This document shows positions 1-64,000 of a DNA stretch of 64,000 bases, piece after piece. The position numbers and the translations under genes were made by a program. The notes beneath the pieces were generated by a model that was not told the DNA's origin, searched no databases, and was given only the letters and a program-made list of their open reading frames with translations. Origin of the DNA: Aerophototrophica crusticola (GTDB lineage Bacteria > Pseudomonadota > Alphaproteobacteria > Azospirillales > Azospirillaceae); NCBI GenBank assembly GCA_001939945.1, contig MOEB01000012.1, positions 62,001 through 126,000 of the forward strand. Direction: 5' to 3'. How positions within the stretch are numbered: the first letter of the stretch is position 1; each line of letters opens with the position of its first letter.

Positions 1-369
1 CTCCAGGGCGAACGCCTCCTCCTCGGACATTCCCGCCGCCTGCTTGCCGGCGTCAACCACCATTTGGCCGAACTCGGTCAGGAAGACGGACCCCTTGACC
101 GTGCGTTGCACCAGCACGTTGCGCCGGTCATCCTGGTCCCGCTTGCGCTTGATGTAGCCGAGCCGCCCCAGCCGGTCCAAGGCCCGGGTGATGGCGGGCT
201 TGGAGACGTTCAGGGTGGCAGCCAGCCCCCGCACCGTGTGCGGCGGGCTGGTCAGGTACACGGTCAGCAGCAGCGCCAACTGCCGCGCCGACAAATCCGG
301 CCCATCCTTGCGGACGCTGGCCACCAGCGCCCCCCGCCAGAGTTGCAGCGCCTCCAGGTTACGCGACAT
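1..369 (-). CDS. MarR-family transcriptional regulator (3' end cut by window edge)
   Basis: The reverse strand reads MSRNLEALQLWRGAL onward with no stop for 123 codons, then runs off the window start. It has a MarR winged-helix layout: a helix with SARQLALLLTVYL, a recognition helix around TLNVSKPAITRALDRLGRLG (about residues 52-71), then a wing with the typical basic DDRR turn (KRKRDQDDRRNVLV). Such proteins bind DNA as dimers and usually repress a neighbouring gene in response to a small ligand. The ATG at 369 is the first good start, and the 140 bp upstream of it are free for its promoter. The ligand and target cannot be told from the sequence, and the C-terminal dimerisation helix is outside the window. 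Confidence 0.85.
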   Translation of the reverse strand, partial: MSRNLEALQLWRGALVASVRKDGPDLSARQLALLLTVYLTSPPHTVRGLAATLNVSKPAITRALDRLGRLGYIKRKRDQDDRRNVLVQRTVKGSVFLTEFGQMVVDAGKQAAGMSEEEAFALE

Positions 370-509
370 GCAGCCCCCCGCCCCGTTTTCCGCGCCCGCC
401 CTTTGGATTGCACCGGACGCGGAACGGAGTGTGCCGGAAGTGGAGGGGTACGGCAAGCCTGCCGCACTCTTTCGGGGTATCGAGAAGGGTTCCTGCGCGT
501 CGGACGTTA

Positions 510-1892
510 TCAGGCCTTGGCGAACCGCCGCTCGATCAAGGTGAAGAAGGCCCGCAGGGTCATGGCCTCGCCCCCCTCCGGCCGGCCGGGCTTGGCCGAG
601 CCGTTCCAGGAATAAAGGTCCACATGGGCCCAGGGCGTGTCCTTGGAGACGAACTGCTCCAGGAACAGGGCCGCGGTGATGGCGCCGGCGAAGCCGCCCG
701 AGGGGGCGTTGTTCAGGTCGGCGATCTTGCTGTCCAGCTGCGGCCGGTAGCCCTGCCACAGGGGCAGGCGCCACATGGGGTCGTCCGCGTCCTTGGAGGC
801 CGCCAGGATGTCCGCCGCCAGCGTCTCGTCATTGCAGAACAGGGCCGGCAGCTCCACGCCCAGGGCCACGCGGGCGGCCCCGGTCAGGGTGGCGAAGTCC
901 AGCAGCAGGGCAGGCTTCTCCGTGTCAGCCTCCGCCAGCGCGTCGCACAGGATCAGGCGGCCCTCCGCGTCGGTGTTGCCGATCTCCACCGTCAGGCCCT
1001 TGCGGGTGGGCAGGATGTCCAGGGGGCGGAAGGCGTTGCCGCTGATGGCGTTTTCCACCGCCGGGACCAGCACCCGCAGCCGCACCGGCAGCCTGGCGTC
1101 CATCACCATGCGGGCCAGGGCCAGGGCGTGGGCGCCGCCGCCCATGTCCTTCTTCATCATGAGCATGTTGGCGGAGCCCTTGATGTCCAGCCCGCCCGTG
1201 TCGAAGCAGACGCCCTTGCCCACCAGGGTCACCAGCGGGTGCCCGGCCTCCCCCCAGCGGATATCGATCAGGCAGGGGGCCTTGGCCGCCGCCCGGCCCA
1301 CGGCGTGGACCATGGGGTAGTTCTGCGCCAGCAGGTCCTGGCCGCTGATGACCGTGGCCCGGGCCCCGAACTCCTCCGCCAGCTTCACCGCCGCGGCGGC
1401 CAGCTCCGGCGGGCCCATGTCCTCGCAGGGGGTGTTCACCAGGTCGCGCACCAGGTAGGCGGAACGCGCGGTGCGATCCGCCGCCGCCCCGTCGGCGCCC
1501 GTCGGCAGCACCAGGGCCGGGAACTCCTTGGTCGGCTTCTTGTAGCGCGTGAACTGGTAGCAGGCGAGCGCCCAGCCCACCGCCGCCGCGGTGGCCGCCT
1601 TGCCTCCCAAGTCGGCGTCGATGCGGTAGCTGCCCGCCGGCAGGCTGCCGGGCAGGGCGGCGAAGGACCAGAGGTCGAGCTTGTCGCCCACCCCCGCCAG
1701 CACGCGGCCCAGCCGGCCGTCCGGCCCGGGGACCAGGGCATGGCTGCCCGGGGCCGCAGTGAAGCCGGTGGACCTCACCCAGGCGCGCGCCGCCTCGGGC
1801 GCCGTTTCCAGCCAACCTTCCAGCTCCGCCTTGCGCAGCGGCGTGACGGGGACGGTGTCGGCGCGGGGGGCGTCAAGCAGGCAGGGGAGCAC
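510..1892 (-). CDS. leucyl aminopeptidase family protein (peptidase M17)
   Basis: This is a cytoplasmic M17 metallo-aminopeptidase that removes N-terminal residues from peptides. The family signature NTDAEGRL is intact in the C-terminal catalytic half. So is the preceding metal/active-site stretch GKGVCFDTGGLDIK, followed by MMKKDMGGGA. The protein is 460 aa, the length of the short alphaproteobacterial branch. I chose the GTG start at 1892, which gives VLPCLLDAP with a GAGGG stretch just upstream, over an ATG 17 codons earlier that adds a low-complexity leader. It lies downstream of, and on the same strand as, the MarR gene, but with a 140-bp gap, so co-transcription is uncertain. Confidence 0.9.
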   Translation of the reverse strand: MLPCLLDAPRADTVPVTPLRKAELEGWLETAPEAARAWVRSTGFTAAPGSHALVPGPDGRLGRVLAGVGDKLDLWSFAALPGSLPAGSYRIDADLGGKAATAAAVGWALACYQFTRYKKPTKEFPALVLPTGADGAAADRTARSAYLVRDLVNTPCEDMGPPELAAAAVKLAEEFGARATVISGQDLLAQNYPMVHAVGRAAAKAPCLIDIRWGEAGHPLVTLVGKGVCFDTGGLDIKGSANMLMMKKDMGGGAHALALARMVMDARLPVRLRVLVPAVENAISGNAFRPLDILPTRKGLTVEIGNTDAEGRLILCDALAEADTEKPALLLDFATLTGAARVALGVELPALFCNDETLAADILAASKDADDPMWRLPLWQGYRPQLDSKIADLNNAPSGGFAGAITAALFLEQFVSKDTPWAHVDLYSWNGSAKPGRPEGGEAMTLRAFFTLIERRFAKA

Positions 1893-2035
1893 GGGGGGAC
1901 CCTCGGAGATTTCTCGTTGGCGTGAACATGCCGCGACGGGCATGGCCAGGGAAAGGGGGAAATGGCCCTTCCGGTTCCGGGCCCTTTCGCCCTACCTTCG
2001 CCATCCCTTCCCCATCGGCCCGGCGGAACCGACCC

Positions 2036-2689
2036 ATGGCAGAGCTGACGCTGTTCATTGGCAACAAGGCCTATTCATCCTGGTCCCTGCGCCCCTGGCT
2101 GGCCCTGCGCGCCGCCGGGCTGCCGTTCGAGGAGGTGGTGGTCCCCCTCCGCCAGGCGGACACCGGTGACCGCATCCGGGCCGTCAACCCGGCCGGCAAG
2201 GTGCCGGTCCTGCGCCATGGCGAGCTGACCATCTGGGACAGCCTGGCCATCTGCGAGTATGTGGCGGAGCTGGCCCCGGCCGCCGGCCTCTGGCCGGACG
2301 ATGCCCGGGCGCGGGCCGTGGCCCGGTCGGTGGCGGCGGAGATGCACAGCGGTTTCCAGGATCTGCGCCGCAACCTGTTCATGGACCTTAAGCGCCGCCA
2401 CGACGCCCTGGGACGGGTGGCGGCAGCCGCGGCGGACATCGCCCGGGTGCAGTCCCTCTGGCGCCAGTGCCGCGAGTCGTTCGGGGCGGGCGGCCCCTTC
2501 CTGTTCGGCCGCTTCACCATCGCCGACTGCTTCTACGCCCCGGTCACCGCCCGCTTCACCGGCTGGGGCGTGGCGATGGACGATGTCGCCAGCGCCTATG
2601 TGGAGGCCGTCCAGGCCCATCCGGCCTTCCGGGAATGGGCCGAGGCGGCCCGGGCGGAGCCTTGGGAGATCGATTACCTGGCGATGTGA
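2036..2689 (+). CDS. glutathione S-transferase family protein
   Basis: 217-aa protein with a thioredoxin-like N-terminal domain (LTLFIGNKAYSSWSLRPWLA) and an all-helical C-terminal domain. The SSWSLRPW stretch carries the Ser that activates glutathione in the zeta-like/YfcF group. GKVPVLRHGELTIWDSLAI holds the cis-Pro and the Asp-Ser glutathione contact. GRFTIADCFYAPV is the usual N-capping box of GST C-terminal domains. The ATG at 2036 is preferred because a longer reading frame upstream adds only a low-complexity, Pro/Arg-rich extension. It ends 10 bp before the convergent TAXI gene. Substrate unknown. Confidence 0.92.
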   Translation: MAELTLFIGNKAYSSWSLRPWLALRAAGLPFEEVVVPLRQADTGDRIRAVNPAGKVPVLRHGELTIWDSLAICEYVAELAPAAGLWPDDARARAVARSVAAEMHSGFQDLRRNLFMDLKRRHDALGRVAAAAADIARVQSLWRQCRESFGAGGPFLFGRFTIADCFYAPVTARFTGWGVAMDDVASAYVEAVQAHPAFREWAEAARAEPWEIDYLAM

Positions 2690-2699
2690 CGGGCCGCCG

Positions 2700-3815
2700 T
2701 CAGCGCATGGGCGTGGAGGCCTGGTGCCCGTCGCCCAGCAGGCCCGCCTCCCGGTACCAGCGTTCGGCCCCGGGGTGGAGGGGGACGGCCAGGCCCTTCA
2801 GCGCCGTCTCCCGCCGGATGCTCTTGCCCCTGGGATGGCCCTCGGACAGGAGCTTGCGGGTCGCGTCGTTCCACAGGGCGCCGGTCACGGCATGGACCAG
2901 CGCCTCCGGCACGTCGGCCCGCACCACCCACTGGGCGCCAACGCCCAGGGAACGCACGGCGGGCACGCCCTCGTAAGACCCTGCCTCGATCTGCGCCGGG
3001 GTGAAGCTGGGCAGGCGCTTCAGCAACTGCTCCGCCCGCTGGTCGTCGAAGGCCAGCAGCCGGATGGGCAGCCGCCGGGCCAGGTCCGCCACGGCGGGCA
3101 GGGGATAGCCGCCCACGATCAGGAAGGCGTCCGCCTCCCCCGTCACCAGCCGGTCGCCGGCAGCCCCGGGGCTGAGGTAGAGCGGCTTCACGGTCTTTTC
3201 CGACAGGCCATAGGTGGCCAGCAGGGCACGGGCGGTGACCAGGGTGCCCGACCCTTCCTCCCCCATGCCCAGGCGCTTGCCCTTCAGGTCCGCGGGCGTC
3301 TTGATCGGGCCGTCGGCGCGGACCACCAGGTGGATCGTCTCCGTATAAAGGTTGGCGATGGCCCGCAGCCCGTCGAAGGGCTTCAGCTTGGCGAAGGACC
3401 CTTCCGCCAGGGCGGCGGCATGGGCGATGTCGGCCTGGACCAGGGCCGACTCGAGCCGCCGCTCCCGCAGCAGGTTGATGTTCTCCACGGCACCCGAGGT
3501 CGCCTGCGCGACAGCGATCAGGTTGGGCACGCCACAACTGCCGCCCCGGTCGCAGGGCCGGGCCCCGGGCGGGCTGCTGATGGCGTTGGCCAGGATGCCG
3601 CCCACCAGGAAATAGGTGCCGCCCGTGGTGCCGGTGCCGATCTGGAAGAACTTGATGGCCTGGGCACGGGCCGTCAGCCCGACCCCGCCCAGCAGGGGCA
3701 GGGCGGAAAGCCCCAGGCCTGCCCGCAAGAGCGCCCGCCGGCCGAGCGGGGCGGCAGCACGGGGGGAGGCGGGATAAGGTGGGGTCCGCATGGCTGGGCG
3801 CGCCCGCTCGCTCAT
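2700..3815 (-). CDS. TAXI-family TRAP transporter solute-binding protein
   Basis: 371-aa exported protein. An N-terminal RRALLRAGLGLSALPLLGG segment looks like a Tat or Sec signal peptide ending near ARAQA. The mature part starts IKFFQIGTGTTGGTYFLVGG, the typical opening of TAXI binding proteins, and has an LVQADIAHAAALA stretch and ALVHAVTGALWND near the end. TAXI proteins capture a carboxylate in the periplasm and pass it to a fused TRAP permease. No DctQ/DctM-type membrane gene is nearby, so the partner must lie elsewhere or be missing. The start at 3815 has an ACGAGG ribosome-binding site, and an upstream in-frame ATG at 3857 lacks one. Confidence 0.88.
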   Translation of the reverse strand: MSERARPAMRTPPYPASPRAAAPLGRRALLRAGLGLSALPLLGGVGLTARAQAIKFFQIGTGTTGGTYFLVGGILANAISSPPGARPCDRGGSCGVPNLIAVAQATSGAVENINLLRERRLESALVQADIAHAAALAEGSFAKLKPFDGLRAIANLYTETIHLVVRADGPIKTPADLKGKRLGMGEEGSGTLVTARALLATYGLSEKTVKPLYLSPGAAGDRLVTGEADAFLIVGGYPLPAVADLARRLPIRLLAFDDQRAEQLLKRLPSFTPAQIEAGSYEGVPAVRSLGVGAQWVVRADVPEALVHAVTGALWNDATRKLLSEGHPRGKSIRRETALKGLAVPLHPGAERWYREAGLLGDGHQASTPMR

Positions 3816-3979
3816 GGTCCTCGTTTCCATGGTGCGCCGGGCCGGCCGCGGCTGCAACGGGATTGGGTCCCCGGCACCGGCGGGGGGCCGGGGATATCCG
3901 GGGCATTTGATTTATTGAACCGTCCTGTGGCGCAATTGTCGCGATGCCAAGGCAGGACGGGGGCAAGTCGGGAGCCATC

Positions 3980-4549
3980 ATGCAGATCGAGACACCTCGC
4001 TTCACCTTGCGCGACTTCGTGCCCGGGGACCTGCCCGCCTTCCAGGCCTACCAGGCGGACCCGCGCTATCGGGCCCTGCGCGACCAGCCGGAGGACGGCG
4101 GGGCCGAATCACGCCGCCTGCTGGAGATGTTCCTGGACTGGCAGCGGGCCACGCCGCGCCGGAACTGGCAGGTCGCCATCCTGGACCGCGGGGACGGGGC
4201 GCTGTGCGGCTGCATCGGCCTGCGAACGGAGGGGCAGCCGCCGGGCCACGCCACCATGGGGATCGAGCTGGCACCCGACCAGTGGGGCCGCCATGGCCTG
4301 GCCGTGGAGGCCATCGATGCCCTGCTGGCCCACGGCTTCGGCAATCTGGGCCTGGAGCGGGTGGTGGGGGAGACCAGCAGCGGCAACCGCCGGGTCGAGA
4401 GGCTGGCCCGCTGGTTCGGCGCCACCCTGGCGGAAGCGGCTGACGGGCCGGACTGGATGGCCCGCCGCGGCTGGACGGCGGTGACCTGGGTCATCACCCG
4501 GCAGGGGTGGCAGGCATCCCCCGGCCGGAAAGCCTTGGCCCGGCGCTGA
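3980..4549 (+). CDS. GNAT-family N-acetyltransferase (RimJ/RimL type)
   Basis: 189-aa acetyltransferase. It begins MQIETPRFTLRDFVPGDLPAF, the usual RimJ/RimL entry strand. The acetyl-CoA binding loop is around APDQWGRHGLAVEAIDALLA (Q/RxxGxG/A-like: QWGRHG), followed by GLERVVGETSSGNRRVERLAR, which carries the Asn found after the fourth motif in this group. Members acetylate protein N-termini or small molecules, and the substrate here is unknown. The ATG at 3980 has GGGAG at a normal distance. An upstream ATG at 3944 would overlap the promoter region shared with the divergent TAXI gene. Confidence 0.88.
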   Translation: MQIETPRFTLRDFVPGDLPAFQAYQADPRYRALRDQPEDGGAESRRLLEMFLDWQRATPRRNWQVAILDRGDGALCGCIGLRTEGQPPGHATMGIELAPDQWGRHGLAVEAIDALLAHGFGNLGLERVVGETSSGNRRVERLARWFGATLAEAADGPDWMARRGWTAVTWVITRQGWQASPGRKALARR

Positions 4550-4614
4550 CATGGCCGGGGACCGCCGGGTTTCGAATTCGAAAGTTCCGCCACATGGGGG
4601 CAGCCCGGCCTGGG

Positions 4615-5217
4615 CTAGACCACGCCGAGCAGCATCAGCACCCCCAGGATCGCCGCCAGCGCCCCGGTGACGCGCACGGAAGTGGGGCCGGCCACCTGTG
4701 GCAACGCGGTCGCCAGCCCGATGCCGGCGCAGGACAACAGCAGCCCGCCGCAGGCCAGCCCCGGCCAGAACAGCCAGGGTTTGGTGGGCACGCCCGCCCA
4801 GCCGGCCAGCGCCACGCCATGGGCCGCCCCCGCCACCGCCGCCAGCACGATGGCCAGGGCGGCGGGCAGGGTCATGGCCAGGGCCACCAGCCCGCCGAAG
4901 ACGACCAGGCTTCCCTCCAGGACCAAGCCCACATAGGGGATCCGGATGCCGAAGGCGGCCAGCACGGCGAACAGCACCGCTGCCGCCAGGGCCACCGCCA
5001 CCCCCTGGCCCGACGCCCGCCCGCCCTCCGCCGCCAGCCACAGGCCCAGGACCAGCAGCCCGGCGAGGTGGACCAGCATGCCCAGGGGTGCGACCAGCCC
5101 CACGCCGAAGGCCCCCAGGCCCGCGGCATGGGCCGGGACCGGCAGCAGGATCGCCAGGATGGCAAGCAGGATCGGGGAAGGGGAGCGGTCGCGCATTCGG
5201 GTCACCACATCAGCCAT
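4615..5217 (-). CDS. HupE/UreJ-like integral membrane protein, metal motif altered
   Basis: 200-aa protein with a cleavable signal-like start (ILLAILAILLPVPAHA) and about six hydrophobic segments, the layout of HupE/UreJ nickel/cobalt permeases. The middle segment LVHLAGLLVLGLWLAAE aligns by eye with the HupE segment that normally carries HPxxGxDH. Here the equivalent reads APLGMLVH, so the His-Pro and Asp-His metal ligands are lost. The later HG pair (AAHGVALAG) remains. Family membership is likely, but nickel transport is doubtful. No urease or hydrogenase genes are in the window. Confidence 0.65.
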   Translation of the reverse strand: MADVVTRMRDRSPSPILLAILAILLPVPAHAAGLGAFGVGLVAPLGMLVHLAGLLVLGLWLAAEGGRASGQGVAVALAAAVLFAVLAAFGIRIPYVGLVLEGSLVVFGGLVALAMTLPAALAIVLAAVAGAAHGVALAGWAGVPTKPWLFWPGLACGGLLLSCAGIGLATALPQVAGPTSVRVTGALAAILGVLMLLGVV

Positions 5218-5241
5218 TCGGGGCAGAGTGGTGGGGCGGGG

Positions 5242-5507
5242 TTAAACGCCGGTCAAGACATAGTCCGGCACCTCCCTGTTCTTGTCGCGGGAGATCAGCG
5301 CCAGGTCCGCCTGGAACATGCGGACCCGCTCCAGCCGTCCAGGCTCGGTGGGGTTCCCACCCGACTGCCGGGCAGGAAGCCGCTGCACATGGCCAGGTGT
5401 GGCAGCAGGTCGTGGGGCAAGTGTTCCGGGTCCAGGCTGCCCACCGGCGGCAGCGCCCGCCGCGCAACCCTGGCGAGCCACATACCGGCGCCTGCCGGTG
5501 CCGCCAA
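5242..5507 (-). pseudogene. possible remnant of a PAS_5-type sensory gene
   Basis: This 378-bp gap has no intact gene, but two reverse-strand frames hold protein-like pieces. The first (about 5507-5380) reads LARVARRALPPVGSLDPEHL followed by LPHDLLPHLAMC. It resembles the N-terminus of PAS_5 proteins such as the gene at 30882-31403 (IWDIPPALLPNLFLYA). The second, in another frame, reads RMFQADLALISRDKNREV to a stop at 5242, like the closing strands of the same fold. The most economical reading is a decayed copy with an internal deletion and frameshift. The alternative is chance coding potential in GC-rich DNA. Confidence 0.3.
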
Positions 5508-5595
5508 GCCTTGCGCGTGCTACCCTTCGCGGTCCAGTCACGCTAGAAAGGCATGGCACAGCGACGCCGGGACGCCGGCCGGAGACCCGAAGACC

Positions 5596-6258
5596 ATGAC
5601 CGCCCTGACCCTCTACGGCACCAAGCTCAGCCCCTATGTGGCCCGCGTCCTGCTGACCGTGCGGGCCAAGGGCCTGGACGTGACATTGGCGGAGCCGCCG
5701 GGCGGCCTGAAGTCGCCGCAGTACCTGGCCATCAACCCCTTCGGCAAGATGCCGGCCCTGGTGGACGGGGACGCCAGCATCATCGAGTCCGAGGTGATCT
5801 GCGAATACCTGGAGGAGAAGTTCCCCCAGAACCCCATCCTGCCCGGCGACGCCCTGGCCCGGGCACGCAGCCGCACCGTCAGCCGTGCCGTGGACCTGTA
5901 TGTGCTGCCCGCCCTGCTGGGCCTGCTGGGCCAGATGAACCCGGTCACGCGCGACAAGCCCCTGGTGGATGAGAAGCTGGCCGAGCTGCGCCGCGGCATG
6001 GACGGGCTGGAAACGTTGCTGCTGGGCCCCTGGTCGGCGGGCCCGACGCTGACGCTCGGCGACTGCGCCCTGGTGCCGGCCTGCTTCTTCCTGGAGCGGT
6101 TCCTGCCGGCCTTCGGCAAGATCCGTGCCTTGGGTGAGCATCCCAGGATGGCCCAGGTCTGGGACGTGGCCCGCAGTGACCCCACCGTGGCGGGCCTGCT
6201 GGCGGAGATGGGCGACGCCATGGACGACTTCCTGCGCCGCCGGGCCGCGAACGGGTAA
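5596..6258 (+). CDS. glutathione S-transferase family protein
   Basis: 220-aa GST with the order thioredoxin-like domain then helical domain. TLYGTKLSPYVARVLLTVRA places a Ser in the catalytic position at the start of helix 1, as in theta/beta-like bacterial enzymes. INPFGKMPALVDGDASIIES gives the cis-Pro loop and the glutathione-contacting Glu-Ser. GPTLTLGDCALVPACFFLE is the C-terminal N-capping region. It is clearly a different subfamily from the GST at 2036-2689. It follows a degraded region and precedes a repeat element. A role in detoxification or thiol chemistry is inferred from the family only. Confidence 0.92.
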   Translation: MTALTLYGTKLSPYVARVLLTVRAKGLDVTLAEPPGGLKSPQYLAINPFGKMPALVDGDASIIESEVICEYLEEKFPQNPILPGDALARARSRTVSRAVDLYVLPALLGLLGQMNPVTRDKPLVDEKLAELRRGMDGLETLLLGPWSAGPTLTLGDCALVPACFFLERFLPAFGKIRALGEHPRMAQVWDVARSDPTVAGLLAEMGDAMDDFLRRRAANG

Positions 6259-6276
6259 GGCGCGTCCACGGGCACC

Positions 6277-6327
6277 GTGGATGCGGCGGAGCCTCCCCGG
6301 CCCCCGAGCCGGGGGCGCTTGAGGAAG
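6277..6327 (+). repeat. dispersed GC-rich intergenic element, copy A
   Basis: This stretch reads GATGCGGCGGAGCC, then an inverted repeat built from CCCCGG/CCCCC and GGGGGCG, then TTGAGGAA. The same block occurs at 35374-35427 (same strand) and near 29840-29900 (opposite strand). The shared core is GAGCCT(G)CCCCGG, a C-rich arm, GA, a G-rich arm and TGAGG. It lies 18 bp after the GST stop and could also act as a termination hairpin. Confidence 0.6.
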
Positions 6328-6458
6328 ACGCAAAAACGAACGGCAAGAGCCACTCCGGCGGACCCGGCCGGTTCCCATTCCCCGAACTCGTTGACCCGGA
6401 CAACGGACCCGGCGCAAAGTGCGCGCCCTGGGAGTGAACCGTTCAGGAACCGCCAACA

Positions 6459-8531
6459 ATGGGTCTCAAGGGTATCGCCGCGGCCTCCGCGGCCATCGTG
6501 GCATTGTCCGTCGGCAGCGCGCAGGCCGACGAGGGCATGTGGACGCTGGACAACGTGCCGGCCGACGCCATCCAGAAGGCCGTCGGCTTCAAGCCGGACC
6601 AGGCCTGGATCGACAATGTGCGCCTGTCGTCGGTGCGGTTGGCGGGCGGCTGCTCCGGCAGCTTCGTGTCGCCCAACGGGCTGGTGATGACCAACCACCA
6701 TTGCGTCAGCGACTGCGTGGCGGAACTGTCCAGCGCCAAGGAAGACCTGATGAAGGACGGCTTCCTCGCCAGGACCCAGGCGGAGGAGCGGCGCTGCGCG
6801 GGCATGGAGATCAACCAGCTCGTCCAGATCACCGACGTCACCGAGACCATCAAGAAGGCCACGGCCAACAAGGCCGGCGCCGCCTTCGCCGACGCCCGCC
6901 GCGCCGCCATCGCCACGGCCGAGAAGGAGTGCGCCGGCGGCGACGCCACCACCCGCTGCGACGTGGTCACCCTGTACCAGGGCGGCAAGTACCATCTGTA
7001 CAAGTACAAGCGCTACCAGGATGTCCGGCTGGCTTTCGCGCCGGAGTTCGACGTGGCGGCCTTCGGCGGCGACCCGGACAATTTCAACTTCCCGCGCTAC
7101 TGCCTGGACATGTCGCTGCTGCGCGTCTACGACGCCGCCGGCAAGCCCATCGGCAGCCCCAACCATTTCAAATGGTCCAAGGTGGGCGCCAAGGAGGGCG
7201 AGGCGGTCTTCGTCACCGGCCATCCCGGCTCCACCAGCCGCCTGGACACCATGGCCCAGCTGGAGACGGCGCGGGACGTGTTCGCCCCCAGCTACCTGAT
7301 CCACAACGCCGAGAAGCGCGGCCGCCTGATCGAGTTCATGAACCGCGGCCCCGAGGAGCGCCGCATGGCGCTGGACAAGCTGACCGGCCTGGAGAACGGG
7401 ATCAAGGTATGGAAGGGCCGCCACCAGGCCCTGCTGGACCCGGAATTCATGTCCAAGAAGCGGTCGGAGGAGGGCGACCTGCGCGGCGCCATCGCCGGCA
7501 AGCCGGAGCTGAAGGCCATCGTCGGCGACGCCTATGAGCAGATCGCCGCCGCGGAGCAGAAATATACGGTCCTGTTCCCCAAGTACGCCTTCCTGGAGGG
7601 CCGCCGCGCCTTCGACAGCGACCTGGCCAACTTCGCCCGCCTGCTGGTGCGCGCCGCGGAGGAGAGCGCCAAGCCGAACGAGCAGCGCCTGCGCGAGTTC
7701 GGCGAGGCCCGGCTGCCCGCCCTGAAGCAGCGGCTGGCCAACCCGGCCCCGATCTACCCGGAGCTGGAGATCGCCACCCTGTCCTTCGGCCTGACCAAGC
7801 TGCGGGAGCAGTTCGGCCCCGACCACGCCATCGTCAAGGCGGTGCTGGGCAAGCGCTCTCCGGAGCAGGCGGCGGAGGAGCTGGTGAAGGGCAGCAAGCT
7901 GGGCGACCCCGCCGTCCGCCAGAAGCTGTTCGAGGGCGGCAAGGCGGCCGTCCAGGCCAGCGACGACCCGATGATCAAGCTGATGCTCGCCGTGGACCCG
8001 GAGGCCCGCGCCGTCCGCAAGGCCATGGAGGAGCAGGTGGAGGCCCCGGTCGAGGCCGCCCAGGCCAAGATCGCCCAGGCCCGCTTCGCCCTGCTGGGCG
8101 ACAGCGTCTACCCCGACGCCACCTTCACCCTGCGCCTGTCCTACGGCCAGGTGAAGGGCTGGACGGAGCCGGACGGGACGGAGGTGAAGCCCTTCACCTA
8201 TTATTCCGGGATCTATGAGCGCGCCACGGGCAACGACCCGTTCGACCTGCCCCCGTCCTTCATCAAGGCGAAGGACAAGCTGGACATGTCGGTGCCGTTC
8301 AACGCCGTCAGCACCAACGACATCATCGGCGGCAACTCCGGCTCCCCCGCGCTGAACAGCAAGGCGGAGGTCATCGGCCTGATCTTCGACGGCAACATCC
8401 ACAGCCTGTCGGGCGACTACGGCTATGACGGCCGCCGCAACCGGTCCGTCTGGGTGGACGTCCGCGGCATGGCCCAGGCGCTGAAGACCGTCTACGGCGC
8501 CGAGGCCCTGGCGAAGGAGCTGGGGCTGTAA
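6459..8531 (+). CDS. S46-family dipeptidyl peptidase (DPP7/DPP11 type)
   Basis: 690-aa secreted serine peptidase. A short signal peptide ends at AQA-DEGMW. The S46 catalytic parts are present: His in LVMTNHHCVSDC (about residue 80), Asp in GGDPDNFNFPRY (about 205-207) and Ser in GGNSGSPALNSK (Ser627), followed by GLIFDGNIHSLSG. Members sit in the periplasm or at the outer membrane and cut dipeptides from peptide N-termini. The residue equivalent to the Gly/Arg switch that sets hydrophobic or acidic preference lies after FDGN and cannot be assigned safely by eye. A long leader (6259-6458) separates it from the GST, and a strong terminator follows. Confidence 0.93.
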   Translation: MGLKGIAAASAAIVALSVGSAQADEGMWTLDNVPADAIQKAVGFKPDQAWIDNVRLSSVRLAGGCSGSFVSPNGLVMTNHHCVSDCVAELSSAKEDLMKDGFLARTQAEERRCAGMEINQLVQITDVTETIKKATANKAGAAFADARRAAIATAEKECAGGDATTRCDVVTLYQGGKYHLYKYKRYQDVRLAFAPEFDVAAFGGDPDNFNFPRYCLDMSLLRVYDAAGKPIGSPNHFKWSKVGAKEGEAVFVTGHPGSTSRLDTMAQLETARDVFAPSYLIHNAEKRGRLIEFMNRGPEERRMALDKLTGLENGIKVWKGRHQALLDPEFMSKKRSEEGDLRGAIAGKPELKAIVGDAYEQIAAAEQKYTVLFPKYAFLEGRRAFDSDLANFARLLVRAAEESAKPNEQRLREFGEARLPALKQRLANPAPIYPELEIATLSFGLTKLREQFGPDHAIVKAVLGKRSPEQAAEELVKGSKLGDPAVRQKLFEGGKAAVQASDDPMIKLMLAVDPEARAVRKAMEEQVEAPVEAAQAKIAQARFALLGDSVYPDATFTLRLSYGQVKGWTEPDGTEVKPFTYYSGIYERATGNDPFDLPPSFIKAKDKLDMSVPFNAVSTNDIIGGNSGSPALNSKAEVIGLIFDGNIHSLSGDYGYDGRRNRSVWVDVRGMAQALKTVYGAEALAKELGL

Positions 8532-8559
8532 GCCCGGCAGCTTGAAAACGGGAAATCCC

Positions 8560-8597
8560 GGCCCGCCATCCCCAGGGGTGGCGGGCCGCTTCTTTTT
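8560..8597 (+). terminator. Rho-independent terminator after the S46 peptidase gene
   Basis: A GGCCCGCCA / TGGCGGGCC stem (arms about 8560-8569 and 8579-8587) with a C/G-rich loop is followed by CTTCTTTTT. It lies 28 bp after the S46 stop codon and also marks the convergent end of the DUF1579 gene. Confidence 0.85.
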
Positions 8598-8604
8598 CAG
8601 GCCC

Positions 8605-9174
8605 TCAGGTTTTCCGCCGCGTGAAGGTGATGTCCAGCAGCGGGAATTCCTTGCCGCTCTTGGGCCCGATGGCGACCATGTGGAAGGTGCGCACGTCGCC
8701 CTTGAAGGCCTCCGTGAAGCGCAACGGCGCGACGCTGCCGTCGGCCTGCACCATCTCCGCCGTCCAGGTCATGGTCTGGGTGCCCGGGTCCCAGGTGCCC
8801 TCGTCCACCCGGATGCGGTGCTCGTTGTTGTCGGCCCAGATGCCGCGGTACTTGCCGGTCTTGGGGTCGTAGCCCCAGAGGCCGGTGCCCTCATACGGCG
8901 TCCCCTCCACGGAGAATTGGTTCAGCATCCACATGCCGTTGGAGCGGAGCGTGTTCACCTGCACGCCCTTGGCCTTGCCGTCGGGCTTGCCGGGCTCGCG
9001 GGAGGGGAAGGTGATGTCCGCGTCCCAGGTGCCGGCCTCCAGCGCCAGCACGGCCAGGGCGGGATCGGGCTTCGGCGCTTCCTGCGCGGTGGCCGCGGCC
9101 AGGGGCGGCAGGGACAGGGGCGGGCCGAGGGCGAGGGCCAGGGCGGCGGCGCGGGCGAATCGGGTCATGGGCAT
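8605..9174 (-). CDS. DUF1579-like exported protein
   Basis: 189-aa protein with a signal peptide (ARAAALALALGPPLSLPPLA, cut near TAQA/E). The mature part is a single beta-rich domain: LEAGTWDADITFPSREPG, MLNQFSVEGTPYEGTGLWGYD, YRGIWADNNEHRI, MTWTAEMVQADG. This is the pattern of DUF1579, a lipocalin-like fold of unknown ligand. Two in-frame ATGs (9174, 9168) are possible and neither has a clear ribosome-binding site. It is followed by the S46 terminator on the other strand. The biochemical role is unknown. Confidence 0.75.
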   Translation of the reverse strand: MPMTRFARAAALALALGPPLSLPPLAAATAQEAPKPDPALAVLALEAGTWDADITFPSREPGKPDGKAKGVQVNTLRSNGMWMLNQFSVEGTPYEGTGLWGYDPKTGKYRGIWADNNEHRIRVDEGTWDPGTQTMTWTAEMVQADGSVAPLRFTEAFKGDVRTFHMVAIGPKSGKEFPLLDITFTRRKT

Positions 9175-9282
9175 CCGGGGTCGGGCCGCCCCCACCGTCC
9201 GTGGGGGCTTCCGGCAGGGTGCCCACCCGTAAGGCGGGTGGCAAGCGCCCGTCCCTTGCAACCCTGAAAGGGTGGGGCCGGA

Positions 9283-10224
9283 TCAGTAGCCGCGGGAGCG
9301 GTCCACCAGGTTGACCAGAGGCTGGCCCGCCTGGTGGCGCCGGAACCCGTCCACCACCTGCTGCACCCCGGTGCGCGCCTGGGTGATGGCGGCCACGTGG
9401 GGGGTGATGGTGACCTTCGGATGAGTCCAGAAGGGGTGGTCCGGGGGCAGGGGCTCCGTCCGGAACACGTCCAGCGTGGCGCCGCGCAGGTGCCCGCTGT
9501 CCAGGGCCGCCAGCAGGTCCTCCTCCACCAGCACCTGCCCGCGGGAGGCATTGATCACCACCGCGTCCCGGGGCAGGCCGGCGAACAGCCCCGCGTCCAG
9601 CAGCCCGTCGGTTTCCGCCGTGGCGGGCAGCAGGCAGACCAGGATCTCCGTCCGGGCCAGGAAGGCGGGAAGCTGGTCGGCACCGTGGAAGCCCTTGACG
9701 CCCGGGATGTCCTTGGGCGACCGGCTCCAGCCCGCCACGTCGAAGCGCAGCGCGGCCAGCATGGCGGCGGCGTCGCTGCCCAGGGCGCCCAGGCCCATCA
9801 CGCCCACCCGCCGCTCCCGCGCCAGGGGCACATGGGCGGACTGCTTCCACACCCGGTCACGCTGCTGCTGCTCCCACAGGGGCGAGTCGCGGTGCCAGCG
9901 CAGGACGTGCAGGCAGACATACTCGGTCATCCCCTCCGTCAGGCCGGGTTCGACCATCCGGACCAGGGGGCGGTCGGGCAGGGCGGGGTCGGCCAGCAGC
10001 CCGTCCACCCCGGCACCGAGGGAGAAGATCACCTTCAGGTTCGGCAGGGTGGCCAGCAGGCCGGCCGGCGGCTTCCAGACCAGGGCATAGTCCACGGCCG
10101 CCTTGTCCGGGCAATCCGGCCAGACGCGCACCTCCACCTCCGGCAACTGGGCCTTCAGCTCCGCCACCCACGGGTCGGCGTTGTCATGGGCGGAGACGAA
10201 CAGCAGCAGCGGCTTGGCGGTCAT
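9283..10224 (-). CDS. ghrA: glyoxylate/hydroxypyruvate reductase A
   Basis: 313-aa D-2-hydroxyacid dehydrogenase. It has the NAD(P) fold in GVMGLGALGSDAAAMLAAL, an SRS motif after it (GWSRSPK) that suggests NADPH preference, LPATAETDGLLDAGLFAGLP, the catalytic Arg in NASRGQVLVEEDL, Glu in DVFRTEPLPPDHPFW and His in TPHVAAIT. The low-conservation N-terminal half (VSAHDNADPWVAELKAQLP) and total length fit GhrA rather than SerA. The expected reaction is reduction of glyoxylate to glycolate and hydroxypyruvate to glycerate in the cytosol. It stands alone, with a porin terminator upstream. Confidence 0.88.
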   Translation of the reverse strand: MTAKPLLLFVSAHDNADPWVAELKAQLPEVEVRVWPDCPDKAAVDYALVWKPPAGLLATLPNLKVIFSLGAGVDGLLADPALPDRPLVRMVEPGLTEGMTEYVCLHVLRWHRDSPLWEQQQRDRVWKQSAHVPLARERRVGVMGLGALGSDAAAMLAALRFDVAGWSRSPKDIPGVKGFHGADQLPAFLARTEILVCLLPATAETDGLLDAGLFAGLPRDAVVINASRGQVLVEEDLLAALDSGHLRGATLDVFRTEPLPPDHPFWTHPKVTITPHVAAITQARTGVQQVVDGFRRHQAGQPLVNLVDRSRGY

Positions 10225-10282
10225 CGGCCGGGATCCCTGTGGCGTGCGGTCGCGCTGGTTATCCCATGCCGGGCCCCAATGG

Positions 10283-10314
10283 AAAACCCCCGCCGGATCG
10301 CTCCGGCGGGGGTT
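10283..10314 (-). terminator. Rho-independent terminator after the porin gene
   Basis: Read on the minus strand, an AACCCCCGCCGGA arm, GCGA loop and TCCGGCGGGGGTT arm form a near-perfect stem followed by TTCC. It lies about 30 bp past the porin stop codon and upstream of ghrA, isolating the two genes. Confidence 0.8.
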
Positions 10315-10342
10315 CCAAACGACAGGCCCGAGGGCCGCCTTC

Positions 10343-11821
10343 TCAGAAGGCGAACTGGGCGCGCAGGGTCAGGGCGTCGACCTCGGTGTCGGTCGCGCCG
10401 GCCGGGCGGTCGATCTTGGCCATGTTGTAGTTGGCCATGAAGCGGACCGCGGCGTTGGCGTACCAGTTCACGCCGAAGGTCCAGACCTTCTGCTCACCCT
10501 GCAGGGCGCGGTTGAGGATGGCCGCGGCGCTGGTGGTGGAGCCGCCCGTCGCCACGCCGGCGTCGGTCAGGTCGGCCACGGAGTAGCGCACCGCCAGCTC
10601 CCACAGGCCCATGCCGCCACCCACGCCGAAGGGCGAGGCGACGCGCGGGGAGCCGAAGTTGCCGGCAGCCACGCTGTAGGGACGACGCTCGCCGGTCAGG
10701 ATGTAGCCGGCCGCGACGTACCAGGTGTCGAAGTCCACGTCCGGCCCGCCCTTCTGCTCGAAGTCGTTCCGGTAGTACTCGGCCATGGTCCAGAAGCTCT
10801 TGAAGCTCGCCCCGAACTCACCACCGTAGACCGCCAGGTTGTCGGTGTTGATGTTGCCGGTGCTGAAGCCCAGGCCGGTGGCGCCCAGGCCGCCGATGCG
10901 GGTCTCCGGACGGTCGCTCAGGCTGTAGTTGGTCGGGCCCGGCGTGGCGTTGGAGCCCGGCTCCCACATGTAGCCGTAGTTCAGGCCGAAGTGGACGTCG
11001 TACTCCTTGTCCGTCGCGGCCAGGAAGCTGGCGCGGACGATGCCGGAGGCCTGGTCGTCGTTGGTGCCGCCGGCGGTCTGCCCGATCTGCTGGCCGGTCA
11101 GGTAGGCCGAGACGCGGTACCGCTCGCCCCAGTGCCGGAAGCCGACGGCGGTGCGCGCCTCGGGGCCGGAGACGTGGGTGACGGCGATGTTGGTGGTCTG
11201 GCTACGCTCGATGAACGGGATGTCGTTGGAGCTGATGCTGTCCATCAGGGTGAAGGACGGCTGGAACGCGCCGATGTCGAACGCCCAGTTCTTGATGCCG
11301 TTGTAGCTGATGCCGATGTTCTGCACGCGGCCCGAGCTGTTGGCGCGGCCCGAGAAGTCGAAGGTGATGTTGTAGCCCCAGTCCTTGAAGGCGGTGCCGG
11401 TGATGCCCAGGAAGGCGCGGCGGACGTTGAAGCCGTCCGGCAGGTCCGTGGTGATGCCCTGGTCGGGGAACCACCAGCCGTAATCCAGGTGGACGCGGGT
11501 GGTCAGCGCGAAGTCGAACGCCTTGTCGGCGGACTGGATGCGCGGGCGGCCGTTGGCCACCGTCACGGTCGGGGCGTCGGCGACGCGCTTGTCGACGGCC
11601 TTGATGTCCTTGTCGACCTGGCTCTTCAGGCCGTCGAGCTGGCTCTGCAGGGCCTGGATCTGCTTGTTCAGCGCGTCCACCTGGGCGGCGGTGGCGGCGG
11701 GAGCCGGCGCCGGGGTGGCCGGGGCCGCGCTCCGCGCGGTGGTCTGGGCGAGGGCGGGCGTGGTCGCCAGGGCCGCGACCCCGAGGATGGTACCGGCCAG
11801 CAAGGACTTCCTGGTGGTCAT
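10343..11821 (-). CDS. outer-membrane porin, OprO/OprP-like
   Basis: 492-aa protein with a signal peptide (SLLAGTILGVAALATTPALA). A Pro/Ala linker follows, then a short heptad stretch (VDALNKQIQALQSQLDGLK) typical of porins that trimerise through an N-terminal coiled coil. The rest alternates amphipathic strands and ends ALTLRAQFAF, with the C-terminal Phe recognised by the BAM machinery. FNVRRAFLGITGTAFKDW and YRNDFEQK fit the phosphate-selective porin O/P family, but specificity cannot be read. AGAAGGGAGA precedes the ATG at 11821. Its 5' region contains palindromes that may control it. Confidence 0.85.
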   Translation of the reverse strand: MTTRKSLLAGTILGVAALATTPALAQTTARSAAPATPAPAPAATAAQVDALNKQIQALQSQLDGLKSQVDKDIKAVDKRVADAPTVTVANGRPRIQSADKAFDFALTTRVHLDYGWWFPDQGITTDLPDGFNVRRAFLGITGTAFKDWGYNITFDFSGRANSSGRVQNIGISYNGIKNWAFDIGAFQPSFTLMDSISSNDIPFIERSQTTNIAVTHVSGPEARTAVGFRHWGERYRVSAYLTGQQIGQTAGGTNDDQASGIVRASFLAATDKEYDVHFGLNYGYMWEPGSNATPGPTNYSLSDRPETRIGGLGATGLGFSTGNINTDNLAVYGGEFGASFKSFWTMAEYYRNDFEQKGGPDVDFDTWYVAAGYILTGERRPYSVAAGNFGSPRVASPFGVGGGMGLWELAVRYSVADLTDAGVATGGSTTSAAAILNRALQGEQKVWTFGVNWYANAAVRFMANYNMAKIDRPAGATDTEVDALTLRAQFAF

Positions 11822-11973
11822 TTGTCGGTCTCCCTTCTGGGTTCCAGGCTTCCCGCCAATGGCACCCGCCAGGGTGGCGCGTGCCGTAAAACGTGCGGCG
11901 GTGGTCCTGACCTTGATTTTGGTGGCGATTCTTGGAGGGATGGAGGAATGCAAGCGGTGTTGCGGTTTTATTA

Positions 11974-12013
11974 CGGGATTGTGATCCCGCGCAACTGTGG
12001 TTGTGTTGCAACA
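11974..12013. promoter_or_regulatory. paired palindromes in the porin/kinase divergent region
   Basis: The 414-bp gap 11822-12235 between divergent genes has no gene. It holds CGGGAT-TGTG-ATCCCG (11974-11989) and a perfect TGTTGCAACA (12004-12013) 14 bp away, both about 155-190 bp upstream of the porin start. They could be operators, or the first could be a small hairpin in the leader. No factor can be named. I found no convincing promoter boxes for the kinase. Confidence 0.35.
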
Positions 12014-12235
12014 GACACTACGGAACGTCGCCCAAGACCTTGGTCCAGCTTGCCAGCCGCGCGATTTCCCTTGCGTGGGGACTAGGCAGCCACAACCCGT
12101 GGCGTGAAGTTCTTCGGGGCGGACTCGCGCCGCACGCCCTGCCGCGGGTGGGGCAACGCGGTGCCCTCGCCAAATCCGTTGAAATCGGGGGTCGGACGCG
12201 AAAGTATAGGGTCCTACCCTCCGATCCGGAAATTG

Positions 12236-14311
12236 ATGAACACCCAGACGGCGCCTGAGAAGACGGTCGATCCCGCGCCCGGCGCAGACCCGCCCGCCAT
12301 GGCCGCGCCGGCCATGGCCGTGCCCGGGGTCGGCACCCTGCGCCTGACCACGCCCGTCGTCATGCTGCTGATCGTCGCGGTGGTGGCGGTGGCGGGCGTG
12401 CTGCTGCTGACCGCGCGGGAGCAAGACCAGGAGGCGGCGCGGCGTTCCGTCCGGATGGTGGAGGCCTCCCTCGGCCAGGCCACCCGGGCCATGGCGGGCA
12501 CGGCGCGGGACTATGCCGGCTGGGACGACGCGGCGCAGAACCTGCTGGAGCAGCTCGACCTGGACTGGGCCGACAACAATGTCGGCCCGTACCTGCACGG
12601 CGCCTTCAACATCTCCGCCAGCCTCGTGGTGCTCGATTCCGGTGCCGTGGCCTATGCCATGGCGGACGGGAAGCGTCTGGTGCCCGAGGGCACGGCCGCG
12701 GCGGCGCCCGACCCGGGGCCCGACATCCTGGCCCTGGTGGAGCTGGCCCGCCGGTCGCCCCCCGGCCTACCGGAGCCGGTGACCGGGGCGGTACGCTACC
12801 AGGGCCAGCCCTTCATGGCCGCCGTGGCCGACATCCGGTACGAACAGGAGAAGGGGCGCCCGGAACCGGGCGGCCAGCTGGTCATGCTGCGGCGGCTGGA
12901 CGGCGGCCTCCTTTCCGACATCGCGGCGCCCCTGCTGCTGGGCGACATCGGTGTCGCCGCGCCGGGGGAGCCGGCGCGCGACTCCACCCTGGCGCTCACG
13001 GCGCAGGGCGGGGCGGGGGTGGCGGTGCTGCACTGGGACCCGCCACGCCCGGCGCAGGCTTTCCTGGGGAGCATCCGCTGGTTCCTGCTGCCCATCATCG
13101 CCGTGATGGTCGCCCTGACCGCCATCTTCCTGGCCCGGGCGCAGAGGCTGGCGGGGGAGCAGGTGGGCATCGCCCTGGCCCTCTGGCAGAGTGAGGAGCG
13201 CTATCGCCGACTGGTGGACACCATGCCCGACCTGGTGGCCCTGCTGCGGGGCCAGACCCTGGTGCTGCTGAACGCCGGCGGCGCCGGGCTGTTGGGGACG
13301 GACGGGGTGGGCCCGGCGCTGGAGAGGCCCTTCGCCGGGTTCGTGGCGGAGGAGGACCAGGCCGTCTGGGCCCGCCTGGTGCGGCAGCCCTCCGCCCCGG
13401 GTCAGGTGGCCTGGACGGACATCCGCCTGCGCCGCGCCGACGGCGGCACCATCCCCGTGGAGGTGGCGCTGTTGCCCGTGGACCATGGCGGGGCGGCGGA
13501 CCGGGTGCTGGTGGCCCGCGACCGCACCCAGTTCCATGCCGACCGGGAACGGCTGCGGCAGGCGGAGACCCAGGCCGCCATCGCCGACCGGGCCAAGGGC
13601 CAGTTCCTGTCCAACATCAGCCACGAGCTGCGCACGCCCCTGAACGCCATCATCGGCTTCAGCGAGATCCTGCGGGACGAGCTGCTGGGATCCCTGGGCA
13701 ACCCGCAGTACCGGGACTATGCCCTGGACATCCATGAGGGCGGGCTTCACCTGCTGCGGCTGGTGAACGACCTGCTGGACATCGCCCGCATCGACGCCGG
13801 GCAGTTGGAACTGCGCGAGGCCTGGATCGACGTGCAGGCCCTGGTGGACCGCTGCCTGCGGCTGGTGCAGCAGCGGGCGGCGGAGCAGGGGGTCGGCCTC
13901 ACCTCCCGCATCACCCCGCCCGGCCTGCGCGTGCTGGCGGACGAGGTGCGGTTGAAGCAGATGCTGGTGAACCTGCTGACCAACGCCATCCGCTTCAGCG
14001 AGAAGAGCGACCAGGTGACCGTTGCCGCCCGGGTGGACGAGGCCGGCGACTTCCAGCTCAGCATCGCCGACCAGGGCGTGGGCATGACCGCGGAGGCGGT
14101 GCGCGTGGCGCTCCAGCTCTTCAGCCAGGTGGAGGGCGGCCACAACCGCCGCCAGCCCGGCGCGGGCCTCGGCCTGCCATTGGCCAAGGGTTATGCGGAG
14201 GCCCATGGCGGCACCCTGGCCATCACCAGCACCCCGGGCGTCGGCACCACCGTGACCGTCACCCTCCCGGGCTCACGGCTGTATCGGAGCGTGCCGGTGG
14301 GGAACCTGTAG
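12236..14311 (+). CDS. sensor histidine kinase with CHASE4 and PAS domains
   Basis: 691-aa membrane sensor. The order is cytoplasmic tail, TM1 (about 38-60), periplasmic CHASE4-like domain (ARDYAGWDDAAQNLLEQLDL near 90-109), TM2 (about 280-302), PAS (about 320-430), HisKA with phospho-acceptor His463 in SNISHELRTPLNAIIGF, then an ATPase domain (NLLTNAIRFSEKSDQ, ADQGVGM, GAGLGLPLAKG). No receiver domain and no response-regulator gene is adjacent, so its partner is unknown. The ATG at 12236 is chosen because frames starting earlier run through the intergenic palindrome region. Its stop TAG lies in the first bases of a repeat element. Confidence 0.9.
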   Translation: MNTQTAPEKTVDPAPGADPPAMAAPAMAVPGVGTLRLTTPVVMLLIVAVVAVAGVLLLTAREQDQEAARRSVRMVEASLGQATRAMAGTARDYAGWDDAAQNLLEQLDLDWADNNVGPYLHGAFNISASLVVLDSGAVAYAMADGKRLVPEGTAAAAPDPGPDILALVELARRSPPGLPEPVTGAVRYQGQPFMAAVADIRYEQEKGRPEPGGQLVMLRRLDGGLLSDIAAPLLLGDIGVAAPGEPARDSTLALTAQGGAGVAVLHWDPPRPAQAFLGSIRWFLLPIIAVMVALTAIFLARAQRLAGEQVGIALALWQSEERYRRLVDTMPDLVALLRGQTLVLLNAGGAGLLGTDGVGPALERPFAGFVAEEDQAVWARLVRQPSAPGQVAWTDIRLRRADGGTIPVEVALLPVDHGGAADRVLVARDRTQFHADRERLRQAETQAAIADRAKGQFLSNISHELRTPLNAIIGFSEILRDELLGSLGNPQYRDYALDIHEGGLHLLRLVNDLLDIARIDAGQLELREAWIDVQALVDRCLRLVQQRAAEQGVGLTSRITPPGLRVLADEVRLKQMLVNLLTNAIRFSEKSDQVTVAARVDEAGDFQLSIADQGVGMTAEAVRVALQLFSQVEGGHNRRQPGAGLGLPLAKGYAEAHGGTLAITSTPGVGTTVTVTLPGSRLYRSVPVGNL

Positions 14312-14418
14312 GTCGGATTAGCGGAGCGTAATCCGACAACCGCCTGGAGCGCCCTCCGGTCCGATCCCTTCTGCTGGAAAGGTGATCCGTCGGATTACGG
14401 GCTTCGCCCTAGCCCGAC

Positions 14419-14422
<4 letters not shown>
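14308..14422. repeat. REP-like inverted repeat bridging two convergent stop codons
   Basis: The left end GTAGGTCGGATTAGCGGAGC...AATCCGAC (14308-14337) and right end GTCGGATTACGGGCTTCG...CCGACCTAC (14389-14422) are near-mirror copies around a 51-bp centre. Each end is itself a hairpin. The left TAG is the stop codon of the histidine kinase and the right CTA is the stop codon of yejF on the other strand. Similar GTAGGTCGGATTA elements are common intergenic repeats in proteobacteria (established knowledge). It may also terminate both transcripts. Confidence 0.75.
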
Positions 14423-16065
<1,643 letters not shown>

Positions 16066-16080
16066 GGCTCCCTCCCGTCC

Positions 16081-17115
16081 TCAGCTTTCCCGCATCCTGG
16101 GGTCGAAGGCGTCACGCAGTCCTTCGCCGATGAACACCAGGAGGCTTAGCAGCAATGCCAGCGCGAAGAAAGCCGTGAGCCCCAGCCAGGGCGCGGAAAG
16201 GTTGGCCTTGCCCTGGGCCAGCAGCTCCCCCAGCGATGCCGATCCCGGCGGCAGGCCGAAGCCGAGGAAGTCCAGCGCGGTGAGGGAGGCGATGGCCCCG
16301 TTCAGGACGAAGGGCAGGAAGGTCAGCGCGGCCACCAGGGCGTTGGGCAGCACGTGGCGCAGCATGACCCGCAGGTCGCCGGCCCCCAAGGCGCGGGCGG
16401 CGCGCACATACTCCGCGTCGCGGGCGCCGAGCGATTCGGCCCGCACCACCCCCACCAGGTTCAGCCACTGGAACAGCAAAAGGATCAGCAGCAGCCAGCC
16501 CACCGTGGGCTGCACCAGGCTGGACAGGATGATCAGCAGGTAGAGGGCGGGCAGGCCCTGCCAGACCTCGATGACCCTCTGGAACACCAGGTCCACCTTC
16601 CCGCCGAAATAGCCCTGGACCATGCCCGCCAGGATGCCAATCACCGCGGCCATCAACGTCAGGGCCAGGCCGAACAGCACGCTGAGCCGGAACCCATAGG
16701 CCAAGCGCGCCAGCACGTCCCGCCCCTGGTCGTCGGTGCCCAGCCAGTTCTCCGCCGAGGGCGGGGTGGGGGCCGGGGCGGGCAGGGCATAATTCACGGT
16801 GCGAGGGCCGTATTCCACCAGGGGCCAGAGGGCCCAGCCCTCCCGCTCGATCCGGGCGCGGAGGAACGGGTCGCGGTAGTCGGCGGGCGTGGGGAACTCC
16901 CCGCCGAATGCGGTCTCCGGGTAGACGCGCCACAGGGGCGTGTGGAGCTGGCCCTGGTAGGACAGCAGCAAGGGACGGTCGTTGGCCCAAAGCTCTGCGA
17001 GGAGGGAGGTCCCGAACAGGGCCAGGAACAGCCAGAGCGACATGAAGGCCCGCCGGTTCGCCCGGAACCGGGCCCAGCGGCGGGCGGGCGGCGACAGGGC
17101 CGGCACGGCGCTCAC
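16081..17115 (-). CDS. yejE: peptide ABC transporter permease YejE
   Basis: 344-aa inner-membrane permease. An N-terminal TM (FMSLWLFLALFGTSLLAELW) is followed by a periplasmic loop containing YPETAFGGEFPTPADYRDPF, characteristic of YejE. Five further TMs and the EAA loop (ARALGAGDLRVMLRHVLPNA) contact the ATPase. I chose a GTG start at 17115 preceded by GGGGGA. It overlaps the yejB stop as GTGA, so the two are translationally coupled. A much longer reading frame upstream is only the shadow of yejB. Confidence 0.9.
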   Translation of the reverse strand: MSAVPALSPPARRWARFRANRRAFMSLWLFLALFGTSLLAELWANDRPLLLSYQGQLHTPLWRVYPETAFGGEFPTPADYRDPFLRARIEREGWALWPLVEYGPRTVNYALPAPAPTPPSAENWLGTDDQGRDVLARLAYGFRLSVLFGLALTLMAAVIGILAGMVQGYFGGKVDLVFQRVIEVWQGLPALYLLIILSSLVQPTVGWLLLILLLFQWLNLVGVVRAESLGARDAEYVRAARALGAGDLRVMLRHVLPNALVAALTFLPFVLNGAIASLTALDFLGFGLPPGSASLGELLAQGKANLSAPWLGLTAFFALALLLSLLVFIGEGLRDAFDPRMRES

Positions 17116-18188
17116 GTCCCCCGCGCGGCGAAGTCGATCCGCGGGTCGATCAGCACATACAGCAGGTCGGTCAGCAGGTTGGCCAGCAAACCCACCAGGG
17201 TGAAGACGAACAGGGTGCCGAAGACCACGGGATAGTCGCGGGACAGGGCCGCCTCGAACGCCAGCAGGCCCATGCCGTCCAGGCTGAAGATCACCTCCAC
17301 CAGCAGGGCGCCGCCGAACAGCAGGCCCAGCAGGTATTGCGGGAAGTTGGCCGCCACCACCAGCATGGCGTTGCGGAAGACATGTCCCAGCAGCACCCGG
17401 CGGGGGGACAGGCCCTTGGCCCGGGCGGTGGTGACGTACTGCTTGCCCACCTCCTCCAGGAAGCTGTTGCGGGTCAGCAAGGTGACGGTGGCGAAGGCGC
17501 CCAGCACCAGGGTGGTCACCGGCAGGGCCATGTGCCAGGCATAGTCGGCCACCCGCGCCGGCCAGGACAGGTCTGCCCAATTCTCGCTGGCGATGCCGCG
17601 CAGGGGGAACCAGCTCAAATACTGGCCGCCGGCGAACAGAACCACCAGCAGGATGCCCACCATGAAGCCGGGCACGGCATAGCCAACCACCACGGCCAAG
17701 CTGGTCCAAGCATCGAACCGGCTGCCCTGCCGCACGGCCTTGGCGATGCCGAGCGGGATGGAGACGGCATAGACGATCAGGGTGGTCCACAGCGCCAGGG
17801 ACAGGGAGACGGGCAGCTTCTCCAGGATGATGTCGGCGACCCGCTGGTTGCGGAAGAAGCTCTCCCCCAGGTCGAAGCGCAGGTAGTCGCCCACCATGCG
17901 CAGGAACCGCTCATGCGCAGGGCGGTCGAAGCCAAACTGCCTTTCCAGCTCCTGGATGAAGGCGGGGTCCAACCCCTGGCCGCCGCGGTAGCTGCCGGTG
18001 TCGGCGGCACCCGCCCCCTCGCCCCCGCCCAGCCGCCCGGCGAGGCCGGAATCCGCCCCCTCCAACTGGGCCATCAGCTGCTCCACCGGCCCGCCGGGGG
18101 CGAACTGCACGATGATGAAGTTCACCAGCAGGATGCCGAACAGGGTCGGCAGGACCAGGAGCAGCCGGCGGGCGACGTAGCCGCCCAT
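17112..18188 (-). CDS. yejB: peptide ABC transporter permease YejB
   Basis: 358-aa permease. It begins MGGYVARRLLLVLPTLFGIL, and an APGGPVEQLMAQLEG loop follows the first TM as in YejB/DppB proteins. The insert between about residues 45 and 80 is Gly/Asp-rich, matching the YejB-specific periplasmic region. The EAA loop is around YVTTARAKGLSPRRVLLGHV, and the C-terminus NLLTDLLYVLIDPRIDF is typical. It starts 5 bp after hisN and overlaps yejE by four bases. The usual substrate-binding partner YejA is absent from the window. Confidence 0.9.
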   Translation of the reverse strand: MGGYVARRLLLVLPTLFGILLVNFIIVQFAPGGPVEQLMAQLEGADSGLAGRLGGGEGAGAADTGSYRGGQGLDPAFIQELERQFGFDRPAHERFLRMVGDYLRFDLGESFFRNQRVADIILEKLPVSLSLALWTTLIVYAVSIPLGIAKAVRQGSRFDAWTSLAVVVGYAVPGFMVGILLVVLFAGGQYLSWFPLRGIASENWADLSWPARVADYAWHMALPVTTLVLGAFATVTLLTRNSFLEEVGKQYVTTARAKGLSPRRVLLGHVFRNAMLVVAANFPQYLLGLLFGGALLVEVIFSLDGMGLLAFEAALSRDYPVVFGTLFVFTLVGLLANLLTDLLYVLIDPRIDFAARGT

Positions 18189-18193
18189 GGGAC

Positions 18194-18961
18194 TCAGCCC
18201 GCCACCAGGGACAGCGCCTCCGCATGCACGCGGGCATCGCCGGCCGCCACCACGTCGCCGGATGTGCCCAGCCGCAGGGGCTGGCCCTGCCAGTCCGTGA
18301 TGATGCCGCCTGCCCCCTGGATCACCGGGGCCAGGGCGGCCCAATCATAGGGTTGCAGCCCCGCCTCCACCATCACGTCCAGGAGGCCGGCGGCCAGCAT
18401 GCCGAAGGCGAAGGCGTCGCCGCCCCAGACTTGGTAGCGGGTCTTCTCCAGCACCCGGGCGAAGCCCGATTGGGGGAAGGGCATGGTGGCGGCCAAGGTC
18501 GCCTCAGCCAACCCACCGCAGGGCCGGGTGCGGACTTGCTTGCCGTTGAAGGTGGTGCCCTGGCCGGAGACGCCAAGCCAGCGGTCGCCGATGATGGGCT
18601 GGTCGATCACCCCCAGCACTGGCACGCCCCGGTGCAGCAGGGCGATCAGGGTGGTGAACAGCGGCCGGCCTGTCATGAAGGACTTGGTGCCGTCGATGGG
18701 GTCGATGACCCAGACCCACTCCGCATCCAGCCCCTGGCTGCCATGCTCCTCGCCCAGGATGCCGTCGCCGGGCCGCTCGGCGCCCAGGATGGCGCGGATC
18801 GCCGCCTCCACCTCCCGGTCGGCGATGGTGACGGGCGATTCGTCGGCCTTGGCGTCCACCGCCACCGGGGTGCGGTAATAGCGTCGCGCCACCGCGCCCG
18901 CGGCATCGGCCAGCCGGACGGACAGGGGGACGAAGTCGGGGGGGACGGCGTGCTCGGTCAT
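18194..18961 (-). CDS. hisN: histidinol-phosphatase (inositol monophosphatase family)
   Basis: 255-aa Mg-dependent phosphatase of the IMPase fold. Metal-binding motifs are in order: DESPVTIADREVE with GEEHG (Glu pair), then WVIDPIDGTKSFMTGRPLF (DPIDGT signature), and later PYDWAALAPVIQGAGG. The SFMTGRP variant and length fit the HisN branch that dephosphorylates L-histidinol phosphate in histidine synthesis, although an inositol-phosphatase role cannot be excluded. It is the first gene of the yej operon, an unusual partnership that probably reflects shared transcription only. The ATG at 18961 is preferred over one 12 codons earlier. Confidence 0.85.
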   Translation of the reverse strand: MTEHAVPPDFVPLSVRLADAAGAVARRYYRTPVAVDAKADESPVTIADREVEAAIRAILGAERPGDGILGEEHGSQGLDAEWVWVIDPIDGTKSFMTGRPLFTTLIALLHRGVPVLGVIDQPIIGDRWLGVSGQGTTFNGKQVRTRPCGGLAEATLAATMPFPQSGFARVLEKTRYQVWGGDAFAFGMLAAGLLDVMVEAGLQPYDWAALAPVIQGAGGIITDWQGQPLRLGTSGDVVAAGDARVHAEALSLVAG

Positions 18962-19057
18962 GCTCTGCGGCCCGGTGGCGGGGTGAGGCCGCATCATGGG
19001 CCGGGCGGGGGCGGGGGATCAAGGCGGGAGGATGGAGGCGGCACCAACCTGCCGTGT

Positions 19058-19154
19058 TGCCATCAGAGCCGGAATGTGATGGCATGGCTCTGAAATGCTG
19101 GTGGTTTCTTGCATGACAACCGGATTGCCATCAGAATTCGAGCGTGATGGCAAT
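19058..19154. promoter_or_regulatory. two identical operator-like inverted repeats
   Basis: TGCCATCA-N11-TGATGGCA occurs twice: 19058-19084 and 19126-19152. In the second, the arms extend to 10 bp (ATTGCCATCA / TGATGGCAAT, 19124-19154). The centres are 68 bp apart. The two 11-bp spacers differ, as expected for DNA contacted by a dimer and not for a structural RNA. The second copy overlaps a weak promoter guess (TTGCAT, 17 bp, CAGAAT) and lies just before the nucleotidyltransferase gene. Confidence 0.65.
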
Positions 19155-19167
19155 CCAGGGCAGCGGG

Positions 19168-20256
19168 ATGGTTCGGGTAAGCCTTTCCCTCCAGACCATG
19201 TATGCGGACCTGGTCCAGCGCGGGCTGGACGCGGAGTTCGACCAGCAGTTCGACGAGGGCGGGCAGTTCCTGCTGAAGCAGCGGAACAGCCGCTCCTACT
19301 TCTATTACCAGGGTTATGACGGGGGCCGCCGCGTCCAGAAATATGTCGGCCCGGCCGACGACCCGGCCTTGCGGGGGCGGGTGGAGCGATTCCGTGCCAT
19401 CAAGGCGGACGCGGCGGAGCGGCGACGCATCGTGGCGGCCCTGGTGGCGGGCGGCCTGCCGGCGGCGGACCCGCTGGCTGGCGACATCCTTGATGCCCTG
19501 TGGCGGGCGGGGGTGTTCCGCCTGCGCGGCGTGCTGGTGGGCACCGCGGCGTTCCAGGCTTACCCAGCCCTGCTGGGCGTTCGGCTGCCCGCCGCGCAGA
19601 TGCGGACCGGTGACATCGACATCGCCCAGTTCCACAGCATCTCCGTGTTGGTGGAAGACAGCCTGCCGCCCATCCTGGAAGTGCTTCGCGGCGTGGACCC
19701 CAGCTTCCGAAGCATGCCCCATATGGCGGACCCGATCCGCTCGACCCGTTTCGTCAATGGCGCCAAGCTCGAGGTGGAGTTCCTGACCCCCAACCGTGCC
19801 GGTGACGACAAGCAGGGGAAACCTGCAATGATGCCAGCACTGGGCGGGGCCGCGGCGGAACCGCTCCGCTTTCTGGATTTCCTGATCTACCAGCCCGTGC
19901 GCGCCGTGCTGCTGCACCGGGCGGGAGTGCCGGTGGTCGTGCCAGCCCCAGGCCGCTTTGCCGTCCACAAGCTGATCGTCGCCAGCCGGCGCCGCCGCGA
20001 TCCCGTGGGCATGGTGAAGGCGGCCAAGGACGTCGCCCAGGCCGGAACACTGTTCGCCGCCTTGGGCGAGACCCGGCGGGGGTTCGAGGTGGGGGAGGCC
20101 TGGGCTGAGGCGTGGAAGCGGGGCCCGTCCTGGCGGGAGGCGCTGGCCGACGGGAGGTCGCGGCTATCCGCGGGCCCGGCCGCAGTGCTGGAAGACTCGG
20201 TCCTGTCCTGGGCGCGGGACATGGGGGAAGCGGCGGCGGCCCTCGGCTGGGGATGA
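19168..20256 (+). CDS. nucleotidyltransferase-fold protein (GSU2403 / NTP_transf_8 type)
   Basis: 362-aa protein resembling the GSU2403-type nucleotidyltransferase-fold family. It begins with LSLQTMYADLVQRGLDAEFD and FLLKQRNSRSYFYYQGYDGG, the helix and small beta domain of this group. It then has FRLRGVLVGTAAFQAYPALL and the nucleotidyltransferase Asp pair in RTGDIDIAQF, and a helical tail with FAVHKLIVASRRR. Molecular role unknown; relatives occur as accessory or toxin-like genes. The start at 19168 has CAGGG upstream. The earlier ATG at 19147 lies inside an operator-like palindrome and is less likely. It is divergent from hisN. Confidence 0.7.
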   Translation: MVRVSLSLQTMYADLVQRGLDAEFDQQFDEGGQFLLKQRNSRSYFYYQGYDGGRRVQKYVGPADDPALRGRVERFRAIKADAAERRRIVAALVAGGLPAADPLAGDILDALWRAGVFRLRGVLVGTAAFQAYPALLGVRLPAAQMRTGDIDIAQFHSISVLVEDSLPPILEVLRGVDPSFRSMPHMADPIRSTRFVNGAKLEVEFLTPNRAGDDKQGKPAMMPALGGAAAEPLRFLDFLIYQPVRAVLLHRAGVPVVVPAPGRFAVHKLIVASRRRRDPVGMVKAAKDVAQAGTLFAALGETRRGFEVGEAWAEAWKRGPSWREALADGRSRLSAGPAAVLEDSVLSWARDMGEAAAALGWG

Positions 20257-20291
20257 TCCACCCTTGCCGGGGCTGAACCGGGAGTTCCCAG

Positions 20292-20327
20292 AAAACAAAC
20301 CGGGCGCGACCCGGAGGCCGCGCCCGT
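20292..20327 (-). terminator. Rho-independent terminator after the cytochrome c gene
   Basis: On the minus strand, a GGGCGCG / CGCGCCC stem with a GC-rich loop is followed by GGTTTGTTTT. It lies 28 bp past the cytochrome stop codon and also separates it from the convergent nucleotidyltransferase gene. Confidence 0.75.
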
Positions 20328-20354
20328 TGCCAACCGCACCCTTGATCCCACCGC

Positions 20355-20903
20355 TTACGGCAGCGGGGCCGGGCTGTCGGACAGGCTGCGCAGGTAGGCG
20401 ATCAAGTTGGCGCGGTCGTCGGCCTTCTTGATGCCGGCATAGTTCATCTTGGTGCCGGGGATGGCGGCCTTCGGGTTCGCCAGGAAGACGTTCAGCGCCT
20501 CATAGTCCCAGGGCTTCTCGTGCAGGGCCTTCATGGCGTCGGAGTAGCCGAAGCCCTCCGCATGGGCATGGGGGGCGTTCACGATGTTCCACAGGTTCGG
20601 GCCGACCTTGTTGGCGCCGCCCTTCTCGAAGCTGTGGCAGGCGGCGCAGGCCTTGGCCACGCCCTGGCCCTTCGTGGCGTCGGCGGCGGCCAGCAGCGGG
20701 GCGACGGGCTCCGGCGCCGCGGGGGCAGCGGCGGCACCAGCACCGGCATCGGCGGCCTGGGTCTCCGGCACCTCGACCTTGTAGGCGCGCTCCTCGGGGA
20801 TGTGGGGGTGCAGCAGCTTCTTGGAGATGAAGCCCGCCAGCAGCGCCACCAGCGTCGCCGTGAGGATCGCCATGAAAATCTTGTTGAAGGTACTGCCTGC
20901 CAT
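20355..20903 (-). CDS. cycM: membrane-anchored c-type cytochrome (CycM-like)
   Basis: 182-aa protein. It has an uncleaved N-terminal anchor (FMAILTATLVALLAGFISKK), an Ala/Pro-rich periplasmic linker (about 45-75), then a class I cytochrome c domain. That domain has the haem-binding CAACH motif, the GPNLWNIV helix and a distal Met in PGTKMNYAGI. The alphaproteobacterial CycM/c552 group passes electrons from the bc1 complex to aa3 oxidase at the inner membrane. I chose the ATG at 20903 with GGGACAG before it. It is followed by a terminator and divergent from kdsB. Confidence 0.88.
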   Translation of the reverse strand: MAGSTFNKIFMAILTATLVALLAGFISKKLLHPHIPEERAYKVEVPETQAADAGAGAAAAPAAPEPVAPLLAAADATKGQGVAKACAACHSFEKGGANKVGPNLWNIVNAPHAHAEGFGYSDAMKALHEKPWDYEALNVFLANPKAAIPGTKMNYAGIKKADDRANLIAYLRSLSDSPAPLP

Positions 20904-21098
20904 CTGTCCCAACCCTTTTAGACCCTATGGCCCTGCCCCTTCTTCCGGGGCTTGGGCGCGGGCACAATAGCGTCAAGGCGCGGGCACGTCCATGCCCCGC
21001 CGGCTGACTGTTCAGGGGGTTAATTAGCGGATGGACCCGGCGTCGCACATGCGGTTTCGGCCTTGACCCGCCGGACCAAATGTCGCACGGGATCGGGC

Positions 21099-21848
21099 AT
21101 GAGCAGCGCGCCCAAGAACCCCCTGGTCCTCATCCCCGCCCGCATGGCCTCCACCCGCCTGCCGGGCAAGCCCCTGGCCGACATCCAGGGCCTGCCCATG
21201 GTCGTGCAGGTCTGGAAGCGCGCCATGGAGGCCGACATCGGCCCCGTCGTCGTGGCCGCGGCGGAGGAGGAGGTGGCCGCTGCCGTGCGCGACCATGGCG
21301 GCACCGCGGTGCTGACCGACCCCGACCACCCCTCCGGCTCCGACCGCATCTGGGAAGCGGTGACGAGGCTCGACCCCGACGGGAGGCATGACGCCATCGT
21401 CAACGTGCAGGGCGACCTGCCGACGGTGGAACCCGCCACCATCCGGGCCGCCTTCGGGCCCCTGGCGGATGGCGGCGTGGACATCGCCACCCTGGCCGTG
21501 GCCATCACGGACGCGGCGGAGCGCACGAACCCCAACGTGGTGAAGGCGGTGCTGGAACTGGTCCCCGGCGCCCGCCAGGGCCGCGCCCTCTACTTCACCC
21601 GGGCCACCGCGCCCTGGGGGGAGGGGGACCTGTACCACCACATCGGCCTCTACGCCTACCGCCGGGCGGCGTTGCAGCGCTTCGTCGCCCTGCCGCCCGC
21701 GGCGCTGGAGCAGCGGGAGAAGCTGGAGCAGCTCCGCGCCCTGGCCAACGGCATGACCATCTCCGTCGCCCTGGTGGACGCCGTGCCCCTGGGCGTGGAC
21801 ACCCCCGAAGACCTCGAGAAAGCCCGCGCCCTGCTGGCGCGCCGCTAG
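21099..21848 (+). CDS. kdsB: 3-deoxy-manno-octulosonate cytidylyltransferase
   Basis: 249-aa enzyme that joins CTP and Kdo to give CMP-Kdo for lipid A-core assembly. It has the nucleotide-binding N-terminus [30 protein letters not shown], the metal/CTP contact [13 protein letters not shown], and the KdsB-specific [20 protein letters not shown] and [18 protein letters not shown]. Full length. The ATG at 21099 is internal to a longer frame and matches the family start. It precedes pheA by 12 bp, so the two are probably co-transcribed. Confidence 0.96.
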
Positions 21849-21860
21849 GAGCCGTACCCC

Positions 21861-22724
21861 ATGCCGTCGCAGACCATCGCCTACCAGGGGGCGCCCGGCG
21901 CCAACTCGGACCTGGCGTGCCGCAGCGTCTTCCCGGAGATGACCCCGCTGCCCTGCGCCAGCTTCGAGGACGCCTTCGCCGCCGTCCATGGCGGGCAGGC
22001 GCGGCTGGCCATGATCCCGGTGGAGAACTCCGTCGCCGGCCGGGTGGCGGACATCCACCATCTGCTGCCCAACGGCGGCCTGCACATCATCGGGGAGCAT
22101 TTCCAGCGGGTCATCCACTGCCTGGTGGCGCCAAAGGGCGCGACCATGGAAAACCTGCGCGAGGTGCACAGCCACATCCAGGCCTTGGGCCAGTGCCGCG
22201 GCTACCTGCGCGCCCGCAACCTGGCCCCCGTCACCCATGCCGACACGGCCGGCGCCGCGGCGGACGTGGCCCGGTGGAACGACCCGACGCGGGGCGCCAT
22301 CGCCTCCCGCCTCGCCGCCGAGATCTATGGGCTGGAGGTGCTGGCGGAAGGGATCGAGGATGCCGCCCACAACACCACCCGATTCCTGGTCCTGGCCAAG
22401 GAGCCCAAGGTTCCCGCCCGGGGCAGCGGGCCCACGGTGACCAGCTTCGTCTTCCGGGTGCGCAGCGTGCCCGCTGCCCTGTACAAGGCCCTGGGCGGCT
22501 TCGCCACCAACGGCGTGAACATCACCAAGCTGGAAAGCTACATGGTGGACGGCCGCTTCATCGCCGCCCAGTTCTATGCCGACGTGGAGGGCCACCCGGA
22601 GGACCGCCCCCTGCGGCTGGCCCTGGAAGAGCTGGGCTTCTTCGCCCGCGAGGTGAAGATCCTGGGCGTCTACCCCGCCAACCCATTCCGCCTGGAGGAG
22701 GCCCAGCGGGTCGGGGGGGATTGA
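21861..22724 (+). CDS. pheA: prephenate dehydratase
   Basis: 287-aa monofunctional enzyme converting prephenate to phenylpyruvate in phenylalanine synthesis. The catalytic half has IAYQGAPGANSDLACRSVFP, MIPVENSVAGRVADIHHLLP and the Thr-Arg-Phe site in DAAHNTTRFLVLAKEP. A C-terminal ACT domain starts at TSFVFRVRSVPAALYKALGG, and NITKLESYMVDG is the phenylalanine-sensing loop, so feedback inhibition is expected. There is no chorismate mutase domain. GGAGCCGTACCCC precedes the start. It forms a likely operon with kdsB and perhaps the next gene. Confidence 0.96.
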   Translation: MPSQTIAYQGAPGANSDLACRSVFPEMTPLPCASFEDAFAAVHGGQARLAMIPVENSVAGRVADIHHLLPNGGLHIIGEHFQRVIHCLVAPKGATMENLREVHSHIQALGQCRGYLRARNLAPVTHADTAGAAADVARWNDPTRGAIASRLAAEIYGLEVLAEGIEDAAHNTTRFLVLAKEPKVPARGSGPTVTSFVFRVRSVPAALYKALGGFATNGVNITKLESYMVDGRFIAAQFYADVEGHPEDRPLRLALEELGFFAREVKILGVYPANPFRLEEAQRVGGD

Positions 22725-22742
22725 GGGGGGCGGACCAGCGCC

Positions 22743-24500
22743 ATGTCCGGCCGTCACGTTGTTGCCCTGTTCCTCCTGGCCACGGTGGTCAGCTACGGAC
22801 CGGCTGCCGCCACGCCCGTTTCGGCCCTGACGCTGCAATCCTGCAAGGCCACGCCCACCGTGGATTGCGTGGTGCAGGCCATGATCAGGGATTTGGAGCC
22901 GACCTTCGCACAGGCTGACCCCTGGACGATGCGGGCATTCCGCGCCATTGCGGCGAAAAATCCGGCCGCCATCGAATCCCTTCTGTTCAATGAAGACCCG
23001 GAGGGCTTGGCATTTACCCCCGCACAAGCCCTTGCCCTCGCCGGACTGGCCGGGGACGCCATTGCCCTGCTCCGCGATTGGCAGGCGGCTGAACCCGATG
23101 GCGATGGGGAGAGCTTTGCCTACGAAGCCAACGTCCTGGCCAAAGTGGCCGAAATCCTTTCGGAAAAAGGAGCCGAGGCGGACGTTGAAGCCCTGCTGAC
23201 TGAGGCTTCCCGATTGCTTGCCCAGGTCGCTGCACGGGGCGGCGACGAGACCCGCGGCGATGCTGAACCTGGCGAGGAGACCGAGCATCAAGCCGACTAT
23301 CCGGGTTATACCCGGGCAAGCATGTCACGCGCCTGGGCGGCCCTGGGCCGGTTGGACAAGGTCGAGGAGGTCGACGCCCTGGCCCGCTCCTCTGGCCAGC
23401 CCGGCTTGTCCTGCGAGACCTGGATCGAAGTCGCCATCCGGATGCCCGACAGGCCCGAGCCGTTCGAGCGGGTCATGGCATTGCTGTCGCGGGAGGGTGA
23501 GCCCTACGCCTGGCTTGAGGTGGCCCGGGCACTGCTCCAGGCCGGTGACAAAGCCCGGGCCGCACAAGTACTCCGCGGGTTCAAGGCATCCGGCAAGACG
23601 GTCGAACCGGGATCGACGTATGCCCTCGCCAGATTGTGGGCCGGTGCCGGCGACCTGGATGAGGCGACGGCCGTTTTGGGCGGCTGGCAATCCCTGGCCG
23701 GCCAGGAGCATTGGGGGCAGCAGCAGGTCAATGAACTCTGGGACCTGCTGCACGCCCTCGTCGCCGCCAAGCAGCCCGACGCCGCGCTGGCGGCAGCCGC
23801 CTTGGCTATAAGATCCAGCACGGATGACCAGTTCCGGACCTGGATCCGCCTGTCGGACCTGTTCCACCTAGCCGGCGATGCATGGTCCATGCAGATCGCC
23901 AGCCAGCGCGCCGCTTCCCTCATTGATGAACCGGGAGAGCGCCAACCCGACCGGCGATCCTCCCTCCTGTGGTCACGTTTGCAACAACGGGACATCAGGG
24001 GTGCCTTGGCGTTGGCGGAGACAGCCCCCGAGCCTGATAGGCTGCCGCTGCTCGTCAAGATCGCCGACGCCGGCGGGGAACGGGGTGTCGCGGAGCCATT
24101 TCCTTCCGTGGCGCGCCAGATCCTGGCGGCGAGTCCTGACAGCCTGACGGCCCATGCCGTCGAGGCAGCCGGGCGGGTCATGCGGCTTGCCGATGACCAG
24201 CCGGGTGTCGAGAAGGCCGTCGGAATGGCTGACACGATCTTTGCGCGGCAACCCACGGACCAGCCCGGTTGGCCCAAGGCGATCTGGGCCATCACGGGTG
24301 ACAGGGACGCCGCGGGGGAAAGGCTTGCCCGGATCGCGACACCAAAGGACAGGGCCCGGGCCAGCTTGGCCCTGGCGGAAGCCATGGCATCAACCGATCC
24401 GGCCGGGGCCGCCGCCTTGCTCGTGGAGCACCCGCCGCAACCTGAGTACCAGCTCCAGGTCGTACATCTTGTGCTCACGCTTACCGGCCAGAAACGTTGA
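22743..24500 (+). CDS. hypothetical periplasmic helical-repeat protein
   Basis: 585-aa protein I do not recognise. It has a signal peptide (HVVALFLLATVVSYGPAAA-TPV). The body is almost entirely helical and Ala-rich with TPR-like pairs, for example YAWLEVARALLQAGDKARAA, TYALARLWAGAGDLDEATAV and RDIRGALALAETAPEPDRLP, at roughly 35-45-residue spacing. This suggests a solenoid that binds another protein. Cys pairs near the start (LQSCKATPTVDCV) may form a disulfide. It starts 18 bp after pheA, perhaps by read-through, but no metabolic link is evident. Base composition is somewhat less GC-rich than kdsB-pheA. Confidence 0.7.
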   Translation: MSGRHVVALFLLATVVSYGPAAATPVSALTLQSCKATPTVDCVVQAMIRDLEPTFAQADPWTMRAFRAIAAKNPAAIESLLFNEDPEGLAFTPAQALALAGLAGDAIALLRDWQAAEPDGDGESFAYEANVLAKVAEILSEKGAEADVEALLTEASRLLAQVAARGGDETRGDAEPGEETEHQADYPGYTRASMSRAWAALGRLDKVEEVDALARSSGQPGLSCETWIEVAIRMPDRPEPFERVMALLSREGEPYAWLEVARALLQAGDKARAAQVLRGFKASGKTVEPGSTYALARLWAGAGDLDEATAVLGGWQSLAGQEHWGQQQVNELWDLLHALVAAKQPDAALAAAALAIRSSTDDQFRTWIRLSDLFHLAGDAWSMQIASQRAASLIDEPGERQPDRRSSLLWSRLQQRDIRGALALAETAPEPDRLPLLVKIADAGGERGVAEPFPSVARQILAASPDSLTAHAVEAAGRVMRLADDQPGVEKAVGMADTIFARQPTDQPGWPKAIWAITGDRDAAGERLARIATPKDRARASLALAEAMASTDPAGAAALLVEHPPQPEYQLQVVHLVLTLTGQKR

Positions 24501-24596
24501 GGAGGCCCTGCCAGCACCACTTGCAGCCGGGAGCGCCGATCGGTGGCACTGGCGGTTGGTGGTACACGGCGGACGACCAGGAAGGATCTTTTCCCC

Positions 24597-25460
24597 ATGG
24601 ACCAGCACACCCTGACCAACGGCAGCCTGACCGCCCGTATCCTTGCCAAGGGGGCGGAGTTGGCATCCCTGCGCGACGCGGCTGGGAACGAGGTCATCTG
24701 GCAGGCGGGGCCGGCCTGGCCGAAGCACTCCCCCGTCCTGTTCCCCATCATCGGCAAGCTGGCCGGGGACCGGATGCGGGTGGATGGCCGGGACCATGCC
24801 CTGCCCAAGCACGGCTTCGCCCGGGACCGGGTGTTCCGCTGGGTGGAAACGGGGCCGGAATCCTGCCTGCTGGAGCTGGTGGACGACGACCAGACCCGCG
24901 CACTCTACCCCTTCGCCTTCAAGCTGCAGCTTGGTTACCGGCTGGAGGGGGACGCGCTACTCATCACCTATCGGGTGGAGAACCGGGGGGAGGGCTTGCT
25001 GCCCGCTTCCCTTGGCGCCCACCCCGCCTTCCGCTGGCCGCTGCGGGACGGGGTGGCGAAGACGGAGCATCGGATCGAGTTCGAAACGGATGAGCCAGGC
25101 GCCTTGAGGCGGGTCACGCCCGACGGGCTGATCGGGCCGGAGCCGAAACCGTCGCCCGTGCGCGGGCGGGTGCTGGCCCTTGACGAGTCGCTGTTCGCCG
25201 ACGACGCCCTGGTCTGGGACCCGGTGGCCAGCCGGTCCGTGACCTATACCGCGCCCGGCTGCCCCGTGGTCGAGGTGTCCTGGGACGGCTTCCCCCAATT
25301 GGGCATCTGGAGCAGGCCGGCGGACTTCATCTGCGTCGAGCCATGGCACGGCATCGCCGACCCGGAGGGCTTCGACGGGGAGTTCCGCGACAAGCCTGGC
25401 CTGATGCACATCCCGGCGGGGGAGGGGCGGGATTTCTCGATCCGGGTCCGGATCGGTTGA
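24597..25460 (+). CDS. aldose 1-epimerase family protein
   Basis: 287-aa beta-sandwich protein of the galactose mutarotase-like superfamily, in the small branch sometimes called LacX. It begins LTNGSLTARILAKGAELASL, has WPKHSPVLFPIIGKL and HGFARDRVFRW (the first active-site His region), then LGAHPAFRWPL (second His) and FICVEPWHGIADPEG (catalytic Glu region). Members interconvert anomers of sugars or sugar phosphates, and the substrate is unknown. GGAAGGA lies somewhat far (12 bp) from the ATG. It is convergent with nudC, 9 bp apart. Confidence 0.88.
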   Translation: MDQHTLTNGSLTARILAKGAELASLRDAAGNEVIWQAGPAWPKHSPVLFPIIGKLAGDRMRVDGRDHALPKHGFARDRVFRWVETGPESCLLELVDDDQTRALYPFAFKLQLGYRLEGDALLITYRVENRGEGLLPASLGAHPAFRWPLRDGVAKTEHRIEFETDEPGALRRVTPDGLIGPEPKPSPVRGRVLALDESLFADDALVWDPVASRSVTYTAPGCPVVEVSWDGFPQLGIWSRPADFICVEPWHGIADPEGFDGEFRDKPGLMHIPAGEGRDFSIRVRIG

Positions 25461-25469
25461 GGCCTTCCG

Positions 25470-26390
25470 TCAGACTTGCCCGAAAAGCCAGGTGTCGATC
25501 AGGCGGCGGCTGATGCTGTCCTTCGGCGGCAGGAGGAATTCCTCGGGCTCATGGGGGGCCAGCAGGTAGTCCCGGGTGAACCACCGCGCGTCCTCCAGCT
25601 CGTCATCGTCGGTGCGGATGTCGGTGGTGACGGCGCGGGCGTGGAAGCCCAGCATCAGGGACGAGGGGAAGGGCCAGGGCTGGCTGCTGTCGTAGCGCAC
25701 GTCGGTGACCTGCACGCCGGCCTCTTCCAGGCACTCGCGCATCACCGTCTCCTCTAGGCTCTCCCCCGCCTCCACGAAGCCGGCCAGGGTGGAGTACATG
25801 CCCGGGGGGAAGCGGCCTTGGCGGCCCAACAGGCAGCGGTCGCCGTCATGCACCAGCATGATCACCGCCGGGTCGGTGCGGGGGAAGTGGCTGCTGGCAC
25901 AGGCCGGGTTGGTGCATCGGCGGGAGTGGCCGGCCTCCGCCATCTCCGTCGGTGACCCGCAGACCCCGCAGAAGCGGTGCCGCTCATGCCAGAGCATCAG
26001 CGCCCGCACATAGGCGAAGGTCCCCGCCAGCGGCGCCGACAGGGTGGGGGACAGGGTGCGCAGGTCAACGAAGGCGCCCAGGGCCGACAGGGCGGGGTGC
26101 TCCTTCGGCTCCTCCACCGCGGACAGGTCCACGGCGAAGACCGGCACCTCCCCCTCCAAGCCCAGGAAGGTGGGGCCGACGGTGCCGAGGTCCTGCCACC
26201 AGCGCTCGCCCACGGGCAGCCAGACCGGCTCCGGCGCCTCCCGCGGGCCGGTGACCAGGTGCTTGCCCCGCCAGTAGGGCAACAGCCGCGCCGCCGGGCT
26301 GGCCAGGGCCCCGGCCAGCCACTCCGCATCCTTGCGCCGGTGCGCGGCCCGGTCCAGGCCACTCCCGGCATAGAGGTTCAGCTTAGTCAT
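25470..26390 (-). CDS. nudC: NAD(+) diphosphatase / RNA-decapping Nudix hydrolase
   Basis: 306-aa NudC. After a divergent N-terminal domain comes a zinc ribbon (CGVCGSP...CTNPACASSHFPRTDPAVIML). The Nudix box GFVEAGESLEETVMRE-CLEEAGV is complete, and the NudC-specific SQPWPFPSSLMLGFHA follows. It cleaves NADH/NAD to NMN and AMP and removes NAD caps from RNA 5' ends, as a dimer. The start at 26390 gives MTKLNLYAG; a longer frame reaching 26639 adds non-homologous sequence. Confidence 0.94.
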   Translation of the reverse strand: MTKLNLYAGSGLDRAAHRRKDAEWLAGALASPAARLLPYWRGKHLVTGPREAPEPVWLPVGERWWQDLGTVGPTFLGLEGEVPVFAVDLSAVEEPKEHPALSALGAFVDLRTLSPTLSAPLAGTFAYVRALMLWHERHRFCGVCGSPTEMAEAGHSRRCTNPACASSHFPRTDPAVIMLVHDGDRCLLGRQGRFPPGMYSTLAGFVEAGESLEETVMRECLEEAGVQVTDVRYDSSQPWPFPSSLMLGFHARAVTTDIRTDDDELEDARWFTRDYLLAPHEPEEFLLPPKDSISRRLIDTWLFGQV

Positions 26391-26558
26391 GGGATGAGAA
26401 GTGACACGCGCCGCGGGGTTTTGCCAGGGGGGCGAAGAAGGTGGCAGGTGTGTTATGCTGCACGGCATGGACGGAAGCCTCGAGCGCGTGCTGGCCGACC
26501 GCCCCCCGGCCCGCTGGTTGATCTGCAAAGGGCGCACCTGTTGTGTTAAGGTGGTGTC

Positions 26559-26900
26559 ATGGACGGAGGCATTGTCCCTGGGCTGCGCGTGATGGCCGAT
26601 CCGGCGGTGCCGCGGATCGGGGAGACGTTGCGTGCCCATTTCGGGCCCCGGCTGGTCAAGCTGGTCCTCTACGGGTCACGGGCGCGAGGTGAGGCTCGGC
26701 CCGACAGCGACTACGACGTGGCGGCCTTCGTTCGGGGACCGGTGGACCGCTTCGCCGAGGCCCGGGCTCTCGGCGATGTTCAGTTGGGCATCTGGGAGCA
26801 GACCGGGGCGGAGGTCGACGTGCGGGTTTTCCCGGAAGGGGCCTGGGCGGAGCGCACCCCCTTCATGATGACCGTCCGCGAGGATGGGGTGGCCCTGTGA
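26559..26900 (+). CDS. MNT-type nucleotidyltransferase (antitoxin candidate)
   Basis: 113-aa minimal nucleotidyltransferase. It has the pol-beta signature LVLYGSRARGEARPDSDYDV (Gly-Ser followed by the Asp-x-Asp metal ligands) and a third acidic residue in AEVDVRVF. In MNT/HEPN modules this protein is the antitoxin, and some members inactivate the HEPN RNase by attaching AMP to a Tyr. AAGGTGG precedes the ATG at 26559. The next ATG, 12 codons on, has no ribosome-binding site. The stop overlaps the HEPN start as GTGA, showing tight coupling. Confidence 0.85.
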   Translation: MDGGIVPGLRVMADPAVPRIGETLRAHFGPRLVKLVLYGSRARGEARPDSDYDVAAFVRGPVDRFAEARALGDVQLGIWEQTGAEVDVRVFPEGAWAERTPFMMTVREDGVAL

Positions 26901-27310
26901 CCCCGGAGGTCTTGCAGGAGTTGGCGGCGTCGCAGCACCTCCTGGACCGCGCACGCCGGCTCTACGGCTACCATGAGGCGACGATAGCGGCACGCGAGGC
27001 CTATCTGGCTGCGCTGCACGCGGCCAATGCCTACATCCTCGCCCGGACCGGCAAGCTGCCCCGCTCCCACAGCGGCACCCGCGCCCAGCTACGAATGCTC
27101 TGCCACGCGTCAGGCGAGCTCGCCGTCGCCCATGCCGAGTTCCTGACGGAAGGCTACGAGTACAAGGTCGAGGCGGACTACTATGTCCGGGACGTCGTCC
27201 AACTCACCGACGTACCCGGCATCCTGGACCGTGCGGCCGCCCTGCTCGCCGCCCTGCTCGCCGCCCTGCTCGCCGCCGTCGAGGCCGCCTTGCGCCCGCC
27301 GGTACCCTGA
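26897..27310 (+). CDS. HEPN-domain protein (toxin candidate)
   Basis: 137-aa helical protein starting at GTG inside the MNT stop. LLDRARRLYGYHEATIAAREA and YLAALHAANAYILARTGKLP-RSHSGTRAQL follow the HEPN pattern, with the polar/basic loop before the SHSG segment that carries the RNase residues in this family. HEPN proteins cleave tRNA or mRNA when not held by their MNT partner. The C-terminus contains ALLAALLAALLAA from a DNA tandem repeat and ends with a low-complexity Pro-rich tail. Assignment as a toxin is inferred from gene order and fold. Confidence 0.8.
   Translation: MTPEVLQELAASQHLLDRARRLYGYHEATIAAREAYLAALHAANAYILARTGKLPRSHSGTRAQLRMLCHASGELAVAHAEFLTEGYEYKVEADYYVRDVVQLTDVPGILDRAAALLAALLAALLAAVEAALRPPVP
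27236..27271 (+). repeat. three tandem copies of a 12-bp unit in the HEPN gene
   Basis: GCCGCCCTGCTC is repeated three times exactly, encoding AALL x3 near the HEPN C-terminus. The unit is a multiple of three, so copy-number change would lengthen or shorten the helix without a frameshift. Confidence 0.85.
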
Positions 27311-27360
27311 CGCCCACGCTTTTCCCCTTGCCCCCAACCGCCCCCGTCCCCCATATAGGC

Positions 27361-27463
27361 GGCGGGAGGTTGGCGGCGGACGGGTCCCTCGCCAACCCGG
27401 TCAGGTCCGGAAGGAAGCAGCCGTAACGAGTTCCGGCTCGGGTCGTTCGTCCAGCCTCCCACC
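27361..27463 (+). ncRNA. ffs: bacterial small signal recognition particle RNA (4.5S)
   Basis: The stretch contains the conserved SRP apical domain GGTCAGGTCCGGAAGGAAGC followed by AGCCGTAACGAG, including the GGAA tetraloop region and the asymmetric bulge bound by Ffh. The flanks pair: GGGAGGTTGG (27364-27373) with CCAGCCTCCC (27451-27460), giving a hairpin of about 100 nt. It lies about 110 bp upstream of dnaX, a frequent position in alphaproteobacteria. With Ffh it targets nascent membrane proteins. The ends are approximate. Confidence 0.95.
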
Positions 27464-27572
27464 CTCTTCCCCCCGCACATCATCGGGCTCTGACTCTTCG
27501 CTAGCGACAAGCGCGCCGGCGGCCACTAGACTGGCGCCCGGTTTCCCGAAGACCCTGGGGCGTGCCTTACCC

Positions 27573-29504
27573 GTGACCGACCTGACGCTTGATCCGATGG
27601 CCGATCCCGTGGCCGAGACCAAGGCCCAAGCGCCCGCCGCAGGCGCCGCCTACCGGGTGCTGGCGCGGAAATACCGCCCGCAGAACTTCGACGAGCTGGT
27701 GGGCCAGGACGCGCTGGTCCGCACGCTGCGCAACGCCATCCAGTCGGGCCGGATCCACCAAGCCTACATGCTGACCGGCGTGCGCGGCGTGGGCAAGACC
27801 ACCACCGCCCGCATCATCGCCCGCGCCTTGAACTGCGTCGGGCCGGACGGGACCGGCGGGCCGACGATCAATCCCTGTGGCGTCTGCGACCAGTGCGTCT
27901 CCATCGCCGCGGACCGCAACATCGACGTCATCGAGATGGACGCCGCCAGCAACACCGGCGTCGACGACATGCGGGAGATCATCAACATCGCCCGCACCGC
28001 CCCGGCCGCGGCGCGCTTCAAGCTGTTCATCATCGACGAGGTCCACATGCTGTCCAAGAGCGCGTTCAACGCGCTCCTGAAGACGCTGGAGGAGCCGCCG
28101 CCCTACGTGAAGTTCGTCTTTGCCACCACCGAGATCCGCAAGGTACCGGTGACGGTGTTGTCCCGCTGCCAGAAGTTCGACCTGCGCCGGGTGGACCATG
28201 GCACCTTGGTGGGCCACTTCACCCGCATCGCGGGGAAGGAGGGCGTGCCGGTGGAGCCGGAGGCGGTGGCCATGGTGGCCCGCGCCGCGGACGGGTCGGT
28301 GCGTGACGGGCTGTCGCTGCTGGACCAGGCCATCGCGCTGGGCGGCGGGGCCGTGACGGTGACCCAGGTGCGGGACATGCTGGGCCTGGCGGACCGCACC
28401 CGCATCGTGGACTTGTTCGAGTCGACCCTGACCGGCAAGCCGGCCGAGTCGCTGGACATCCTGGACGACCTGCACAAGCGGGGCGCCGACCCCATCGTCA
28501 TCGTGCAGGACCTGCTGGACTTCACCCACTTCCTGACCCGGGCCAAGGTGGTGCCGGGCACGGCCGACGACGTGTCGGTCCCGGAGGCGGAGCGGACCCG
28601 CGGCGTGGCCCTGGCCCAGAAGCTGGGCATGGCCGCCCTGACCCGCGCCTGGCAGATCCTGCTGAAGGGATTGGGCGAGGTGCAACACGCGCCCGTGCCC
28701 ATGCAGGCTTTGGAGATGGTGCTGATCCGCCTGTCCTATGCCAGCGACCTGCCCACCCCCGGCGATCTGATGAAGAAGGTGCAGGAGGCCGGCGGGGCGG
28801 AGGCGGTTGCCCGTGCCCTGTCCGCCCCGGGCGGCGGTGGCGGCCCCGGCGCGATGGCCATGGCGGGCGGTGGGGGTGGCGGCGCCCCGATGGCCATGGT
28901 GGCCGGTGGCCGGGCGCAGGCCATGGCACGGCCGATGGAGGTGGCGGCGGCCCGGCCGGTCGAGGCCCCGGTCGCAAAGGCCGCGCCCGTGGCGAAGGCG
29001 GAGCCGCTGGCCGACCCGACCAGCTTCGCCGAGGTGGCGGCCCTGTTCCTGGAGCAGCGGGAGGGGGTCTTGGGGGCGGCGTTGCAGTCCCTGGTCCACC
29101 TGGTCCGTTTCGAGCCCGGGCTGATCGAGCTGCGGCCCCTGCCCATGGCGCCGGCCAACCTGCCAGGCAAGGTGGGGCAGTTCCTGACCGAGTGGACCGG
29201 CCGCCGCTGGGTGGTCACCGTGTCCGGCGCGCCGGGGGAGCCCACTTTGGCGGAGCAGGAACGGCAGGCTGCCGCCCGGCTGAAGGAATCCGCCGCGGCC
29301 CACCCGCTGGTGCAGGCGGTCCTGGCCGCCTTCCCGGGCGCCAAGATCGAGGCGGTGCGCGACTTGGCCAAGGAGGCCCCGCCGCCCAAGGCCGCCGTGC
29401 CCGAGGACGACGACATGGCGTTTTCTGGTGACGACGGCGCCGACAACCCCTATTTCGATGCGCCGCCCCCGGGCGACGAGAGCGACTATGACGGAGATTT
29501 CTGA
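27573..29504 (+). CDS. dnaX: DNA polymerase III subunits gamma/tau
   Basis: 643-aa clamp-loader ATPase. Domain I has YRVLARKYRPQNFDELVGQD, Walker A GVRGVGKTTTARI, a four-Cys zinc site (CV...CGVCDQC), the FIIDEVHML Walker B and the ATTEIRKVPVTVLSRCQ arginine-finger region. Domain III follows, then a Gly/Ala/Met-rich linker (about 410-470) and the tau tail, which contacts the alpha subunit. The start is uncertain: GTG at 27573 (MTDLTLDP) or ATG at 27597, neither with a strong ribosome-binding site. I see no A-rich slippery site, so a separate gamma form is not predicted. First gene of dnaX-ybaB. Confidence 0.95.
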   Translation: MTDLTLDPMADPVAETKAQAPAAGAAYRVLARKYRPQNFDELVGQDALVRTLRNAIQSGRIHQAYMLTGVRGVGKTTTARIIARALNCVGPDGTGGPTINPCGVCDQCVSIAADRNIDVIEMDAASNTGVDDMREIINIARTAPAAARFKLFIIDEVHMLSKSAFNALLKTLEEPPPYVKFVFATTEIRKVPVTVLSRCQKFDLRRVDHGTLVGHFTRIAGKEGVPVEPEAVAMVARAADGSVRDGLSLLDQAIALGGGAVTVTQVRDMLGLADRTRIVDLFESTLTGKPAESLDILDDLHKRGADPIVIVQDLLDFTHFLTRAKVVPGTADDVSVPEAERTRGVALAQKLGMAALTRAWQILLKGLGEVQHAPVPMQALEMVLIRLSYASDLPTPGDLMKKVQEAGGAEAVARALSAPGGGGGPGAMAMAGGGGGGAPMAMVAGGRAQAMARPMEVAAARPVEAPVAKAAPVAKAEPLADPTSFAEVAALFLEQREGVLGAALQSLVHLVRFEPGLIELRPLPMAPANLPGKVGQFLTEWTGRRWVVTVSGAPGEPTLAEQERQAAARLKESAAAHPLVQAVLAAFPGAKIEAVRDLAKEAPPPKAAVPEDDDMAFSGDDGADNPYFDAPPPGDESDYDGDF

Positions 29505-29507
29505 GCC

Positions 29508-29831
29508 ATGAAGAACCTCGGCCAGATGATGAAGCAGGCCCAGCAGATGCAGGCCAAGATGCAGGAGATGCAGGCCAAGCTGGCCGAGCATGAGGCCACG
29601 GGGGTCTCCGGCGCGGGCATGGTCAGCGTCACCCTGAACGGCAAGGGCGAGATGCGGAAGCTGAAGATCGACCCCAAGGCCGTGGACCCGGAGGACGTGG
29701 AGGTGCTGGAGGACCTGATCCTCGCCGCCTTCAACGACGCCAAGGGCAAGGTGGAGGCCCACATGGCCGCCGAGACCCAGAAGCTGATGGGCGGCCTGAA
29801 CCTGCCGCCGGGCTTCAAGATGCCGTTCTAA
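29508..29831 (+). CDS. ybaB: YbaB/EbfC-family nucleoid-associated protein
   Basis: 107-aa small DNA-binding protein. An N-terminal helix rich in Gln/Met ([19 protein letters not shown]) is followed by [20 protein letters not shown] and a C-terminal amphipathic helix, [20 protein letters not shown]. The family forms pincer-like dimers that bind DNA. It begins 3 bp after dnaX and precedes recR, the standard dnaX-ybaB-recR arrangement, here interrupted by a DUF1272 gene and a repeat. Confidence 0.95.
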
Positions 29832-29839
29832 GTCCTTGT

Positions 29840-29900
29840 TCCCTCAGGCGCCCCCGGCTCGGGGGCCGGGGCAGGCTCGCGCCGCCGTCCGGCGTCTTGG
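29840..29900 (-). repeat. dispersed GC-rich intergenic element, copy B
   Basis: Reverse complement reads AAGCCAAGACGCCGGACGG, CGGCGCGAGCCTGCCCCGG, then CCCCCGA / CCGGGGGCG and CTGAGGGAA. It matches the elements at 6277-6327 and 35374-35427, sharing with the latter the extra upstream AAGCCAAG block. It sits between ybaB and the DUF1272 gene. Confidence 0.6.
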
Positions 29901-29963
29901 CTTGCGCGGCCATGTGGCAGCGGGCCGGCGGTCGCCGGCCTGAATGTAGGTGGAGGCAGGCCC

Positions 29964-30215
29964 ATGCTCGAGATGCGCCCGGGGTGCGAGTGCTGCGACG
30001 TGGACCTGCCGCCGGACAGCACGGACGCGCTGATCTGCTCCTTCGAGTGCACCTTCTGCCGGACCTGCGCGGGGACGGTGCTGGGCAGCCGTTGCCCCAA
30101 TTGCGGCGGCGGCTTCACCCCGCGGCCCACCCGCGCCGCCGACATGTTGGCCAAATACCCGCCGCGGGCCGACCGGGTGGTGAAGGGGGGCGGGTGTGTG
30201 CAGGCGGCATTCTAG
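29964..30215 (+). CDS. DUF1272 small zinc-ribbon-like protein
   Basis: 83-aa protein with eight Cys in a compact N-terminal part: [29 protein letters not shown] and RCPNCGGGF. This pattern is DUF1272, likely binding two zinc ions. The tail [15 protein letters not shown] is a conserved feature of the family. Function unknown. It interrupts the usual ybaB-recR spacing, and a repeat element precedes it, which could indicate a later insertion of this block. Confidence 0.88.
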
Positions 30216-30274
30216 GCCCCGCGCGGCCTGATTCCGCTGGAACAAAGCACAAACTCCCCCATATTGTCGGGGTC

Positions 30275-30868
30275 ATGATCGGACCCGAAATCGACCGCCT
30301 GATCCAGTTGCTGGCAAAGCTGCCGGGGCTGGGCCCCCGTTCCGCCCGCAGGGTGGCGCTGCACCTCATCAAGCGGCGCGACACGCTGATGGAGCCCCTG
30401 TCGGAGGCCCTGGCCGCGGCGGCGGCGGGCATCCGCACCTGCCATGTCTGCGGCAACCTGGACACGTCCGACCCCTGCCACATCTGCACCGACCGGGCGC
30501 GGGAGAACGGCACGCTGTGCGTGGTGGAGGAGGTGGGCGACCTCTGGGCGCTGGAGCGCACGGGCGCCTTCCGCGGCCAGTACCACGTGCTGGGCGGCAC
30601 CCTGTCGGCGCTGGAGGGGATCGGGCCGGACGACCTGGCCATCCCCGGCCTGCTGGAGCGGGCGAGCCGCCCGGGCGTGCGGGAGGTGATCCTGGCCCTG
30701 AACGCCACCGTCGGCGGCCAGACCACGGCCCACTTCCTGTCCGACCGCCTCGCCTCCTGCGACGTGGAGATCACGCGGCTGGCCCATGGCGTGCCCGTGG
30801 GCGGCGAACTGGACTACCTTGACGACGGCACCCTCACCGCGGCGTTGCGGGCGCGGCGGGCCTTGTGA
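30275..30868 (+). CDS. recR: recombination mediator protein RecR
   Basis: 197-aa DNA-repair protein of the RecFOR pathway. It has a helix-hairpin-helix ([20 protein letters not shown]), a C4 zinc finger (CHVCGN...CHIC, about residues 56-71), a Toprim domain starting at [14 protein letters not shown], and the C-terminal Walker-B-like [13 protein letters not shown] equivalent ([18 protein letters not shown]). RecR forms a ring clamp and helps load RecA onto gapped DNA. The ATG at 30275 gives the family N-terminus [13 protein letters not shown]. Confidence 0.97.
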
Positions 30869-30881
30869 CGGCGCGGCAGGC

Positions 30882-31403
30882 TCAGCAGCGGCATTCCTCC
30901 TCCGTCGCCTCCACCCAGGCCAGGTCGGCGGCCGGCTCGTCGGCGGTGGCCTGTGCCCCCAGCATGGAGGGGAAGGTGACGGCACCCAGCACATGGTCGC
31001 GCACGCCCGCCTTGGTCACCGGCAGGACCAACCGGGAAAACCGCCGCCATTCCCGGTCCCGGGCCACCAGATTGCCCTCATAGAGCAGGGGCAGGCCCGT
31101 CTCCAGCACCCGTTCGAACAAGGCTTGGCGGGCCGGCAGGGCCGGGGCGGGGATCAGCTCGTCCAGGGTGCGGCCCGTCGCCTCCTCCCCGAAGATGGTC
31201 ACCAGGGTGGTGCCGAACAGGCGGCAGCGGAAACGGGAATCTTCCTTGGCATAGAGGAAAAGGTTCGGCAGCAGGGCTGGCGGGATATCCCAGATCTGGA
31301 AGGCCTCGCGCGCGGGGACCTCACCACCGGACCGGCGGGCGCACCACAGACGGAACAGGGGCTCCAGCCCGCTCGGCCCCAGCCTGTCCAGGAAATCCCC
31401 CAT
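30882..31403 (-). CDS. PAS-domain (PAS_5) protein
   Basis: 173-aa single-domain protein. FLDRLGPSGLEPLFRLWCAR, IWDIPPALLPNLFLYAKED and RFRCRLFGTTLVTIFGEEAT are the signature blocks of PAS_5, a sensor-like domain frequent as stand-alone proteins in Azospirillum-type bacteria. No output domain is present, so it may bind a ligand or modulate a partner kinase. The ATG at 31403 follows GGTGGGGGT. A CAACATTGTTG palindrome (31460-31470) lies in its upstream region. It ends in Cys-rich EECRC. Confidence 0.82.
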   Translation of the reverse strand: MGDFLDRLGPSGLEPLFRLWCARRSGGEVPAREAFQIWDIPPALLPNLFLYAKEDSRFRCRLFGTTLVTIFGEEATGRTLDELIPAPALPARQALFERVLETGLPLLYEGNLVARDREWRRFSRLVLPVTKAGVRDHVLGAVTFPSMLGAQATADEPAADLAWVEATEEECRC

Positions 31404-31481
31404 ACCCCCACCCATCTGACCAGACCTGCCGCACTATAGTAGGTTGAACTAATGCGTGACAACATTGTTGCGGCCACGACC

Positions 31482-32492
31482 TTACGCGGCTGACGTCACC
31501 GGCACCAGATTGCCCAGGAACTCTTCCGTGCAGCGCCGCCAGGAGAAGGTGAGCGCGAAGTCGCGGCAGGCCTGCCGCGGGATGGAGAGGGCGGCAAGGG
31601 CACCGCGGCGAAGGTCATCGTCCAGGACGCCCACAGGGTTGTCGCCGATCACGTCCAGCGGCCCCGGCACGGGGAATGCCGCCACCGGCGTGCCGCAGGC
31701 CAGCGCCTCCAGCGTCACCAGCCCCAGGGTCTCCGTGCGGGAGGGGAAGACGAACACGTCCGCCGCCCCGAAATGCCGGACCAGCGCCTCCCCCGACAGC
31801 GCCCCGGTGAAGGTCACGCCCGGGTACCTGGCCCGCAGTGTCGGCAGCAGCGGCCCGTCGCCCACCAGCACCTTGCTGCCGGGCAGGTCCAGGGCCAGGA
31901 ACGCCTCCAGGTTCTTCTCCGCCGACACCCGGCCGACGTTCAGGAAGATCGGCCGCGGCAGGCCCAGGAAGTCGCGGTCCGGCAAGGGGCGGAAGTGGTC
32001 GGTGTCCACCGCCCGGTTCCAACGGCGGATACGGTGGAATCCTTGCGATTTCAGCTCGCAGGCCAGCGTGTCCGTCTGCACCATGAAGCCGGCCCCGGCC
32101 CCGTGGAACCAGCGCTGGTAGGCCAGCGGCAGGCTGCCCCCGACCCCGGCCCAGGCCTGCAGGTAATGGCCGAAACGGGTGTGATAACTGGTGGTGAAGC
32201 GCCAGCCGCGCCGGCGGCAGAGGCGGCGGGCGGCAAGGCCGATGGGCCCTTCCACCGGGATGTGCACGGCATCGGGCCTGAACCTATCCGCCAGCCGGGC
32301 CAGCAGCCGGCCAGGGGCCAGGGCGAGGCGGATTTCCGGGTACAAGGGGGCGGGCACGGTGCGGAACCGGTCAGGCCCCACCACCAGCACCTCATGCCCC
32401 AGCGATCCAAGCTCCCGCACCGTGGCTGACAGGGCGCGGACCACGCCGTTGACTTGGGGGTACCACGCGTCGGTGGGCAGCAGGATCCGCAC
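31482..32492 (-). CDS. GT4 glycosyltransferase, possible lipid glycosyltransferase (SqdX/MgtA-like)
   Basis: 336-aa GT-B enzyme. The N-terminal domain begins VRILLPTDAWYPQVNGVVRA and has the lipid-glycosyltransferase block PAPLYPEIRLALAPG and TTSYHTRFGHYL. The C-terminal nucleotide-sugar domain has FLNVGRVSAEKNLEAFLAL and the E-x7-E motif ETLGLVTLE. These features occur in SqdX sulfoquinovosyltransferases and in mannosyl/glucosyl-diacylglycerol synthases. It lies divergently 109 bp from sqdB, which favours a sulfolipid role, but the exact sugar is an inference. The GTG start at 32492 has GGAG at a good distance, and longer frames upstream lack homology. Confidence 0.8.
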   Translation of the reverse strand: MRILLPTDAWYPQVNGVVRALSATVRELGSLGHEVLVVGPDRFRTVPAPLYPEIRLALAPGRLLARLADRFRPDAVHIPVEGPIGLAARRLCRRRGWRFTTSYHTRFGHYLQAWAGVGGSLPLAYQRWFHGAGAGFMVQTDTLACELKSQGFHRIRRWNRAVDTDHFRPLPDRDFLGLPRPIFLNVGRVSAEKNLEAFLALDLPGSKVLVGDGPLLPTLRARYPGVTFTGALSGEALVRHFGAADVFVFPSRTETLGLVTLEALACGTPVAAFPVPGPLDVIGDNPVGVLDDDLRRGALAALSIPRQACRDFALTFSWRRCTEEFLGNLVPVTSAA

Positions 32493-32601
32493 GCTCGCTC
32501 CGAAGGCTGGGCATGACGCGGAAGCGTCACGCGCGCGTGAAGCAACCCATGGCCCCCATCGCATGTTCCCCTCGGGAACAAGGGTGAAGGAGGAGGGGGA
32601 G

Positions 32602-33807
32602 ATGCGGGTCCTCGTGCTGGGCGGCGACGGCTTCTGCGGTTGGCCCACGTCGCTGCACCTGTCGGCCCGCGGGCACGACGTGACGATCATCGACAATTTC
32701 GCCCGACGCCGCGCCGATGTGGAACTGGGGGCCGAGAGCCTGACCCCCATCCGCCCGCTGGAGGAGCGGCTGCGTGCCTGGACGGAAGTTTCCGGCCGCC
32801 GCGTCGGCTTCCAAGAGCTGGACGTGGCCCGGGACCCGGAGGGGCTGACCCGCGCGCTGGCCCGGCTGCGGCCCGACACCATCGTGCATTTCGCCGAGCA
32901 GCGCGCCGCGCCCTATTCCATGAAGAGCGCTGCCCACAAGCGCTATACCGTCGACAACAACACCAGCGCCACGCACAACCTGCTGTCGGCGATGGTGGAG
33001 GCCTGCCCTGACGCGCACCTGGTCCACCTGGGCACCATGGGCGTGTACGGCTATGGCAAGACCAAGGGCATGCCCATCCCGGAGGGCTATTTGCCGGCCA
33101 GGCTGCGGTCCGGCGGCATGGAGGCGGAGGCGGAGATCCTGTACCCGGCCGACCCGGGCAGCGTCTACCACATGACCAAGTGCCTGGACCAACTGCTGTT
33201 CTACTTCTATGCGAAGAATGACGGGCTGCGGGTCACCGACCTGCACCAGGGCGTGGTCTGGGGCACCTCCACGCCGGAGACGGACCTGGACGAGCGGCTG
33301 GTCAACCGTTTCGACTATGACGGGGACTACGGCACCGTCCTGAACCGCTTCCTGATGCAGGCGGCCATCGGCCACCCGTTGACGGTGCACGGGACCGGCG
33401 GCCAGACCCGGGCCTTCATCCATATCCGGGACACGGTGCGCTGCGTGGAGCTAGCCGCCCTGACCCCGCCCAGGCGGGGGGAGCGGGTCCGCATCCTGAA
33501 CCAGATGACGGAGACGCACCGGGTGCGCGACTTGGCGCGGATGGTCTCCGCGATGACGGGGGTCCCGGTGCAGCCCATGGGCAACCCGCGCAAGGAAGCG
33601 CCGGAGAACGACCTGGTGGTGGTCAACGACACGCTGCTGCACCTGGGCCTGAAGCCCACCAGCCTGTCCGACGGGCTGATGGAGGAGGTGATCCGCGTGG
33701 CCCAGCGCCACGCCCACCGCTGCGACCGGTCGAAGATCGCCTGTACCAGCCGCTGGACGGCCACCGACCAGCCGGCGGAGGCCACCCCCCAGGCAAGGGC
33801 GGGATGA
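32602..33807 (+). CDS. sqdB: UDP-sulfoquinovose synthase
   Basis: 401-aa extended short-chain dehydrogenase that makes UDP-sulfoquinovose from UDP-glucose and sulfite, the head-group donor of sulfolipid SQDG. It has the NAD site LVLGGDGFCGWPTSLHLSAR, FAEQRAAPYSMKSAAHKRYT, catalytic Thr in LGTMGVYGYGKTK, the YHMTK pair (Tyr-x3-Lys), and LHQGVVWGTSTPETDLDERL, which is specific to SqdB. A very strong GGAGGAGGGGGAG precedes the ATG. It overlaps the PAP2 gene. The C-terminal 20 residues are low-complexity. No sqdC/sqdD neighbours are visible. Confidence 0.95.
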   Translation: MRVLVLGGDGFCGWPTSLHLSARGHDVTIIDNFARRRADVELGAESLTPIRPLEERLRAWTEVSGRRVGFQELDVARDPEGLTRALARLRPDTIVHFAEQRAAPYSMKSAAHKRYTVDNNTSATHNLLSAMVEACPDAHLVHLGTMGVYGYGKTKGMPIPEGYLPARLRSGGMEAEAEILYPADPGSVYHMTKCLDQLLFYFYAKNDGLRVTDLHQGVVWGTSTPETDLDERLVNRFDYDGDYGTVLNRFLMQAAIGHPLTVHGTGGQTRAFIHIRDTVRCVELAALTPPRRGERVRILNQMTETHRVRDLARMVSAMTGVPVQPMGNPRKEAPENDLVVVNDTLLHLGLKPTSLSDGLMEEVIRVAQRHAHRCDRSKIACTSRWTATDQPAEATPQARAG

Positions 33808-34556
33808 GGATGGCGACGGACACCGGGCATACGCCCGCGGCGGGGCGGGACTTCCTGGCAAGGCTCCTCCCCCGCGCCAAGCGGGAAATCGCGGTCATCC
33901 TGGCACTGATGTGCGTGGCCGGCGGCGGCTGGGGGTTCGTCAGCCTGGCGGACGAGGTGTCGGAGGGGGAGACCAAGCACTTCGACACGGCCATCATGCT
34001 GGCCCTGCGGGAGCCCGGCGACTTGGGCAACCCCATCGGGCCCTATTGGCTGGAGCGCTCGGCCACCGACGTGACGGCCCTGGGCGGCTATCCCGTGCTG
34101 TCGCTGATGACCCTGGGCGTCATCGGCTTCCTGCTGATGGCGCGGAAATGGGGGGCGTCGCTACTGGTGCTGGTGTCCATCGGCGGGGGCATGCTGCTGA
34201 GCGCCGGGCTGAAGAACCTGTTCGCCCGGCCCCGGCCCGACCTGGTGCCCCATGGGGTGGAGGTGCTGACGGCCAGCTTCCCCAGCGGCCATGCCACCCT
34301 GTCGGCGGTCACGTACCTGACCCTGGCGGCCCTTTTGGCCCGGGTGCAGTCGCGGCCCCGGGTGAAGACCTACCTGGTCGGAGTCGCCCTGGTGCTGACC
34401 CTGCTGATCGGCGCCAGCCGGGTCTATCTGGGCGTCCACTGGCCCACCGACGTGATGGCCGGCTGGTGCGTGGGCGCGGCCTGGGCCATGGGCTGCTGGG
34501 TGGTGGCGGTCTGGCTGCAACGGCGGGGCTCGGTGGAGCCGCCTGACGACACTTAG
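33804..34556 (+). CDS. PAP2-family membrane phosphatase
   Basis: 250-aa membrane protein with about five TMs and the three-part PAP2 active site: KNLFARPRP, FPSGHATLSAV and SRVYLGVHWPTDVMAG. Such enzymes remove phosphate from phosphatidic acid, phosphatidylglycerol phosphate or undecaprenyl pyrophosphate. The ATG overlaps the sqdB stop (ATGA), implying translational coupling. If it makes diacylglycerol, it would supply the acceptor for the nearby glycosyltransferase, which is an inference from context. Confidence 0.9.
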   Translation: MRMATDTGHTPAAGRDFLARLLPRAKREIAVILALMCVAGGGWGFVSLADEVSEGETKHFDTAIMLALREPGDLGNPIGPYWLERSATDVTALGGYPVLSLMTLGVIGFLLMARKWGASLLVLVSIGGGMLLSAGLKNLFARPRPDLVPHGVEVLTASFPSGHATLSAVTYLTLAALLARVQSRPRVKTYLVGVALVLTLLIGASRVYLGVHWPTDVMAGWCVGAAWAMGCWVVAVWLQRRGSVEPPDDT

Positions 34557-34620
34557 GATCCCCAGCGACCGCTCGCGCCGGAAGTGGTAGGGTTCCCGGG
34601 CCGAGACCCCGGAGCTCCCG

Positions 34621-35298
34621 ATGCGCCGCCTTCTGCCCTTCCTGGCCTTCCTGATGCCGTCCCTGGCCGCGCAGGCGGGATCGGTTCCCGACGACCCGCA
34701 GTGGCAGGCGGCGTTGGCGGAGGTGCATCTGGTCCGCAAGGCCGCCCATGAGGTGGCAACCATGAAGATCTACATGCCCACCGTGCAGCACAGCGTGCAT
34801 GAGCCCCGCCTCAACGCCATCCGGGAGCGGCTGCTGAAACCCCCTGCGGCTGCCATTCCGCTGACGCCCGGGGCGGCCAGCCGGCGCTGGTACTGCCTTG
34901 AGCGCTACCGGTTCCAGGTCCTGGGGCATGCCGCGGCGCTTGAGACCACGTCCATCCAGCCGTCCGAGAGCGTGCGTGAGGGCCTCGCCAGGGAGGAGCT
35001 GGACCCGCCGTTCCCGGGCTGCGCCGGCGTGCTGCGGGAGGGCGGGGACGACGCGGCCCTGGTCCTGACGGCCGTCCTCCACCATGTGGGCCACCGGCAT
35101 GCGGCGAACAGCCCCTGCCTGTTCCAGGCGAAGGCCGTCGAGGTGGAGAAAGGTGGGGCAAGGCCCGGCGACGAGGTCGAGTTCGACCACGGCTGCGAGG
35201 CCGCAAGCGGCGGGAAGGGCGCCTTGCTCCGCCTGCGCCTGGACGGGGATGGCAAGGTCCTCACCGTGGAGCCCCTGGAGTCCCCGACCGGGAATTAG
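34621..35298 (+). CDS. hypothetical exported protein
   Basis: 225-aa protein with a signal peptide (LLPFLAFLMPSLAAQA-GSV) that I do not recognise. It contains YCLERYRFQVLGHAAALET, three or four Cys that could form disulfides (YCLE, FPGCAG, NSPCLF, DHGCEA), and a closing beta stretch LLRLRLDGDGKVLTVEPLE. GGAG lies 8 bp before the ATG. It starts 65 bp after the PAP2 gene on the same strand. Its stop TAG overlaps the first base of an inverted-repeat element. Confidence 0.65.
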   Translation: MRRLLPFLAFLMPSLAAQAGSVPDDPQWQAALAEVHLVRKAAHEVATMKIYMPTVQHSVHEPRLNAIRERLLKPPAAAIPLTPGAASRRWYCLERYRFQVLGHAAALETTSIQPSESVREGLAREELDPPFPGCAGVLREGGDDAALVLTAVLHHVGHRHAANSPCLFQAKAVEVEKGGARPGDEVEFDHGCEAASGGKGALLRLRLDGDGKVLTVEPLESPTGN

Positions 35299-35471
35299 AG
35301 CGTGTTTACGCTGACCGTAAACACGCTCCGGCGGCGACTGCCGCCGCGCGGGCCCATGCCCGCGTAAGCCAAGCCGCGGATGCGGCGGAGCCTGCCCCGG
35401 ACCCCGATCCGGGGGCGAGTGAGGAACCCAAAAGGCTAGACCCGTTTCCAGTCTGCGGGAAACGGGTCTAG
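35298..35471. repeat. composite intergenic element: three inverted repeats in series
   Basis: The first is GAGCGTGTTTACG / CGTAAACACGCTC (35298-35328, 5-bp loop). Then, after GC-rich short hairpins (GGCGG...CCGCC, GCGGGC...GCCCGC), comes copy C of the dispersed element (35374-35427: GATGCGGCGGAGCCTGCCCC, GGGGGCGAGTGAGGAA). Last is CTAGACCCGTTTCC / GGAAACGGGTCTAG (35436-35471, 8-bp loop). The outer bases overlap the stop codons of both convergent genes. No open reading frame lies inside. Confidence 0.8.
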
Positions 35472-37648
35472 GTCCCGGCGTCCTGCCGCTGCGGCTTCGC
35501 CATCCGCAGCGCGTCGCGGAGGGCCGCCACCAGTTGGTGAGCGGCGATGGGTTTGGTCAGCACGCCGGACAGGGCTGAATCCGGAAGGTCCGCGGGCAGG
35601 TCGGCATGGCCGGTCAGCAGCAGGATGGGCAGGTCGGGGTGCCTGGCCCGCACGGCCTTGGCCAGCTCGGTGCCCGTCATGGCAGGCATGGCCTGGTCGG
35701 TCAGGAGCAGGTCCACCGCGTTGCCCTCCTCCAACCAGGCCAGGGCGGCCGGGCCGCCGCCCTTGTCCACCACGGTGAAGCCCCGCTGCCGCAGCAGGGC
35801 GGCGGTGCCCAGGCGGACGATGGCGTCATCGTCCACCAGCAGGATGGTGCCCTGGAGCGCACCCGTCTCCGCAACCGGCGGTGCTGGGCGCGCTTGTGCC
35901 GGCTGCACCGCCGCGCCGGCGGGGGCGCAGGGCAGGTAAAGGCTCACCTCCGTGCCGCAGCCGGGCTGGCTGCTGATGTCCAGCGCGCCGCCGGACTGGA
36001 GGGCGAAGCCATGCACCATGCTGAGGCCCAGGCCGGTGCCGCGCCCCACCTCCTTGGTGGTGAAGAAGGGCTCGACGGCCCGGGCCAGCACCTCCGCCGG
36101 CATGCCCGTGCCGGTATCCGCAACGGAAATGCGCACATGCGGCCCCGCCGCCAGGGCCTGTTCCCCCACCGCCAGCGGCCCCATGACGGGGCGGGTCCGC
36201 AGGATGACGCTGCCGCCCCCCGGCATGGCGTCCCGCGCGTTGATGGCCAGGTTCAGCAGGGCCATCTCCAGCTGGGTCGGGTCCGCCAGGGCCGGCTTGC
36301 AGGCCGGGTCCAGGGCCGTCTCCACGGTGATGGCGCCGCCCATGGTGCGCGACAGCAGCTCCCGCAGGCGGGCGGTGAGCTGGTTCACGTCCACGGCGAC
36401 GGGCTGGAGTTCCTGCTTGCGCGCGAATGCCAGCAACTGGCGCACCAGGCTGCCGCCGCGGTCCAGCGCCTCCCGGATGCTCTGGGCGTAGCGGCCAGCC
36501 TCCCAATCGGTCAGCCGACCCTCCAGCAGGCTCAGGTGCATGCCCGCGGCCTGGAGCAAGTTGTTGAAGTCGTGGGCTATGCCGCCGGTGAGCTGGCCCA
36601 CCGCCTCCAGCTTCTGCATGCGGCGGACGGCGGCCTCCGCCTGGGCGCGGGCCTCGATCTCCTGGCGCAGCTTCTCCGCCGTCTCCCGCCACTGGGCCAC
36701 GGCCTGGCGCTCGCGGCGGTAGCGCGATTCCACGAAGCCCAGGGCGGACAGGACCACCGCCGTGGCCATGAACCAGAACAGGCCGTAGACCGTCGCCTCC
36801 CGCAGCCAGGCGGCGCGGAGGCTGGCCATGGAGACGGAATAGAGCGCATAGACCGGTCGGTTGCCGACGCGGCTGTAGGCGTACAGCCGGTCCAGCCCGT
36901 CGACCGGCGACACGGCGCGGAACCAGCCGGAGGCACCGCCGCCGATGGGCAGGGTCTCCATGCCCAACTGGCCGAGCTTGTTGCCGGGTTCCCGGGCGAT
37001 GACCATGCCGTCCGCCCGCACGATGGCGGCGGCCATCCCGTCATTGGTGATCAGGGACCGCCAGAACTCCGTCAGGTACTGGACGGCGACGCCCACCATG
37101 ATGATGCCGTCGAACCCGGCCCCCTGGGCGTCGCTGCGGCGGCGGCTCAGGGCGAAGACCCAGCGGTTGGTGGTTCGGCCCACATAGGGCAGGCTGACGA
37201 AGGTGCCCTGGTCGACCAGCATCTGGGCCTGGAAATAGTCCCGGTCGGTGACGTCCAGCGGGCGCGCCGGGAACTCCGCGCTGGACAGGCGCACCTTGCC
37301 CGCGGCGTCGATGGCCAGCAGGATGCTCACCTGGGGCAAGCGGCGGGAATGGTCGCCCAGCGCCTCGTGCAGCCGCCGGTCGTCGGCCACCTGTTCCCAG
37401 CTCCGCCCGTGGATGCGGCGGTTGAAGTCGTCCAGCACCAGTTCATGGGTGTCGAACAGCTTGGCCGTGTGCTCGGTGATGGTGGCGGCGCGCTCGGCAG
37501 CCGTCTCCTTGGCGTTGGCATAGAGGCGCTGCCAGCCGTCGTTCAGGGCCAGCACCAGCACGAGCGTCGGCAGCACGGCGATCAGGACGAGTGCCGCCCG
37601 GTAAGGGTCCTCGCCCCTCGGCCACCAGGTCCATCCCTTGTCGGACAT
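35468..37648 (-). CDS. hybrid sensor histidine kinase with Cache-like sensor and receiver domain
   Basis: 726-aa membrane kinase. TM1 is at about 18-37, the periplasmic PDC/Cache-like region at about 40-280 (LDVTDRDYFQAQMLVDQGTF, the sugar/acid-sensor block of PDC1 domains), and TM2 at about 285-305. A coiled linker follows, then HisKA with His359 in LTGGIAHDFNNLLQ and an ATPase domain (NLAINARDAMPGGG, VADTGTGMP, GTGLGLSMVHGF). A C-terminal receiver has the Asp in DLLLTDQAMPAMTG. This is the NtrB-like/HATPase plus REC class. No cognate output gene is adjacent. Its TAG stop lies in an inverted repeat. Confidence 0.92.
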   Translation of the reverse strand: MSDKGWTWWPRGEDPYRAALVLIAVLPTLVLVLALNDGWQRLYANAKETAAERAATITEHTAKLFDTHELVLDDFNRRIHGRSWEQVADDRRLHEALGDHSRRLPQVSILLAIDAAGKVRLSSAEFPARPLDVTDRDYFQAQMLVDQGTFVSLPYVGRTTNRWVFALSRRRSDAQGAGFDGIIMVGVAVQYLTEFWRSLITNDGMAAAIVRADGMVIAREPGNKLGQLGMETLPIGGGASGWFRAVSPVDGLDRLYAYSRVGNRPVYALYSVSMASLRAAWLREATVYGLFWFMATAVVLSALGFVESRYRRERQAVAQWRETAEKLRQEIEARAQAEAAVRRMQKLEAVGQLTGGIAHDFNNLLQAAGMHLSLLEGRLTDWEAGRYAQSIREALDRGGSLVRQLLAFARKQELQPVAVDVNQLTARLRELLSRTMGGAITVETALDPACKPALADPTQLEMALLNLAINARDAMPGGGSVILRTRPVMGPLAVGEQALAAGPHVRISVADTGTGMPAEVLARAVEPFFTTKEVGRGTGLGLSMVHGFALQSGGALDISSQPGCGTEVSLYLPCAPAGAAVQPAQARPAPPVAETGALQGTILLVDDDAIVRLGTAALLRQRGFTVVDKGGGPAALAWLEEGNAVDLLLTDQAMPAMTGTELAKAVRARHPDLPILLLTGHADLPADLPDSALSGVLTKPIAAHQLVAALRDALRMAKPQRQDAGT

Positions 37649-37802
37649 GCCTAAACCAATGTCCTGGTCTGCCTACGAACGGATGTGTGCAGGGATGATA
37701 GTCGGCTGGGCAGGCGGACACGACCCGCCAAGTCAGGGTAACCAGGGCGGGTAGGGGGCTTGTACCGGGTCCGGCCTGCCGTGGTTTGGCGGCGGGCGTT
37801 CC

Positions 37803-40340
37803 TCAGCGCGGCGGGTGCAGCCTGACTTCCCCCAACTGGATCACGCCGTCTGCCTCCGCCGGGATGTCGATGGGGAAGGGCATGGCATCCAGGCCGAAGA
37901 CGGCCAGCTCCCACTTGCCGGGCCGCAGCCCCTCCACCCGGAACCTGCCCTTGCGGTTGGTGAAGAACTGGACCTCCTTCGCCGGGGCGCCGTCCAGCGG
38001 CCGCAGCACGCCCGACAGCAGGGCGACGGGCGTCCCGTCCGGCGCCTTCAGCATCCCGTCCAGCGCGGCGGTGGCATCGGTGCCGATGGGAACCAGGGTG
38101 CCGCTCCGGTAGCCCGGCTGCACCGCCGGCCGGTCCTCGCCCAGGTCATAGGTGGCGGGGGCGTCGGGTACGTCCAGCAGCAGCGGCCGTACCAGGTAGG
38201 GGGAGATGTTGGGCACGACGGGCAGCCCCAGCCAATCGGTGCGGGCCAGGTAGTTGCCGTTCACCGGGTCCACCCCCACCTCCCGCCCCTTCAGCCGGGG
38301 ATGGGGCACGACGATCGCGAAGCTGTTGGTGATGGGCCGGCTGACGCCCACCTTCCCGTCGGCGAAGGCTAGGGCGGTGGCGAGGTTCACCTGGCTGCGG
38401 TGCTCCATCCCCTTCTGCCCGCCCAGTTGGCGCAGGGCCGCGTCGTGCCGCGCCCCCACCTGGAAACGGGGATGCACATAGCCCAGGCTGCCCTGCACCC
38501 GGTCATTGGCGCCGGCCACGTTGACCGCGTCGAGCGAGGCGGTGAGGCTGTCCACCGGCCGTAGGGTCTGGTAGCGCCAGTCCAGCCGCTGCTCCCGGGA
38601 TATCGTGTCCACGGTGGCCCCGGCGCTGTGTTCCCCACCGCTGAAGGTCATGCGGAAGGACAGGAACAGGCCGGTGTCGGTGCTGCCGTCGCTGTTCCGC
38701 TCCCGCGACAGGGTGATGTCGGCGCTGCCCGTGTCGAACAGCCGGCGGCGGAGGGCGAGGTCGACTGAATAGGTGTCGGCGGCCATGGCGGAGCGGGATT
38801 CGCGCCACCGCCCGCCAAGGGTGGCGCTGAGGTCCGTGGTGATGGGCTGTCCGACGCGGAAGGCGGCGTCAAGGCCGGTATCGCCCGGCGCCGTGCTGCC
38901 GAACCCGCGATAGGCGCCGTCCCGCCAGCCGAGCTGGGCCGTGACGGTGCGGTTATCCCAGACCTCCTGGCCTGTCCGGTAATCCCGGAAACGCAAGGTG
39001 ACGGCAGAGCCCGTGGCGTCCATGAAGCTGGCCGCCGGCTCCAGGGAGAAGGTGCCGAGCGTGGTGGCCAGCAGCGCCTCCGCCGACAGGAGCTGCTGGG
39101 TCCGGTCCGCCTGAAGCCCCAGGCCGAGGGTGAGCCGGTCGCTGACCCCCACCCGGTGGAAGCCGCTGAAGGTGGGCCGGTCGCGGTCGTACAGCACCCG
39201 GTCCCGGTCGGTGCGTGACGGCACGCCCAGGGTATAGCCGAACTCCTGTACCCCGCTGGCCAGGAGCTGGCTGTCGAAGAAGAAGGGGAAGTCGATGGTC
39301 TGCTGCCGGCCGAACTGGTCGGTGATGCGGATGGTGACGTCGTTGGTGCCCGCCGTGCCGGGGAAGTTGCCCAGGCTGTAGGGCCCCGGCTCCAGCCGGA
39401 AGGTGCGGCTGGGACGGCCGTTGACCAGCACCTCCACGGTGCTGGGCGCCTCCAGGATGAACTCCCGCTGGCCGGCGGGCTGCACGGCCCGGTAGGGTTG
39501 CAGGCCGAAGTTGCGGGCCACGGACAGCCCGCCCAGGGACCGGCCCACCTGCGGACCCACCACCGGCATGGCCACGTCCCCGAACTGCGCGCGGATGCCG
39601 GGGCCGGTCCAGTCCCTTACCAGCCGCGTCGCGCCGCGGGACCAGCGCAGGTCGCCGTCCTCCCGGTAATAGGCCTCCCCCTCCAGCACCCAGCCCCTGA
39701 TGTTCAGGGCCGGCTCGAACACGGCGTTCAGGGGCAGCAGGCCGGTCTCGCCGAAGCCGTCGGGCACCTGGAGATAGTCCAGGGCGGCGCGGGCGTTCAC
39801 ATAGGCGCTGATGTCCGCCTGGGGCACCACCAGGTAGCCACGGGCCGCATCCCCCCGTTCCAGCACCGCAAGGGCCTGGCGCTTGCGCAGGGCAGGCGGG
39901 ATGGTGACCGTGACAACCAGGTCGCCCGGGTCCACCGCCACGCCGATGGTGTCCGGCGCGGGCGTCCCCGGCCGGCCGTAGCCGTCCGGCCCGGCCATGG
40001 CCCGCATCGCCTGGCGCGGGGCGTCCTGGGCAACGGGGGCCAGCAGGTCGGCCAGGCGGCCCAGGTCGATGGCGGACTCCTTCGGGTCGGCGGCGACGCG
40101 GGCGGGGACAAGGCCAAGCTCCCGCCCGTCGAACCGTACCGGCAGGTCAAGCTGGCGGGCCTTGGCTTCCTTCTTCTTGTTGCCGAAGGCCTTATGGAAA
40201 AGGGCGTCCCGGTCCATGCCGGGGGCTGGCTCCTGCGCACCGGCCCCCGGCATGCCGACGCACAGAATCAGCGCGGCCAGCGCCAGGGGCGCCAGCCGCG
40301 GGAAAGGCCGGTGCGGTCGGGGGGCGGGGCCTCGGGTCAC
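37803..40340 (-). CDS. fimbrial outer-membrane usher protein
   Basis: 845-aa usher that threads chaperone-bound pilin subunits through the outer membrane. It has a signal peptide (LAPLALAALILCVGMPGAGA) and an N-terminal chaperone-binding domain. The barrel begins near YREDGDLRWSRGATRLVRDW, with the plug-like segment EVLVNGRPSRTFRLEPGPYS and GTNDVTIRITDQFGRQQTI. C-terminal domains end DIPAEADGVIQLGEVRL. The sequence is of the secreted/spore-coat-U (archaic-like) usher type rather than FimD/PapC. The GTG start overlaps the chaperone stop. No pilin gene is found next to it. Confidence 0.88.
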   Translation of the reverse strand: MTRGPAPRPHRPFPRLAPLALAALILCVGMPGAGAQEPAPGMDRDALFHKAFGNKKKEAKARQLDLPVRFDGRELGLVPARVAADPKESAIDLGRLADLLAPVAQDAPRQAMRAMAGPDGYGRPGTPAPDTIGVAVDPGDLVVTVTIPPALRKRQALAVLERGDAARGYLVVPQADISAYVNARAALDYLQVPDGFGETGLLPLNAVFEPALNIRGWVLEGEAYYREDGDLRWSRGATRLVRDWTGPGIRAQFGDVAMPVVGPQVGRSLGGLSVARNFGLQPYRAVQPAGQREFILEAPSTVEVLVNGRPSRTFRLEPGPYSLGNFPGTAGTNDVTIRITDQFGRQQTIDFPFFFDSQLLASGVQEFGYTLGVPSRTDRDRVLYDRDRPTFSGFHRVGVSDRLTLGLGLQADRTQQLLSAEALLATTLGTFSLEPAASFMDATGSAVTLRFRDYRTGQEVWDNRTVTAQLGWRDGAYRGFGSTAPGDTGLDAAFRVGQPITTDLSATLGGRWRESRSAMAADTYSVDLALRRRLFDTGSADITLSRERNSDGSTDTGLFLSFRMTFSGGEHSAGATVDTISREQRLDWRYQTLRPVDSLTASLDAVNVAGANDRVQGSLGYVHPRFQVGARHDAALRQLGGQKGMEHRSQVNLATALAFADGKVGVSRPITNSFAIVVPHPRLKGREVGVDPVNGNYLARTDWLGLPVVPNISPYLVRPLLLDVPDAPATYDLGEDRPAVQPGYRSGTLVPIGTDATAALDGMLKAPDGTPVALLSGVLRPLDGAPAKEVQFFTNRKGRFRVEGLRPGKWELAVFGLDAMPFPIDIPAEADGVIQLGEVRLHPPR

Positions 40341-41050
40341 GGCACCTTCAGGCTCGCGGTGACGCTGCCGGCCGCGAGGCCGGCGGGCCAGGGCAGCAGG
40401 AAGCGCCGGGTGGTCCCGGCCAGCAGGTTCTCCCCCGCCAGCCCCTCAAGCTGGTCGGCGGCCAGGGTCACGGTCTTGCCGCCGCCCTGCAGGGTCAGTG
40501 TCGGCTCCCGCAGGATCTGGCGGGAGGTGCCGCTGTTCCGCACCACCAGTTCCAGCCGGCCGTCGGCGGCCTTGCCGGCGGAGACGATGCCGACGCTGGG
40601 ACGCACGCCCTGGGGCATGACATAGAGGGAGGCCACATAGCGCACCAGCAGCCGCACCTGCCCGCCCTGGGGTGGTGCCTTGCCGATGTCCACCGGCAGC
40701 TGCTCCGCGATCAGGCGATAGGCCAGTTCCACGGGTGGGGCGGCGTTGCCCACCCACTGCACGCGGACGGACTGGTTCTGGCCGGGCTCCAGGATCACCT
40801 GCTCCGGGAAAACCACCCAGTCGTCCCCCGCCTCCGTCAGCACGTCCTGGCCGTCCGGGTCCTGGGCCCGGGCCATGACCTTGACCTCCACGGCCACGGG
40901 GTCCCGGTTCTCATTCTCCAGCCGGAAGATCTGGGTGGCGCCGCGGCCAGACGGCTCGAACTCCATCTCGATGGGCACGAGCCGGAAGGCGTGCGCCGGT
41001 ACCGGGGCCAGCAACAGCAGGGCAAGGGCGGCAAGGGCTTTCAGGCGCAT
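40337..41050 (-). CDS. fimbrial assembly chaperone (PapD-like)
   Basis: 237-aa periplasmic chaperone with a signal peptide (LAALALLLLAPVPAHA-FRL). The first Ig-like domain has FRLVPIEMEFEPSGRGATQI, the chaperone hallmark FRLENENRDPVAVEVKVM and FPEQVILEPGQNQSVRVQWV. The second domain has LVVRNSGTSRQILREPTL. It donates a strand to pilin subunits and hands them to the usher. It is upstream of and translationally coupled to the usher (GTGA). The ATG at 41050 is chosen; an in-frame GTG 7 codons earlier is possible. Confidence 0.88.
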   Translation of the reverse strand: MRLKALAALALLLLAPVPAHAFRLVPIEMEFEPSGRGATQIFRLENENRDPVAVEVKVMARAQDPDGQDVLTEAGDDWVVFPEQVILEPGQNQSVRVQWVGNAAPPVELAYRLIAEQLPVDIGKAPPQGGQVRLLVRYVASLYVMPQGVRPSVGIVSAGKAADGRLELVVRNSGTSRQILREPTLTLQGGGKTVTLAADQLEGLAGENLLAGTTRRFLLPWPAGLAAGSVTASLKVP

Positions 41051-41287
41051 GGGATGACCAGTTGAGTCCACAGGGCTACGCCCACCGCCGGGGGACCTGC
41101 CCGAACGGCCTGGGCGCGCATACCCGTCAGGATAAGGGATAGACGGAATCGGGTCACCAGCCCTGATGCACGAAATGGGGCATTTATTGGCCCTGTTGCC
41201 CGGAAAGTCATAACGCCAAAGTAGGAAGGCTATGGCCTGTTCGCTTCCCAGCGGCTATCTTCGCGCGCCACAGTAAGGAGCTGACAT

Positions 41288-41608
41288 ATGGCCGAGTCCG
41301 TGTCCCTGGCTGACGTGACGCATGCGACCTTCGAACCGCTGGTGGGGCAGCGCTTCGTGGTCCGCTGGCCCGACGTGACGGAAGAGCTGGTGCTTTCCAA
41401 TGTGAAGATGAGCCCGACAGACGGCGACCCCCGCCGCAAGCGGCTTCCCTTCTCGCTGTTCTTCAAAGGGACGACGCCGAACCTGGTGCTGAACCAGCAG
41501 ATGCACCCCATGGCCCATGAGGGCCTGGGCACGCTGGAGATCTTCATCGTCCCCATCGGGCAGGACCCGGACAATGGGACGATCCTCTACCAGGCCGCCT
41601 TCAGCTGA
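41288..41608 (+). CDS. DUF6916-like protein
   Basis: 106-aa beta-rich protein. It begins SLADVTHATFEPLVGQRFVV and has LPFSLFFKGTTPNLVLNQQM and HPMAHEGLGTLEIFIVPIGQ, the pattern of a small family that I place near DUF6916. Its members are often encoded beside tail-collar (MdpB-type) proteins, as here. A clear AAGGAG ribosome-binding site precedes the ATG. It is divergent from the chaperone and convergent with the GNAT gene. Molecular function unknown. Confidence 0.7.
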   Translation: MAESVSLADVTHATFEPLVGQRFVVRWPDVTEELVLSNVKMSPTDGDPRRKRLPFSLFFKGTTPNLVLNQQMHPMAHEGLGTLEIFIVPIGQDPDNGTILYQAAFS

Positions 41609-41616
41609 CACGAAAA

Positions 41617-41643
41617 GGGGGCGGGCACAGCGGGCCCGCCCCC
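41617..41643 (-). terminator. terminator between DUF6916 and GNAT genes
   Basis: GGGGGCGGGC (41617-41626) pairs exactly with GCCCGCCCCC (41634-41643) around a 7-bp loop. Read on the minus strand, the stem is followed by TTTTCG, so it mainly ends the tail-collar/GNAT transcript. On the plus strand it lacks a T run. Confidence 0.75.
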
Positions 41644-41674
41644 AGGAATGTCCGGCCATCGCGCAAGCCCGAGG

Positions 41675-42295
41675 TCAGCCGGCGAGCCGGAGCCCCTGGT
41701 GGATCGGCCCGTCCTGCCATTTCATGGGGATGGAGGCGCGGTTGAAGCCGCCTTCCTCCGGCACGAAGCCGAAGCGGGCATAGAGGCGGCGGGCCGGGTT
41801 GGTCGGCTCCACGTTCAGGCTGATGCTGTACTGCATGGAGCGGGCGAGACGCAGCAGCGCGGCCAGTACCAGGCTGCCGATGCCCATCTCCCGGAAGTCC
41901 GGCAGGATCATGAACTCGAACAGCCGGCAGTCGCGCAGGCCGCCTGCCCCCCAGAACAGGTAGATGCGCCCCACGGGCTGCCCGTGGCGCAGGATGATGG
42001 CGAAGTCCGCGTCCGCGTAATGGGTCGCGTGGTGCAGGTACTGGTAGGCGAACTGCTTTTCCACGAAGTCGCGCTTCGTGTCGCGGTCCCACATGCTGCC
42101 CAGGGCCGTCATCTCCGCCGCGCGGCTGCCGGCGTAGAGGCGGCGGATGAAGGGGATGTCGTCCGGCGTTTCCGCGCGGAGGGTGATCCCGTGGCTGTCC
42201 ATCTCGGGCGTGGACGGCACCGGGAACCGCAGCGGGCGCGGGGCCCGCTGCGGGATGGCCACTCCCGGAAGTCGGAACGGCTCGTCGGCTTTCAT
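41675..42295 (-). CDS. GNAT-family N-acetyltransferase
   Basis: 206-aa acetyltransferase. After a 30-residue extension comes ITLRAETPDDIPFIRRLYAG, then FEFMILPDFREMGIGSLVLA (acetyl-CoA pyrophosphate loop REMGIG) and LNVEPTNPARRLYARFGFVP (the Asn-Pro-Ala-x2-Leu-Tyr motif). The close tail-collar genes (10 bp upstream) form one operon with it. This pairing recurs in microcystin-dependent-protein loci, suggesting it might modify a collar protein, but that is an inference. Substrate unknown. Confidence 0.85.
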   Translation of the reverse strand: MKADEPFRLPGVAIPQRAPRPLRFPVPSTPEMDSHGITLRAETPDDIPFIRRLYAGSRAAEMTALGSMWDRDTKRDFVEKQFAYQYLHHATHYADADFAIILRHGQPVGRIYLFWGAGGLRDCRLFEFMILPDFREMGIGSLVLAALLRLARSMQYSISLNVEPTNPARRLYARFGFVPEEGGFNRASIPMKWQDGPIHQGLRLAG

Positions 42296-42305
42296 GGCCC
42301 GCCGG

Positions 42306-42869
42306 TCAGTTCGGGTTGATCGGGTAATAGCCGTTCATGCAGATGCAGTAGTTCATCGCCACGAACGGCTGCCGGTTCTCGTGGCCCGTCGGCGCTGCCG
42401 CACCGGTGGGCTGGATCACGTTCGGGTTCATGTTGATGTTCGGCAGGACCGGGTCGAGAACAAAGGTGTTGACGTTGACGCTGTTGGAAAGCACGGATGA
42501 CCCAAGTGACAGCGGCGCGGTGGTAGCCGGACCGGGCGTCTTGCTCGCCGGGATCGTCGTAGTCGCCAGATTGGCCGTGTGGTTGTGGGCCGGCAGGTTC
42601 GTCTGGTTCAGGACGACGGCCTCGGTGCCGACCACCTGACCGACCGTACGCGTCGTCAGGCCGGGACCGGCCCCCTGGCCGATGGGCACGCAGCCCTGCA
42701 GGTTGGGCAGGTTGAAGGTCGTGCTGCCATTGCCGCCATAGCGGGTGGTCAGGATCGTGAACAGGGCCTGGTACTGGGCGATCTGCACGGTCGAACCGTT
42801 GCAATAGGCCCAGTCCATCGGCGCGTAATTGAAGCCGAAGATACGGATTTCGCCGGTGAACGCTTCCAT
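42306..42869 (-). CDS. phage tail-collar domain (MdpB-like) protein, paralog 1
   Basis: 187-aa protein with the collar-domain opening FTGEIRIFGFNYAPMDWAYC, GGNGSTTFNLPNLQGCVPIG and NLPAHNHTANLATTTIPA, and the closing NYCICMNGYYPINPN. The family includes microcystin-dependent protein MdpB of cyanobacteria and phage short-tail-fibre collars; it is usually a trimeric surface or tail protein. It has no signal peptide. It is the third of three tandem paralogs, 13 bp after the second. In this one the loop after NGSTV and the C-terminal half differ most. Confidence 0.88.
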   Translation of the reverse strand: MEAFTGEIRIFGFNYAPMDWAYCNGSTVQIAQYQALFTILTTRYGGNGSTTFNLPNLQGCVPIGQGAGPGLTTRTVGQVVGTEAVVLNQTNLPAHNHTANLATTTIPASKTPGPATTAPLSLGSSVLSNSVNVNTFVLDPVLPNINMNPNVIQPTGAAAPTGHENRQPFVAMNYCICMNGYYPINPN

Positions 42870-42882
42870 GTTCTCTGCCCCC

Positions 42883-43416
42883 TCACACGCGTGACGGATA
42901 AAGGCCCTGCACGCAGATCATGTAGGTGATCGGCAGGCTAGGCATCATGTTGTTGTGGGCAACACCGCTCCCGGTGTAGCCGACCACGTTGGCCGACATG
43001 GGGCGCAGTGCAGCGCCGGCCGCGGTGCTGTTCGGCACGAACTGCCCCATGCCGGCCTGCACGGTGCCCAGAAAAGCGTTGTTTGGGTTCTGGGAATTCG
43101 CCGGGGCGCTGGAAGCCACCATGGTATGGCTGTGGGCCGGAATATTGCCCACCGCGAGGCTCACCGTTTCGGTGCCCCCCGAGGCGCCCATGGCGCGGGG
43201 GGTCAGGTTGGTACCGGTGCCCTGTCCCATCGGCACGCGACCACGCAGGTCGGGGATGCCGAAATTGCTCGTCCCATTGCCGCCATACACCACACCCATC
43301 AGCGAGTAGAGGGCCGTGTACTGTTGGATGTCCAGGATGCTGCCGTTGCACTGCAGAAAGTCCTGCGGCGCGAAGATGCCGCCGAACATCCGGATCTCAC
43401 CCAGATAATAATCCAT
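42883..43416 (-). CDS. phage tail-collar domain (MdpB-like) protein, paralog 2
   Basis: 177-aa collar protein. YLGEIRMFGGIFAPQDFLQC, NGTSNFGIPDLRGRVPMGQG and NIPAHSHTMVASSAPANS align directly with its two neighbours, and it ends PSLPITYMICVQGLYPSRV. The HSH/HNH/HTH motif in the middle is the metal- or trimer-axis His cluster of collar domains. It lies between paralogs 1 and 3 in one operon with short gaps (13 and 30 bp). Identity between paralogs looks moderate, suggesting old duplication. Confidence 0.88.
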   Translation of the reverse strand: MDYYLGEIRMFGGIFAPQDFLQCNGSILDIQQYTALYSLMGVVYGGNGTSNFGIPDLRGRVPMGQGTGTNLTPRAMGASGGTETVSLAVGNIPAHSHTMVASSAPANSQNPNNAFLGTVQAGMGQFVPNSTAAGAALRPMSANVVGYTGSGVAHNNMMPSLPITYMICVQGLYPSRV

Positions 43417-43446
43417 GACCGATCTCCATGTATCCGGGGTGCCGGG

Positions 43447-43992
43447 TCAGTTCCGGGACGGGAAGACGCCGGTGGTGGCGATGCAGAAATTCACGACGGT
43501 GAACGGCTGCACATTGGCGTGCCCGGCGCCACTTCCGGTGGGGGCGATGGCTGCTGGGTCCAGGTTGACGATCTGGGCAGCGGTCGGGTTGGTGACGTAG
43601 GTCGGCTGCGTGCCGATCACGTCCGCGTAGATGTTCTGACGCAGCTGGGGGCTGGTCGCCGGAGCATCGGTCGCACCAAAGGCATGGGTGTGCGCCGGTG
43701 TTTGGGCCAAGGTGATCGCCACCGTCTCGGCACCGCCGGTGGTGCCGTTGGTGTAGTTGCTGACCACACCGTTTGGCTTGTTGTTGGGGAATGTAGTGAT
43801 ACCCAAAGCCACCCGCCCCTGCAGGTTGGGCAGGGCGAACTGGCTGCTGGTGCCGCCGAATTGGGTACCGATCAGGGCATACAGCGCCTGATTCTGGGCA
43901 GAGGCCAGCGTCTGCCCGTTGCACAGGGCCCAGTATTGAGGTGCCCAGCCATAGCTGAAAATCCTCAGCTCCCCGAGGAAACAATCTGTCAC
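43447..43992 (-). CDS. phage tail-collar domain (MdpB-like) protein, paralog 3
   Basis: 181-aa collar protein, first gene of the operon. FLGELRIFSYGWAPQYWALC, GGTSSQFALPNLQGRVALGI and TPAHTHAFGATDAP show the domain; the C-terminus is VNFCIATTGVFPSRN. It starts with GTG at 43992, with GGGAGGA a little upstream. The operon promoter must be in the AT-richer segment 43993-44270, where it diverges from the lasso precursor candidate. No phage structural genes accompany it, so it is not a prophage remnant as far as visible. Confidence 0.88.
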   Translation of the reverse strand: MTDCFLGELRIFSYGWAPQYWALCNGQTLASAQNQALYALIGTQFGGTSSQFALPNLQGRVALGITTFPNNKPNGVVSNYTNGTTGGAETVAITLAQTPAHTHAFGATDAPATSPQLRQNIYADVIGTQPTYVTNPTAAQIVNLDPAAIAPTGSGAGHANVQPFTVVNFCIATTGVFPSRN

Positions 43993-44270
43993 AGAGATCC
44001 TCCCTGGCTTATACGCGTCCGGTGGTATTAGCCGTTTGGCCCAGGGCGGGCCGATGAGAGATTGGCGGAGGGCATATGCCCCTGTCCAGAAGAAAGTTTT
44101 TCGGTCATATAAAGGCTATTTCCAATGGGTTGGCGCCACCCCATCCTTTTAGGAAGGAATCAACCATCCATGCTGCGGCAAGTCGAATGGCGGATGGCAA
44201 CAACTTGACAACCTCCTCAAAAGAAGTAATCCTGAGGCATCTCAGCAACCGTCAGCCAGGGCCACCCAGC

Positions 44271-44429
44271 ATGTCTCCCCTGATCAAGTCCGCAGATAAT
44301 GATACGGCGCCAACGAATCCGGCCAAGCTCGTGTGGCAACGGCCCAACATGATGGAAATCGACTTGGCTGGCGCGACCCTCGCAGGCGGACGCGTCGTTG
44401 CCGATGCCGATCCTAATAGAGCGTCCTAA
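44271..44429 (+). CDS. candidate lasso-peptide precursor
   Basis: 52-aa ORF below normal gene-calling size. The leader (1-37) contains VWQRPNMMEIDLAGATL. W22-x2-P25-x-M27 matches the YxxPxL leader motif bound by PqqD-like B1 proteins, and Thr36 is the penultimate leader residue required by lasso proteases. The predicted core is AGGRVVADADPNRAS: Ala1 would be joined to Asp8 (8-residue ring), leaving a 7-residue tail that ends in Ser. Ala1 and a terminal Ser also occur in paeninodin, which is phosphorylated there by an HprK-like kinase, and one is encoded here. The ribosome-binding site is weak (CAGGG). It is plus-strand, 295 bp before the oxygenase. The frame extends open upstream to 44076, so the start is uncertain. 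Confidence 0.65.
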   Translation: MSPLIKSADNDTAPTNPAKLVWQRPNMMEIDLAGATLAGGRVVADADPNRAS

Positions 44430-44436
44430 TAGAGCA
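44411..44436 (+). repeat. 13-bp tandem duplication at the end of the precursor core
   Basis: TCCTAATAGAGCG (44411-44423) is followed at once by TCCTAATAGAGCA (44424-44436), 12 of 13 bases identical. In the precursor frame the second copy reads TCC TAA TAG, giving the final Ser and two stops. Because 13 is not a multiple of three, removing one copy would carry the frame on through LGLVLLGS to the TAG at 44461. Confidence 0.9.
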
Positions 44437-44494
44437 TTGGGCCTTGTTCTCTTGGGCTCATAGCACCACCGAGTGATCTTTAGGGCATCAAATG

Positions 44495-44532
44495 GCGCAT
44501 CCCATTCCAAGTTTGGTTGGAATGGGATGCGC
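44495..44532 (+). terminator. long perfect hairpin downstream of the precursor
   Basis: GCGCATCCCATTCCAA (44495-44510) and TTGGAATGGGATGCGC (44517-44532) form a 16-bp perfect stem with a 6-base loop, followed by TTTGGTGCTTTGG. It lies 65 bp after the precursor stop. It could end the precursor transcript, protect its 3' end or act as an attenuator before the oxygenase gene. The rest of 44430-44723 is AT-rich with no gene I can support. Confidence 0.6.
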
Positions 44533-44723
44533 TTTGGTGCTTTGGATCATGGCAACTCGAATTTCTGTCATTATTATATTTTTTTTAATGCAGTGACGTA
44601 ATCCTGGAAGCAAAAGAATTTGCATCAGCGGCCGTGGAACGAAATGGTCGCAGGATGGCGGCAGCCAATCTTGGTAGTGTGGTACCTAATCCTTCGTTTG
44701 CAGCCACATTCTGAACTTTGACC

Positions 44724-45881
44724 ATGATCCCTTCTTTGGCCGACTTGCTGGTGCCACACCACACCGCCACTTTCAAAGCTGCTTTGCGGGACCGCAAACG
44801 GCTGCATTTGCCAACGAACAACCGTGACGCGTTCCAGAGATTGTTCCCTTGGTCGGCGTTGAACCAGCTGATTACCTGGGAAAAGCTGGTTCAGGGGCGG
44901 TGCCGCGCGGCCCGGCGGGGACGCGACTTGCCGCTGGAGATGCTGAGCGTCGTCGACAGGGATTTCCAGCGGCGGCTGGCTCCCGACCTATTGCAGCGTT
45001 TCTGCCATGAGGGGCTGAGCATCGCCGCGACCTGGATCGAGGATGATTTCCCGGCCATTGCAGCGCTGAATGCCATGCTGGAGCGAACGCTGGGGTGTGA
45101 GAGCCAGACCAACCTTTATGCCAGCTTCGGCAGGGAAAGCGCGTTCCGCGCCCATCATGACGGCCATGACGTGCTGGTCCTGCACCTGCATGGCCGCAAG
45201 CGCTGGTTCTGTTACGGCTACCAGGATGGCCCTCGGGCGGAAGGGGCCATGGTCCCTGAGTCTGAGTTGGGGGCGCCGGAGTGGGAGCATGTGCTGGAGC
45301 CCGGCGATATCCTGTTCATCCCGCGGGGCGACGTGCACCGTGCGTCCGTGGAAAGCGACGCCTGCCTGCACTTGGCCATCAAGCTTGGTTGGCCGCGCGG
45401 CACCGACCTGTTGCAGTGGCTCGCCAAAGAGGGGGCAACTGACCCGGTTCTGGACGCGGACGTCCCGGTATACGGCGGAACGGAGGAACTGGCGCAGCGC
45501 GAAGCGGAGTTGCGGGCGGCGTTGCGCCGGCTTGCCGACACACTGGACCTTCGGGCCTTCCTCGCCGGCCAGGATGCGGCCCGGTCGACGCTGTTGCCGT
45601 TGAACCTGGGCCTGTCGGCGGAACTCACCCCGGATACCTGGGTGCAGCCTACCCTTCGCCGCAAGCCGACCCTGCCGGCGGAAGGAGGGGCGACCATCAT
45701 CGTCAATGGGGTACAAGCCACCTTGGACCCCGCTGAACGGGCAATCCTGGCAGCCTTGTTGGAGCATGACGCCCTCCAACTCTCAGACATCGAATCCCGG
45801 GCGGGGTTGCCACCTTGGGAGACGCGGGATGCGGTGTCACGGCTGGCCCGCCGTTCTCTTGTCCTGCTGACCCGGGAATAA
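44724..45881 (+). CDS. JmjC/cupin-type 2-oxoglutarate oxygenase with winged-helix tail
   Basis: 385-aa protein resembling bacterial ribosomal-oxygenase-type JmjC enzymes (YcfD/RoxA). The metal triad is visible: His144-x-Asp146 in FRAHHDGHDVLVLHLHGRKR and His205 in FIPRGDVHRASVESDACLHL. The strand VLHLHGRKRWFCYG is typical of the family. A helical region and a C-terminal winged-helix-like part (ERAILAALLEHDALQLSDIE) follow, as in this class. Such enzymes hydroxylate protein side chains. Its position next to the precursor candidate suggests hydroxylation of the lasso peptide or its partner, which is an inference. The ATG at 44724 has no clear ribosome-binding site. Confidence 0.75.
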   Translation: MIPSLADLLVPHHTATFKAALRDRKRLHLPTNNRDAFQRLFPWSALNQLITWEKLVQGRCRAARRGRDLPLEMLSVVDRDFQRRLAPDLLQRFCHEGLSIAATWIEDDFPAIAALNAMLERTLGCESQTNLYASFGRESAFRAHHDGHDVLVLHLHGRKRWFCYGYQDGPRAEGAMVPESELGAPEWEHVLEPGDILFIPRGDVHRASVESDACLHLAIKLGWPRGTDLLQWLAKEGATDPVLDADVPVYGGTEELAQREAELRAALRRLADTLDLRAFLAGQDAARSTLLPLNLGLSAELTPDTWVQPTLRRKPTLPAEGGATIIVNGVQATLDPAERAILAALLEHDALQLSDIESRAGLPPWETRDAVSRLARRSLVLLTRE

Positions 45882-46014
45882 GGGCCGTCCTCCTCCATGA
45901 CGCTCGGATTGATGGTACTGCCCAGTTTGGCCCCGTCCACGGGGCCGGCACCGGAGCGTGCGAACTGCCCGCTCAGTCGGCTAGACAGGTAGTAAACCGC
46001 TGTCAGGAATCTCC

Positions 46015-47160
46015 TCAGAGTCGGTTCAGGGTTGGGCTACGTAGGACATCTGCCGGGAAGTTGACCGGGAAGGGTCCAATGCGCAGGGGGGCAATACTGC
46101 CAAGCGGCACACCGATGATCGCGTTCCCTGGGCCCACAACGCCGCCGCGCCATTTATTCATGCTGTCTGGCACAGCAGCCGAAATGGGAAGACGGGAAGC
46201 CTGGTCCGCCACGGGGTCAATCACGAGGATATCCATGGCCATCGACGGGATGCCGTAGATGCGGCCGTCTGGGCCCAGTACGCCGCCCGCCCATTTCGAT
46301 GTGCCGACCAAGGCGGGGCCAAAGCTTTCCCGCGTCGCGGTGTCTGCGACTGGGTCGATGATCAGGATGTCCGTGGCGTTGAAGGGGATGCAGAAGATGC
46401 GGCCGTCAGGGGCCAGCACGCCGCCGGCCCACTTGTTCCCGTCCGTCAGCGCCGCCCCCATGGATGTCCGGATGGCGCTGCCCGTGGCCGTGTCGATCAC
46501 CAGGATGTTCGGGGCGTTATAGGGGATGCCATAAATCCGCCCATCCGGCCCGGGAACGCCGCCCCGCCACTTCAAGGTGCCGGACAGGTCTGCCCCCAGG
46601 CAGCTGCGCGTGGCCGTGCCGGCCGCCGGGTCGATCACTAGGATGTCCGGGGCGGTTCCGGGAATGCCATAGACCTTGCCATCGCTTCCCAGCACCCCGC
46701 CCTGCCATTTGGTCTGCTCGGCCATGACGGCGCCCAGGGGGGTGCGGGTCGCCGTGCCGGCCATGGGGTCGATGACCAGGATGTCCGCCGCGTTATTCGG
46801 GATGCCGTAAATCATGCCGTTAGGCGCCAACACGCCCCCGAACCATTTACCCTGGTCTGCCATGGAGATACCGGGGGCCAGCCGGGTGGCTTGACCTGCC
46901 GGATCGATGACCAGGATGTCTGGCGCGCCGAAGGGGATGCAGAATGCCCTGCCGTCCGGTGCCAGCACGGCGCCCGACCAGGAATCCGTTGGCGTCGCCG
47001 TGTAACCAGCAAGCAGCCCTGCCGTCACATGGCGCCCCATCCCGGGCATCAAGGCGGCAGGGCGGGCCAGAGCGTGGGCCAGGGGGGTTCCCGTAAAGGT
47101 CGGGTTGTGCGATGGCGCCAGCCCGGACAGGTCCGGCCGGGGGGGATGGTGATAGGGCAT
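46015..47160 (-). CDS. beta-propeller-like repeat protein, unknown function
   Basis: 381-aa protein built from about seven repeats of roughly 45-48 residues. Each has the pattern KWxGGVLxPDGRIYGIP, then A-x-DILVIDPxAG, TATR and a short helix (LGAxL). The N-terminal 45 residues are non-repetitive (PSHNPTFTGTPLAHALA). The periodicity and DG/ID turns suggest a seven-bladed propeller. There is no signal peptide. It is on the same strand as the lasso operon, 153 bp after the cyclase, but an AT-rich gap separates them. It may bind a product or be an unrelated acquired gene. The ATG at 47160 follows GGGGG. Confidence 0.7.
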   Translation of the reverse strand: MPYHHPPRPDLSGLAPSHNPTFTGTPLAHALARPAALMPGMGRHVTAGLLAGYTATPTDSWSGAVLAPDGRAFCIPFGAPDILVIDPAGQATRLAPGISMADQGKWFGGVLAPNGMIYGIPNNAADILVIDPMAGTATRTPLGAVMAEQTKWQGGVLGSDGKVYGIPGTAPDILVIDPAAGTATRSCLGADLSGTLKWRGGVPGPDGRIYGIPYNAPNILVIDTATGSAIRTSMGAALTDGNKWAGGVLAPDGRIFCIPFNATDILIIDPVADTATRESFGPALVGTSKWAGGVLGPDGRIYGIPSMAMDILVIDPVADQASRLPISAAVPDSMNKWRGGVVGPGNAIIGVPLGSIAPLRIGPFPVNFPADVLRSPTLNRL

Positions 47161-47312
47161 CACGGCGCCCCCGTGTCTGCGATCCCGGACAAGGGTCCGT
47201 TTTTCTCCTCACGCATGGCCCGATCCTCCTCTGCCGCGTTGCTTCGGCAGGGTTAATCGGAAATAGGTAAATTGTCAAGCGTTAGAGAAATTATAGGACC
47301 TTGGGCGCATCG

Positions 47313-49247
47313 TCAGGCATTTCCGCCTGATGCGCGGCGCGTGAACAGCCCTGCCGACAAGCCGCGAGCCAGTTTCAGATGAAACCGCATGGTTGAGGTC
47401 CAATTGTCAGGCTGTGCCGTCTCAAGTGTTTCCGCCAAGTGCCGGAGCGACTGCAGATCAACCAGATCCGTGCAGGCCGGCGTTCCGGCTTGGCGGGCCA
47501 GTTCCTCCTGGATGGCCGGCTTGGCCTTCAGGAAGACCTCCTTCCAATCCGCGGCCTGTAGCCCGACCAACCTGTCATCCAGCACCTCCGCCGGGATGCG
47601 GCTGTCGAACGCGCGGCGGAACACGTCCTTACAGCGCCCCCCGCGAAGGAAGCGGTCCGCCGGCATGGCCAGGCAGAACTCCAAAACGCGCCGGTCCGCG
47701 GTGGGATCGCGGCGGTCCACGCCATACCCAGCGTTGGCTGCGGCGTTCAGCGGCCCGCCGTCCATCAAGCTAAAGATCAGAGCGCTCCATTCTTGCCAGC
47801 GCCTGACCTTGGTGGGAACCGGTTCGTCCTTCCAGGCATCCCGGCCCAGGCCCAGCTCCTCCAGCCTGTCCAGACGCACGGGATACAGATCCACCGGGGG
47901 TTTGTCCGTGCCCTTGTAACGTCGCCACAGGGCCGGCAGCGCCTCCGGGATCCAGGGGCGGAGGGCCGACCGCAAGGCCGCGGCCCGGCTGCGGCGCACC
48001 CCCTCCGCCGCCAGCACGCCTGCGTCCCGCCATAGGGAAAACCAACGCAGCCGCCGCGCATGCTCGGCCAACAGGTGCTCGCCGGTATAGGTCAGGGCCA
48101 TGTTGCCCCGGATGCCGGACAGCACGACGGGCAGTTTCTCCTTCCCGGCCGCTGCATAGATCAGGTGCATCCAGGCCGTGTTGGCCGGGTTCATCACCGG
48201 CTGGTCGGCCAGGAAGATCATCTTCTCGATCACTGGCACCAGCTCGGCATCGAAGGCGCGGACCAGCCGGTGGTCGATGTTCGGGTGGCGTGCCGCCACC
48301 AGCGCCGCCTGGGGCCCCTCGTCCACCTTCAGGCCCGCCCGATAGGGAACGGTGCCCGGCAGGGGCACGCTGGTGAAGGCGGTCAGGCGCTTGCCCTCCG
48401 CCGCCAGCAGCGGCGCCGCGCTGGTGGCCACGGCAGCACTGTCCAGGCCACCGCTCAGCATCATGGCGGTGCCGCCCGTGTTCCGCAGCCGGGCCTTGAC
48501 CGCGAGGTCCAGCGCCTCCCGCAGCCCATCGGCATAATCCTCCTCCCGCGCCAGCCGGCGGAGGGGGATGGCCGCCGCGTCCCAGTGGCGGCGGGTTCGG
48601 ACCTGGCCGTCCGCCGTCACCACGGCCAGGTGGCCCGGCTCCACCCGGCTCACCCCCTTGTAGAAGCTGCGCGACCCCACCAGGGGTTGCAGCATCTGCC
48701 ATGTGGCAAGGCGTACCGGATCGGGTCCGGTGGGGACATCGGGCAGGGCGAGCAGCCCCTTGGGCATGCTGGCGAAGGCGAACCAGCCCTGGCCGGCATG
48801 GTAATGCAGGGGACGCCCATCCAGATGGTCGCGGGCCAGCAGCAGGGTACGGTTGTCCGCGTCCCAGGCCGCGAAGGCGAAATCCCCGTTCAGCCTGTCC
48901 AGCGCCCCCTCGCCCCAGCGCTCCAGCGCCGCCAGGATGAAGGCCGCGTCGCACATCAGCGCCTGTTCCGCCGGCGCGATTCCCAGGGCGCGACCCAACT
49001 CTTCCCGGTTGTCGATGCGGCAGTCGGCCACCAGCGCCAGCCGGCCGCCCTTGCCCAACAAGGGCTGGCGATCAAAACGGTCCTCCGGCAGGAAGCGCAT
49101 CAGCCGGTGGCCCAGCGCCACCTCGCCCCCGTCCCACAACCCGTCCCGGTGCGGGCCGTACAGCGCCTGGGCCCGGCTGACCCGGTCGCAGTCCCGCAGG
49201 GCGCCGGGGCGGCCGCCCGGGTACCAGACCCCGGCGATGGCGCTCAT
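47313..49247 (-). CDS. lasso-peptide cyclase (C protein, asparagine synthetase-like)
   Basis: 644-aa protein in two parts: an N-terminal glutamine-amidotransferase-like domain (MSAIAGVWYP, about 1-200) and an AsnB-type ATP domain with the PPi loop LSGGLDSAAVA (265-270). Ser replaces the catalytic Cys2, so it cannot use glutamine. Lasso cyclases instead activate the Asp/Glu side chain of the core with ATP, and the peptide amine closes the ring. The start overlaps the kinase stop (ATGA). Together with the B1, B2 and exporter genes this supports lasso C over a housekeeping asparagine synthetase. Confidence 0.85.
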   Translation of the reverse strand: MSAIAGVWYPGGRPGALRDCDRVSRAQALYGPHRDGLWDGGEVALGHRLMRFLPEDRFDRQPLLGKGGRLALVADCRIDNREELGRALGIAPAEQALMCDAAFILAALERWGEGALDRLNGDFAFAAWDADNRTLLLARDHLDGRPLHYHAGQGWFAFASMPKGLLALPDVPTGPDPVRLATWQMLQPLVGSRSFYKGVSRVEPGHLAVVTADGQVRTRRHWDAAAIPLRRLAREEDYADGLREALDLAVKARLRNTGGTAMMLSGGLDSAAVATSAAPLLAAEGKRLTAFTSVPLPGTVPYRAGLKVDEGPQAALVAARHPNIDHRLVRAFDAELVPVIEKMIFLADQPVMNPANTAWMHLIYAAAGKEKLPVVLSGIRGNMALTYTGEHLLAEHARRLRWFSLWRDAGVLAAEGVRRSRAAALRSALRPWIPEALPALWRRYKGTDKPPVDLYPVRLDRLEELGLGRDAWKDEPVPTKVRRWQEWSALIFSLMDGGPLNAAANAGYGVDRRDPTADRRVLEFCLAMPADRFLRGGRCKDVFRRAFDSRIPAEVLDDRLVGLQAADWKEVFLKAKPAIQEELARQAGTPACTDLVDLQSLRHLAETLETAQPDNWTSTMRFHLKLARGLSAGLFTRRASGGNA

Positions 49248-50161
49248 GCCGCACCCCCGGCGACCAGCCCTTCCACATAGGCGGCAAGGGCATCCAGGCG
49301 GCCCAGGTCCCGCGGGCGCCTCAGGGAATAGACGGGCACCGCTGCCGCCAGGGCCGTGGCCCAGCGGAAGATGGTGGAACCCTGGCCCATGAAGGTGCCG
49401 AGCCGGACACGAAACACGTGGCGGTGCAGTGCCGCCGCGGCGATGCCGGGGGACAGCCGCTCCGCCACCGGGCCGTCCTCCGCCGGATCGCCCGACAGGA
49501 CCACCACGGCCCCCAGCGGGCGCGGCCTCCCCTCGAACCGGGCATCCAGGCCGATGGTGAACTTGTCCTCGCCCGACGTCACCCGCGCCTCCTCGGCGGT
49601 GGGGTCGCCGAAGGCCTCGGCAGCCTCCGCCCACAGCCGCAGTGTGGGGAGGCTGGGATGGAGCAGCAGGGTGGCGGGGTCCACCACGACCTGGTCGTCG
49701 CTCAACAGCCGGTGGCCCCGCTCCAACAGGGCGCGGGCCGTGGTGCTTTTGCCGGCACCGGAGTCGCCGGCGATGGCCACGGCGGCGCTACCCACCGCGA
49801 TGGCGCTGGCATGCAGCGGCGGCGTGCCCCTCTGGTGCAGCAGCATGCCGAGGCCGGGGCCGAGCAGCCAGGTCTGCAGCGTCTGGCGGTCCACGCCGTC
49901 CGGTACCTCCACCCGCAGGGACCGGCCCCTGTCCAGGCGGAAGCGGATGCCCTGGGGCGAGCGCAGCACGCAGCTCCCGTCCGCATAGACGTGGAAATGC
50001 GGCTTGGCCCTGACACAATCGGCCGCCGGCTCGGGCAGCGGCCCGAAGGACAAGGCCACGTCGGCAGGCCGATCCCCCGGCGCGCCGGGCAACAGCGGCA
50101 GCGCCGCCGCCGACTCAAGCACCAGGCCGCAATAGCCGTATCGATGAACCGCGGTCACCAC
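49244..50161 (-). CDS. HPr kinase-like protein kinase of a RiPP cluster
   Basis: 305-aa HprK-family protein. After a variable N-terminal half with LHQRGTPPLHASAIAV comes the P-loop GDSGAGKST (132-140) and the SDD motif of HPr kinases (LLSDDQVVVD, 154-156). Relatives in paeninodin-type clusters add phosphate to the C-terminal Ser of the precursor. It starts with GTG, overlaps the sulfotransferase end by 7 bp and overlaps the cyclase start by 4 bp. It lacks the HPr-kinase oligomer features, so phosphotransferase-system control is unlikely. Confidence 0.85.
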   Translation of the reverse strand: MVTAVHRYGYCGLVLESAAALPLLPGAPGDRPADVALSFGPLPEPAADCVRAKPHFHVYADGSCVLRSPQGIRFRLDRGRSLRVEVPDGVDRQTLQTWLLGPGLGMLLHQRGTPPLHASAIAVGSAAVAIAGDSGAGKSTTARALLERGHRLLSDDQVVVDPATLLLHPSLPTLRLWAEAAEAFGDPTAEEARVTSGEDKFTIGLDARFEGRPRPLGAVVVLSGDPAEDGPVAERLSPGIAAAALHRHVFRVRLGTFMGQGSTIFRWATALAAAVPVYSLRRPRDLGRLDALAAYVEGLVAGGAA

Positions 50162-51156
50162 GCTACCCCATCCGCCCGCCCGCGCAGGCTCTCCAGTCGC
50201 TCAAAAGGGTCTCGAATCCAGTCCCGGGCCAGGTCCGCCACCTCCTCCGTCACGGCGGCGCGCTTGCGCGCGCCGTCGGGGCTGAAGGGGCGGGTCCCCG
50301 TGGGATCCTTCGCATGTCTGCCTGCCGCGAGCGCAAGCCGGGCCTCCGCATCCCCGCCAAGGGGGACGCGGAGGTGGGGGGCGACCTGCCCTGCGATGGC
50401 CCCCGGCAGGGCGCCATAGGGCACCAGCAGCCAGCGCCCGGGCGGGTTGCGGCCGACACTGGCGGCCACCTCGGCGAGGACCCGCCCCACCACCTGCGCG
50501 GCGAAGGCCAGGGGTGAGCGGGGCGCCCGCGATGGTGCGACGCCGAGGAACAACCCGGCCCGGACCGGGTCCGCCGCCCAGCGCAGCCACATGGGCGGGG
50601 CATCGCGGAGGGAGACGAGGATCTCCTCCGGCTCCCGGTAGACGAAGACCAACGGCGCCGCCGGGAAGGCTGCCTCCAGCAGGGGGAGATGCAGGGCGTT
50701 CCAGCTCGACAGCTTCAGGATGAAGCGGTCCCTTTCCCCCGGCGCGGCGCGGCCAAGGGCGGCCACCACCTGCTCCACCGCCCGCCGCCTCACGGCCACG
50801 CGGGCAAAGGCCCAGGCCCCGGCGGGGGCGAGCGCGTCGTTCAGGGCCTGCGGCTCGGACAGCACGTGGCAACCGGGCAGCAGTGACAGGCTCCGGGATA
50901 CTAAGGTGGAACCGCAGCGCCCGGCGTGCAGGATCAGCCCGGCCGGGGCCGAGGCGGGATGCTCCCCCGCTTCGGGCAGGGGGGCTTGCCATGCGGTCCT
51001 GCCCTTGGCCTCCGCTGCCGCGATCCGGTCGGACAGGAAAGGCAGGGCCGGGTCGGTGCCGGCGATGTCCACCCAATCGGCCGTGACCTGGTCCCGCTCC
51101 AGGTACAGGCGGGACGGGACCGGGCTGGCCGGCTGCACGGTGGCCGACAGGCTCAT
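50155..51156 (-). CDS. sulfotransferase-family protein of the lasso cluster
   Basis: 333-aa protein with the 5'-phosphosulfate loop HAGRCGSTLVSRSL (77-90) and a later FVYREPEEILVSLRDA (about 171-186), which matches the 3'-phosphate region of PAPS-dependent sulfotransferases. The N-terminal 60 residues are family-specific. It would transfer sulfate from PAPS to a hydroxyl or amine, and the target is not known. Its ATG overlaps the B2 stop (ATGA), and its end overlaps the kinase start, so it is an integral operon member and a candidate tailoring enzyme. Confidence 0.78.
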   Translation of the reverse strand: MSLSATVQPASPVPSRLYLERDQVTADWVDIAGTDPALPFLSDRIAAAEAKGRTAWQAPLPEAGEHPASAPAGLILHAGRCGSTLVSRSLSLLPGCHVLSEPQALNDALAPAGAWAFARVAVRRRAVEQVVAALGRAAPGERDRFILKLSSWNALHLPLLEAAFPAAPLVFVYREPEEILVSLRDAPPMWLRWAADPVRAGLFLGVAPSRAPRSPLAFAAQVVGRVLAEVAASVGRNPPGRWLLVPYGALPGAIAGQVAPHLRVPLGGDAEARLALAAGRHAKDPTGTRPFSPDGARKRAAVTEEVADLARDWIRDPFERLESLRGRADGVAW

Positions 51157-51608
51157 GTCAGGCGCCCCATGTCGGCCAGCGGGCGATAACCCTCCGCCTC
51201 CTCGCCGCCCAGCAGCACCATGTCCCCCAGCAGCAGCCAGGCATGGGCCTCCAGATTGCCCTCCCGCTTGCGCACGCCGATGCGGACGACACCGCCGGCG
51301 ATGGCGCGCCGGGCGAGCAGCAGCTTGCCCGCCACCGCCCGGACCAGGCAGGTGCTACGCCAGGGAAGGCGGGCCGCGACCCGAGCCAGCCGGCGGACGG
51401 CCACGCGGGCGCGGTCCAGGTCATGGCCGGGCAGGGGGGCCGCCGCTGCTTCCGGCACCCGGGGGGTCCCGAACAGCCGCCCCGTCCACCGGATCGGCAG
51501 CACGAAGACCAGCAGCCAAGCCAGGACCAGGGCAAGCCCCGCCTCCGCCCACAGCAACCACCGGACAAGGCCGGCGCCGGGGCGGTTCGCGCCTTTCGGC
51601 GGGTTCAT
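51153..51608 (-). CDS. lasso-peptide leader protease (B2, transglutaminase-like)
   Basis: 151-aa protein with an N-terminal TM (LLWAEAGLALVLAWLLVFVL, about 18-38) and a small transglutaminase-like domain. It has Cys87 in LPWRSTCLVRAVAGKLLLAR and His122 in NLEAHAWLLLGDMVLL, the catalytic Cys and His of the B2/McjB protease family; the third residue is unclear by eye. B2 proteins cut the leader after the penultimate Thr pair while the core is folded. It overlaps the methyltransferase and sulfotransferase genes by four bases each. Split B1 and B2 genes are typical of many lasso clusters. Confidence 0.85.
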   Translation of the reverse strand: MNPPKGANRPGAGLVRWLLWAEAGLALVLAWLLVFVLPIRWTGRLFGTPRVPEAAAAPLPGHDLDRARVAVRRLARVAARLPWRSTCLVRAVAGKLLLARRAIAGGVVRIGVRKREGNLEAHAWLLLGDMVLLGGEEAEGYRPLADMGRLT

Positions 51609-52732
51609 GGGGACTGGGGCGGCGGGCCGCCCTCCAGCCACAGCCAAAGGCGTTGGTCGGAGCGGGAGCCTGCGACGCGGAACCCATGCCCGCCCGTTTC
51701 CACGACAGGCCGGGCCAGCGGGTAGCTCCGTACCTCCCAACAGGACATGGGCAGGGAGCCGGGCCGGTTCTCATAGCCGAGCCCCGGCGAGCCTTCCGGG
51801 TCCATGTCCAGGCGGATCCATTGCAGGACGGTATTGGCCGGGCCGCCGGTTCCCTCCACGGCGACCGACGCCTTGGCGCCGGGCCAGCTGTCCGGCCGAC
51901 CCAGGTCGAAGGTGAACAGGGGCGCCGCCGTGGAGCGGAGCGCGATGGATGGGTTTTCCACCCGGCGGTTCAGGGGGGCGGGGCGTATGGCGTTGAAGGG
52001 GGAGATGTCGAATCCGCTGGTGACGCCCATGGCCGTGGCTTCCAGCGCCGCGTCGTGCCCCAGAGCGGTCATTACGCTGATCCTGCCCGGGATGACCCGC
52101 CCGCCGTCGCGCAGCAACCGGGGGACTAGGTCCCGGTGTGTGGCCAGCACCTCCTCCTCCAGCAGGCCGTTCGACACGATCTCGGACACGATCACGTCGG
52201 CCTTGCGCGGAAGGTCGGTCCCGAGGACCAAGTCGCCCGAATGCCTGGGCAGGATGCGCACCGTGTCGGACCACCCGTTCCGGCGGACGATGCGATCGGC
52301 GATGGCCGCGACCAGCGGCACCATCTCGCAGGCATAAACGGCGCCGGCACCCGCCCTGGCAGCCATCATCCCCAACAGGCCGGAACCGGCACCCACGTCC
52401 AGCACCAGGTCCCCCGGCGTGACCGCGCCGCGGATCGCCGCCTCATAGGCGTCGTTGCGCCCGGTGTCGGTCACCATGAACCAGTGCCAAGTGGGAACCC
52501 ATTGGCGAAGGGTGGTCCGGACGAAGGTGGCCGCTTCCTCACCCGCATCCACGCGGTCCAGCACGGCCAGCGACAGCACGGCGGCGTCCATGGCCTTGCC
52601 CTTGGCGGACAGGACCTGCGCGAAGCCGGCCCAGTCGAGTGCCGACCGGCTGCGCAACAGGGGCCACCGGGCCAGCACCTCATCCAGCGTCGGGAGCAGC
52701 GGATCGGCCGGGGGCATCGCGGGGTTCGTCAT
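51605..52732 (-). CDS. PRMT-like SAM methyltransferase of the lasso cluster
   Basis: 375-aa protein. The N-terminal 85 residues are family-specific. Then comes the SAM domain with motif I LVLDVGAGSGLLGMMAAR (109-126), acidic Glu136 in YACEMVPL, and the double-Glu loop of protein arginine methyltransferases, SEIVSNGLLEEE (Glu184 and Glu193, spaced nine as in PRMT1). A beta-barrel-like second half follows. The core candidate has two Arg (R4, R13), so Arg methylation is the obvious prediction. It lies between PqqD-like B1 (16 bp gap) and B2 (ATGA overlap). Automated names for this type often say ribosomal L11 methyltransferase. Confidence 0.75.
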   Translation of the reverse strand: MTNPAMPPADPLLPTLDEVLARWPLLRSRSALDWAGFAQVLSAKGKAMDAAVLSLAVLDRVDAGEEAATFVRTTLRQWVPTWHWFMVTDTGRNDAYEAAIRGAVTPGDLVLDVGAGSGLLGMMAARAGAGAVYACEMVPLVAAIADRIVRRNGWSDTVRILPRHSGDLVLGTDLPRKADVIVSEIVSNGLLEEEVLATHRDLVPRLLRDGGRVIPGRISVMTALGHDAALEATAMGVTSGFDISPFNAIRPAPLNRRVENPSIALRSTAAPLFTFDLGRPDSWPGAKASVAVEGTGGPANTVLQWIRLDMDPEGSPGLGYENRPGSLPMSCWEVRSYPLARPVVETGGHGFRVAGSRSDQRLWLWLEGGPPPQSP

Positions 52733-52748
52733 GGCACGCGACTGCCGC

Positions 52749-53027
52749 TCAGCCCTGGACGCGAATCAGCTTCTTGTCCAGCATCTGGCCGAGCAGGCCC
52801 AGAACGTCCCGCTCGATCACCTCCGCCGGGGCGTCATACCGTTCGCCCAGTGACCGGCAGAGGGCGGCAACTTCCCGCGGCTCCGCCAAGCCCTTCCAGA
52901 TCTCGGAGCCGATGCCGTCCAGGTTGAAGTAACGGCCGCTGTCCATGTCCATCATGACCATCTCCCCGTCGATCTCGGTGGAGAGCAGGTCGGCGTTCAC
53001 CGTCACGATGCTGGTAAGCTGGATCAT
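52749..53027 (-). CDS. PqqD-like leader-binding protein (B1 / RRE)
   Basis: 92-aa winged-helix RiPP recognition element. LLSTEIDGEMVMMDMDSGRY and FNLDGIGSEIWKGLAEPREV are the strand and helix features of PqqD/lasso B1, with MLDKKLIRVQG as the closing wing. It binds the precursor leader near YxxPxL and guides it to B2. I chose ATG at 53027 over the adjacent GTG. It is upstream of the methyltransferase, and 104 bp separate it from the exporter end. Confidence 0.88.
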   Translation of the reverse strand: MIQLTSIVTVNADLLSTEIDGEMVMMDMDSGRYFNLDGIGSEIWKGLAEPREVAALCRSLGERYDAPAEVIERDVLGLLGQMLDKKLIRVQG

Positions 53028-53134
53028 CACCGCGTCGTCCCAATTGGAGTACCGCTTCCTTCTAACCGCCCGCCGGTGCGCTGTCTATGCGGCGGGCAGC
53101 CTTGGCGGGCAGACGGGCGGCGGCTCCCTTCTTG

Positions 53135-54925
53135 TCACAGGGCGGCCGCGGCACCGGTCGGGATCCGCGCGTCCTCCACCCGCCCGTCCCGCAGCCGGAT
53201 CACGTGGTCCGCCATGGCGATGGTGGAAGGGCGGTGGGCGACCAGCAGCAGGGTCAGGCGCCCGTGCAGCCGGCGCAGGGCATCCAGCACCCGTTCCTCC
53301 GTGTCAGTGTCCAGCGCGCTCGTCGCCTCGTCCAGGACGAGCAGGTCCGGGGCCGTCAGCAACGCCCTGGCCAGCGCGACCCGCTGGCGCTCCCCGCCGG
53401 ACAGTCGCGTCCCGCGGTCCCCCACGACGGTATCCAGCCCCTGTGGCAGGGTCCGGACAAACCCGGCTGCCGCATCCTCCAGGGCCCGCCAGAGGGCCGC
53501 GTCGTCCGCGTCGGGCCGCGCCAGCAGCAAGTTGGCCCTGATACTGTCATGGAACAGGAAGGGGTCCTGGGGCACGTAGGCCAGGCGGGACCGCCAAGCC
53601 ACGCGGGCAGGCCCGTCCAGGGGCACCCCGTCCACCAGCACCGCGCCCGCCGTGGGGGCGACCAAGCCCATGACCAGGTCCGCCAGGGTGGACTTGCCGG
53701 CACCGGACGGGCCCACCAGGGCCGTCGTGGCGAAGGCCGGGATGCGTGCGGTCACCCCCGACAGGGCGGGCGCACGCTCCCCCGCATGGCGGTAGCCCAC
53801 GGCTTCCAGGCTGATCCCCTGGCGCAGGACCGGGGCCGGGTCGGCCGGCCGTGGCTCGGCGGCGGCCCGGCAGGCCTGCAATTGGGCCTGCAGCGCCGCA
53901 TGGATGGGTCCTACCCGCAGCACCTGCCGCCAGCTTTCCTGGAGCCGGTTGCCGACCATGGCCAGCCGGGCGAACAGGATGACGAGGCCCAGCAGTTCCG
54001 ACAGGGCGAGGCCCGCCAGCCGCGTGCCACCCCACAGGGCAATGGCCAGGAAGGCGGCAGCCAGAACCGACTGGATCAAGCGGGCGGCAGCCAGGGCCAT
54101 GGCCTGCCGTCGGCGGGCGTCGCCCAATGCCTGGGCCTTGGATACAAGCGACGCGGCCCCCCGCGATTCGGCCCGCAGCACCTTCAGCATGCGGAACCCG
54201 GCAAGCTGGTCGGCAACTTCCGCATGCACCGCCCGGTGGAAGTGCATCTGGGCCGTGGCCAGCGCGTGGGCCCGCCGGTTCAAGGGCAGCACCAGGAGCG
54301 ACAACCCGCCCAGCAGCACCAAGGCACCGCCAGTCGCCAGGGGCGACAGGGCAACCGCCGCCGCCAGCAGGATCGGGAGCTGGGCCAGCAGCGCCGAAAA
54401 GCGCAGCAACTGCTCCACGGCATAGGAAACCTGCCCCACCTCACCGACCAGCGCATGCACCAGGGTGGTCGGCCTGCGCATCGGTTCGGCCCCCCAACCC
54501 ATGCCGAGCACCGCCGCGTGCATGCGGAACCGCAACGCGTCGCCATAGGCGACGACAAGGTCGTTGCTCACCACGGCGAAGGCGAAGACGACCCCGGCGG
54601 ACAGGGCCACCGCGCCGACGAACAGGGCCAGTGCGCCGCCAAGGCCCAGCACCTCGCCCAAGGCCGCCAACGGCCCCGGTGTGGCGCCTCCCACCAAGCC
54701 CAGCATGTGCAGGATGGGGACGAGCATCAGCAGGCCCGCGCCCTCGGCCGCAGCGGCGGCCAAGGCCAGTGCCCCCGCCAGCCACAGCCGGCGCCCGCAG
54801 GTGGCCACCACGTCGCCGGCCAAGCCGCGCACCTCTGCCAGGCCGCGGCGCAGACGCCCCGCCATTTCCAGATCGCCGACCACCGCTCCCCCAAAGGGCT
54901 TCCCGTCCACGGCCACACTTGCCAT
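53135..54925 (-). CDS. ABC exporter (lasso D-type), fused permease and ATPase
   Basis: 596-aa half-transporter. Six TMs lie in about 60-300 (GALALAAAAAEGAGLLMLVP, ALFVGAVALSAGVVFAFAVV and others), then an ATPase with Walker A GPSGAGKST, Q-loop YVPQDPFLF, signature LSGGERQRVALARAL and Walker B LLVLDEATSALD. It has no N-terminal peptidase domain, as in McjD-type exporters that give self-immunity by pumping out mature lasso peptide. First gene of the minus-strand operon. The ATG at 54925 is chosen; the reading frame extends further upstream without homology-like sequence. Confidence 0.85.
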   Translation of the reverse strand: MASVAVDGKPFGGAVVGDLEMAGRLRRGLAEVRGLAGDVVATCGRRLWLAGALALAAAAAEGAGLLMLVPILHMLGLVGGATPGPLAALGEVLGLGGALALFVGAVALSAGVVFAFAVVSNDLVVAYGDALRFRMHAAVLGMGWGAEPMRRPTTLVHALVGEVGQVSYAVEQLLRFSALLAQLPILLAAAVALSPLATGGALVLLGGLSLLVLPLNRRAHALATAQMHFHRAVHAEVADQLAGFRMLKVLRAESRGAASLVSKAQALGDARRRQAMALAAARLIQSVLAAAFLAIALWGGTRLAGLALSELLGLVILFARLAMVGNRLQESWRQVLRVGPIHAALQAQLQACRAAAEPRPADPAPVLRQGISLEAVGYRHAGERAPALSGVTARIPAFATTALVGPSGAGKSTLADLVMGLVAPTAGAVLVDGVPLDGPARVAWRSRLAYVPQDPFLFHDSIRANLLLARPDADDAALWRALEDAAAGFVRTLPQGLDTVVGDRGTRLSGGERQRVALARALLTAPDLLVLDEATSALDTDTEERVLDALRRLHGRLTLLLVAHRPSTIAMADHVIRLRDGRVEDARIPTGAAAAL

Positions 54926-55048
54926 GGCCGCACCCCGGCGGCAACCGCGGCCGGGCGGGCCACGGGTCCGTGTGACAGAATCAGGGCTGGAAACGGGGGG
55001 ATTCTGGCCTAAAACACAGTCGCTTGGACCACGGGGGAAGGAACCGCC

Positions 55049-55453
55049 ATGCCGACCATCTATGTCGCCCGCAGTGCCGCGTTGCTGAAATGGGCCGGGG
55101 ACGTGGGCCTCGGCAAGCATATCTACAAGGTCGGCGTCACGGACGGGGACCCGGCCGACATCGTGGCCAAAGGCTGGGCCGGGGAAGCGGACTGGAAGCT
55201 GCTGAAGGCCCAGGACTCCGGTGGCCTGGGCGAGGAGGAGGCCCTGGAGCGAATCGGCAAGCGGGTGAAGCCCGTGGATCCCGGCTACTACCCCAAGCTG
55301 AAAGGCGCCACCGGGGTCTTCCGGGTGGATGAGGCCAGCGTGCAGCGTTCCCTGATCATGTCCCTCGCCATGTCGGGGGAGGATGAGAAGAAGGGCCTGA
55401 AGGTGAAGCCCGTGGATTTTGCCGACTTCCTGATCAAGAACGCCCTGTCCTGA
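55049..55453 (+). CDS. conserved hypothetical small protein
   Basis: 134-aa protein. The start PTIYVARSAALLKWAGDVGL followed by GKHIYKVGVTDGDPADIVAK faintly recalls GIY-YIG/T5orf172-like domains (a K-V-G-x-T segment), but the rest does not confirm it. The tail FRVDEASVQRSLIMSLAMSG and VDFADFLIKNALS is helical. GGAAGGAA lies just before the ATG. It is divergent from the ABC exporter, sharing a 123-bp intergenic region, so it may be controlled with the cluster. Function unknown. Confidence 0.65.
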   Translation: MPTIYVARSAALLKWAGDVGLGKHIYKVGVTDGDPADIVAKGWAGEADWKLLKAQDSGGLGEEEALERIGKRVKPVDPGYYPKLKGATGVFRVDEASVQRSLIMSLAMSGEDEKKGLKVKPVDFADFLIKNALS

Positions 55454-55555
55454 CAGGCCGGTGCAGAGGGGCTACTTCCGCAGTGCGGCGAAAAGGCCGT
55501 GGCCTTCCGCCCTGCTGGAGTGTTACCGTTTTGCAGTGCAGCAGGAAGGCGCCCG

Positions 55556-55708
55556 ATGTCCGCCAGCAGCAAACCCGTACCCGCTCCCAGCGTCGCCGCC
55601 CAGGTGGAGCGCGCCTACCAGGAAGAGTGGGAGCGGATCATCCAGTCCGTGATCGCGAGCAGCCGCGCGAAGCGTGACCAGGGCCCCGCGGCCTCCGCCT
55701 GCCGCTGA
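55556..55708 (+). CDS. small hypothetical protein
   Basis: A 50-aa reading frame with a very clear ribosome-binding site: GCAGGAAGG ends 6-7 bp before the ATG at 55556. The product has a disordered Pro/Ala start (MSASSKPVPAPSVAAQ) and one amphipathic helix (VERAYQEEWERIIQSVIASS). It ends 45 bp before the convergent kinase gene. No family recognised. Confidence 0.5.
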   Translation: MSASSKPVPAPSVAAQVERAYQEEWERIIQSVIASSRAKRDQGPAASACR

Positions 55709-55753
55709 CCGGTCCGGTCATCGGCGGACGTCCCGGGTGTCCGCAGCTTTCCC

Positions 55754-58054
55754 TCAGCGTTGGCCCAACGTCTCGGGCATGGACATGGCAATCGTCGGGA
55801 TGACCTCCCGAAGCCGGTGCACCGCTTGGTCCACCGCGACCATCAGGCGGGGGGCAGACTCCGCCGACGCTTTGCCCAGGGCCGACAGCGCGTCGGCAAG
55901 GCAACGGGCGCCCAGGTTGCCCGCCGTGCCCTTCAACTTGTGGACGGCTGCCTCCAAAGGCTCCCCGGCTGTCACTGCGGCCCGGATTCGTGAAAGCTCC
56001 GCGTCCAACATCCCGTCCAGCAGCGAGAATAGCTCCGCCAGCGTCTTATCCCCCAGGGAATCCCGCATGTCGCGCAGGGTGCGGGGGTCGAGGGCCGGTT
56101 GGTTCAGCGACGGCACGGCAAGGTCGGGTACGGAGCTTGCCAAGGACGGGGACGCCGGTGTCCCGTCCCGGGTGATGCCGGACTGCCGCAGGGCGCCCTG
56201 GATTTCCGCCTCCAGCCGGTCCCAATCCACGGGCTTGGTCAGGTAGCCGTCCAACCCTGCCCGCAGGTAGGCCGCCTGCTGCTCCGGGAAGGCGTCGGCG
56301 CTGACCCCGACGATCCGCACCCGGCTGGCCGGGCCGTCCAGGTGGCGGATGGCCTGGGTGGCCGTGGCCCCGTCCATGACGGGCATCTGCATGTCCATCA
56401 GGATGATGTCGAAGCCGCCTTCCCGGGCCGCGGCCAGGGCCTTGGCCCCGTCCTCCGCCAGGACGGTGTGGTGGCCGGAGCGGGAAAGCCGCGCGGCCAA
56501 CAGCATGCGGTTCACCGGGTTGTCGTCGGCCACCAGCACCCGGGCGCCCCGCCCCGGCCGGGGCAGGGTCGGCGCGGGGGTGGGCGGGGCGGCCGGGGCC
56601 TCGCCTTCCTCGGCGCGGAGGCACATCCGGAACCGGCTGCCCCGGCCGGGCTGGCCCTCGCCGGTGATCCGGGCACCCAGGATTTCCGCCACGCGGCGGC
56701 AGACCGCCAGCCCCAGGCCGGCGCCGCCGAACCGACGGGTGTTGCTGTCATCGCCCTGGGCGAAGGGCTGGAACAGGTGGGATAGCTGCTCCGCCGTGAT
56801 GCCGATGCCGGTGTCCTCCACGGTCATGCAGACATCCCAGCTGCCGCCCGGCAGCGGCGACGCCGACAGGGACAGGGTCACCCGGCCCGCCGGGGTGAAC
56901 TTCACCGCGTTGCTGACCAGGTTGAACAGGACCTGCCGCACCCGCGGCCCGTCCAGCCGGAGGGTCCGTGGCACGCCGGCCGCCACCTCCGCCGAGAGGG
57001 AGAGGCCCTTGTCCCAGGCCACCGGGGCGAACAGGTCCACCATCTCCCGCACCAGCCCGGCGGCGTCCGTGTCGGCCAGGGCCGGGGTCGCGTCGCCGCC
57101 CTCCACCTTGGAATAGTCCAGCACGTCGTTCAGGATCGCCAGCAGCGACCGGGCGGAACGGCGCAGGGCGTCCAGGTGGGTCCGGTGTTCCCCTGGCAGG
57201 GGGGCGTCGGCCAGCAGGTCGGACAGGCCGATGATGCCGGCCATGGGCGTGCGGATCTCATGCCCCATCATGGCCAGGAAGCGCGCCTTGGCCCGTTGGC
57301 CCGCCTCCGCCCGCTGCCGGGCTTCCTGAAGCTCCGTCACGTCGCGGGCATTCACCAGCACCGCCGGGGACCCGTCCACCGGGTCCGTGGCCGGCCGCGC
57401 CTCCACCGCGTACCAGGCCGGGCCGGCGGTGGTGGCCACGCGCAGGACCCGGGCAAAGACCGCCCCCTGGGACAGGGTGGCGAACAGGTCCGCGCGGTCC
57501 GCCTCGTCCACGAAGCTGGTGCCCAGCCGGCCCGGCTGCCGGTCCACCGGCCCCAGCAGCCGGGCCGCCGCCGGGTTGCGCATCAGGGCCGTTCCGTCCT
57601 TGCCATAGAGGGACACCAGCTCCCGCGTATGGTGCAGCGCCTCCACCCCACGCAACAGCGCCGGGTCCACCGGCGGATCCACGGGCATGCCCTCATGCAG
57701 CAGGGCCGGCGTGCCGTCAGGCAGGACATAGAGCCGCCGCCGCACCCGCACCCGCAGCGGGCGGCCCCTGGGATAGACGGTCCATTCGTCCTCCGGCTGC
57801 TCCCCCGCTCTGACCTGCGCCAGGATCAGGGCGAGGCGGCTGCGGCTGGCCTCCGACATGTCGGAGAAGCTGCGGGCCCGCAGCTCCGCCAAGTCGGGCG
57901 ATCCCCACAGGTCGAGCGCCGCGCGGTTGGCCCAGGCCATCCGCTCATGGATGGAGTCGAAGATCCAGGCGGGCATCCAGGCGGCTTCCAACGCCGCCAG
58001 GTCCGCGAAAGGTGCCGCATCCCGCGGCATCCGCTGGCGCTTGCTGCCTGCCAA
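55754..58054 (-). CDS. hybrid histidine kinase: PAS-PAS-HisKA-ATPase-REC-Hpt
   Basis: 766-aa soluble kinase. Two PAS-like regions (about 20-120 and 130-245) precede HisKA with His265 in LAMMGHEIRTPMAGIIGLSD. The ATPase domain has NLVSNAVKFTPAGR, VEDTGIGI and GAGLGLAVCRRV. The receiver is VLVADDNPVNRMLLAARLSR with the Asp in IILMDMQMPVMDG, and a C-terminal Hpt has its His in HKLKGTAGNLGAR. This is a complete internal phosphorelay of the BarA type that must pass phosphate to an external regulator. I used a TTG at 58054 with GGGGA upstream; an ATG 24 bp downstream is the alternative. Confidence 0.9.
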   Translation of the reverse strand: MAGSKRQRMPRDAAPFADLAALEAAWMPAWIFDSIHERMAWANRAALDLWGSPDLAELRARSFSDMSEASRSRLALILAQVRAGEQPEDEWTVYPRGRPLRVRVRRRLYVLPDGTPALLHEGMPVDPPVDPALLRGVEALHHTRELVSLYGKDGTALMRNPAAARLLGPVDRQPGRLGTSFVDEADRADLFATLSQGAVFARVLRVATTAGPAWYAVEARPATDPVDGSPAVLVNARDVTELQEARQRAEAGQRAKARFLAMMGHEIRTPMAGIIGLSDLLADAPLPGEHRTHLDALRRSARSLLAILNDVLDYSKVEGGDATPALADTDAAGLVREMVDLFAPVAWDKGLSLSAEVAAGVPRTLRLDGPRVRQVLFNLVSNAVKFTPAGRVTLSLSASPLPGGSWDVCMTVEDTGIGITAEQLSHLFQPFAQGDDSNTRRFGGAGLGLAVCRRVAEILGARITGEGQPGRGSRFRMCLRAEEGEAPAAPPTPAPTLPRPGRGARVLVADDNPVNRMLLAARLSRSGHHTVLAEDGAKALAAAREGGFDIILMDMQMPVMDGATATQAIRHLDGPASRVRIVGVSADAFPEQQAAYLRAGLDGYLTKPVDWDRLEAEIQGALRQSGITRDGTPASPSLASSVPDLAVPSLNQPALDPRTLRDMRDSLGDKTLAELFSLLDGMLDAELSRIRAAVTAGEPLEAAVHKLKGTAGNLGARCLADALSALGKASAESAPRLMVAVDQAVHRLREVIPTIAMSMPETLGQR

Positions 58055-58272
58055 GTCCAGGTCCCCGAATCGGCCCTGCTGTCGTCGGGCCCGTGGCGCG
58101 ACTCTGTTTCAGCTTTCCCGCGAAGGGTATATGTCGAGAAGGATAGGGTGCCGGTCCGGCAGGTCGGCCCGGTGCCTCTGACCAAGGTCTTACGCGGCCC
58201 TGCGACCCTATGGCGCTAGGGTCCGGGGACGAAAAGGGGGGCCGAACCCCCGGGCAAGACAGGGAGAGGATG

Positions 58273-59376
58273 ATGGAACGCCGCAAGTTCCTGACCGGTG
58301 CTGGCGCCGGTGCCGTGGCCGCCGGGGCAGGGGCCGCCGCCCCGGCCATCGCGCAATCGCAGCCGGAGGTCCGTTGGCGCCTCGCCTCCAGCTTCCCCAA
58401 GAGCCTGGACACGCTGTACGGGGCGGGGGAGATCATCGCGAGGCGCGTGGCCGAGGCCACCGACAACCGGTTCCAGCTCCGCGTCTTCGCGGCCGGGGAG
58501 ATCGTGCCGGGCCTGCAGGTGCTGGACGCCGTGCAGAACGGCACGGTCGAGTGCGGGCATACCGCCAGCTATTACTATATCGGCAAGGACCCGACCTTCG
58601 CGTTCGACTGCGCCATGCCGTTCGGCCTGAACGCGCGGCAGCAGAACGCCTGGCACTATTACGGCGGCGGGCGGGAGCTGATGGCGGAGCTGTACGCCGC
58701 CTACAACATCGTCACCTTCTATTCCGGCAACACCGGCGCCCAGATGGGCGGCTGGTTCCGCAAGGAGATCAAGACTCCCGACGACCTGAAGGGCCTGAAG
58801 ATCCGCGTGGCCGGACTGGCCGGGCAGGTGCTCAGCCGGCTGGGCGCCGTGCCGCAGCAGATCGCCGGCGGCGACATCTACCCCGCCCTGGAGAAGGGCA
58901 CCATCGACGCGGCGGAGTGGGTGGGCCCCTATGACGACGAGAAGCTGAGCTTCGCCAAGGTGGCGCAGAACTACTACTACCCCGGCTGGTGGGAGGCGGG
59001 GCCCGCCTTCGCCCTGATGGTCAACAAGGCCGAGTGGGACAAGCTGCCCGAGGCCTACCAGTCCGCCCTGGAGGCCGGGGCGGCGGAGGCCAACGTGCGC
59101 ATGGTGGCGCGCTACGACAGCCTGAACCCGCCCGCCCTGAAGCGCCTGGTGGCTTCCGGGGCCAAGTTACAGCCCTACAGCAAGGAAATCCTCCAGGCCG
59201 CCTACAAGGCCACCTTCGAGCTGTATGACGAGTTGGCGGCCACGAACCCGCGCTTCAAGAAGGTCTATGAGAGCTGGAAGCCCTTCCGGGACGAGCAGTT
59301 CCAATGGTTCCGCATCGCCGAGAACTACCTGGAAAGCTTCTCCTACGCCGCCGCGGCGCAGGCGCGGCGGAGTTGA
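58273..59376 (+). CDS. TRAP transporter DctP-family solute-binding protein
   Basis: 367-aa periplasmic protein with a Tat signal (MERRKFLTGAGAGAVAAGAG, cleavage near AIAQ). The mature part begins VRWRLASSFPKSLDTLYGAG and has QNGTVECGHTASYYYIGKD, the DctP ligand block LKGLKIRVAGLAGQVLSRLG and PQQIAGGDIYPALEKGTIDA. The Arg in GLKIRV normally binds the substrate carboxylate; the aromatic loops suggest a larger keto-acid-like ligand. No membrane subunits are adjacent, so it is an orphan. AGGGAGAGG precedes two ATGs; the second (58273) has the better spacing. Confidence 0.92.
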   Translation: MERRKFLTGAGAGAVAAGAGAAAPAIAQSQPEVRWRLASSFPKSLDTLYGAGEIIARRVAEATDNRFQLRVFAAGEIVPGLQVLDAVQNGTVECGHTASYYYIGKDPTFAFDCAMPFGLNARQQNAWHYYGGGRELMAELYAAYNIVTFYSGNTGAQMGGWFRKEIKTPDDLKGLKIRVAGLAGQVLSRLGAVPQQIAGGDIYPALEKGTIDAAEWVGPYDDEKLSFAKVAQNYYYPGWWEAGPAFALMVNKAEWDKLPEAYQSALEAGAAEANVRMVARYDSLNPPALKRLVASGAKLQPYSKEILQAAYKATFELYDELAATNPRFKKVYESWKPFRDEQFQWFRIAENYLESFSYAAAAQARRS

Positions 59377-59388
59377 GAGGGAGTCAGG

Positions 59389-59553
59389 ATGGCGCGGGTT
59401 CGGAAACCAGGTCCTGGCAAGGTCATCACGCCGCAGGATGATGCCCGCCGCGTCGCCGACCCGGACGAGTGGTTCGCGGCCATGGACCGGCTTGGGGATG
59501 CCCCCTTCATGCCGGAGGGGCGGGAGCAGCCGCCCTTGCCTGCCGGGGATTGA
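59389..59553 (+). CDS. small hypothetical protein downstream of dctP
   Basis: 54-aa reading frame beginning MARVRKPGPGKVITPQDDAR and containing DPDEWFAAMDRLGDAPFM. GAGGGAGTCAGG gives a strong ribosome-binding site, 12 bp after the DctP stop, so it is probably co-transcribed. Charged, no TM or signal. Not recognised. Confidence 0.5.
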   Translation: MARVRKPGPGKVITPQDDARRVADPDEWFAAMDRLGDAPFMPEGREQPPLPAGD

Positions 59554-59649
59554 CGGGACCTCCACCCCGATACCCCGGCCAAACCGGTTGCCGTCATGTC
59601 CCCCCGCCGTCTAGCCTGCGCCCAACGTAAGACGGGGGAGGGGTGGGTC

Positions 59650-62379
59650 ATGGGGCTGTTGGATCGGGTGGCGGCGGTGGCGGTGCTGGCCCTGATGGTG
59701 GGGGTACAGCCCGCGGTGGCCCAGTCTGCGCCATCCGCCCCGGCACCGGCAGCCTCCGCCCCGGCGGAGGAGGTTCCCACCGGCAGGCTGCCCCAGGGCG
59801 TCACGCCCCTGCGCTATGCCCTGGACCTGGAGCTCGATCCGGACAAGGACGGGTTCACCGGCACGGCCAGCATCGCCGTCCGGCTGGACAAGCCGGCCGC
59901 CACCATCTGGCTGCATGGCCGCGACCTGGCGGTCGACTCGGTCACGGCTGTGCCTGCTAACGGCACGCCGGTTCCCGGCACCTGGGCGCAGGCCAACAAG
60001 GACGGGGTGGCGAGGGTCAGCTTCCCCGCGGCCCTGCCGGCCGGGCGGCATACGCTGGTGCTTCGCTACAAGGCGGACTACGACAAGCGCCTGTCCGGCA
60101 TCTACAAGACCACCGACGCGGGGCGCCACTACCTGTTTTCCCAGTTCCAGGCCATCAGTGCCCGCAAGGCCTGGCCCGGCTTCGACGAGCCGCGCTTCAA
60201 GACGCCCTTCGACATCAGCGTCACCGTGAAAGCGGGCGATACCGCGGTCAGCAACACCGGCGTCCTGCGGGAGGAGGCGCTGCCCGACGGCCGGCGCAAG
60301 GTCGTTTTCCGGACGACCGAACCGCTGCCCACCTACCTGCTTGCCTTCGCCGTGGGCCCGCTGGACGTGGTGGAGGGGCCGGCCCTGCCGCCCAACGCGG
60401 TGCGCAAGCACCCCGTCCCCCTGCGCGGCGTCGCGGCCAAGGGGAAGGGGAAGGGGGAGCGGATGCGCCGCGCCCTGGCGGAGACGGGGGCCATGGTGGA
60501 GGTGCTGGAGCGATACTTCGGCATGCCCTACCCGTTCGACAAGCTGGACCTGATCGCCGCCGTGGACTTCGGCGCCGGGGCCATGGAGAACGCCGGCGCC
60601 ATCGTCTATGCGGAGCGGCGCATCCTGGTGGGCGACGAAACGCCGGCGGCGGAGCTGCGCGCCTATGCCAACACCCACATGCATGAGCTGGCGCACATGT
60701 GGTTCGGCGACCTGGTGACGCCGGCCTGGTGGGACGACCTCTGGCTGAACGAGAGCTTCGCCACCTGGATGGCCGCCAAGGCGGTGGCGGAGTGGCAGCC
60801 CGGCCAGGGGCTGGAGCGGGTGGTGCAGGGCGACGCCATCGAGGCCATGGACCTGGACAGCCTGGCCAGCACCCGCCGCATCCGCCAACCCATCGACAGC
60901 GTCAACGACATCTCCAACGCCTTCGACGCCATCACCTACCGCAAGGGCGGCGGCGTGCTGAACATGGTGGAGCGCTACCTGGGCCCAGACCGGTTCCGGG
61001 AGGCGGTGCGCACCCACCTGAAACGCCATGCCGGCGGTGTCGCCACGTCGGAGGACTTCTTCCGGTCGGTGGCCGACACGGCGGGCGACCCACGGCTGGT
61101 GGAGGTTCTGAAGGCCTTCGTCGGCCAGACCGGCGTGCCGCTGGTCAGCGCGGACTGGACCTGCGACGCTGGCGGCAAGGCCACGGTGACCCTCACCCAG
61201 TCCCGCTACGCGCCCCTGGGTTCCGCCATTGAGGCCAAACAGGCTTGGCCGCTGCCCGTCTGCCTGCGCAGCGCCGGGCCGGGTGGGGAGGAGGTCTGCG
61301 GGTTGGTGGAGGGGCCGGCGGCCCGGTTCGACCTGCCGACCAACCAGTGCCCCGCGGCCATCGTGCCCAACGCGGGCGGTGCCGGGTACTACCGCTTCAC
61401 CGTGCCGGCGGACAAGTGGGCGGCACTGGTTTCCGCCTTGCCGACCCTGCCGCCGGCGGAGCAGTTGGCGGTGCTGGACAGCCTGTGGGCCGGTGTCGCC
61501 GCCGGCCATGCCGATGCCGGGGAGTTCATGGGCGCCGCCCTGTCCGTGGCCCCGGCCGGCACCCAGGACGTGACCTCCATGAACCTGCGGCGGCTGCGCA
61601 CGGTGCTGGACACGCTGCTGGACCCGGCGGGACGGCCGGCGGCGCAGCAGGCCCTGGCCCGCGCCTACCGCCCGGTGCTGGACCGCGTCGGGCTTGTGCC
61701 CGGCGGGGCGGCGGACAAGGCGGACCCCATCAACACCGGCCTGCTGCGGGCGGAGCTGGCCCGTTTCCTCGCCCTGGACCTGCGCGACCCGGACACCCGC
61801 GCCAAGCTCACCGACATGGCACGGCGCGGCATCGGCTTCGGTGTCCCGGCCGAGCCGGCGGCCCTCCCGGGCGACCTGTCGGACACGGCCCTGGCGGTGG
61901 CGGCGCAGGAGCTGGGTCGGCCCTTCGTGGAGCGGCTGGGGCAGGAGGTGGCGGCGTCCACCGACAGCCTCGCCCGGGTGGAGCGGCTGCGCGCCATGGC
62001 CCGGGTGACCGAGCCGGAGCTGGCCGGTGAGGTGCGGGACCTGGTCTTCGGCGAGCTGCTGCGGGTCAGCGAGGTGCGCCGCCTGCTGGAGGCCCACGCG
62101 GAGGAGCCGGCCAACCGGGACGCGCTGTGGGCCTGGATGCGTGACAACGCCGCCAAGCTCAGCAAGGCCGTGGGCCCTGGCGGCACGGCCCGGCTGTCCC
62201 GCTATGTGGAGGATGGCTGCACGACCGCGCGGCGGGATGAGGTCAAGGCCACGCTCCAGCCCCTGATGGCCGATGCCCCCGGCGGGCCGCGGACGCTGGA
62301 ACAGTCGCTGGAGAGGATCACCCTCTGCGCCGCCCTGGCGGACGCGCAGAAGGGCCGCGTCGGTGAACGGCTGAAATGA
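59650..62379 (+). CDS. M1-family aminopeptidase (secreted)
   Basis: 909-aa zinc aminopeptidase with a signal peptide (VAAVAVLALMVGVQPAVA-QSA) and an Ala/Pro linker. The exopeptidase motif GAMEN is near residue 308; the zinc site is H345-ELAH-349 with Glu368 18 residues on (HELAHMWFGDLV...WLNESFATW). The proton-donor Tyr lies in the following domain (TYRKGGGVLNMVERYLG). The C-terminal ERAP-like helical part is complete. It trims N-terminal residues of peptides in the periplasm or outside. It may act with the S46 peptidase in peptide use. ATGA overlap with the next gene. Confidence 0.94.
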   Translation: MGLLDRVAAVAVLALMVGVQPAVAQSAPSAPAPAASAPAEEVPTGRLPQGVTPLRYALDLELDPDKDGFTGTASIAVRLDKPAATIWLHGRDLAVDSVTAVPANGTPVPGTWAQANKDGVARVSFPAALPAGRHTLVLRYKADYDKRLSGIYKTTDAGRHYLFSQFQAISARKAWPGFDEPRFKTPFDISVTVKAGDTAVSNTGVLREEALPDGRRKVVFRTTEPLPTYLLAFAVGPLDVVEGPALPPNAVRKHPVPLRGVAAKGKGKGERMRRALAETGAMVEVLERYFGMPYPFDKLDLIAAVDFGAGAMENAGAIVYAERRILVGDETPAAELRAYANTHMHELAHMWFGDLVTPAWWDDLWLNESFATWMAAKAVAEWQPGQGLERVVQGDAIEAMDLDSLASTRRIRQPIDSVNDISNAFDAITYRKGGGVLNMVERYLGPDRFREAVRTHLKRHAGGVATSEDFFRSVADTAGDPRLVEVLKAFVGQTGVPLVSADWTCDAGGKATVTLTQSRYAPLGSAIEAKQAWPLPVCLRSAGPGGEEVCGLVEGPAARFDLPTNQCPAAIVPNAGGAGYYRFTVPADKWAALVSALPTLPPAEQLAVLDSLWAGVAAGHADAGEFMGAALSVAPAGTQDVTSMNLRRLRTVLDTLLDPAGRPAAQQALARAYRPVLDRVGLVPGGAADKADPINTGLLRAELARFLALDLRDPDTRAKLTDMARRGIGFGVPAEPAALPGDLSDTALAVAAQELGRPFVERLGQEVAASTDSLARVERLRAMARVTEPELAGEVRDLVFGELLRVSEVRRLLEAHAEEPANRDALWAWMRDNAAKLSKAVGPGGTARLSRYVEDGCTTARRDEVKATLQPLMADAPGGPRTLEQSLERITLCAALADAQKGRVGERLK

Positions 62380-63122
62380 CGGGCGACCTATTGGCCGCGG
62401 CACCCCTGCTGCTGGCGGCGGCTTTCCTGGCGGGGGCGATGAACGCGGTGGCGGGGGGCGGCAGCTTCCTGACCCTGCCGGCCCTGGTCTGGGCCGGGGT
62501 GCCGCCCGTGATGGCCAACGCCACGGGCACGGTGTCCCTGCTGCCCGGCTATGCCAGCGGCGCCTATGGCTACCGGGAGGACCTTGGCGCGCTGTCGGGG
62601 GTGGGGCGGCTCTGCCTCGTCTCCATGGCGGGCGGGCTGCTGGGCGCGGCGCTGCTGTTGTTGACCCCGGACGCCCTGTTCCGGGCCATCGTGCCCTGGC
62701 TGCTGCTGCTGGCCACGGGCCTGTTCGCCCTGGGGCCGCGCCTGTCCCGGGGGATGGCCAAGGCGCAGGGCAGGGGGGTGCTGTATGGCGGGCTGTTCGT
62801 CGTCTCCGCCTATGGCGGCTACTTCAACGGCGGCCTGGGCATCCTGCTGTTGGCCCTGCTGTCCGTCGCCGGCAGCGGCGGGCTGAACCAGGCGCAGGCG
62901 CTGAAGAACCTGCTGTCCGCCGTGCTCACCAGCATCGCCGTGCTGGCCTATGCCGCCGGCGGCGCGGTCCGTTGGCCGGAAGCGCTGCTGATGGCCCTGG
63001 CGGCCACGGCGGGCGGCTATGCCGGGGCGCGGGTGGGCCGGCGCTTGCCCGCCAAGCTGGTCCGGGGCTTCGTGATCCTGGTGGGGCTGGGCATGGCCGC
63101 GGCGTTCTTCCGGGCCGGGTGA
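62376..63122 (+). CDS. TauE/SafE-family sulfite/organosulfonate exporter-like permease
   Basis: 248-aa membrane protein with eight hydrophobic segments in two halves. The family signatures are FLAGAMNAVAGGGSFLTLPA and GVPPVMANATGTVSLLPGYA in the first half and GGYFNGGLGILLLALLSVAG and NQAQALKNLLSAVLTSIAVL in the second. TauE/SafE permeases move sulfite, sulfoacetate or similar anions, and the true substrate here is unknown. Its start overlaps the peptidase stop. In this window it is the only sulfur-anion transporter, near sqdB and sulfotransferase genes but not linked to them. Confidence 0.9.
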   Translation: MTGDLLAAAPLLLAAAFLAGAMNAVAGGGSFLTLPALVWAGVPPVMANATGTVSLLPGYASGAYGYREDLGALSGVGRLCLVSMAGGLLGAALLLLTPDALFRAIVPWLLLLATGLFALGPRLSRGMAKAQGRGVLYGGLFVVSAYGGYFNGGLGILLLALLSVAGSGGLNQAQALKNLLSAVLTSIAVLAYAAGGAVRWPEALLMALAATAGGYAGARVGRRLPAKLVRGFVILVGLGMAAAFFRAG

Positions 63123-63125
63123 CGG

Positions 63126-64000
63126 TCAGAACGCCGCGCCGCCGGCCCCCGCCCCATCCGCCTGCTGTTGCAACGCGTCCAGCAGGCGGACCACGTCTGT
63201 GGACGCCGCCTCCACCTCCGCGATCTCCCGCAGCGCGTCGGCGGAACGGCCCGCGTTGAAGGCATCGGCCGCCGCCTTGCCGTGCTGGTGCACCAGCCGG
63301 TGCGGTCCCTCCAGGGCGGCGAAGGCCGGGTGCTGGCGGTAGGGCAGGGAACCCGCCCCGTAGTACCACTTGCCCAGTCGGCACGCCTCGTGGCTGGCCA
63401 GCTCGTCGCTGCTCAGCGTCTCGATCCCCGCCAGCATGTCCGCCAGTCGCTTCTTCCACATGACGTGGTCGACCTTGGCGATCTTCAGGATCTTGTGCGG
63501 GATGTCCTGGTCCAGCAGCTCCTTGAGCTGGCGGCCCAGCAGCCGCTCCACCCCCTTGGTGGCCTGGACGTTGCGCAGGATGGCCTGTGCGTTGCCGGCG
63601 CTGCGGTCGGCGATGCGGCCCACGCCGGCGGAAACTTCGTTGGCGGCGGCGGTCTGTTGGCTGAGGATGCTGGAGATCTCCGCCATCCGCTCGGCCGTCA
63701 GGTCGATGGCATGGGCGATGCCGGACATCTGCTCGTCCACCGCGCGCATGGCGTCCTGGCCGGCGGCCACGGCGCTGGTGCCGTCGCGCATGGCGGCGAC
63801 GATGGTCTCCATCTCCTCCTTCAGCAAGGCAATGCGGGCGCGGATGTCCTCCGTCGCCTTCGCCGTCTGGTTGGAGAGGGTCTTCACCTCCGCCGCCACC
63901 ACCGCGAACCCCTTGCCCGCCTCGCCGGCGCGGGCGGCCTCGATGGTGGCGTTCAGGGCAAGCAGGTTCGTCTGCTTGGCGATGGTCTCGATGGTGCCGA
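63126..64000 (-). CDS. methyl-accepting chemotaxis protein with C-terminal CZB domain (5' end cut)
   Basis: The N-terminus lies beyond the window. Visible from the edge is the signalling hairpin: [20 protein letters not shown] then [20 protein letters not shown], followed by helical repeats ([20 protein letters not shown]). After it comes a chemoreceptor zinc-binding (CZB) domain: His in [16 protein letters not shown], Cys in [18 protein letters not shown], His in [20 protein letters not shown]. The domain binds zinc and responds to oxidants or zinc levels in other bacteria. The receptor signals to CheA/CheW. Sensory and membrane parts cannot be seen. Confidence 0.93.

Follow-up and report, generated by a model that had tools for sequence, protein, structure and literature searches.

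A kinase-bearing lasso-peptide gene cluster with candidate methyltransferase, sulfotransferase and JmjC oxygenase genes beside a tail-collar module in Aerophototrophica crusticola

The interval 44271-54925 of a 64,000-nucleotide stretch of contig MOEB01000012.1 (the window, to whose positions all coordinates refer unless stated) is a lasso-peptide gene cluster. Gene reading and family profiles place in it, at the positions and strands listed below, a precursor (A), the proteins B1, B2, C and D and a kinase (K), together with a methyltransferase (MT), a sulfotransferase (ST) and a JmjC oxygenase. An earlier note on this DNA had given the cluster the same span; its coordinates are correct but too short, since the conserved unit extends left of the precursor to 41288 and includes three ordered collar paralogues, a GNAT acetyltransferase and a DUF6916 protein, the least expected part of the unit, which that note had overlooked. 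Kinase-bearing lasso clusters are a known kind; what appears to be new here, judging from the open papers searched, is the presence together of a PRMT-like methyltransferase, a sulfotransferase and a JmjC oxygenase, along with the collar module.

Layout of the conserved unit

41288..41608, plus strand: DUF6916 protein (PF21880), end of the collar module (profile)
41675..42295, minus strand: GNAT acetyltransferase of the collar module (Pfam Acetyltransf_1, 46.2 bits)
42306..42869, minus strand: tail-collar protein c3 (Pfam Collar, 87.4 bits; c3 branch of the tree)
42883..43416, minus strand: tail-collar protein c2 (Pfam Collar, 86.8 bits; c2 branch of the tree)
43447..43992, minus strand: tail-collar protein c1 (Pfam Collar, 76.6 bits; c1 branch of the tree)
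44038..44052, minus strand: inverted repeat GGCCC-GCCCT-GGGCC upstream of collar c1 (kept in the three closest relatives)
44271..44429, plus strand: lasso precursor A, 52 aa, leader with WQRP and Thr at -2 (homologues in L141, L142 and L114)
44382..44426, plus strand: core peptide AGGRVVADADPNRAS, predicted ring Ala1-Asp8, C-terminal Ser15 (precursor analysis)
44724..45881, plus strand: JmjC oxygenase, NO66/MINA-like, HxD..H triad intact (profile and motif)
46015..47163, minus strand: repeat protein, perhaps a beta-propeller (DUF6923 match below threshold)
47313..49247, minus strand: C, AsnB-like lasso cyclase, SGGLDS, no Cys2 (family profiles and motif)
49244..50158, minus strand: K, HprK-like kinase with His, Lys and Asp-Asp (profile and motifs)
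50155..51156, minus strand: ST, sulfotransferase with PAPS-type motifs (motifs and homologues)
51153..51608, minus strand: B2, leader peptidase, Cys87-His122-Asp129 (family profiles and motif)
51605..52732, minus strand: MT, PRMT7-like methyltransferase, E184/E193 (PDB match, predicted fold and alignment)
52749..53027, minus strand: B1, PqqD-like leader-binding protein (family profiles)
53135..54925, minus strand: D, ABC exporter (family profiles)

The B2 protein reaches 72.2 bits with the NCBIfam model lasso_biosyn_B2 (NF033537, cut-off 33) and carries C87, H122 and D129, which we take to be its Cys-His-Asp triad. B1 scores 69.9 bits with PqqD (PF05402, cut-off 23.4), and its best NCBIfam matches are lasso PqqD models, below their cut-offs. 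The C protein passes Asn_synthase (110.6 bits, cut-off 21) and GATase_7, its best NCBIfam match being the lasso cyclase model NF033535 at 287 bits, below the cut-off of 525, and the exporter scores 106.6 bits with ABC_tran (cut-off 25). The earlier note had deduced a lasso cluster from B1, B2, C, D and a precursor, and had named two outcomes that would speak against it, the failure of B1 or B2 in a profile search and a comparison across genomes in which no small precursor gene accompanied these genes. Since both proteins score above their cut-offs and clusters of this type do carry a small precursor gene following the lasso rules, neither outcome arose. The precursor candidate and the JmjC oxygenase were likewise found on the plus strand beside the minus-strand run, as had been proposed. 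The overlapping starts and stops ascribed to this run occur at four of its six junctions, with 4 nt each (ATGA at MT/B2, B2/ST and K/C; GTGA at ST/K); the description fails at the other two, because B1 and MT are spaced by 16 nt and the ABC gene and B1 by 107 nt. The repeat protein at 46015..47163 is without homologue in the other loci of the synteny comparison, where it is a single sequence.

The collar genes are encoded divergently from the precursor. Their proteins match by profile the collar of the phage T4 short tail fibre gp12 (E=1.4e-7); in contrast to gp12, those of the window are about 180 aa long and form a set of three ordered paralogues, with GNAT and DUF6916 next to them. The PF21880 domain is above its cut-off at 41318-41602 (contig 103318-103602) and its homologues also pass Pfam; no paper on DUF6916 was found in the literature search. 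Family tests on the neighbours of the collar genes covered GNAT, DUF6916 and the lasso cluster; all other parts of the window were read by eye. Precursor, enzymes and collar module form a compact arrangement. The idea that every collar triplet is part of a lasso cluster was rejected, triplets without lasso genes occurring both at phylum scale and in the family.

Precursor and tailoring enzymes

Lasso precursors follow a rule of Thr at position -2. Leader motifs of the forms YxxP and W/Y/LxxP are given for them in a passage of PMC12710340. The window precursor agrees with all the lasso leader and core rules (WxxP, Thr at -2, acidic residue at 7-9); it matches no library model, the curated lasso precursor models included, a scan of the genome contigs gave no relative, and the search of its own genome returned the window copy alone. 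Three related clusters (L141, L142 and L114) have a homologue of it in the corresponding position, and Asp10 and Asn12 are common to all four homologous cores. The predicted core, AGGRVVAD-ADPNRAS, has Ser15 as its sole hydroxyl residue; the lasso formed from it would, if unmodified, have [M+H]+ 1437.72.

A set of 39 precursors from related clusters was assembled from 36 peptides chosen by hand and those of L113, L153 and L154, the near copies L120, L143 and L145 being excluded. Most were small open reading frames that neighbour lasso or collar genes, contain W/Y-x(1-3)-P and are low in R, P, C, W and H, taken with no C-terminal filter; the precursors of L024 and L117 came from separate searches in which only reading frames ending in Ser were kept. 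A C-terminal Ser is present in 34 of the 39 (32/36 without L113, L153 and L154). Two precursors (L055, L151) lack the Thr anchor, and among the 37 anchored ones core position 8 is Asp or Glu in 25 (25/34 without the same three; next best position, 11); in 20,000 shuffles the observed Asp/Glu count was never reached at any position. The remaining 12 have no Asp/Glu at position 8, and position 1 is often other than Gly or Ala. Read from the sequences, the acidic position 8 and the C-terminal Ser fit an eight-residue lasso ring and kinases of a C-terminal Ser.

The kinase scores 37.1 bits with Hpr_kinase_C (cut-off 33.3), carries the His-Lys-Asp-Asp motif of lasso kinases at 115, 134 and 153, and adjoins a precursor ending in Ser; its likeness to PadeK and SyanK rests on this profile, this motif and this Ser. 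The oxygenase reaches 72.8 bits with JmjC_2 (PF08007, cut-off 22), matches NO66 at E=6e-12 and has the triad residues H144-D146 and H205. The methyltransferase scores 36.4 bits with PrmA (cut-off 22) and its PDB matches include PRMT7 and PRMT9, with E values from 1e-29 to 1e-23 (best quoted, PRMT7, E=1.2e-29). Its predicted model (pLDDT 86.7) has the double-E loop and the barrel fold, the best 50 of 779 structure matches (E<=0.001) being all PRMTs, and both E184 and E193, the catalytic glutamates of the double-E loop of PRMTs, align to PRMT7. MT is a PRMT7-like protein, with Arg of the peptide as a candidate target. When core Arg was tried by eye as a predictor of MT on the precursor and synteny tables it failed, L022 having MT and a core without Arg, and L117 and L119 a core Arg and no MT. 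The MT alignment scan gave at least 47 loci, none of which counts as a lasso locus when judged by the genes of the window set (single matches were C in L078 and JmjC in L093), and therefore most PRMT-like proteins seen do not lie beside lasso genes.

The sulfotransferase assignment of the earlier note draws on motifs and homologues: the window protein itself, at 25.4 bits, is just under the Sulfotransfer_3 cut-off of 27, while two homologues of it clear this value (L171, 32.1 bits; L169, 31.1 bits) and its motifs HAGRCGSTL and YREPEEILVS, which we take to be the 5'-PSB and 3'-PB motifs, are intact. The kinase, methyltransferase and oxygenase proposed at the same time are each backed by a profile and a motif. 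The ST profile had no match in the PDB at E<=1, and the single-sequence predicted model has a pLDDT of 40. JmjC accompanies ST in 5/5 window-type loci and ST2 adjoins OG2 in 7/7; L169 and L182 have ST-family genes, and no oxygenase was found there with the profiles used. Oxygenase and sulfotransferase genes thus mostly occur together, a pairing which suggests hydroxylation followed by sulfation.

On plasmid p1 of Azospirillum sp. TSH100 (NZ_CP039640.1), A, JmjC, C, K, ST, B1, B2 and ABC genes are found as in the window, with the collar triplet, GNAT and DUF6916. It differs in that no PRMT was found in the stretch read, in a second sulfotransferase and a 2OG oxygenase, and in a core ending in SG, whereas that of the window ends in S. 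The genome G003 has the window set and MT on separate contig fragments, presumably linked, and G010 a decayed C-JmjC-A-ST-K-B1-MT cluster.

Passages of PMC8498205 and PMC9266682 describe the paeninodin (PadeK), ThcoK, SyanK and pseudomycoidin clusters as phosphorylated lasso clusters. As described there, they share with the window the HprK-like kinase gene, the C-terminal Ser of the precursor and His-Lys-Asp-Asp, whereas the window has in addition the PRMT-like MT, ST, JmjC and the collar module. The same passages give an oxygenase or a methyltransferase tailoring a lasso precursor, as may be the case here, for canucin A (CanE) and lassomycin/StspM; CanE, however, is a different Fe/2OG enzyme, with a C-terminal Asp as its target, while the window oxygenase is of the JmjC type, and StspM forms a C-terminal methyl ester, while the window methyltransferase is PRMT7-like. 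According to a passage of PMC8498205, some lasso clusters of Firmicutes have a sulfotransferase gene alongside. A table of halotolerance-linked gene clusters in PMC10040529 lists lasso genes of Pontixanthobacter/Allopontixanthobacter in near-consecutive rows, namely lasso B2, a nucleotidyltransferase, a sulfotransferase, an aspartyl beta-hydroxylase, a hypothetical protein, a sulfotransferase domain protein, PqqD and Asn synthase; these rows include no PRMT, the adjacency of the genes is presumed from cluster numbers, and the passages of that paper at hand give them without discussion as a pathway. A non-exhaustive search of open papers found no PRMT-type arginine methylation or sulfation of lasso peptides, no lasso cluster with collar proteins and, in line with the earlier note, none with all four tailoring enzymes.

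Proposed pathway and alternative readings

The explanation that we favour, and hold as a whole to be fairly probable, is a kinase-bearing lasso cluster whose precursor is tailored by K, JmjC, ST and MT and to which the collar module is linked. From the gene content and motifs described above we infer the following chemistry and order of steps. B1 would bind the WQRP part of the leader, the linear precursor being the stage of tailoring. K would phosphorylate the C-terminal Ser15, JmjC would hydroxylate one residue, for which the conserved Asp10 and Asn12 are candidates, and ST would then sulfate the hydroxyl made by JmjC, because the only hydroxyl residue of the core, Ser15, is needed by K. Arg4 and/or Arg13 may be methylated by MT. 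The leader would be cut by B2 after Thr-Leu, C would make the Ala1-Asp8 amide around the tail, and the product would be exported by D; the collar triplet, GNAT and DUF6916 would probably act with it outside the cell or at the surface. The peptide looks set for phosphorylation, perhaps also for methylation, hydroxylation and sulfation and, if the tailoring is real, it would be a lasso peptide with up to four different added groups, PRMT-type Arg methylation and sulfation among them.

We regard as rather unlikely a cluster that, like those of paeninodin and SyanK, makes a lasso peptide with phosphorylation as its one modification, K being the only tailoring enzyme to act on it; MT, ST and JmjC would then serve another substrate, such as a surface polysaccharide or the collar proteins, or be passengers. 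In favour of this reading, MT was not found in TSH100, is differently placed in other clusters and is not tracked by core Arg, and its homologue in G007 (L023) stands alone, surrounded by housekeeping genes, with no lasso genes near and Gln in place of the second catalytic Glu; the TSH100 and A. oryzae clusters sit among polysaccharide genes. On the other hand, MT, ST and K of the window share the run of 4-nt overlaps with B2 and C, the company of JmjC and ST in all five window-type loci argues in the same direction, and L024 keeps JmjC, ST, K and MT with C and B1 at 27-33% identity. That the PqqD/transglutaminase/AsnB trio makes a non-lasso RiPP, such as a linear peptide or one cyclised in another way, seems very unlikely, B2 passing the lasso B2 model and Thr at -2 recurring with Asp/Glu at 8, as is expected of lasso macrolactams, even if the cores are short, several begin with Asn, Val, Thr or Ile, and no precursor model matches.

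As for the collar module, 23 of the 29 complete triplets in the family loci examined, a set of loci that is not random, adjoin at least two of B1, B2, C and K. In 17/24 the precursor is located upstream of collar 1 and is transcribed divergently from it, with no modelled gene between them in 15, and the collar label changes at least nine times on the cyclase tree, across very divergent cyclases. These data speak against the view that the collars form a surface-gene module of their own, located in the same genomic hot spot as the lasso genes and functionally unlinked to them, a view which we nevertheless hold to be quite possible, if not quite probable: at phylum scale, 20 DUF6916 loci were fetched and only 3 of them carry at least two lasso genes, a giant repeat protein adjoins 9 of the 12 inspected collar loci without lasso genes, the module is present in 1/20 B2 loci fetched outside the family, and 6 of the 11 complete family triplets fetched for absence of a nearby B2 have no lasso genes. 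If the module is linked to the lasso cluster as we favour, its role could go further, in that in Azospirillaceae and some other Alphaproteobacteria the lasso peptide would work with a secreted or surface collar heterotrimer, part of a phage-tail-like particle. GNAT would modify the collars, DUF6916 would help, and the peptide, charged by phosphate, sulfate and methyl-Arg, would be a ligand, a warhead or a structural tip and not a free antibiotic; we consider this more specific proposal distinctly unlikely. The recurrent pairing with the collar triplet suggests that not every proteobacterial lasso peptide need act as a free antibiotic, and it offers a first testable setting for DUF6916.

Cluster layout and precursor

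The lasso-peptide cluster had been placed at 44271..54925, and these coordinates proved exact, with the following genes:

44271-44429, plus strand: precursor
start ATG at 44724, plus strand: JmjC oxygenase
from 54925 downward, minus strand, in this order: ABC exporter, PqqD-like leader binder B1, PRMT7-like methyltransferase, leader peptidase B2, sulfotransferase, HprK-like kinase, AsnB-like cyclase C

The earlier note described the minus-strand genes as an operon with overlapping starts and stops, which is correct for methyltransferase/B2, B2/sulfotransferase and kinase/cyclase (ATGA) and for sulfotransferase/kinase (GTGA), but not for exporter-B1 and B1-methyltransferase. Its B1 and B2 assignments are upheld by profile searches, B1 scoring above its Pfam cut-off and B2 above that of the lasso B2 model in NCBIfam. 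The cyclase, kinase, JmjC and exporter proteins each exceed Pfam cut-offs; the sulfotransferase scores 25.4 against a cut-off of 27 (Sulfotransfer_3), and the methyltransferase matches PrmA in Pfam and PRMT7/PRMT9 in PDB (1e-29 to 1e-23). This is very probably a lasso-peptide cluster.

The small precursor gene said to accompany the cluster is corroborated by three homologous precursors at the equivalent position in related clusters, two in genome G003 (L141, L142) and one on plasmid p1 of Azospirillum sp. TSH100 (L114, also read as L143). The predicted cores are:

window: AGGRVVAD-ADPNRAS
L141: AGGAVSAD-QDPNQRS
L142: AGGAVSAD-QDPNEPS
L114: ANSNAVAD-QDPNQTASG

A wider set of 39 precursors was drawn from loci that carry lasso genes or collar genes, using a W/Y-x-x-P leader motif and position. 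A Thr anchor was assignable in 37 of them, lying 13-15 residues past the W in 36 and 17 in one. An acidic residue (Asp or Glu) occupies core position 8 in 25 of the 37 anchored precursors (the runner-up position has 11), and none of 20,000 shuffles gave 25 at any core position. The final residue is Ser in 34 of the 39, a set in which one precursor (L117) had been chosen using a Ser filter. In a smaller first set of 36, the corresponding values were 25/34 and 32/36. Both features fit a macrolactam ring of eight residues and the requirement of lasso kinases for a C-terminal Ser (PMC8498205, PMC9266682). Some candidates are weakened by a first core residue other than Gly or Ala (Asn, Val, Thr and others are seen).

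Locus L127 carries two lasso precursors (6232-6396 and 7709-7873) whose leaders are nearly the same but whose cores differ (NGSSGAFD-GTGFS, AGGPGTID-GGIFS). The window's own genome (assembly of 6.06 Mb in 328 contigs) has a second lasso cluster (G000:C1:255501-275500) with exporter, B2, B1, cyclase and kinase genes and the precursor core GSSLPNSD-DGQTANNAFPNPGGAS; a collar module was not found within the 20 kb inspected. In the window, a repeat protein, perhaps a beta-propeller, sits between the cyclase and JmjC genes (46015-47163), and its homologue is absent among the other loci compared for gene content.

Candidate tailoring enzymes

The kinase has the His-Lys-Asp-Asp motif reported for lasso kinases: LHAS (115) supplies the His, GAGKST (134) the Lys and DD (153) the Asp pair; a kinase action in the window cluster is likely. 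In the L141 and L142 kinases, Glu replaces the first Asp of the pair.

The methyltransferase was modelled from an alignment with 12 relatives (pLDDT 86.7), and the best 50 PDB matches to this predicted structure are all PRMTs. Its E184 and E193 align with two PRMT7 glutamates, which we take to be the catalytic double-E pair. Both are kept in all four lasso-linked methyltransferases (window, L021, L022, L024), and a stand-alone copy in G007 has Gln in place of the second. Among methyltransferase-bearing loci, Arg occurs in the cores of the window (Arg4, Arg13) and L024 (Arg5), but L022 has the enzyme and a core without Arg, whereas L117 and L119 have Arg without the enzyme. The odds that the predicted peptide is methylated by this enzyme appear about even.

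The JmjC triad H144-D146-H205 is intact, and the sulfotransferase carries both sulfotransferase motifs; the wider family exceeds the Sulfotransfer_3 cut-off in L169 and L171. The two genes occur together in all five window-type loci (window, L114, L141, L142, L024). Likewise, a second sulfotransferase adjoins a 2OG oxygenase in 7/7 loci (L021, L046, L057, L113, L114, L128, L130); within the stretches covered, L128 and L130 carry no lasso genes. In L171, an Asp/Asn beta-hydroxylase is accompanied by two sulfotransferases, a trio also listed near a lasso B2 in a published table for Pontixanthobacter-type genomes (PMC10040529). Against such a pairing, L169 and L182 have sulfotransferase-family genes but no oxygenase matched by the models used. 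Since the window core has no hydroxyl residue besides Ser15, we propose that JmjC would make a hydroxyl which the sulfotransferase would then sulfate. For each of the two enzymes, modification of the predicted peptide is about an even prospect.

The sulfotransferase homologue at L143 13967-15004 (NZ_CP039640.1) is publicly annotated as an aspartyl/asparaginyl beta-hydroxylase; its motifs and relatives indicate a sulfotransferase. L024 (G010:C26:1-18000) is an apparently decaying cluster (cyclase, JmjC, precursor, sulfotransferase, kinase, B1, methyltransferase) with third-position G+C below that of its neighbours; B2 was not found in the stretch, and an ORF resembling a transposase by eye adjoins it. 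On an Azospirillum oryzae plasmid (L145, NZ_CP054615.1), a lasso cluster near glycosyltransferase genes has JmjC and three other 2OG-type oxygenases, together with a nucleotidyltransferase and the collar module.

Among the matches listed, no description of a lasso cluster with this combination of tailoring enzymes and a collar module was found in the open-access literature, nor, in the open literature, any report joining RiPP, arginine methyltransferase and lasso or a lasso peptide with a tail collar, or any mention of DUF6916. Sulfation and arginine methylation are absent from the consulted portion of a survey of lasso modifications (PMC13352647). One predicted lasso producer has been reported in Acetobacteraceae (PMC8776678), and another study reports JmjC-RRE fusions as well as bacterial JmjC homologues in RiPP-like contexts (PMC12710340).

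The collar module and its pairing with lasso genes

The most surprising part of the cluster is the collar module, three Collar proteins (c1, c2, c3), a GNAT enzyme and DUF6916, all profile matches, left of the precursor. Collar genes share a locus with 24 of the precursors; 17 of these lie upstream of c1 in divergent orientation, 15 of them without an intervening modelled gene. A tree built from 42 triplets (126 collar proteins) requires 8 changes in the position label, against 60.2 in shuffles. The three are thus old paralogues whose order is largely fixed, and this suggests that they may form a heteromeric complex. Just upstream of c1, an inverted repeat GGCCC-N5-GGGCC (44038-44052), the sole exact match in the window, is kept in L141, L142 and L114.

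Within the family, B2 gave 33 matches in 27 of 82 genomes, and Collar matches occur in at least 77 of the 82. By the models used, a complete triplet is present in 29 of 53 family loci, 23 of these with two or more of B1, B2, C and kinase; L022 and L127, with three collar genes by tblastn, are each scored with two collar genes in this tally, and the locus set is not random since it was chosen from B2, methyltransferase and listed Collar matches. Eleven complete triplets were fetched only because B2 was not near, and other lasso genes occur in five of them and none in six. Mapped on a 51-row cyclase tree, where some rows scored as lacking a collar stop at contig edges, collar presence switches at least 9 times (10 counted), so that the pairing is recurrent; the shuffled mean is 16, hence it is also clustered.

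At class level (35 B2 matches in 28/289 genomes), the module is rarer than in the family, occurring in 1 of 20 fetched B2 loci. A further pairing outside the family was found via DUF6916 in G035 (L169). At phylum scale, DUF6916 gave 52 matches in 44/398 genomes, and among 20 fetched loci three have at least two lasso genes (L169, L171, L177) and two have one.

A giant repeat protein adjoins nine (L166, L167, L168, L173, L175, L176, L128, L131, L132) of 12 inspected collar loci without lasso genes, which hints at a surface role for the module. These proteins, some cut by the stretch, have ~1,500 to 2,700 aa and are repetitive and probably extracellular. In the window, two proteins encoded at 37803-41071, adjoining DUF6916, resemble by eye a pilus chaperone and an outer-membrane usher, the usher-like one being large.
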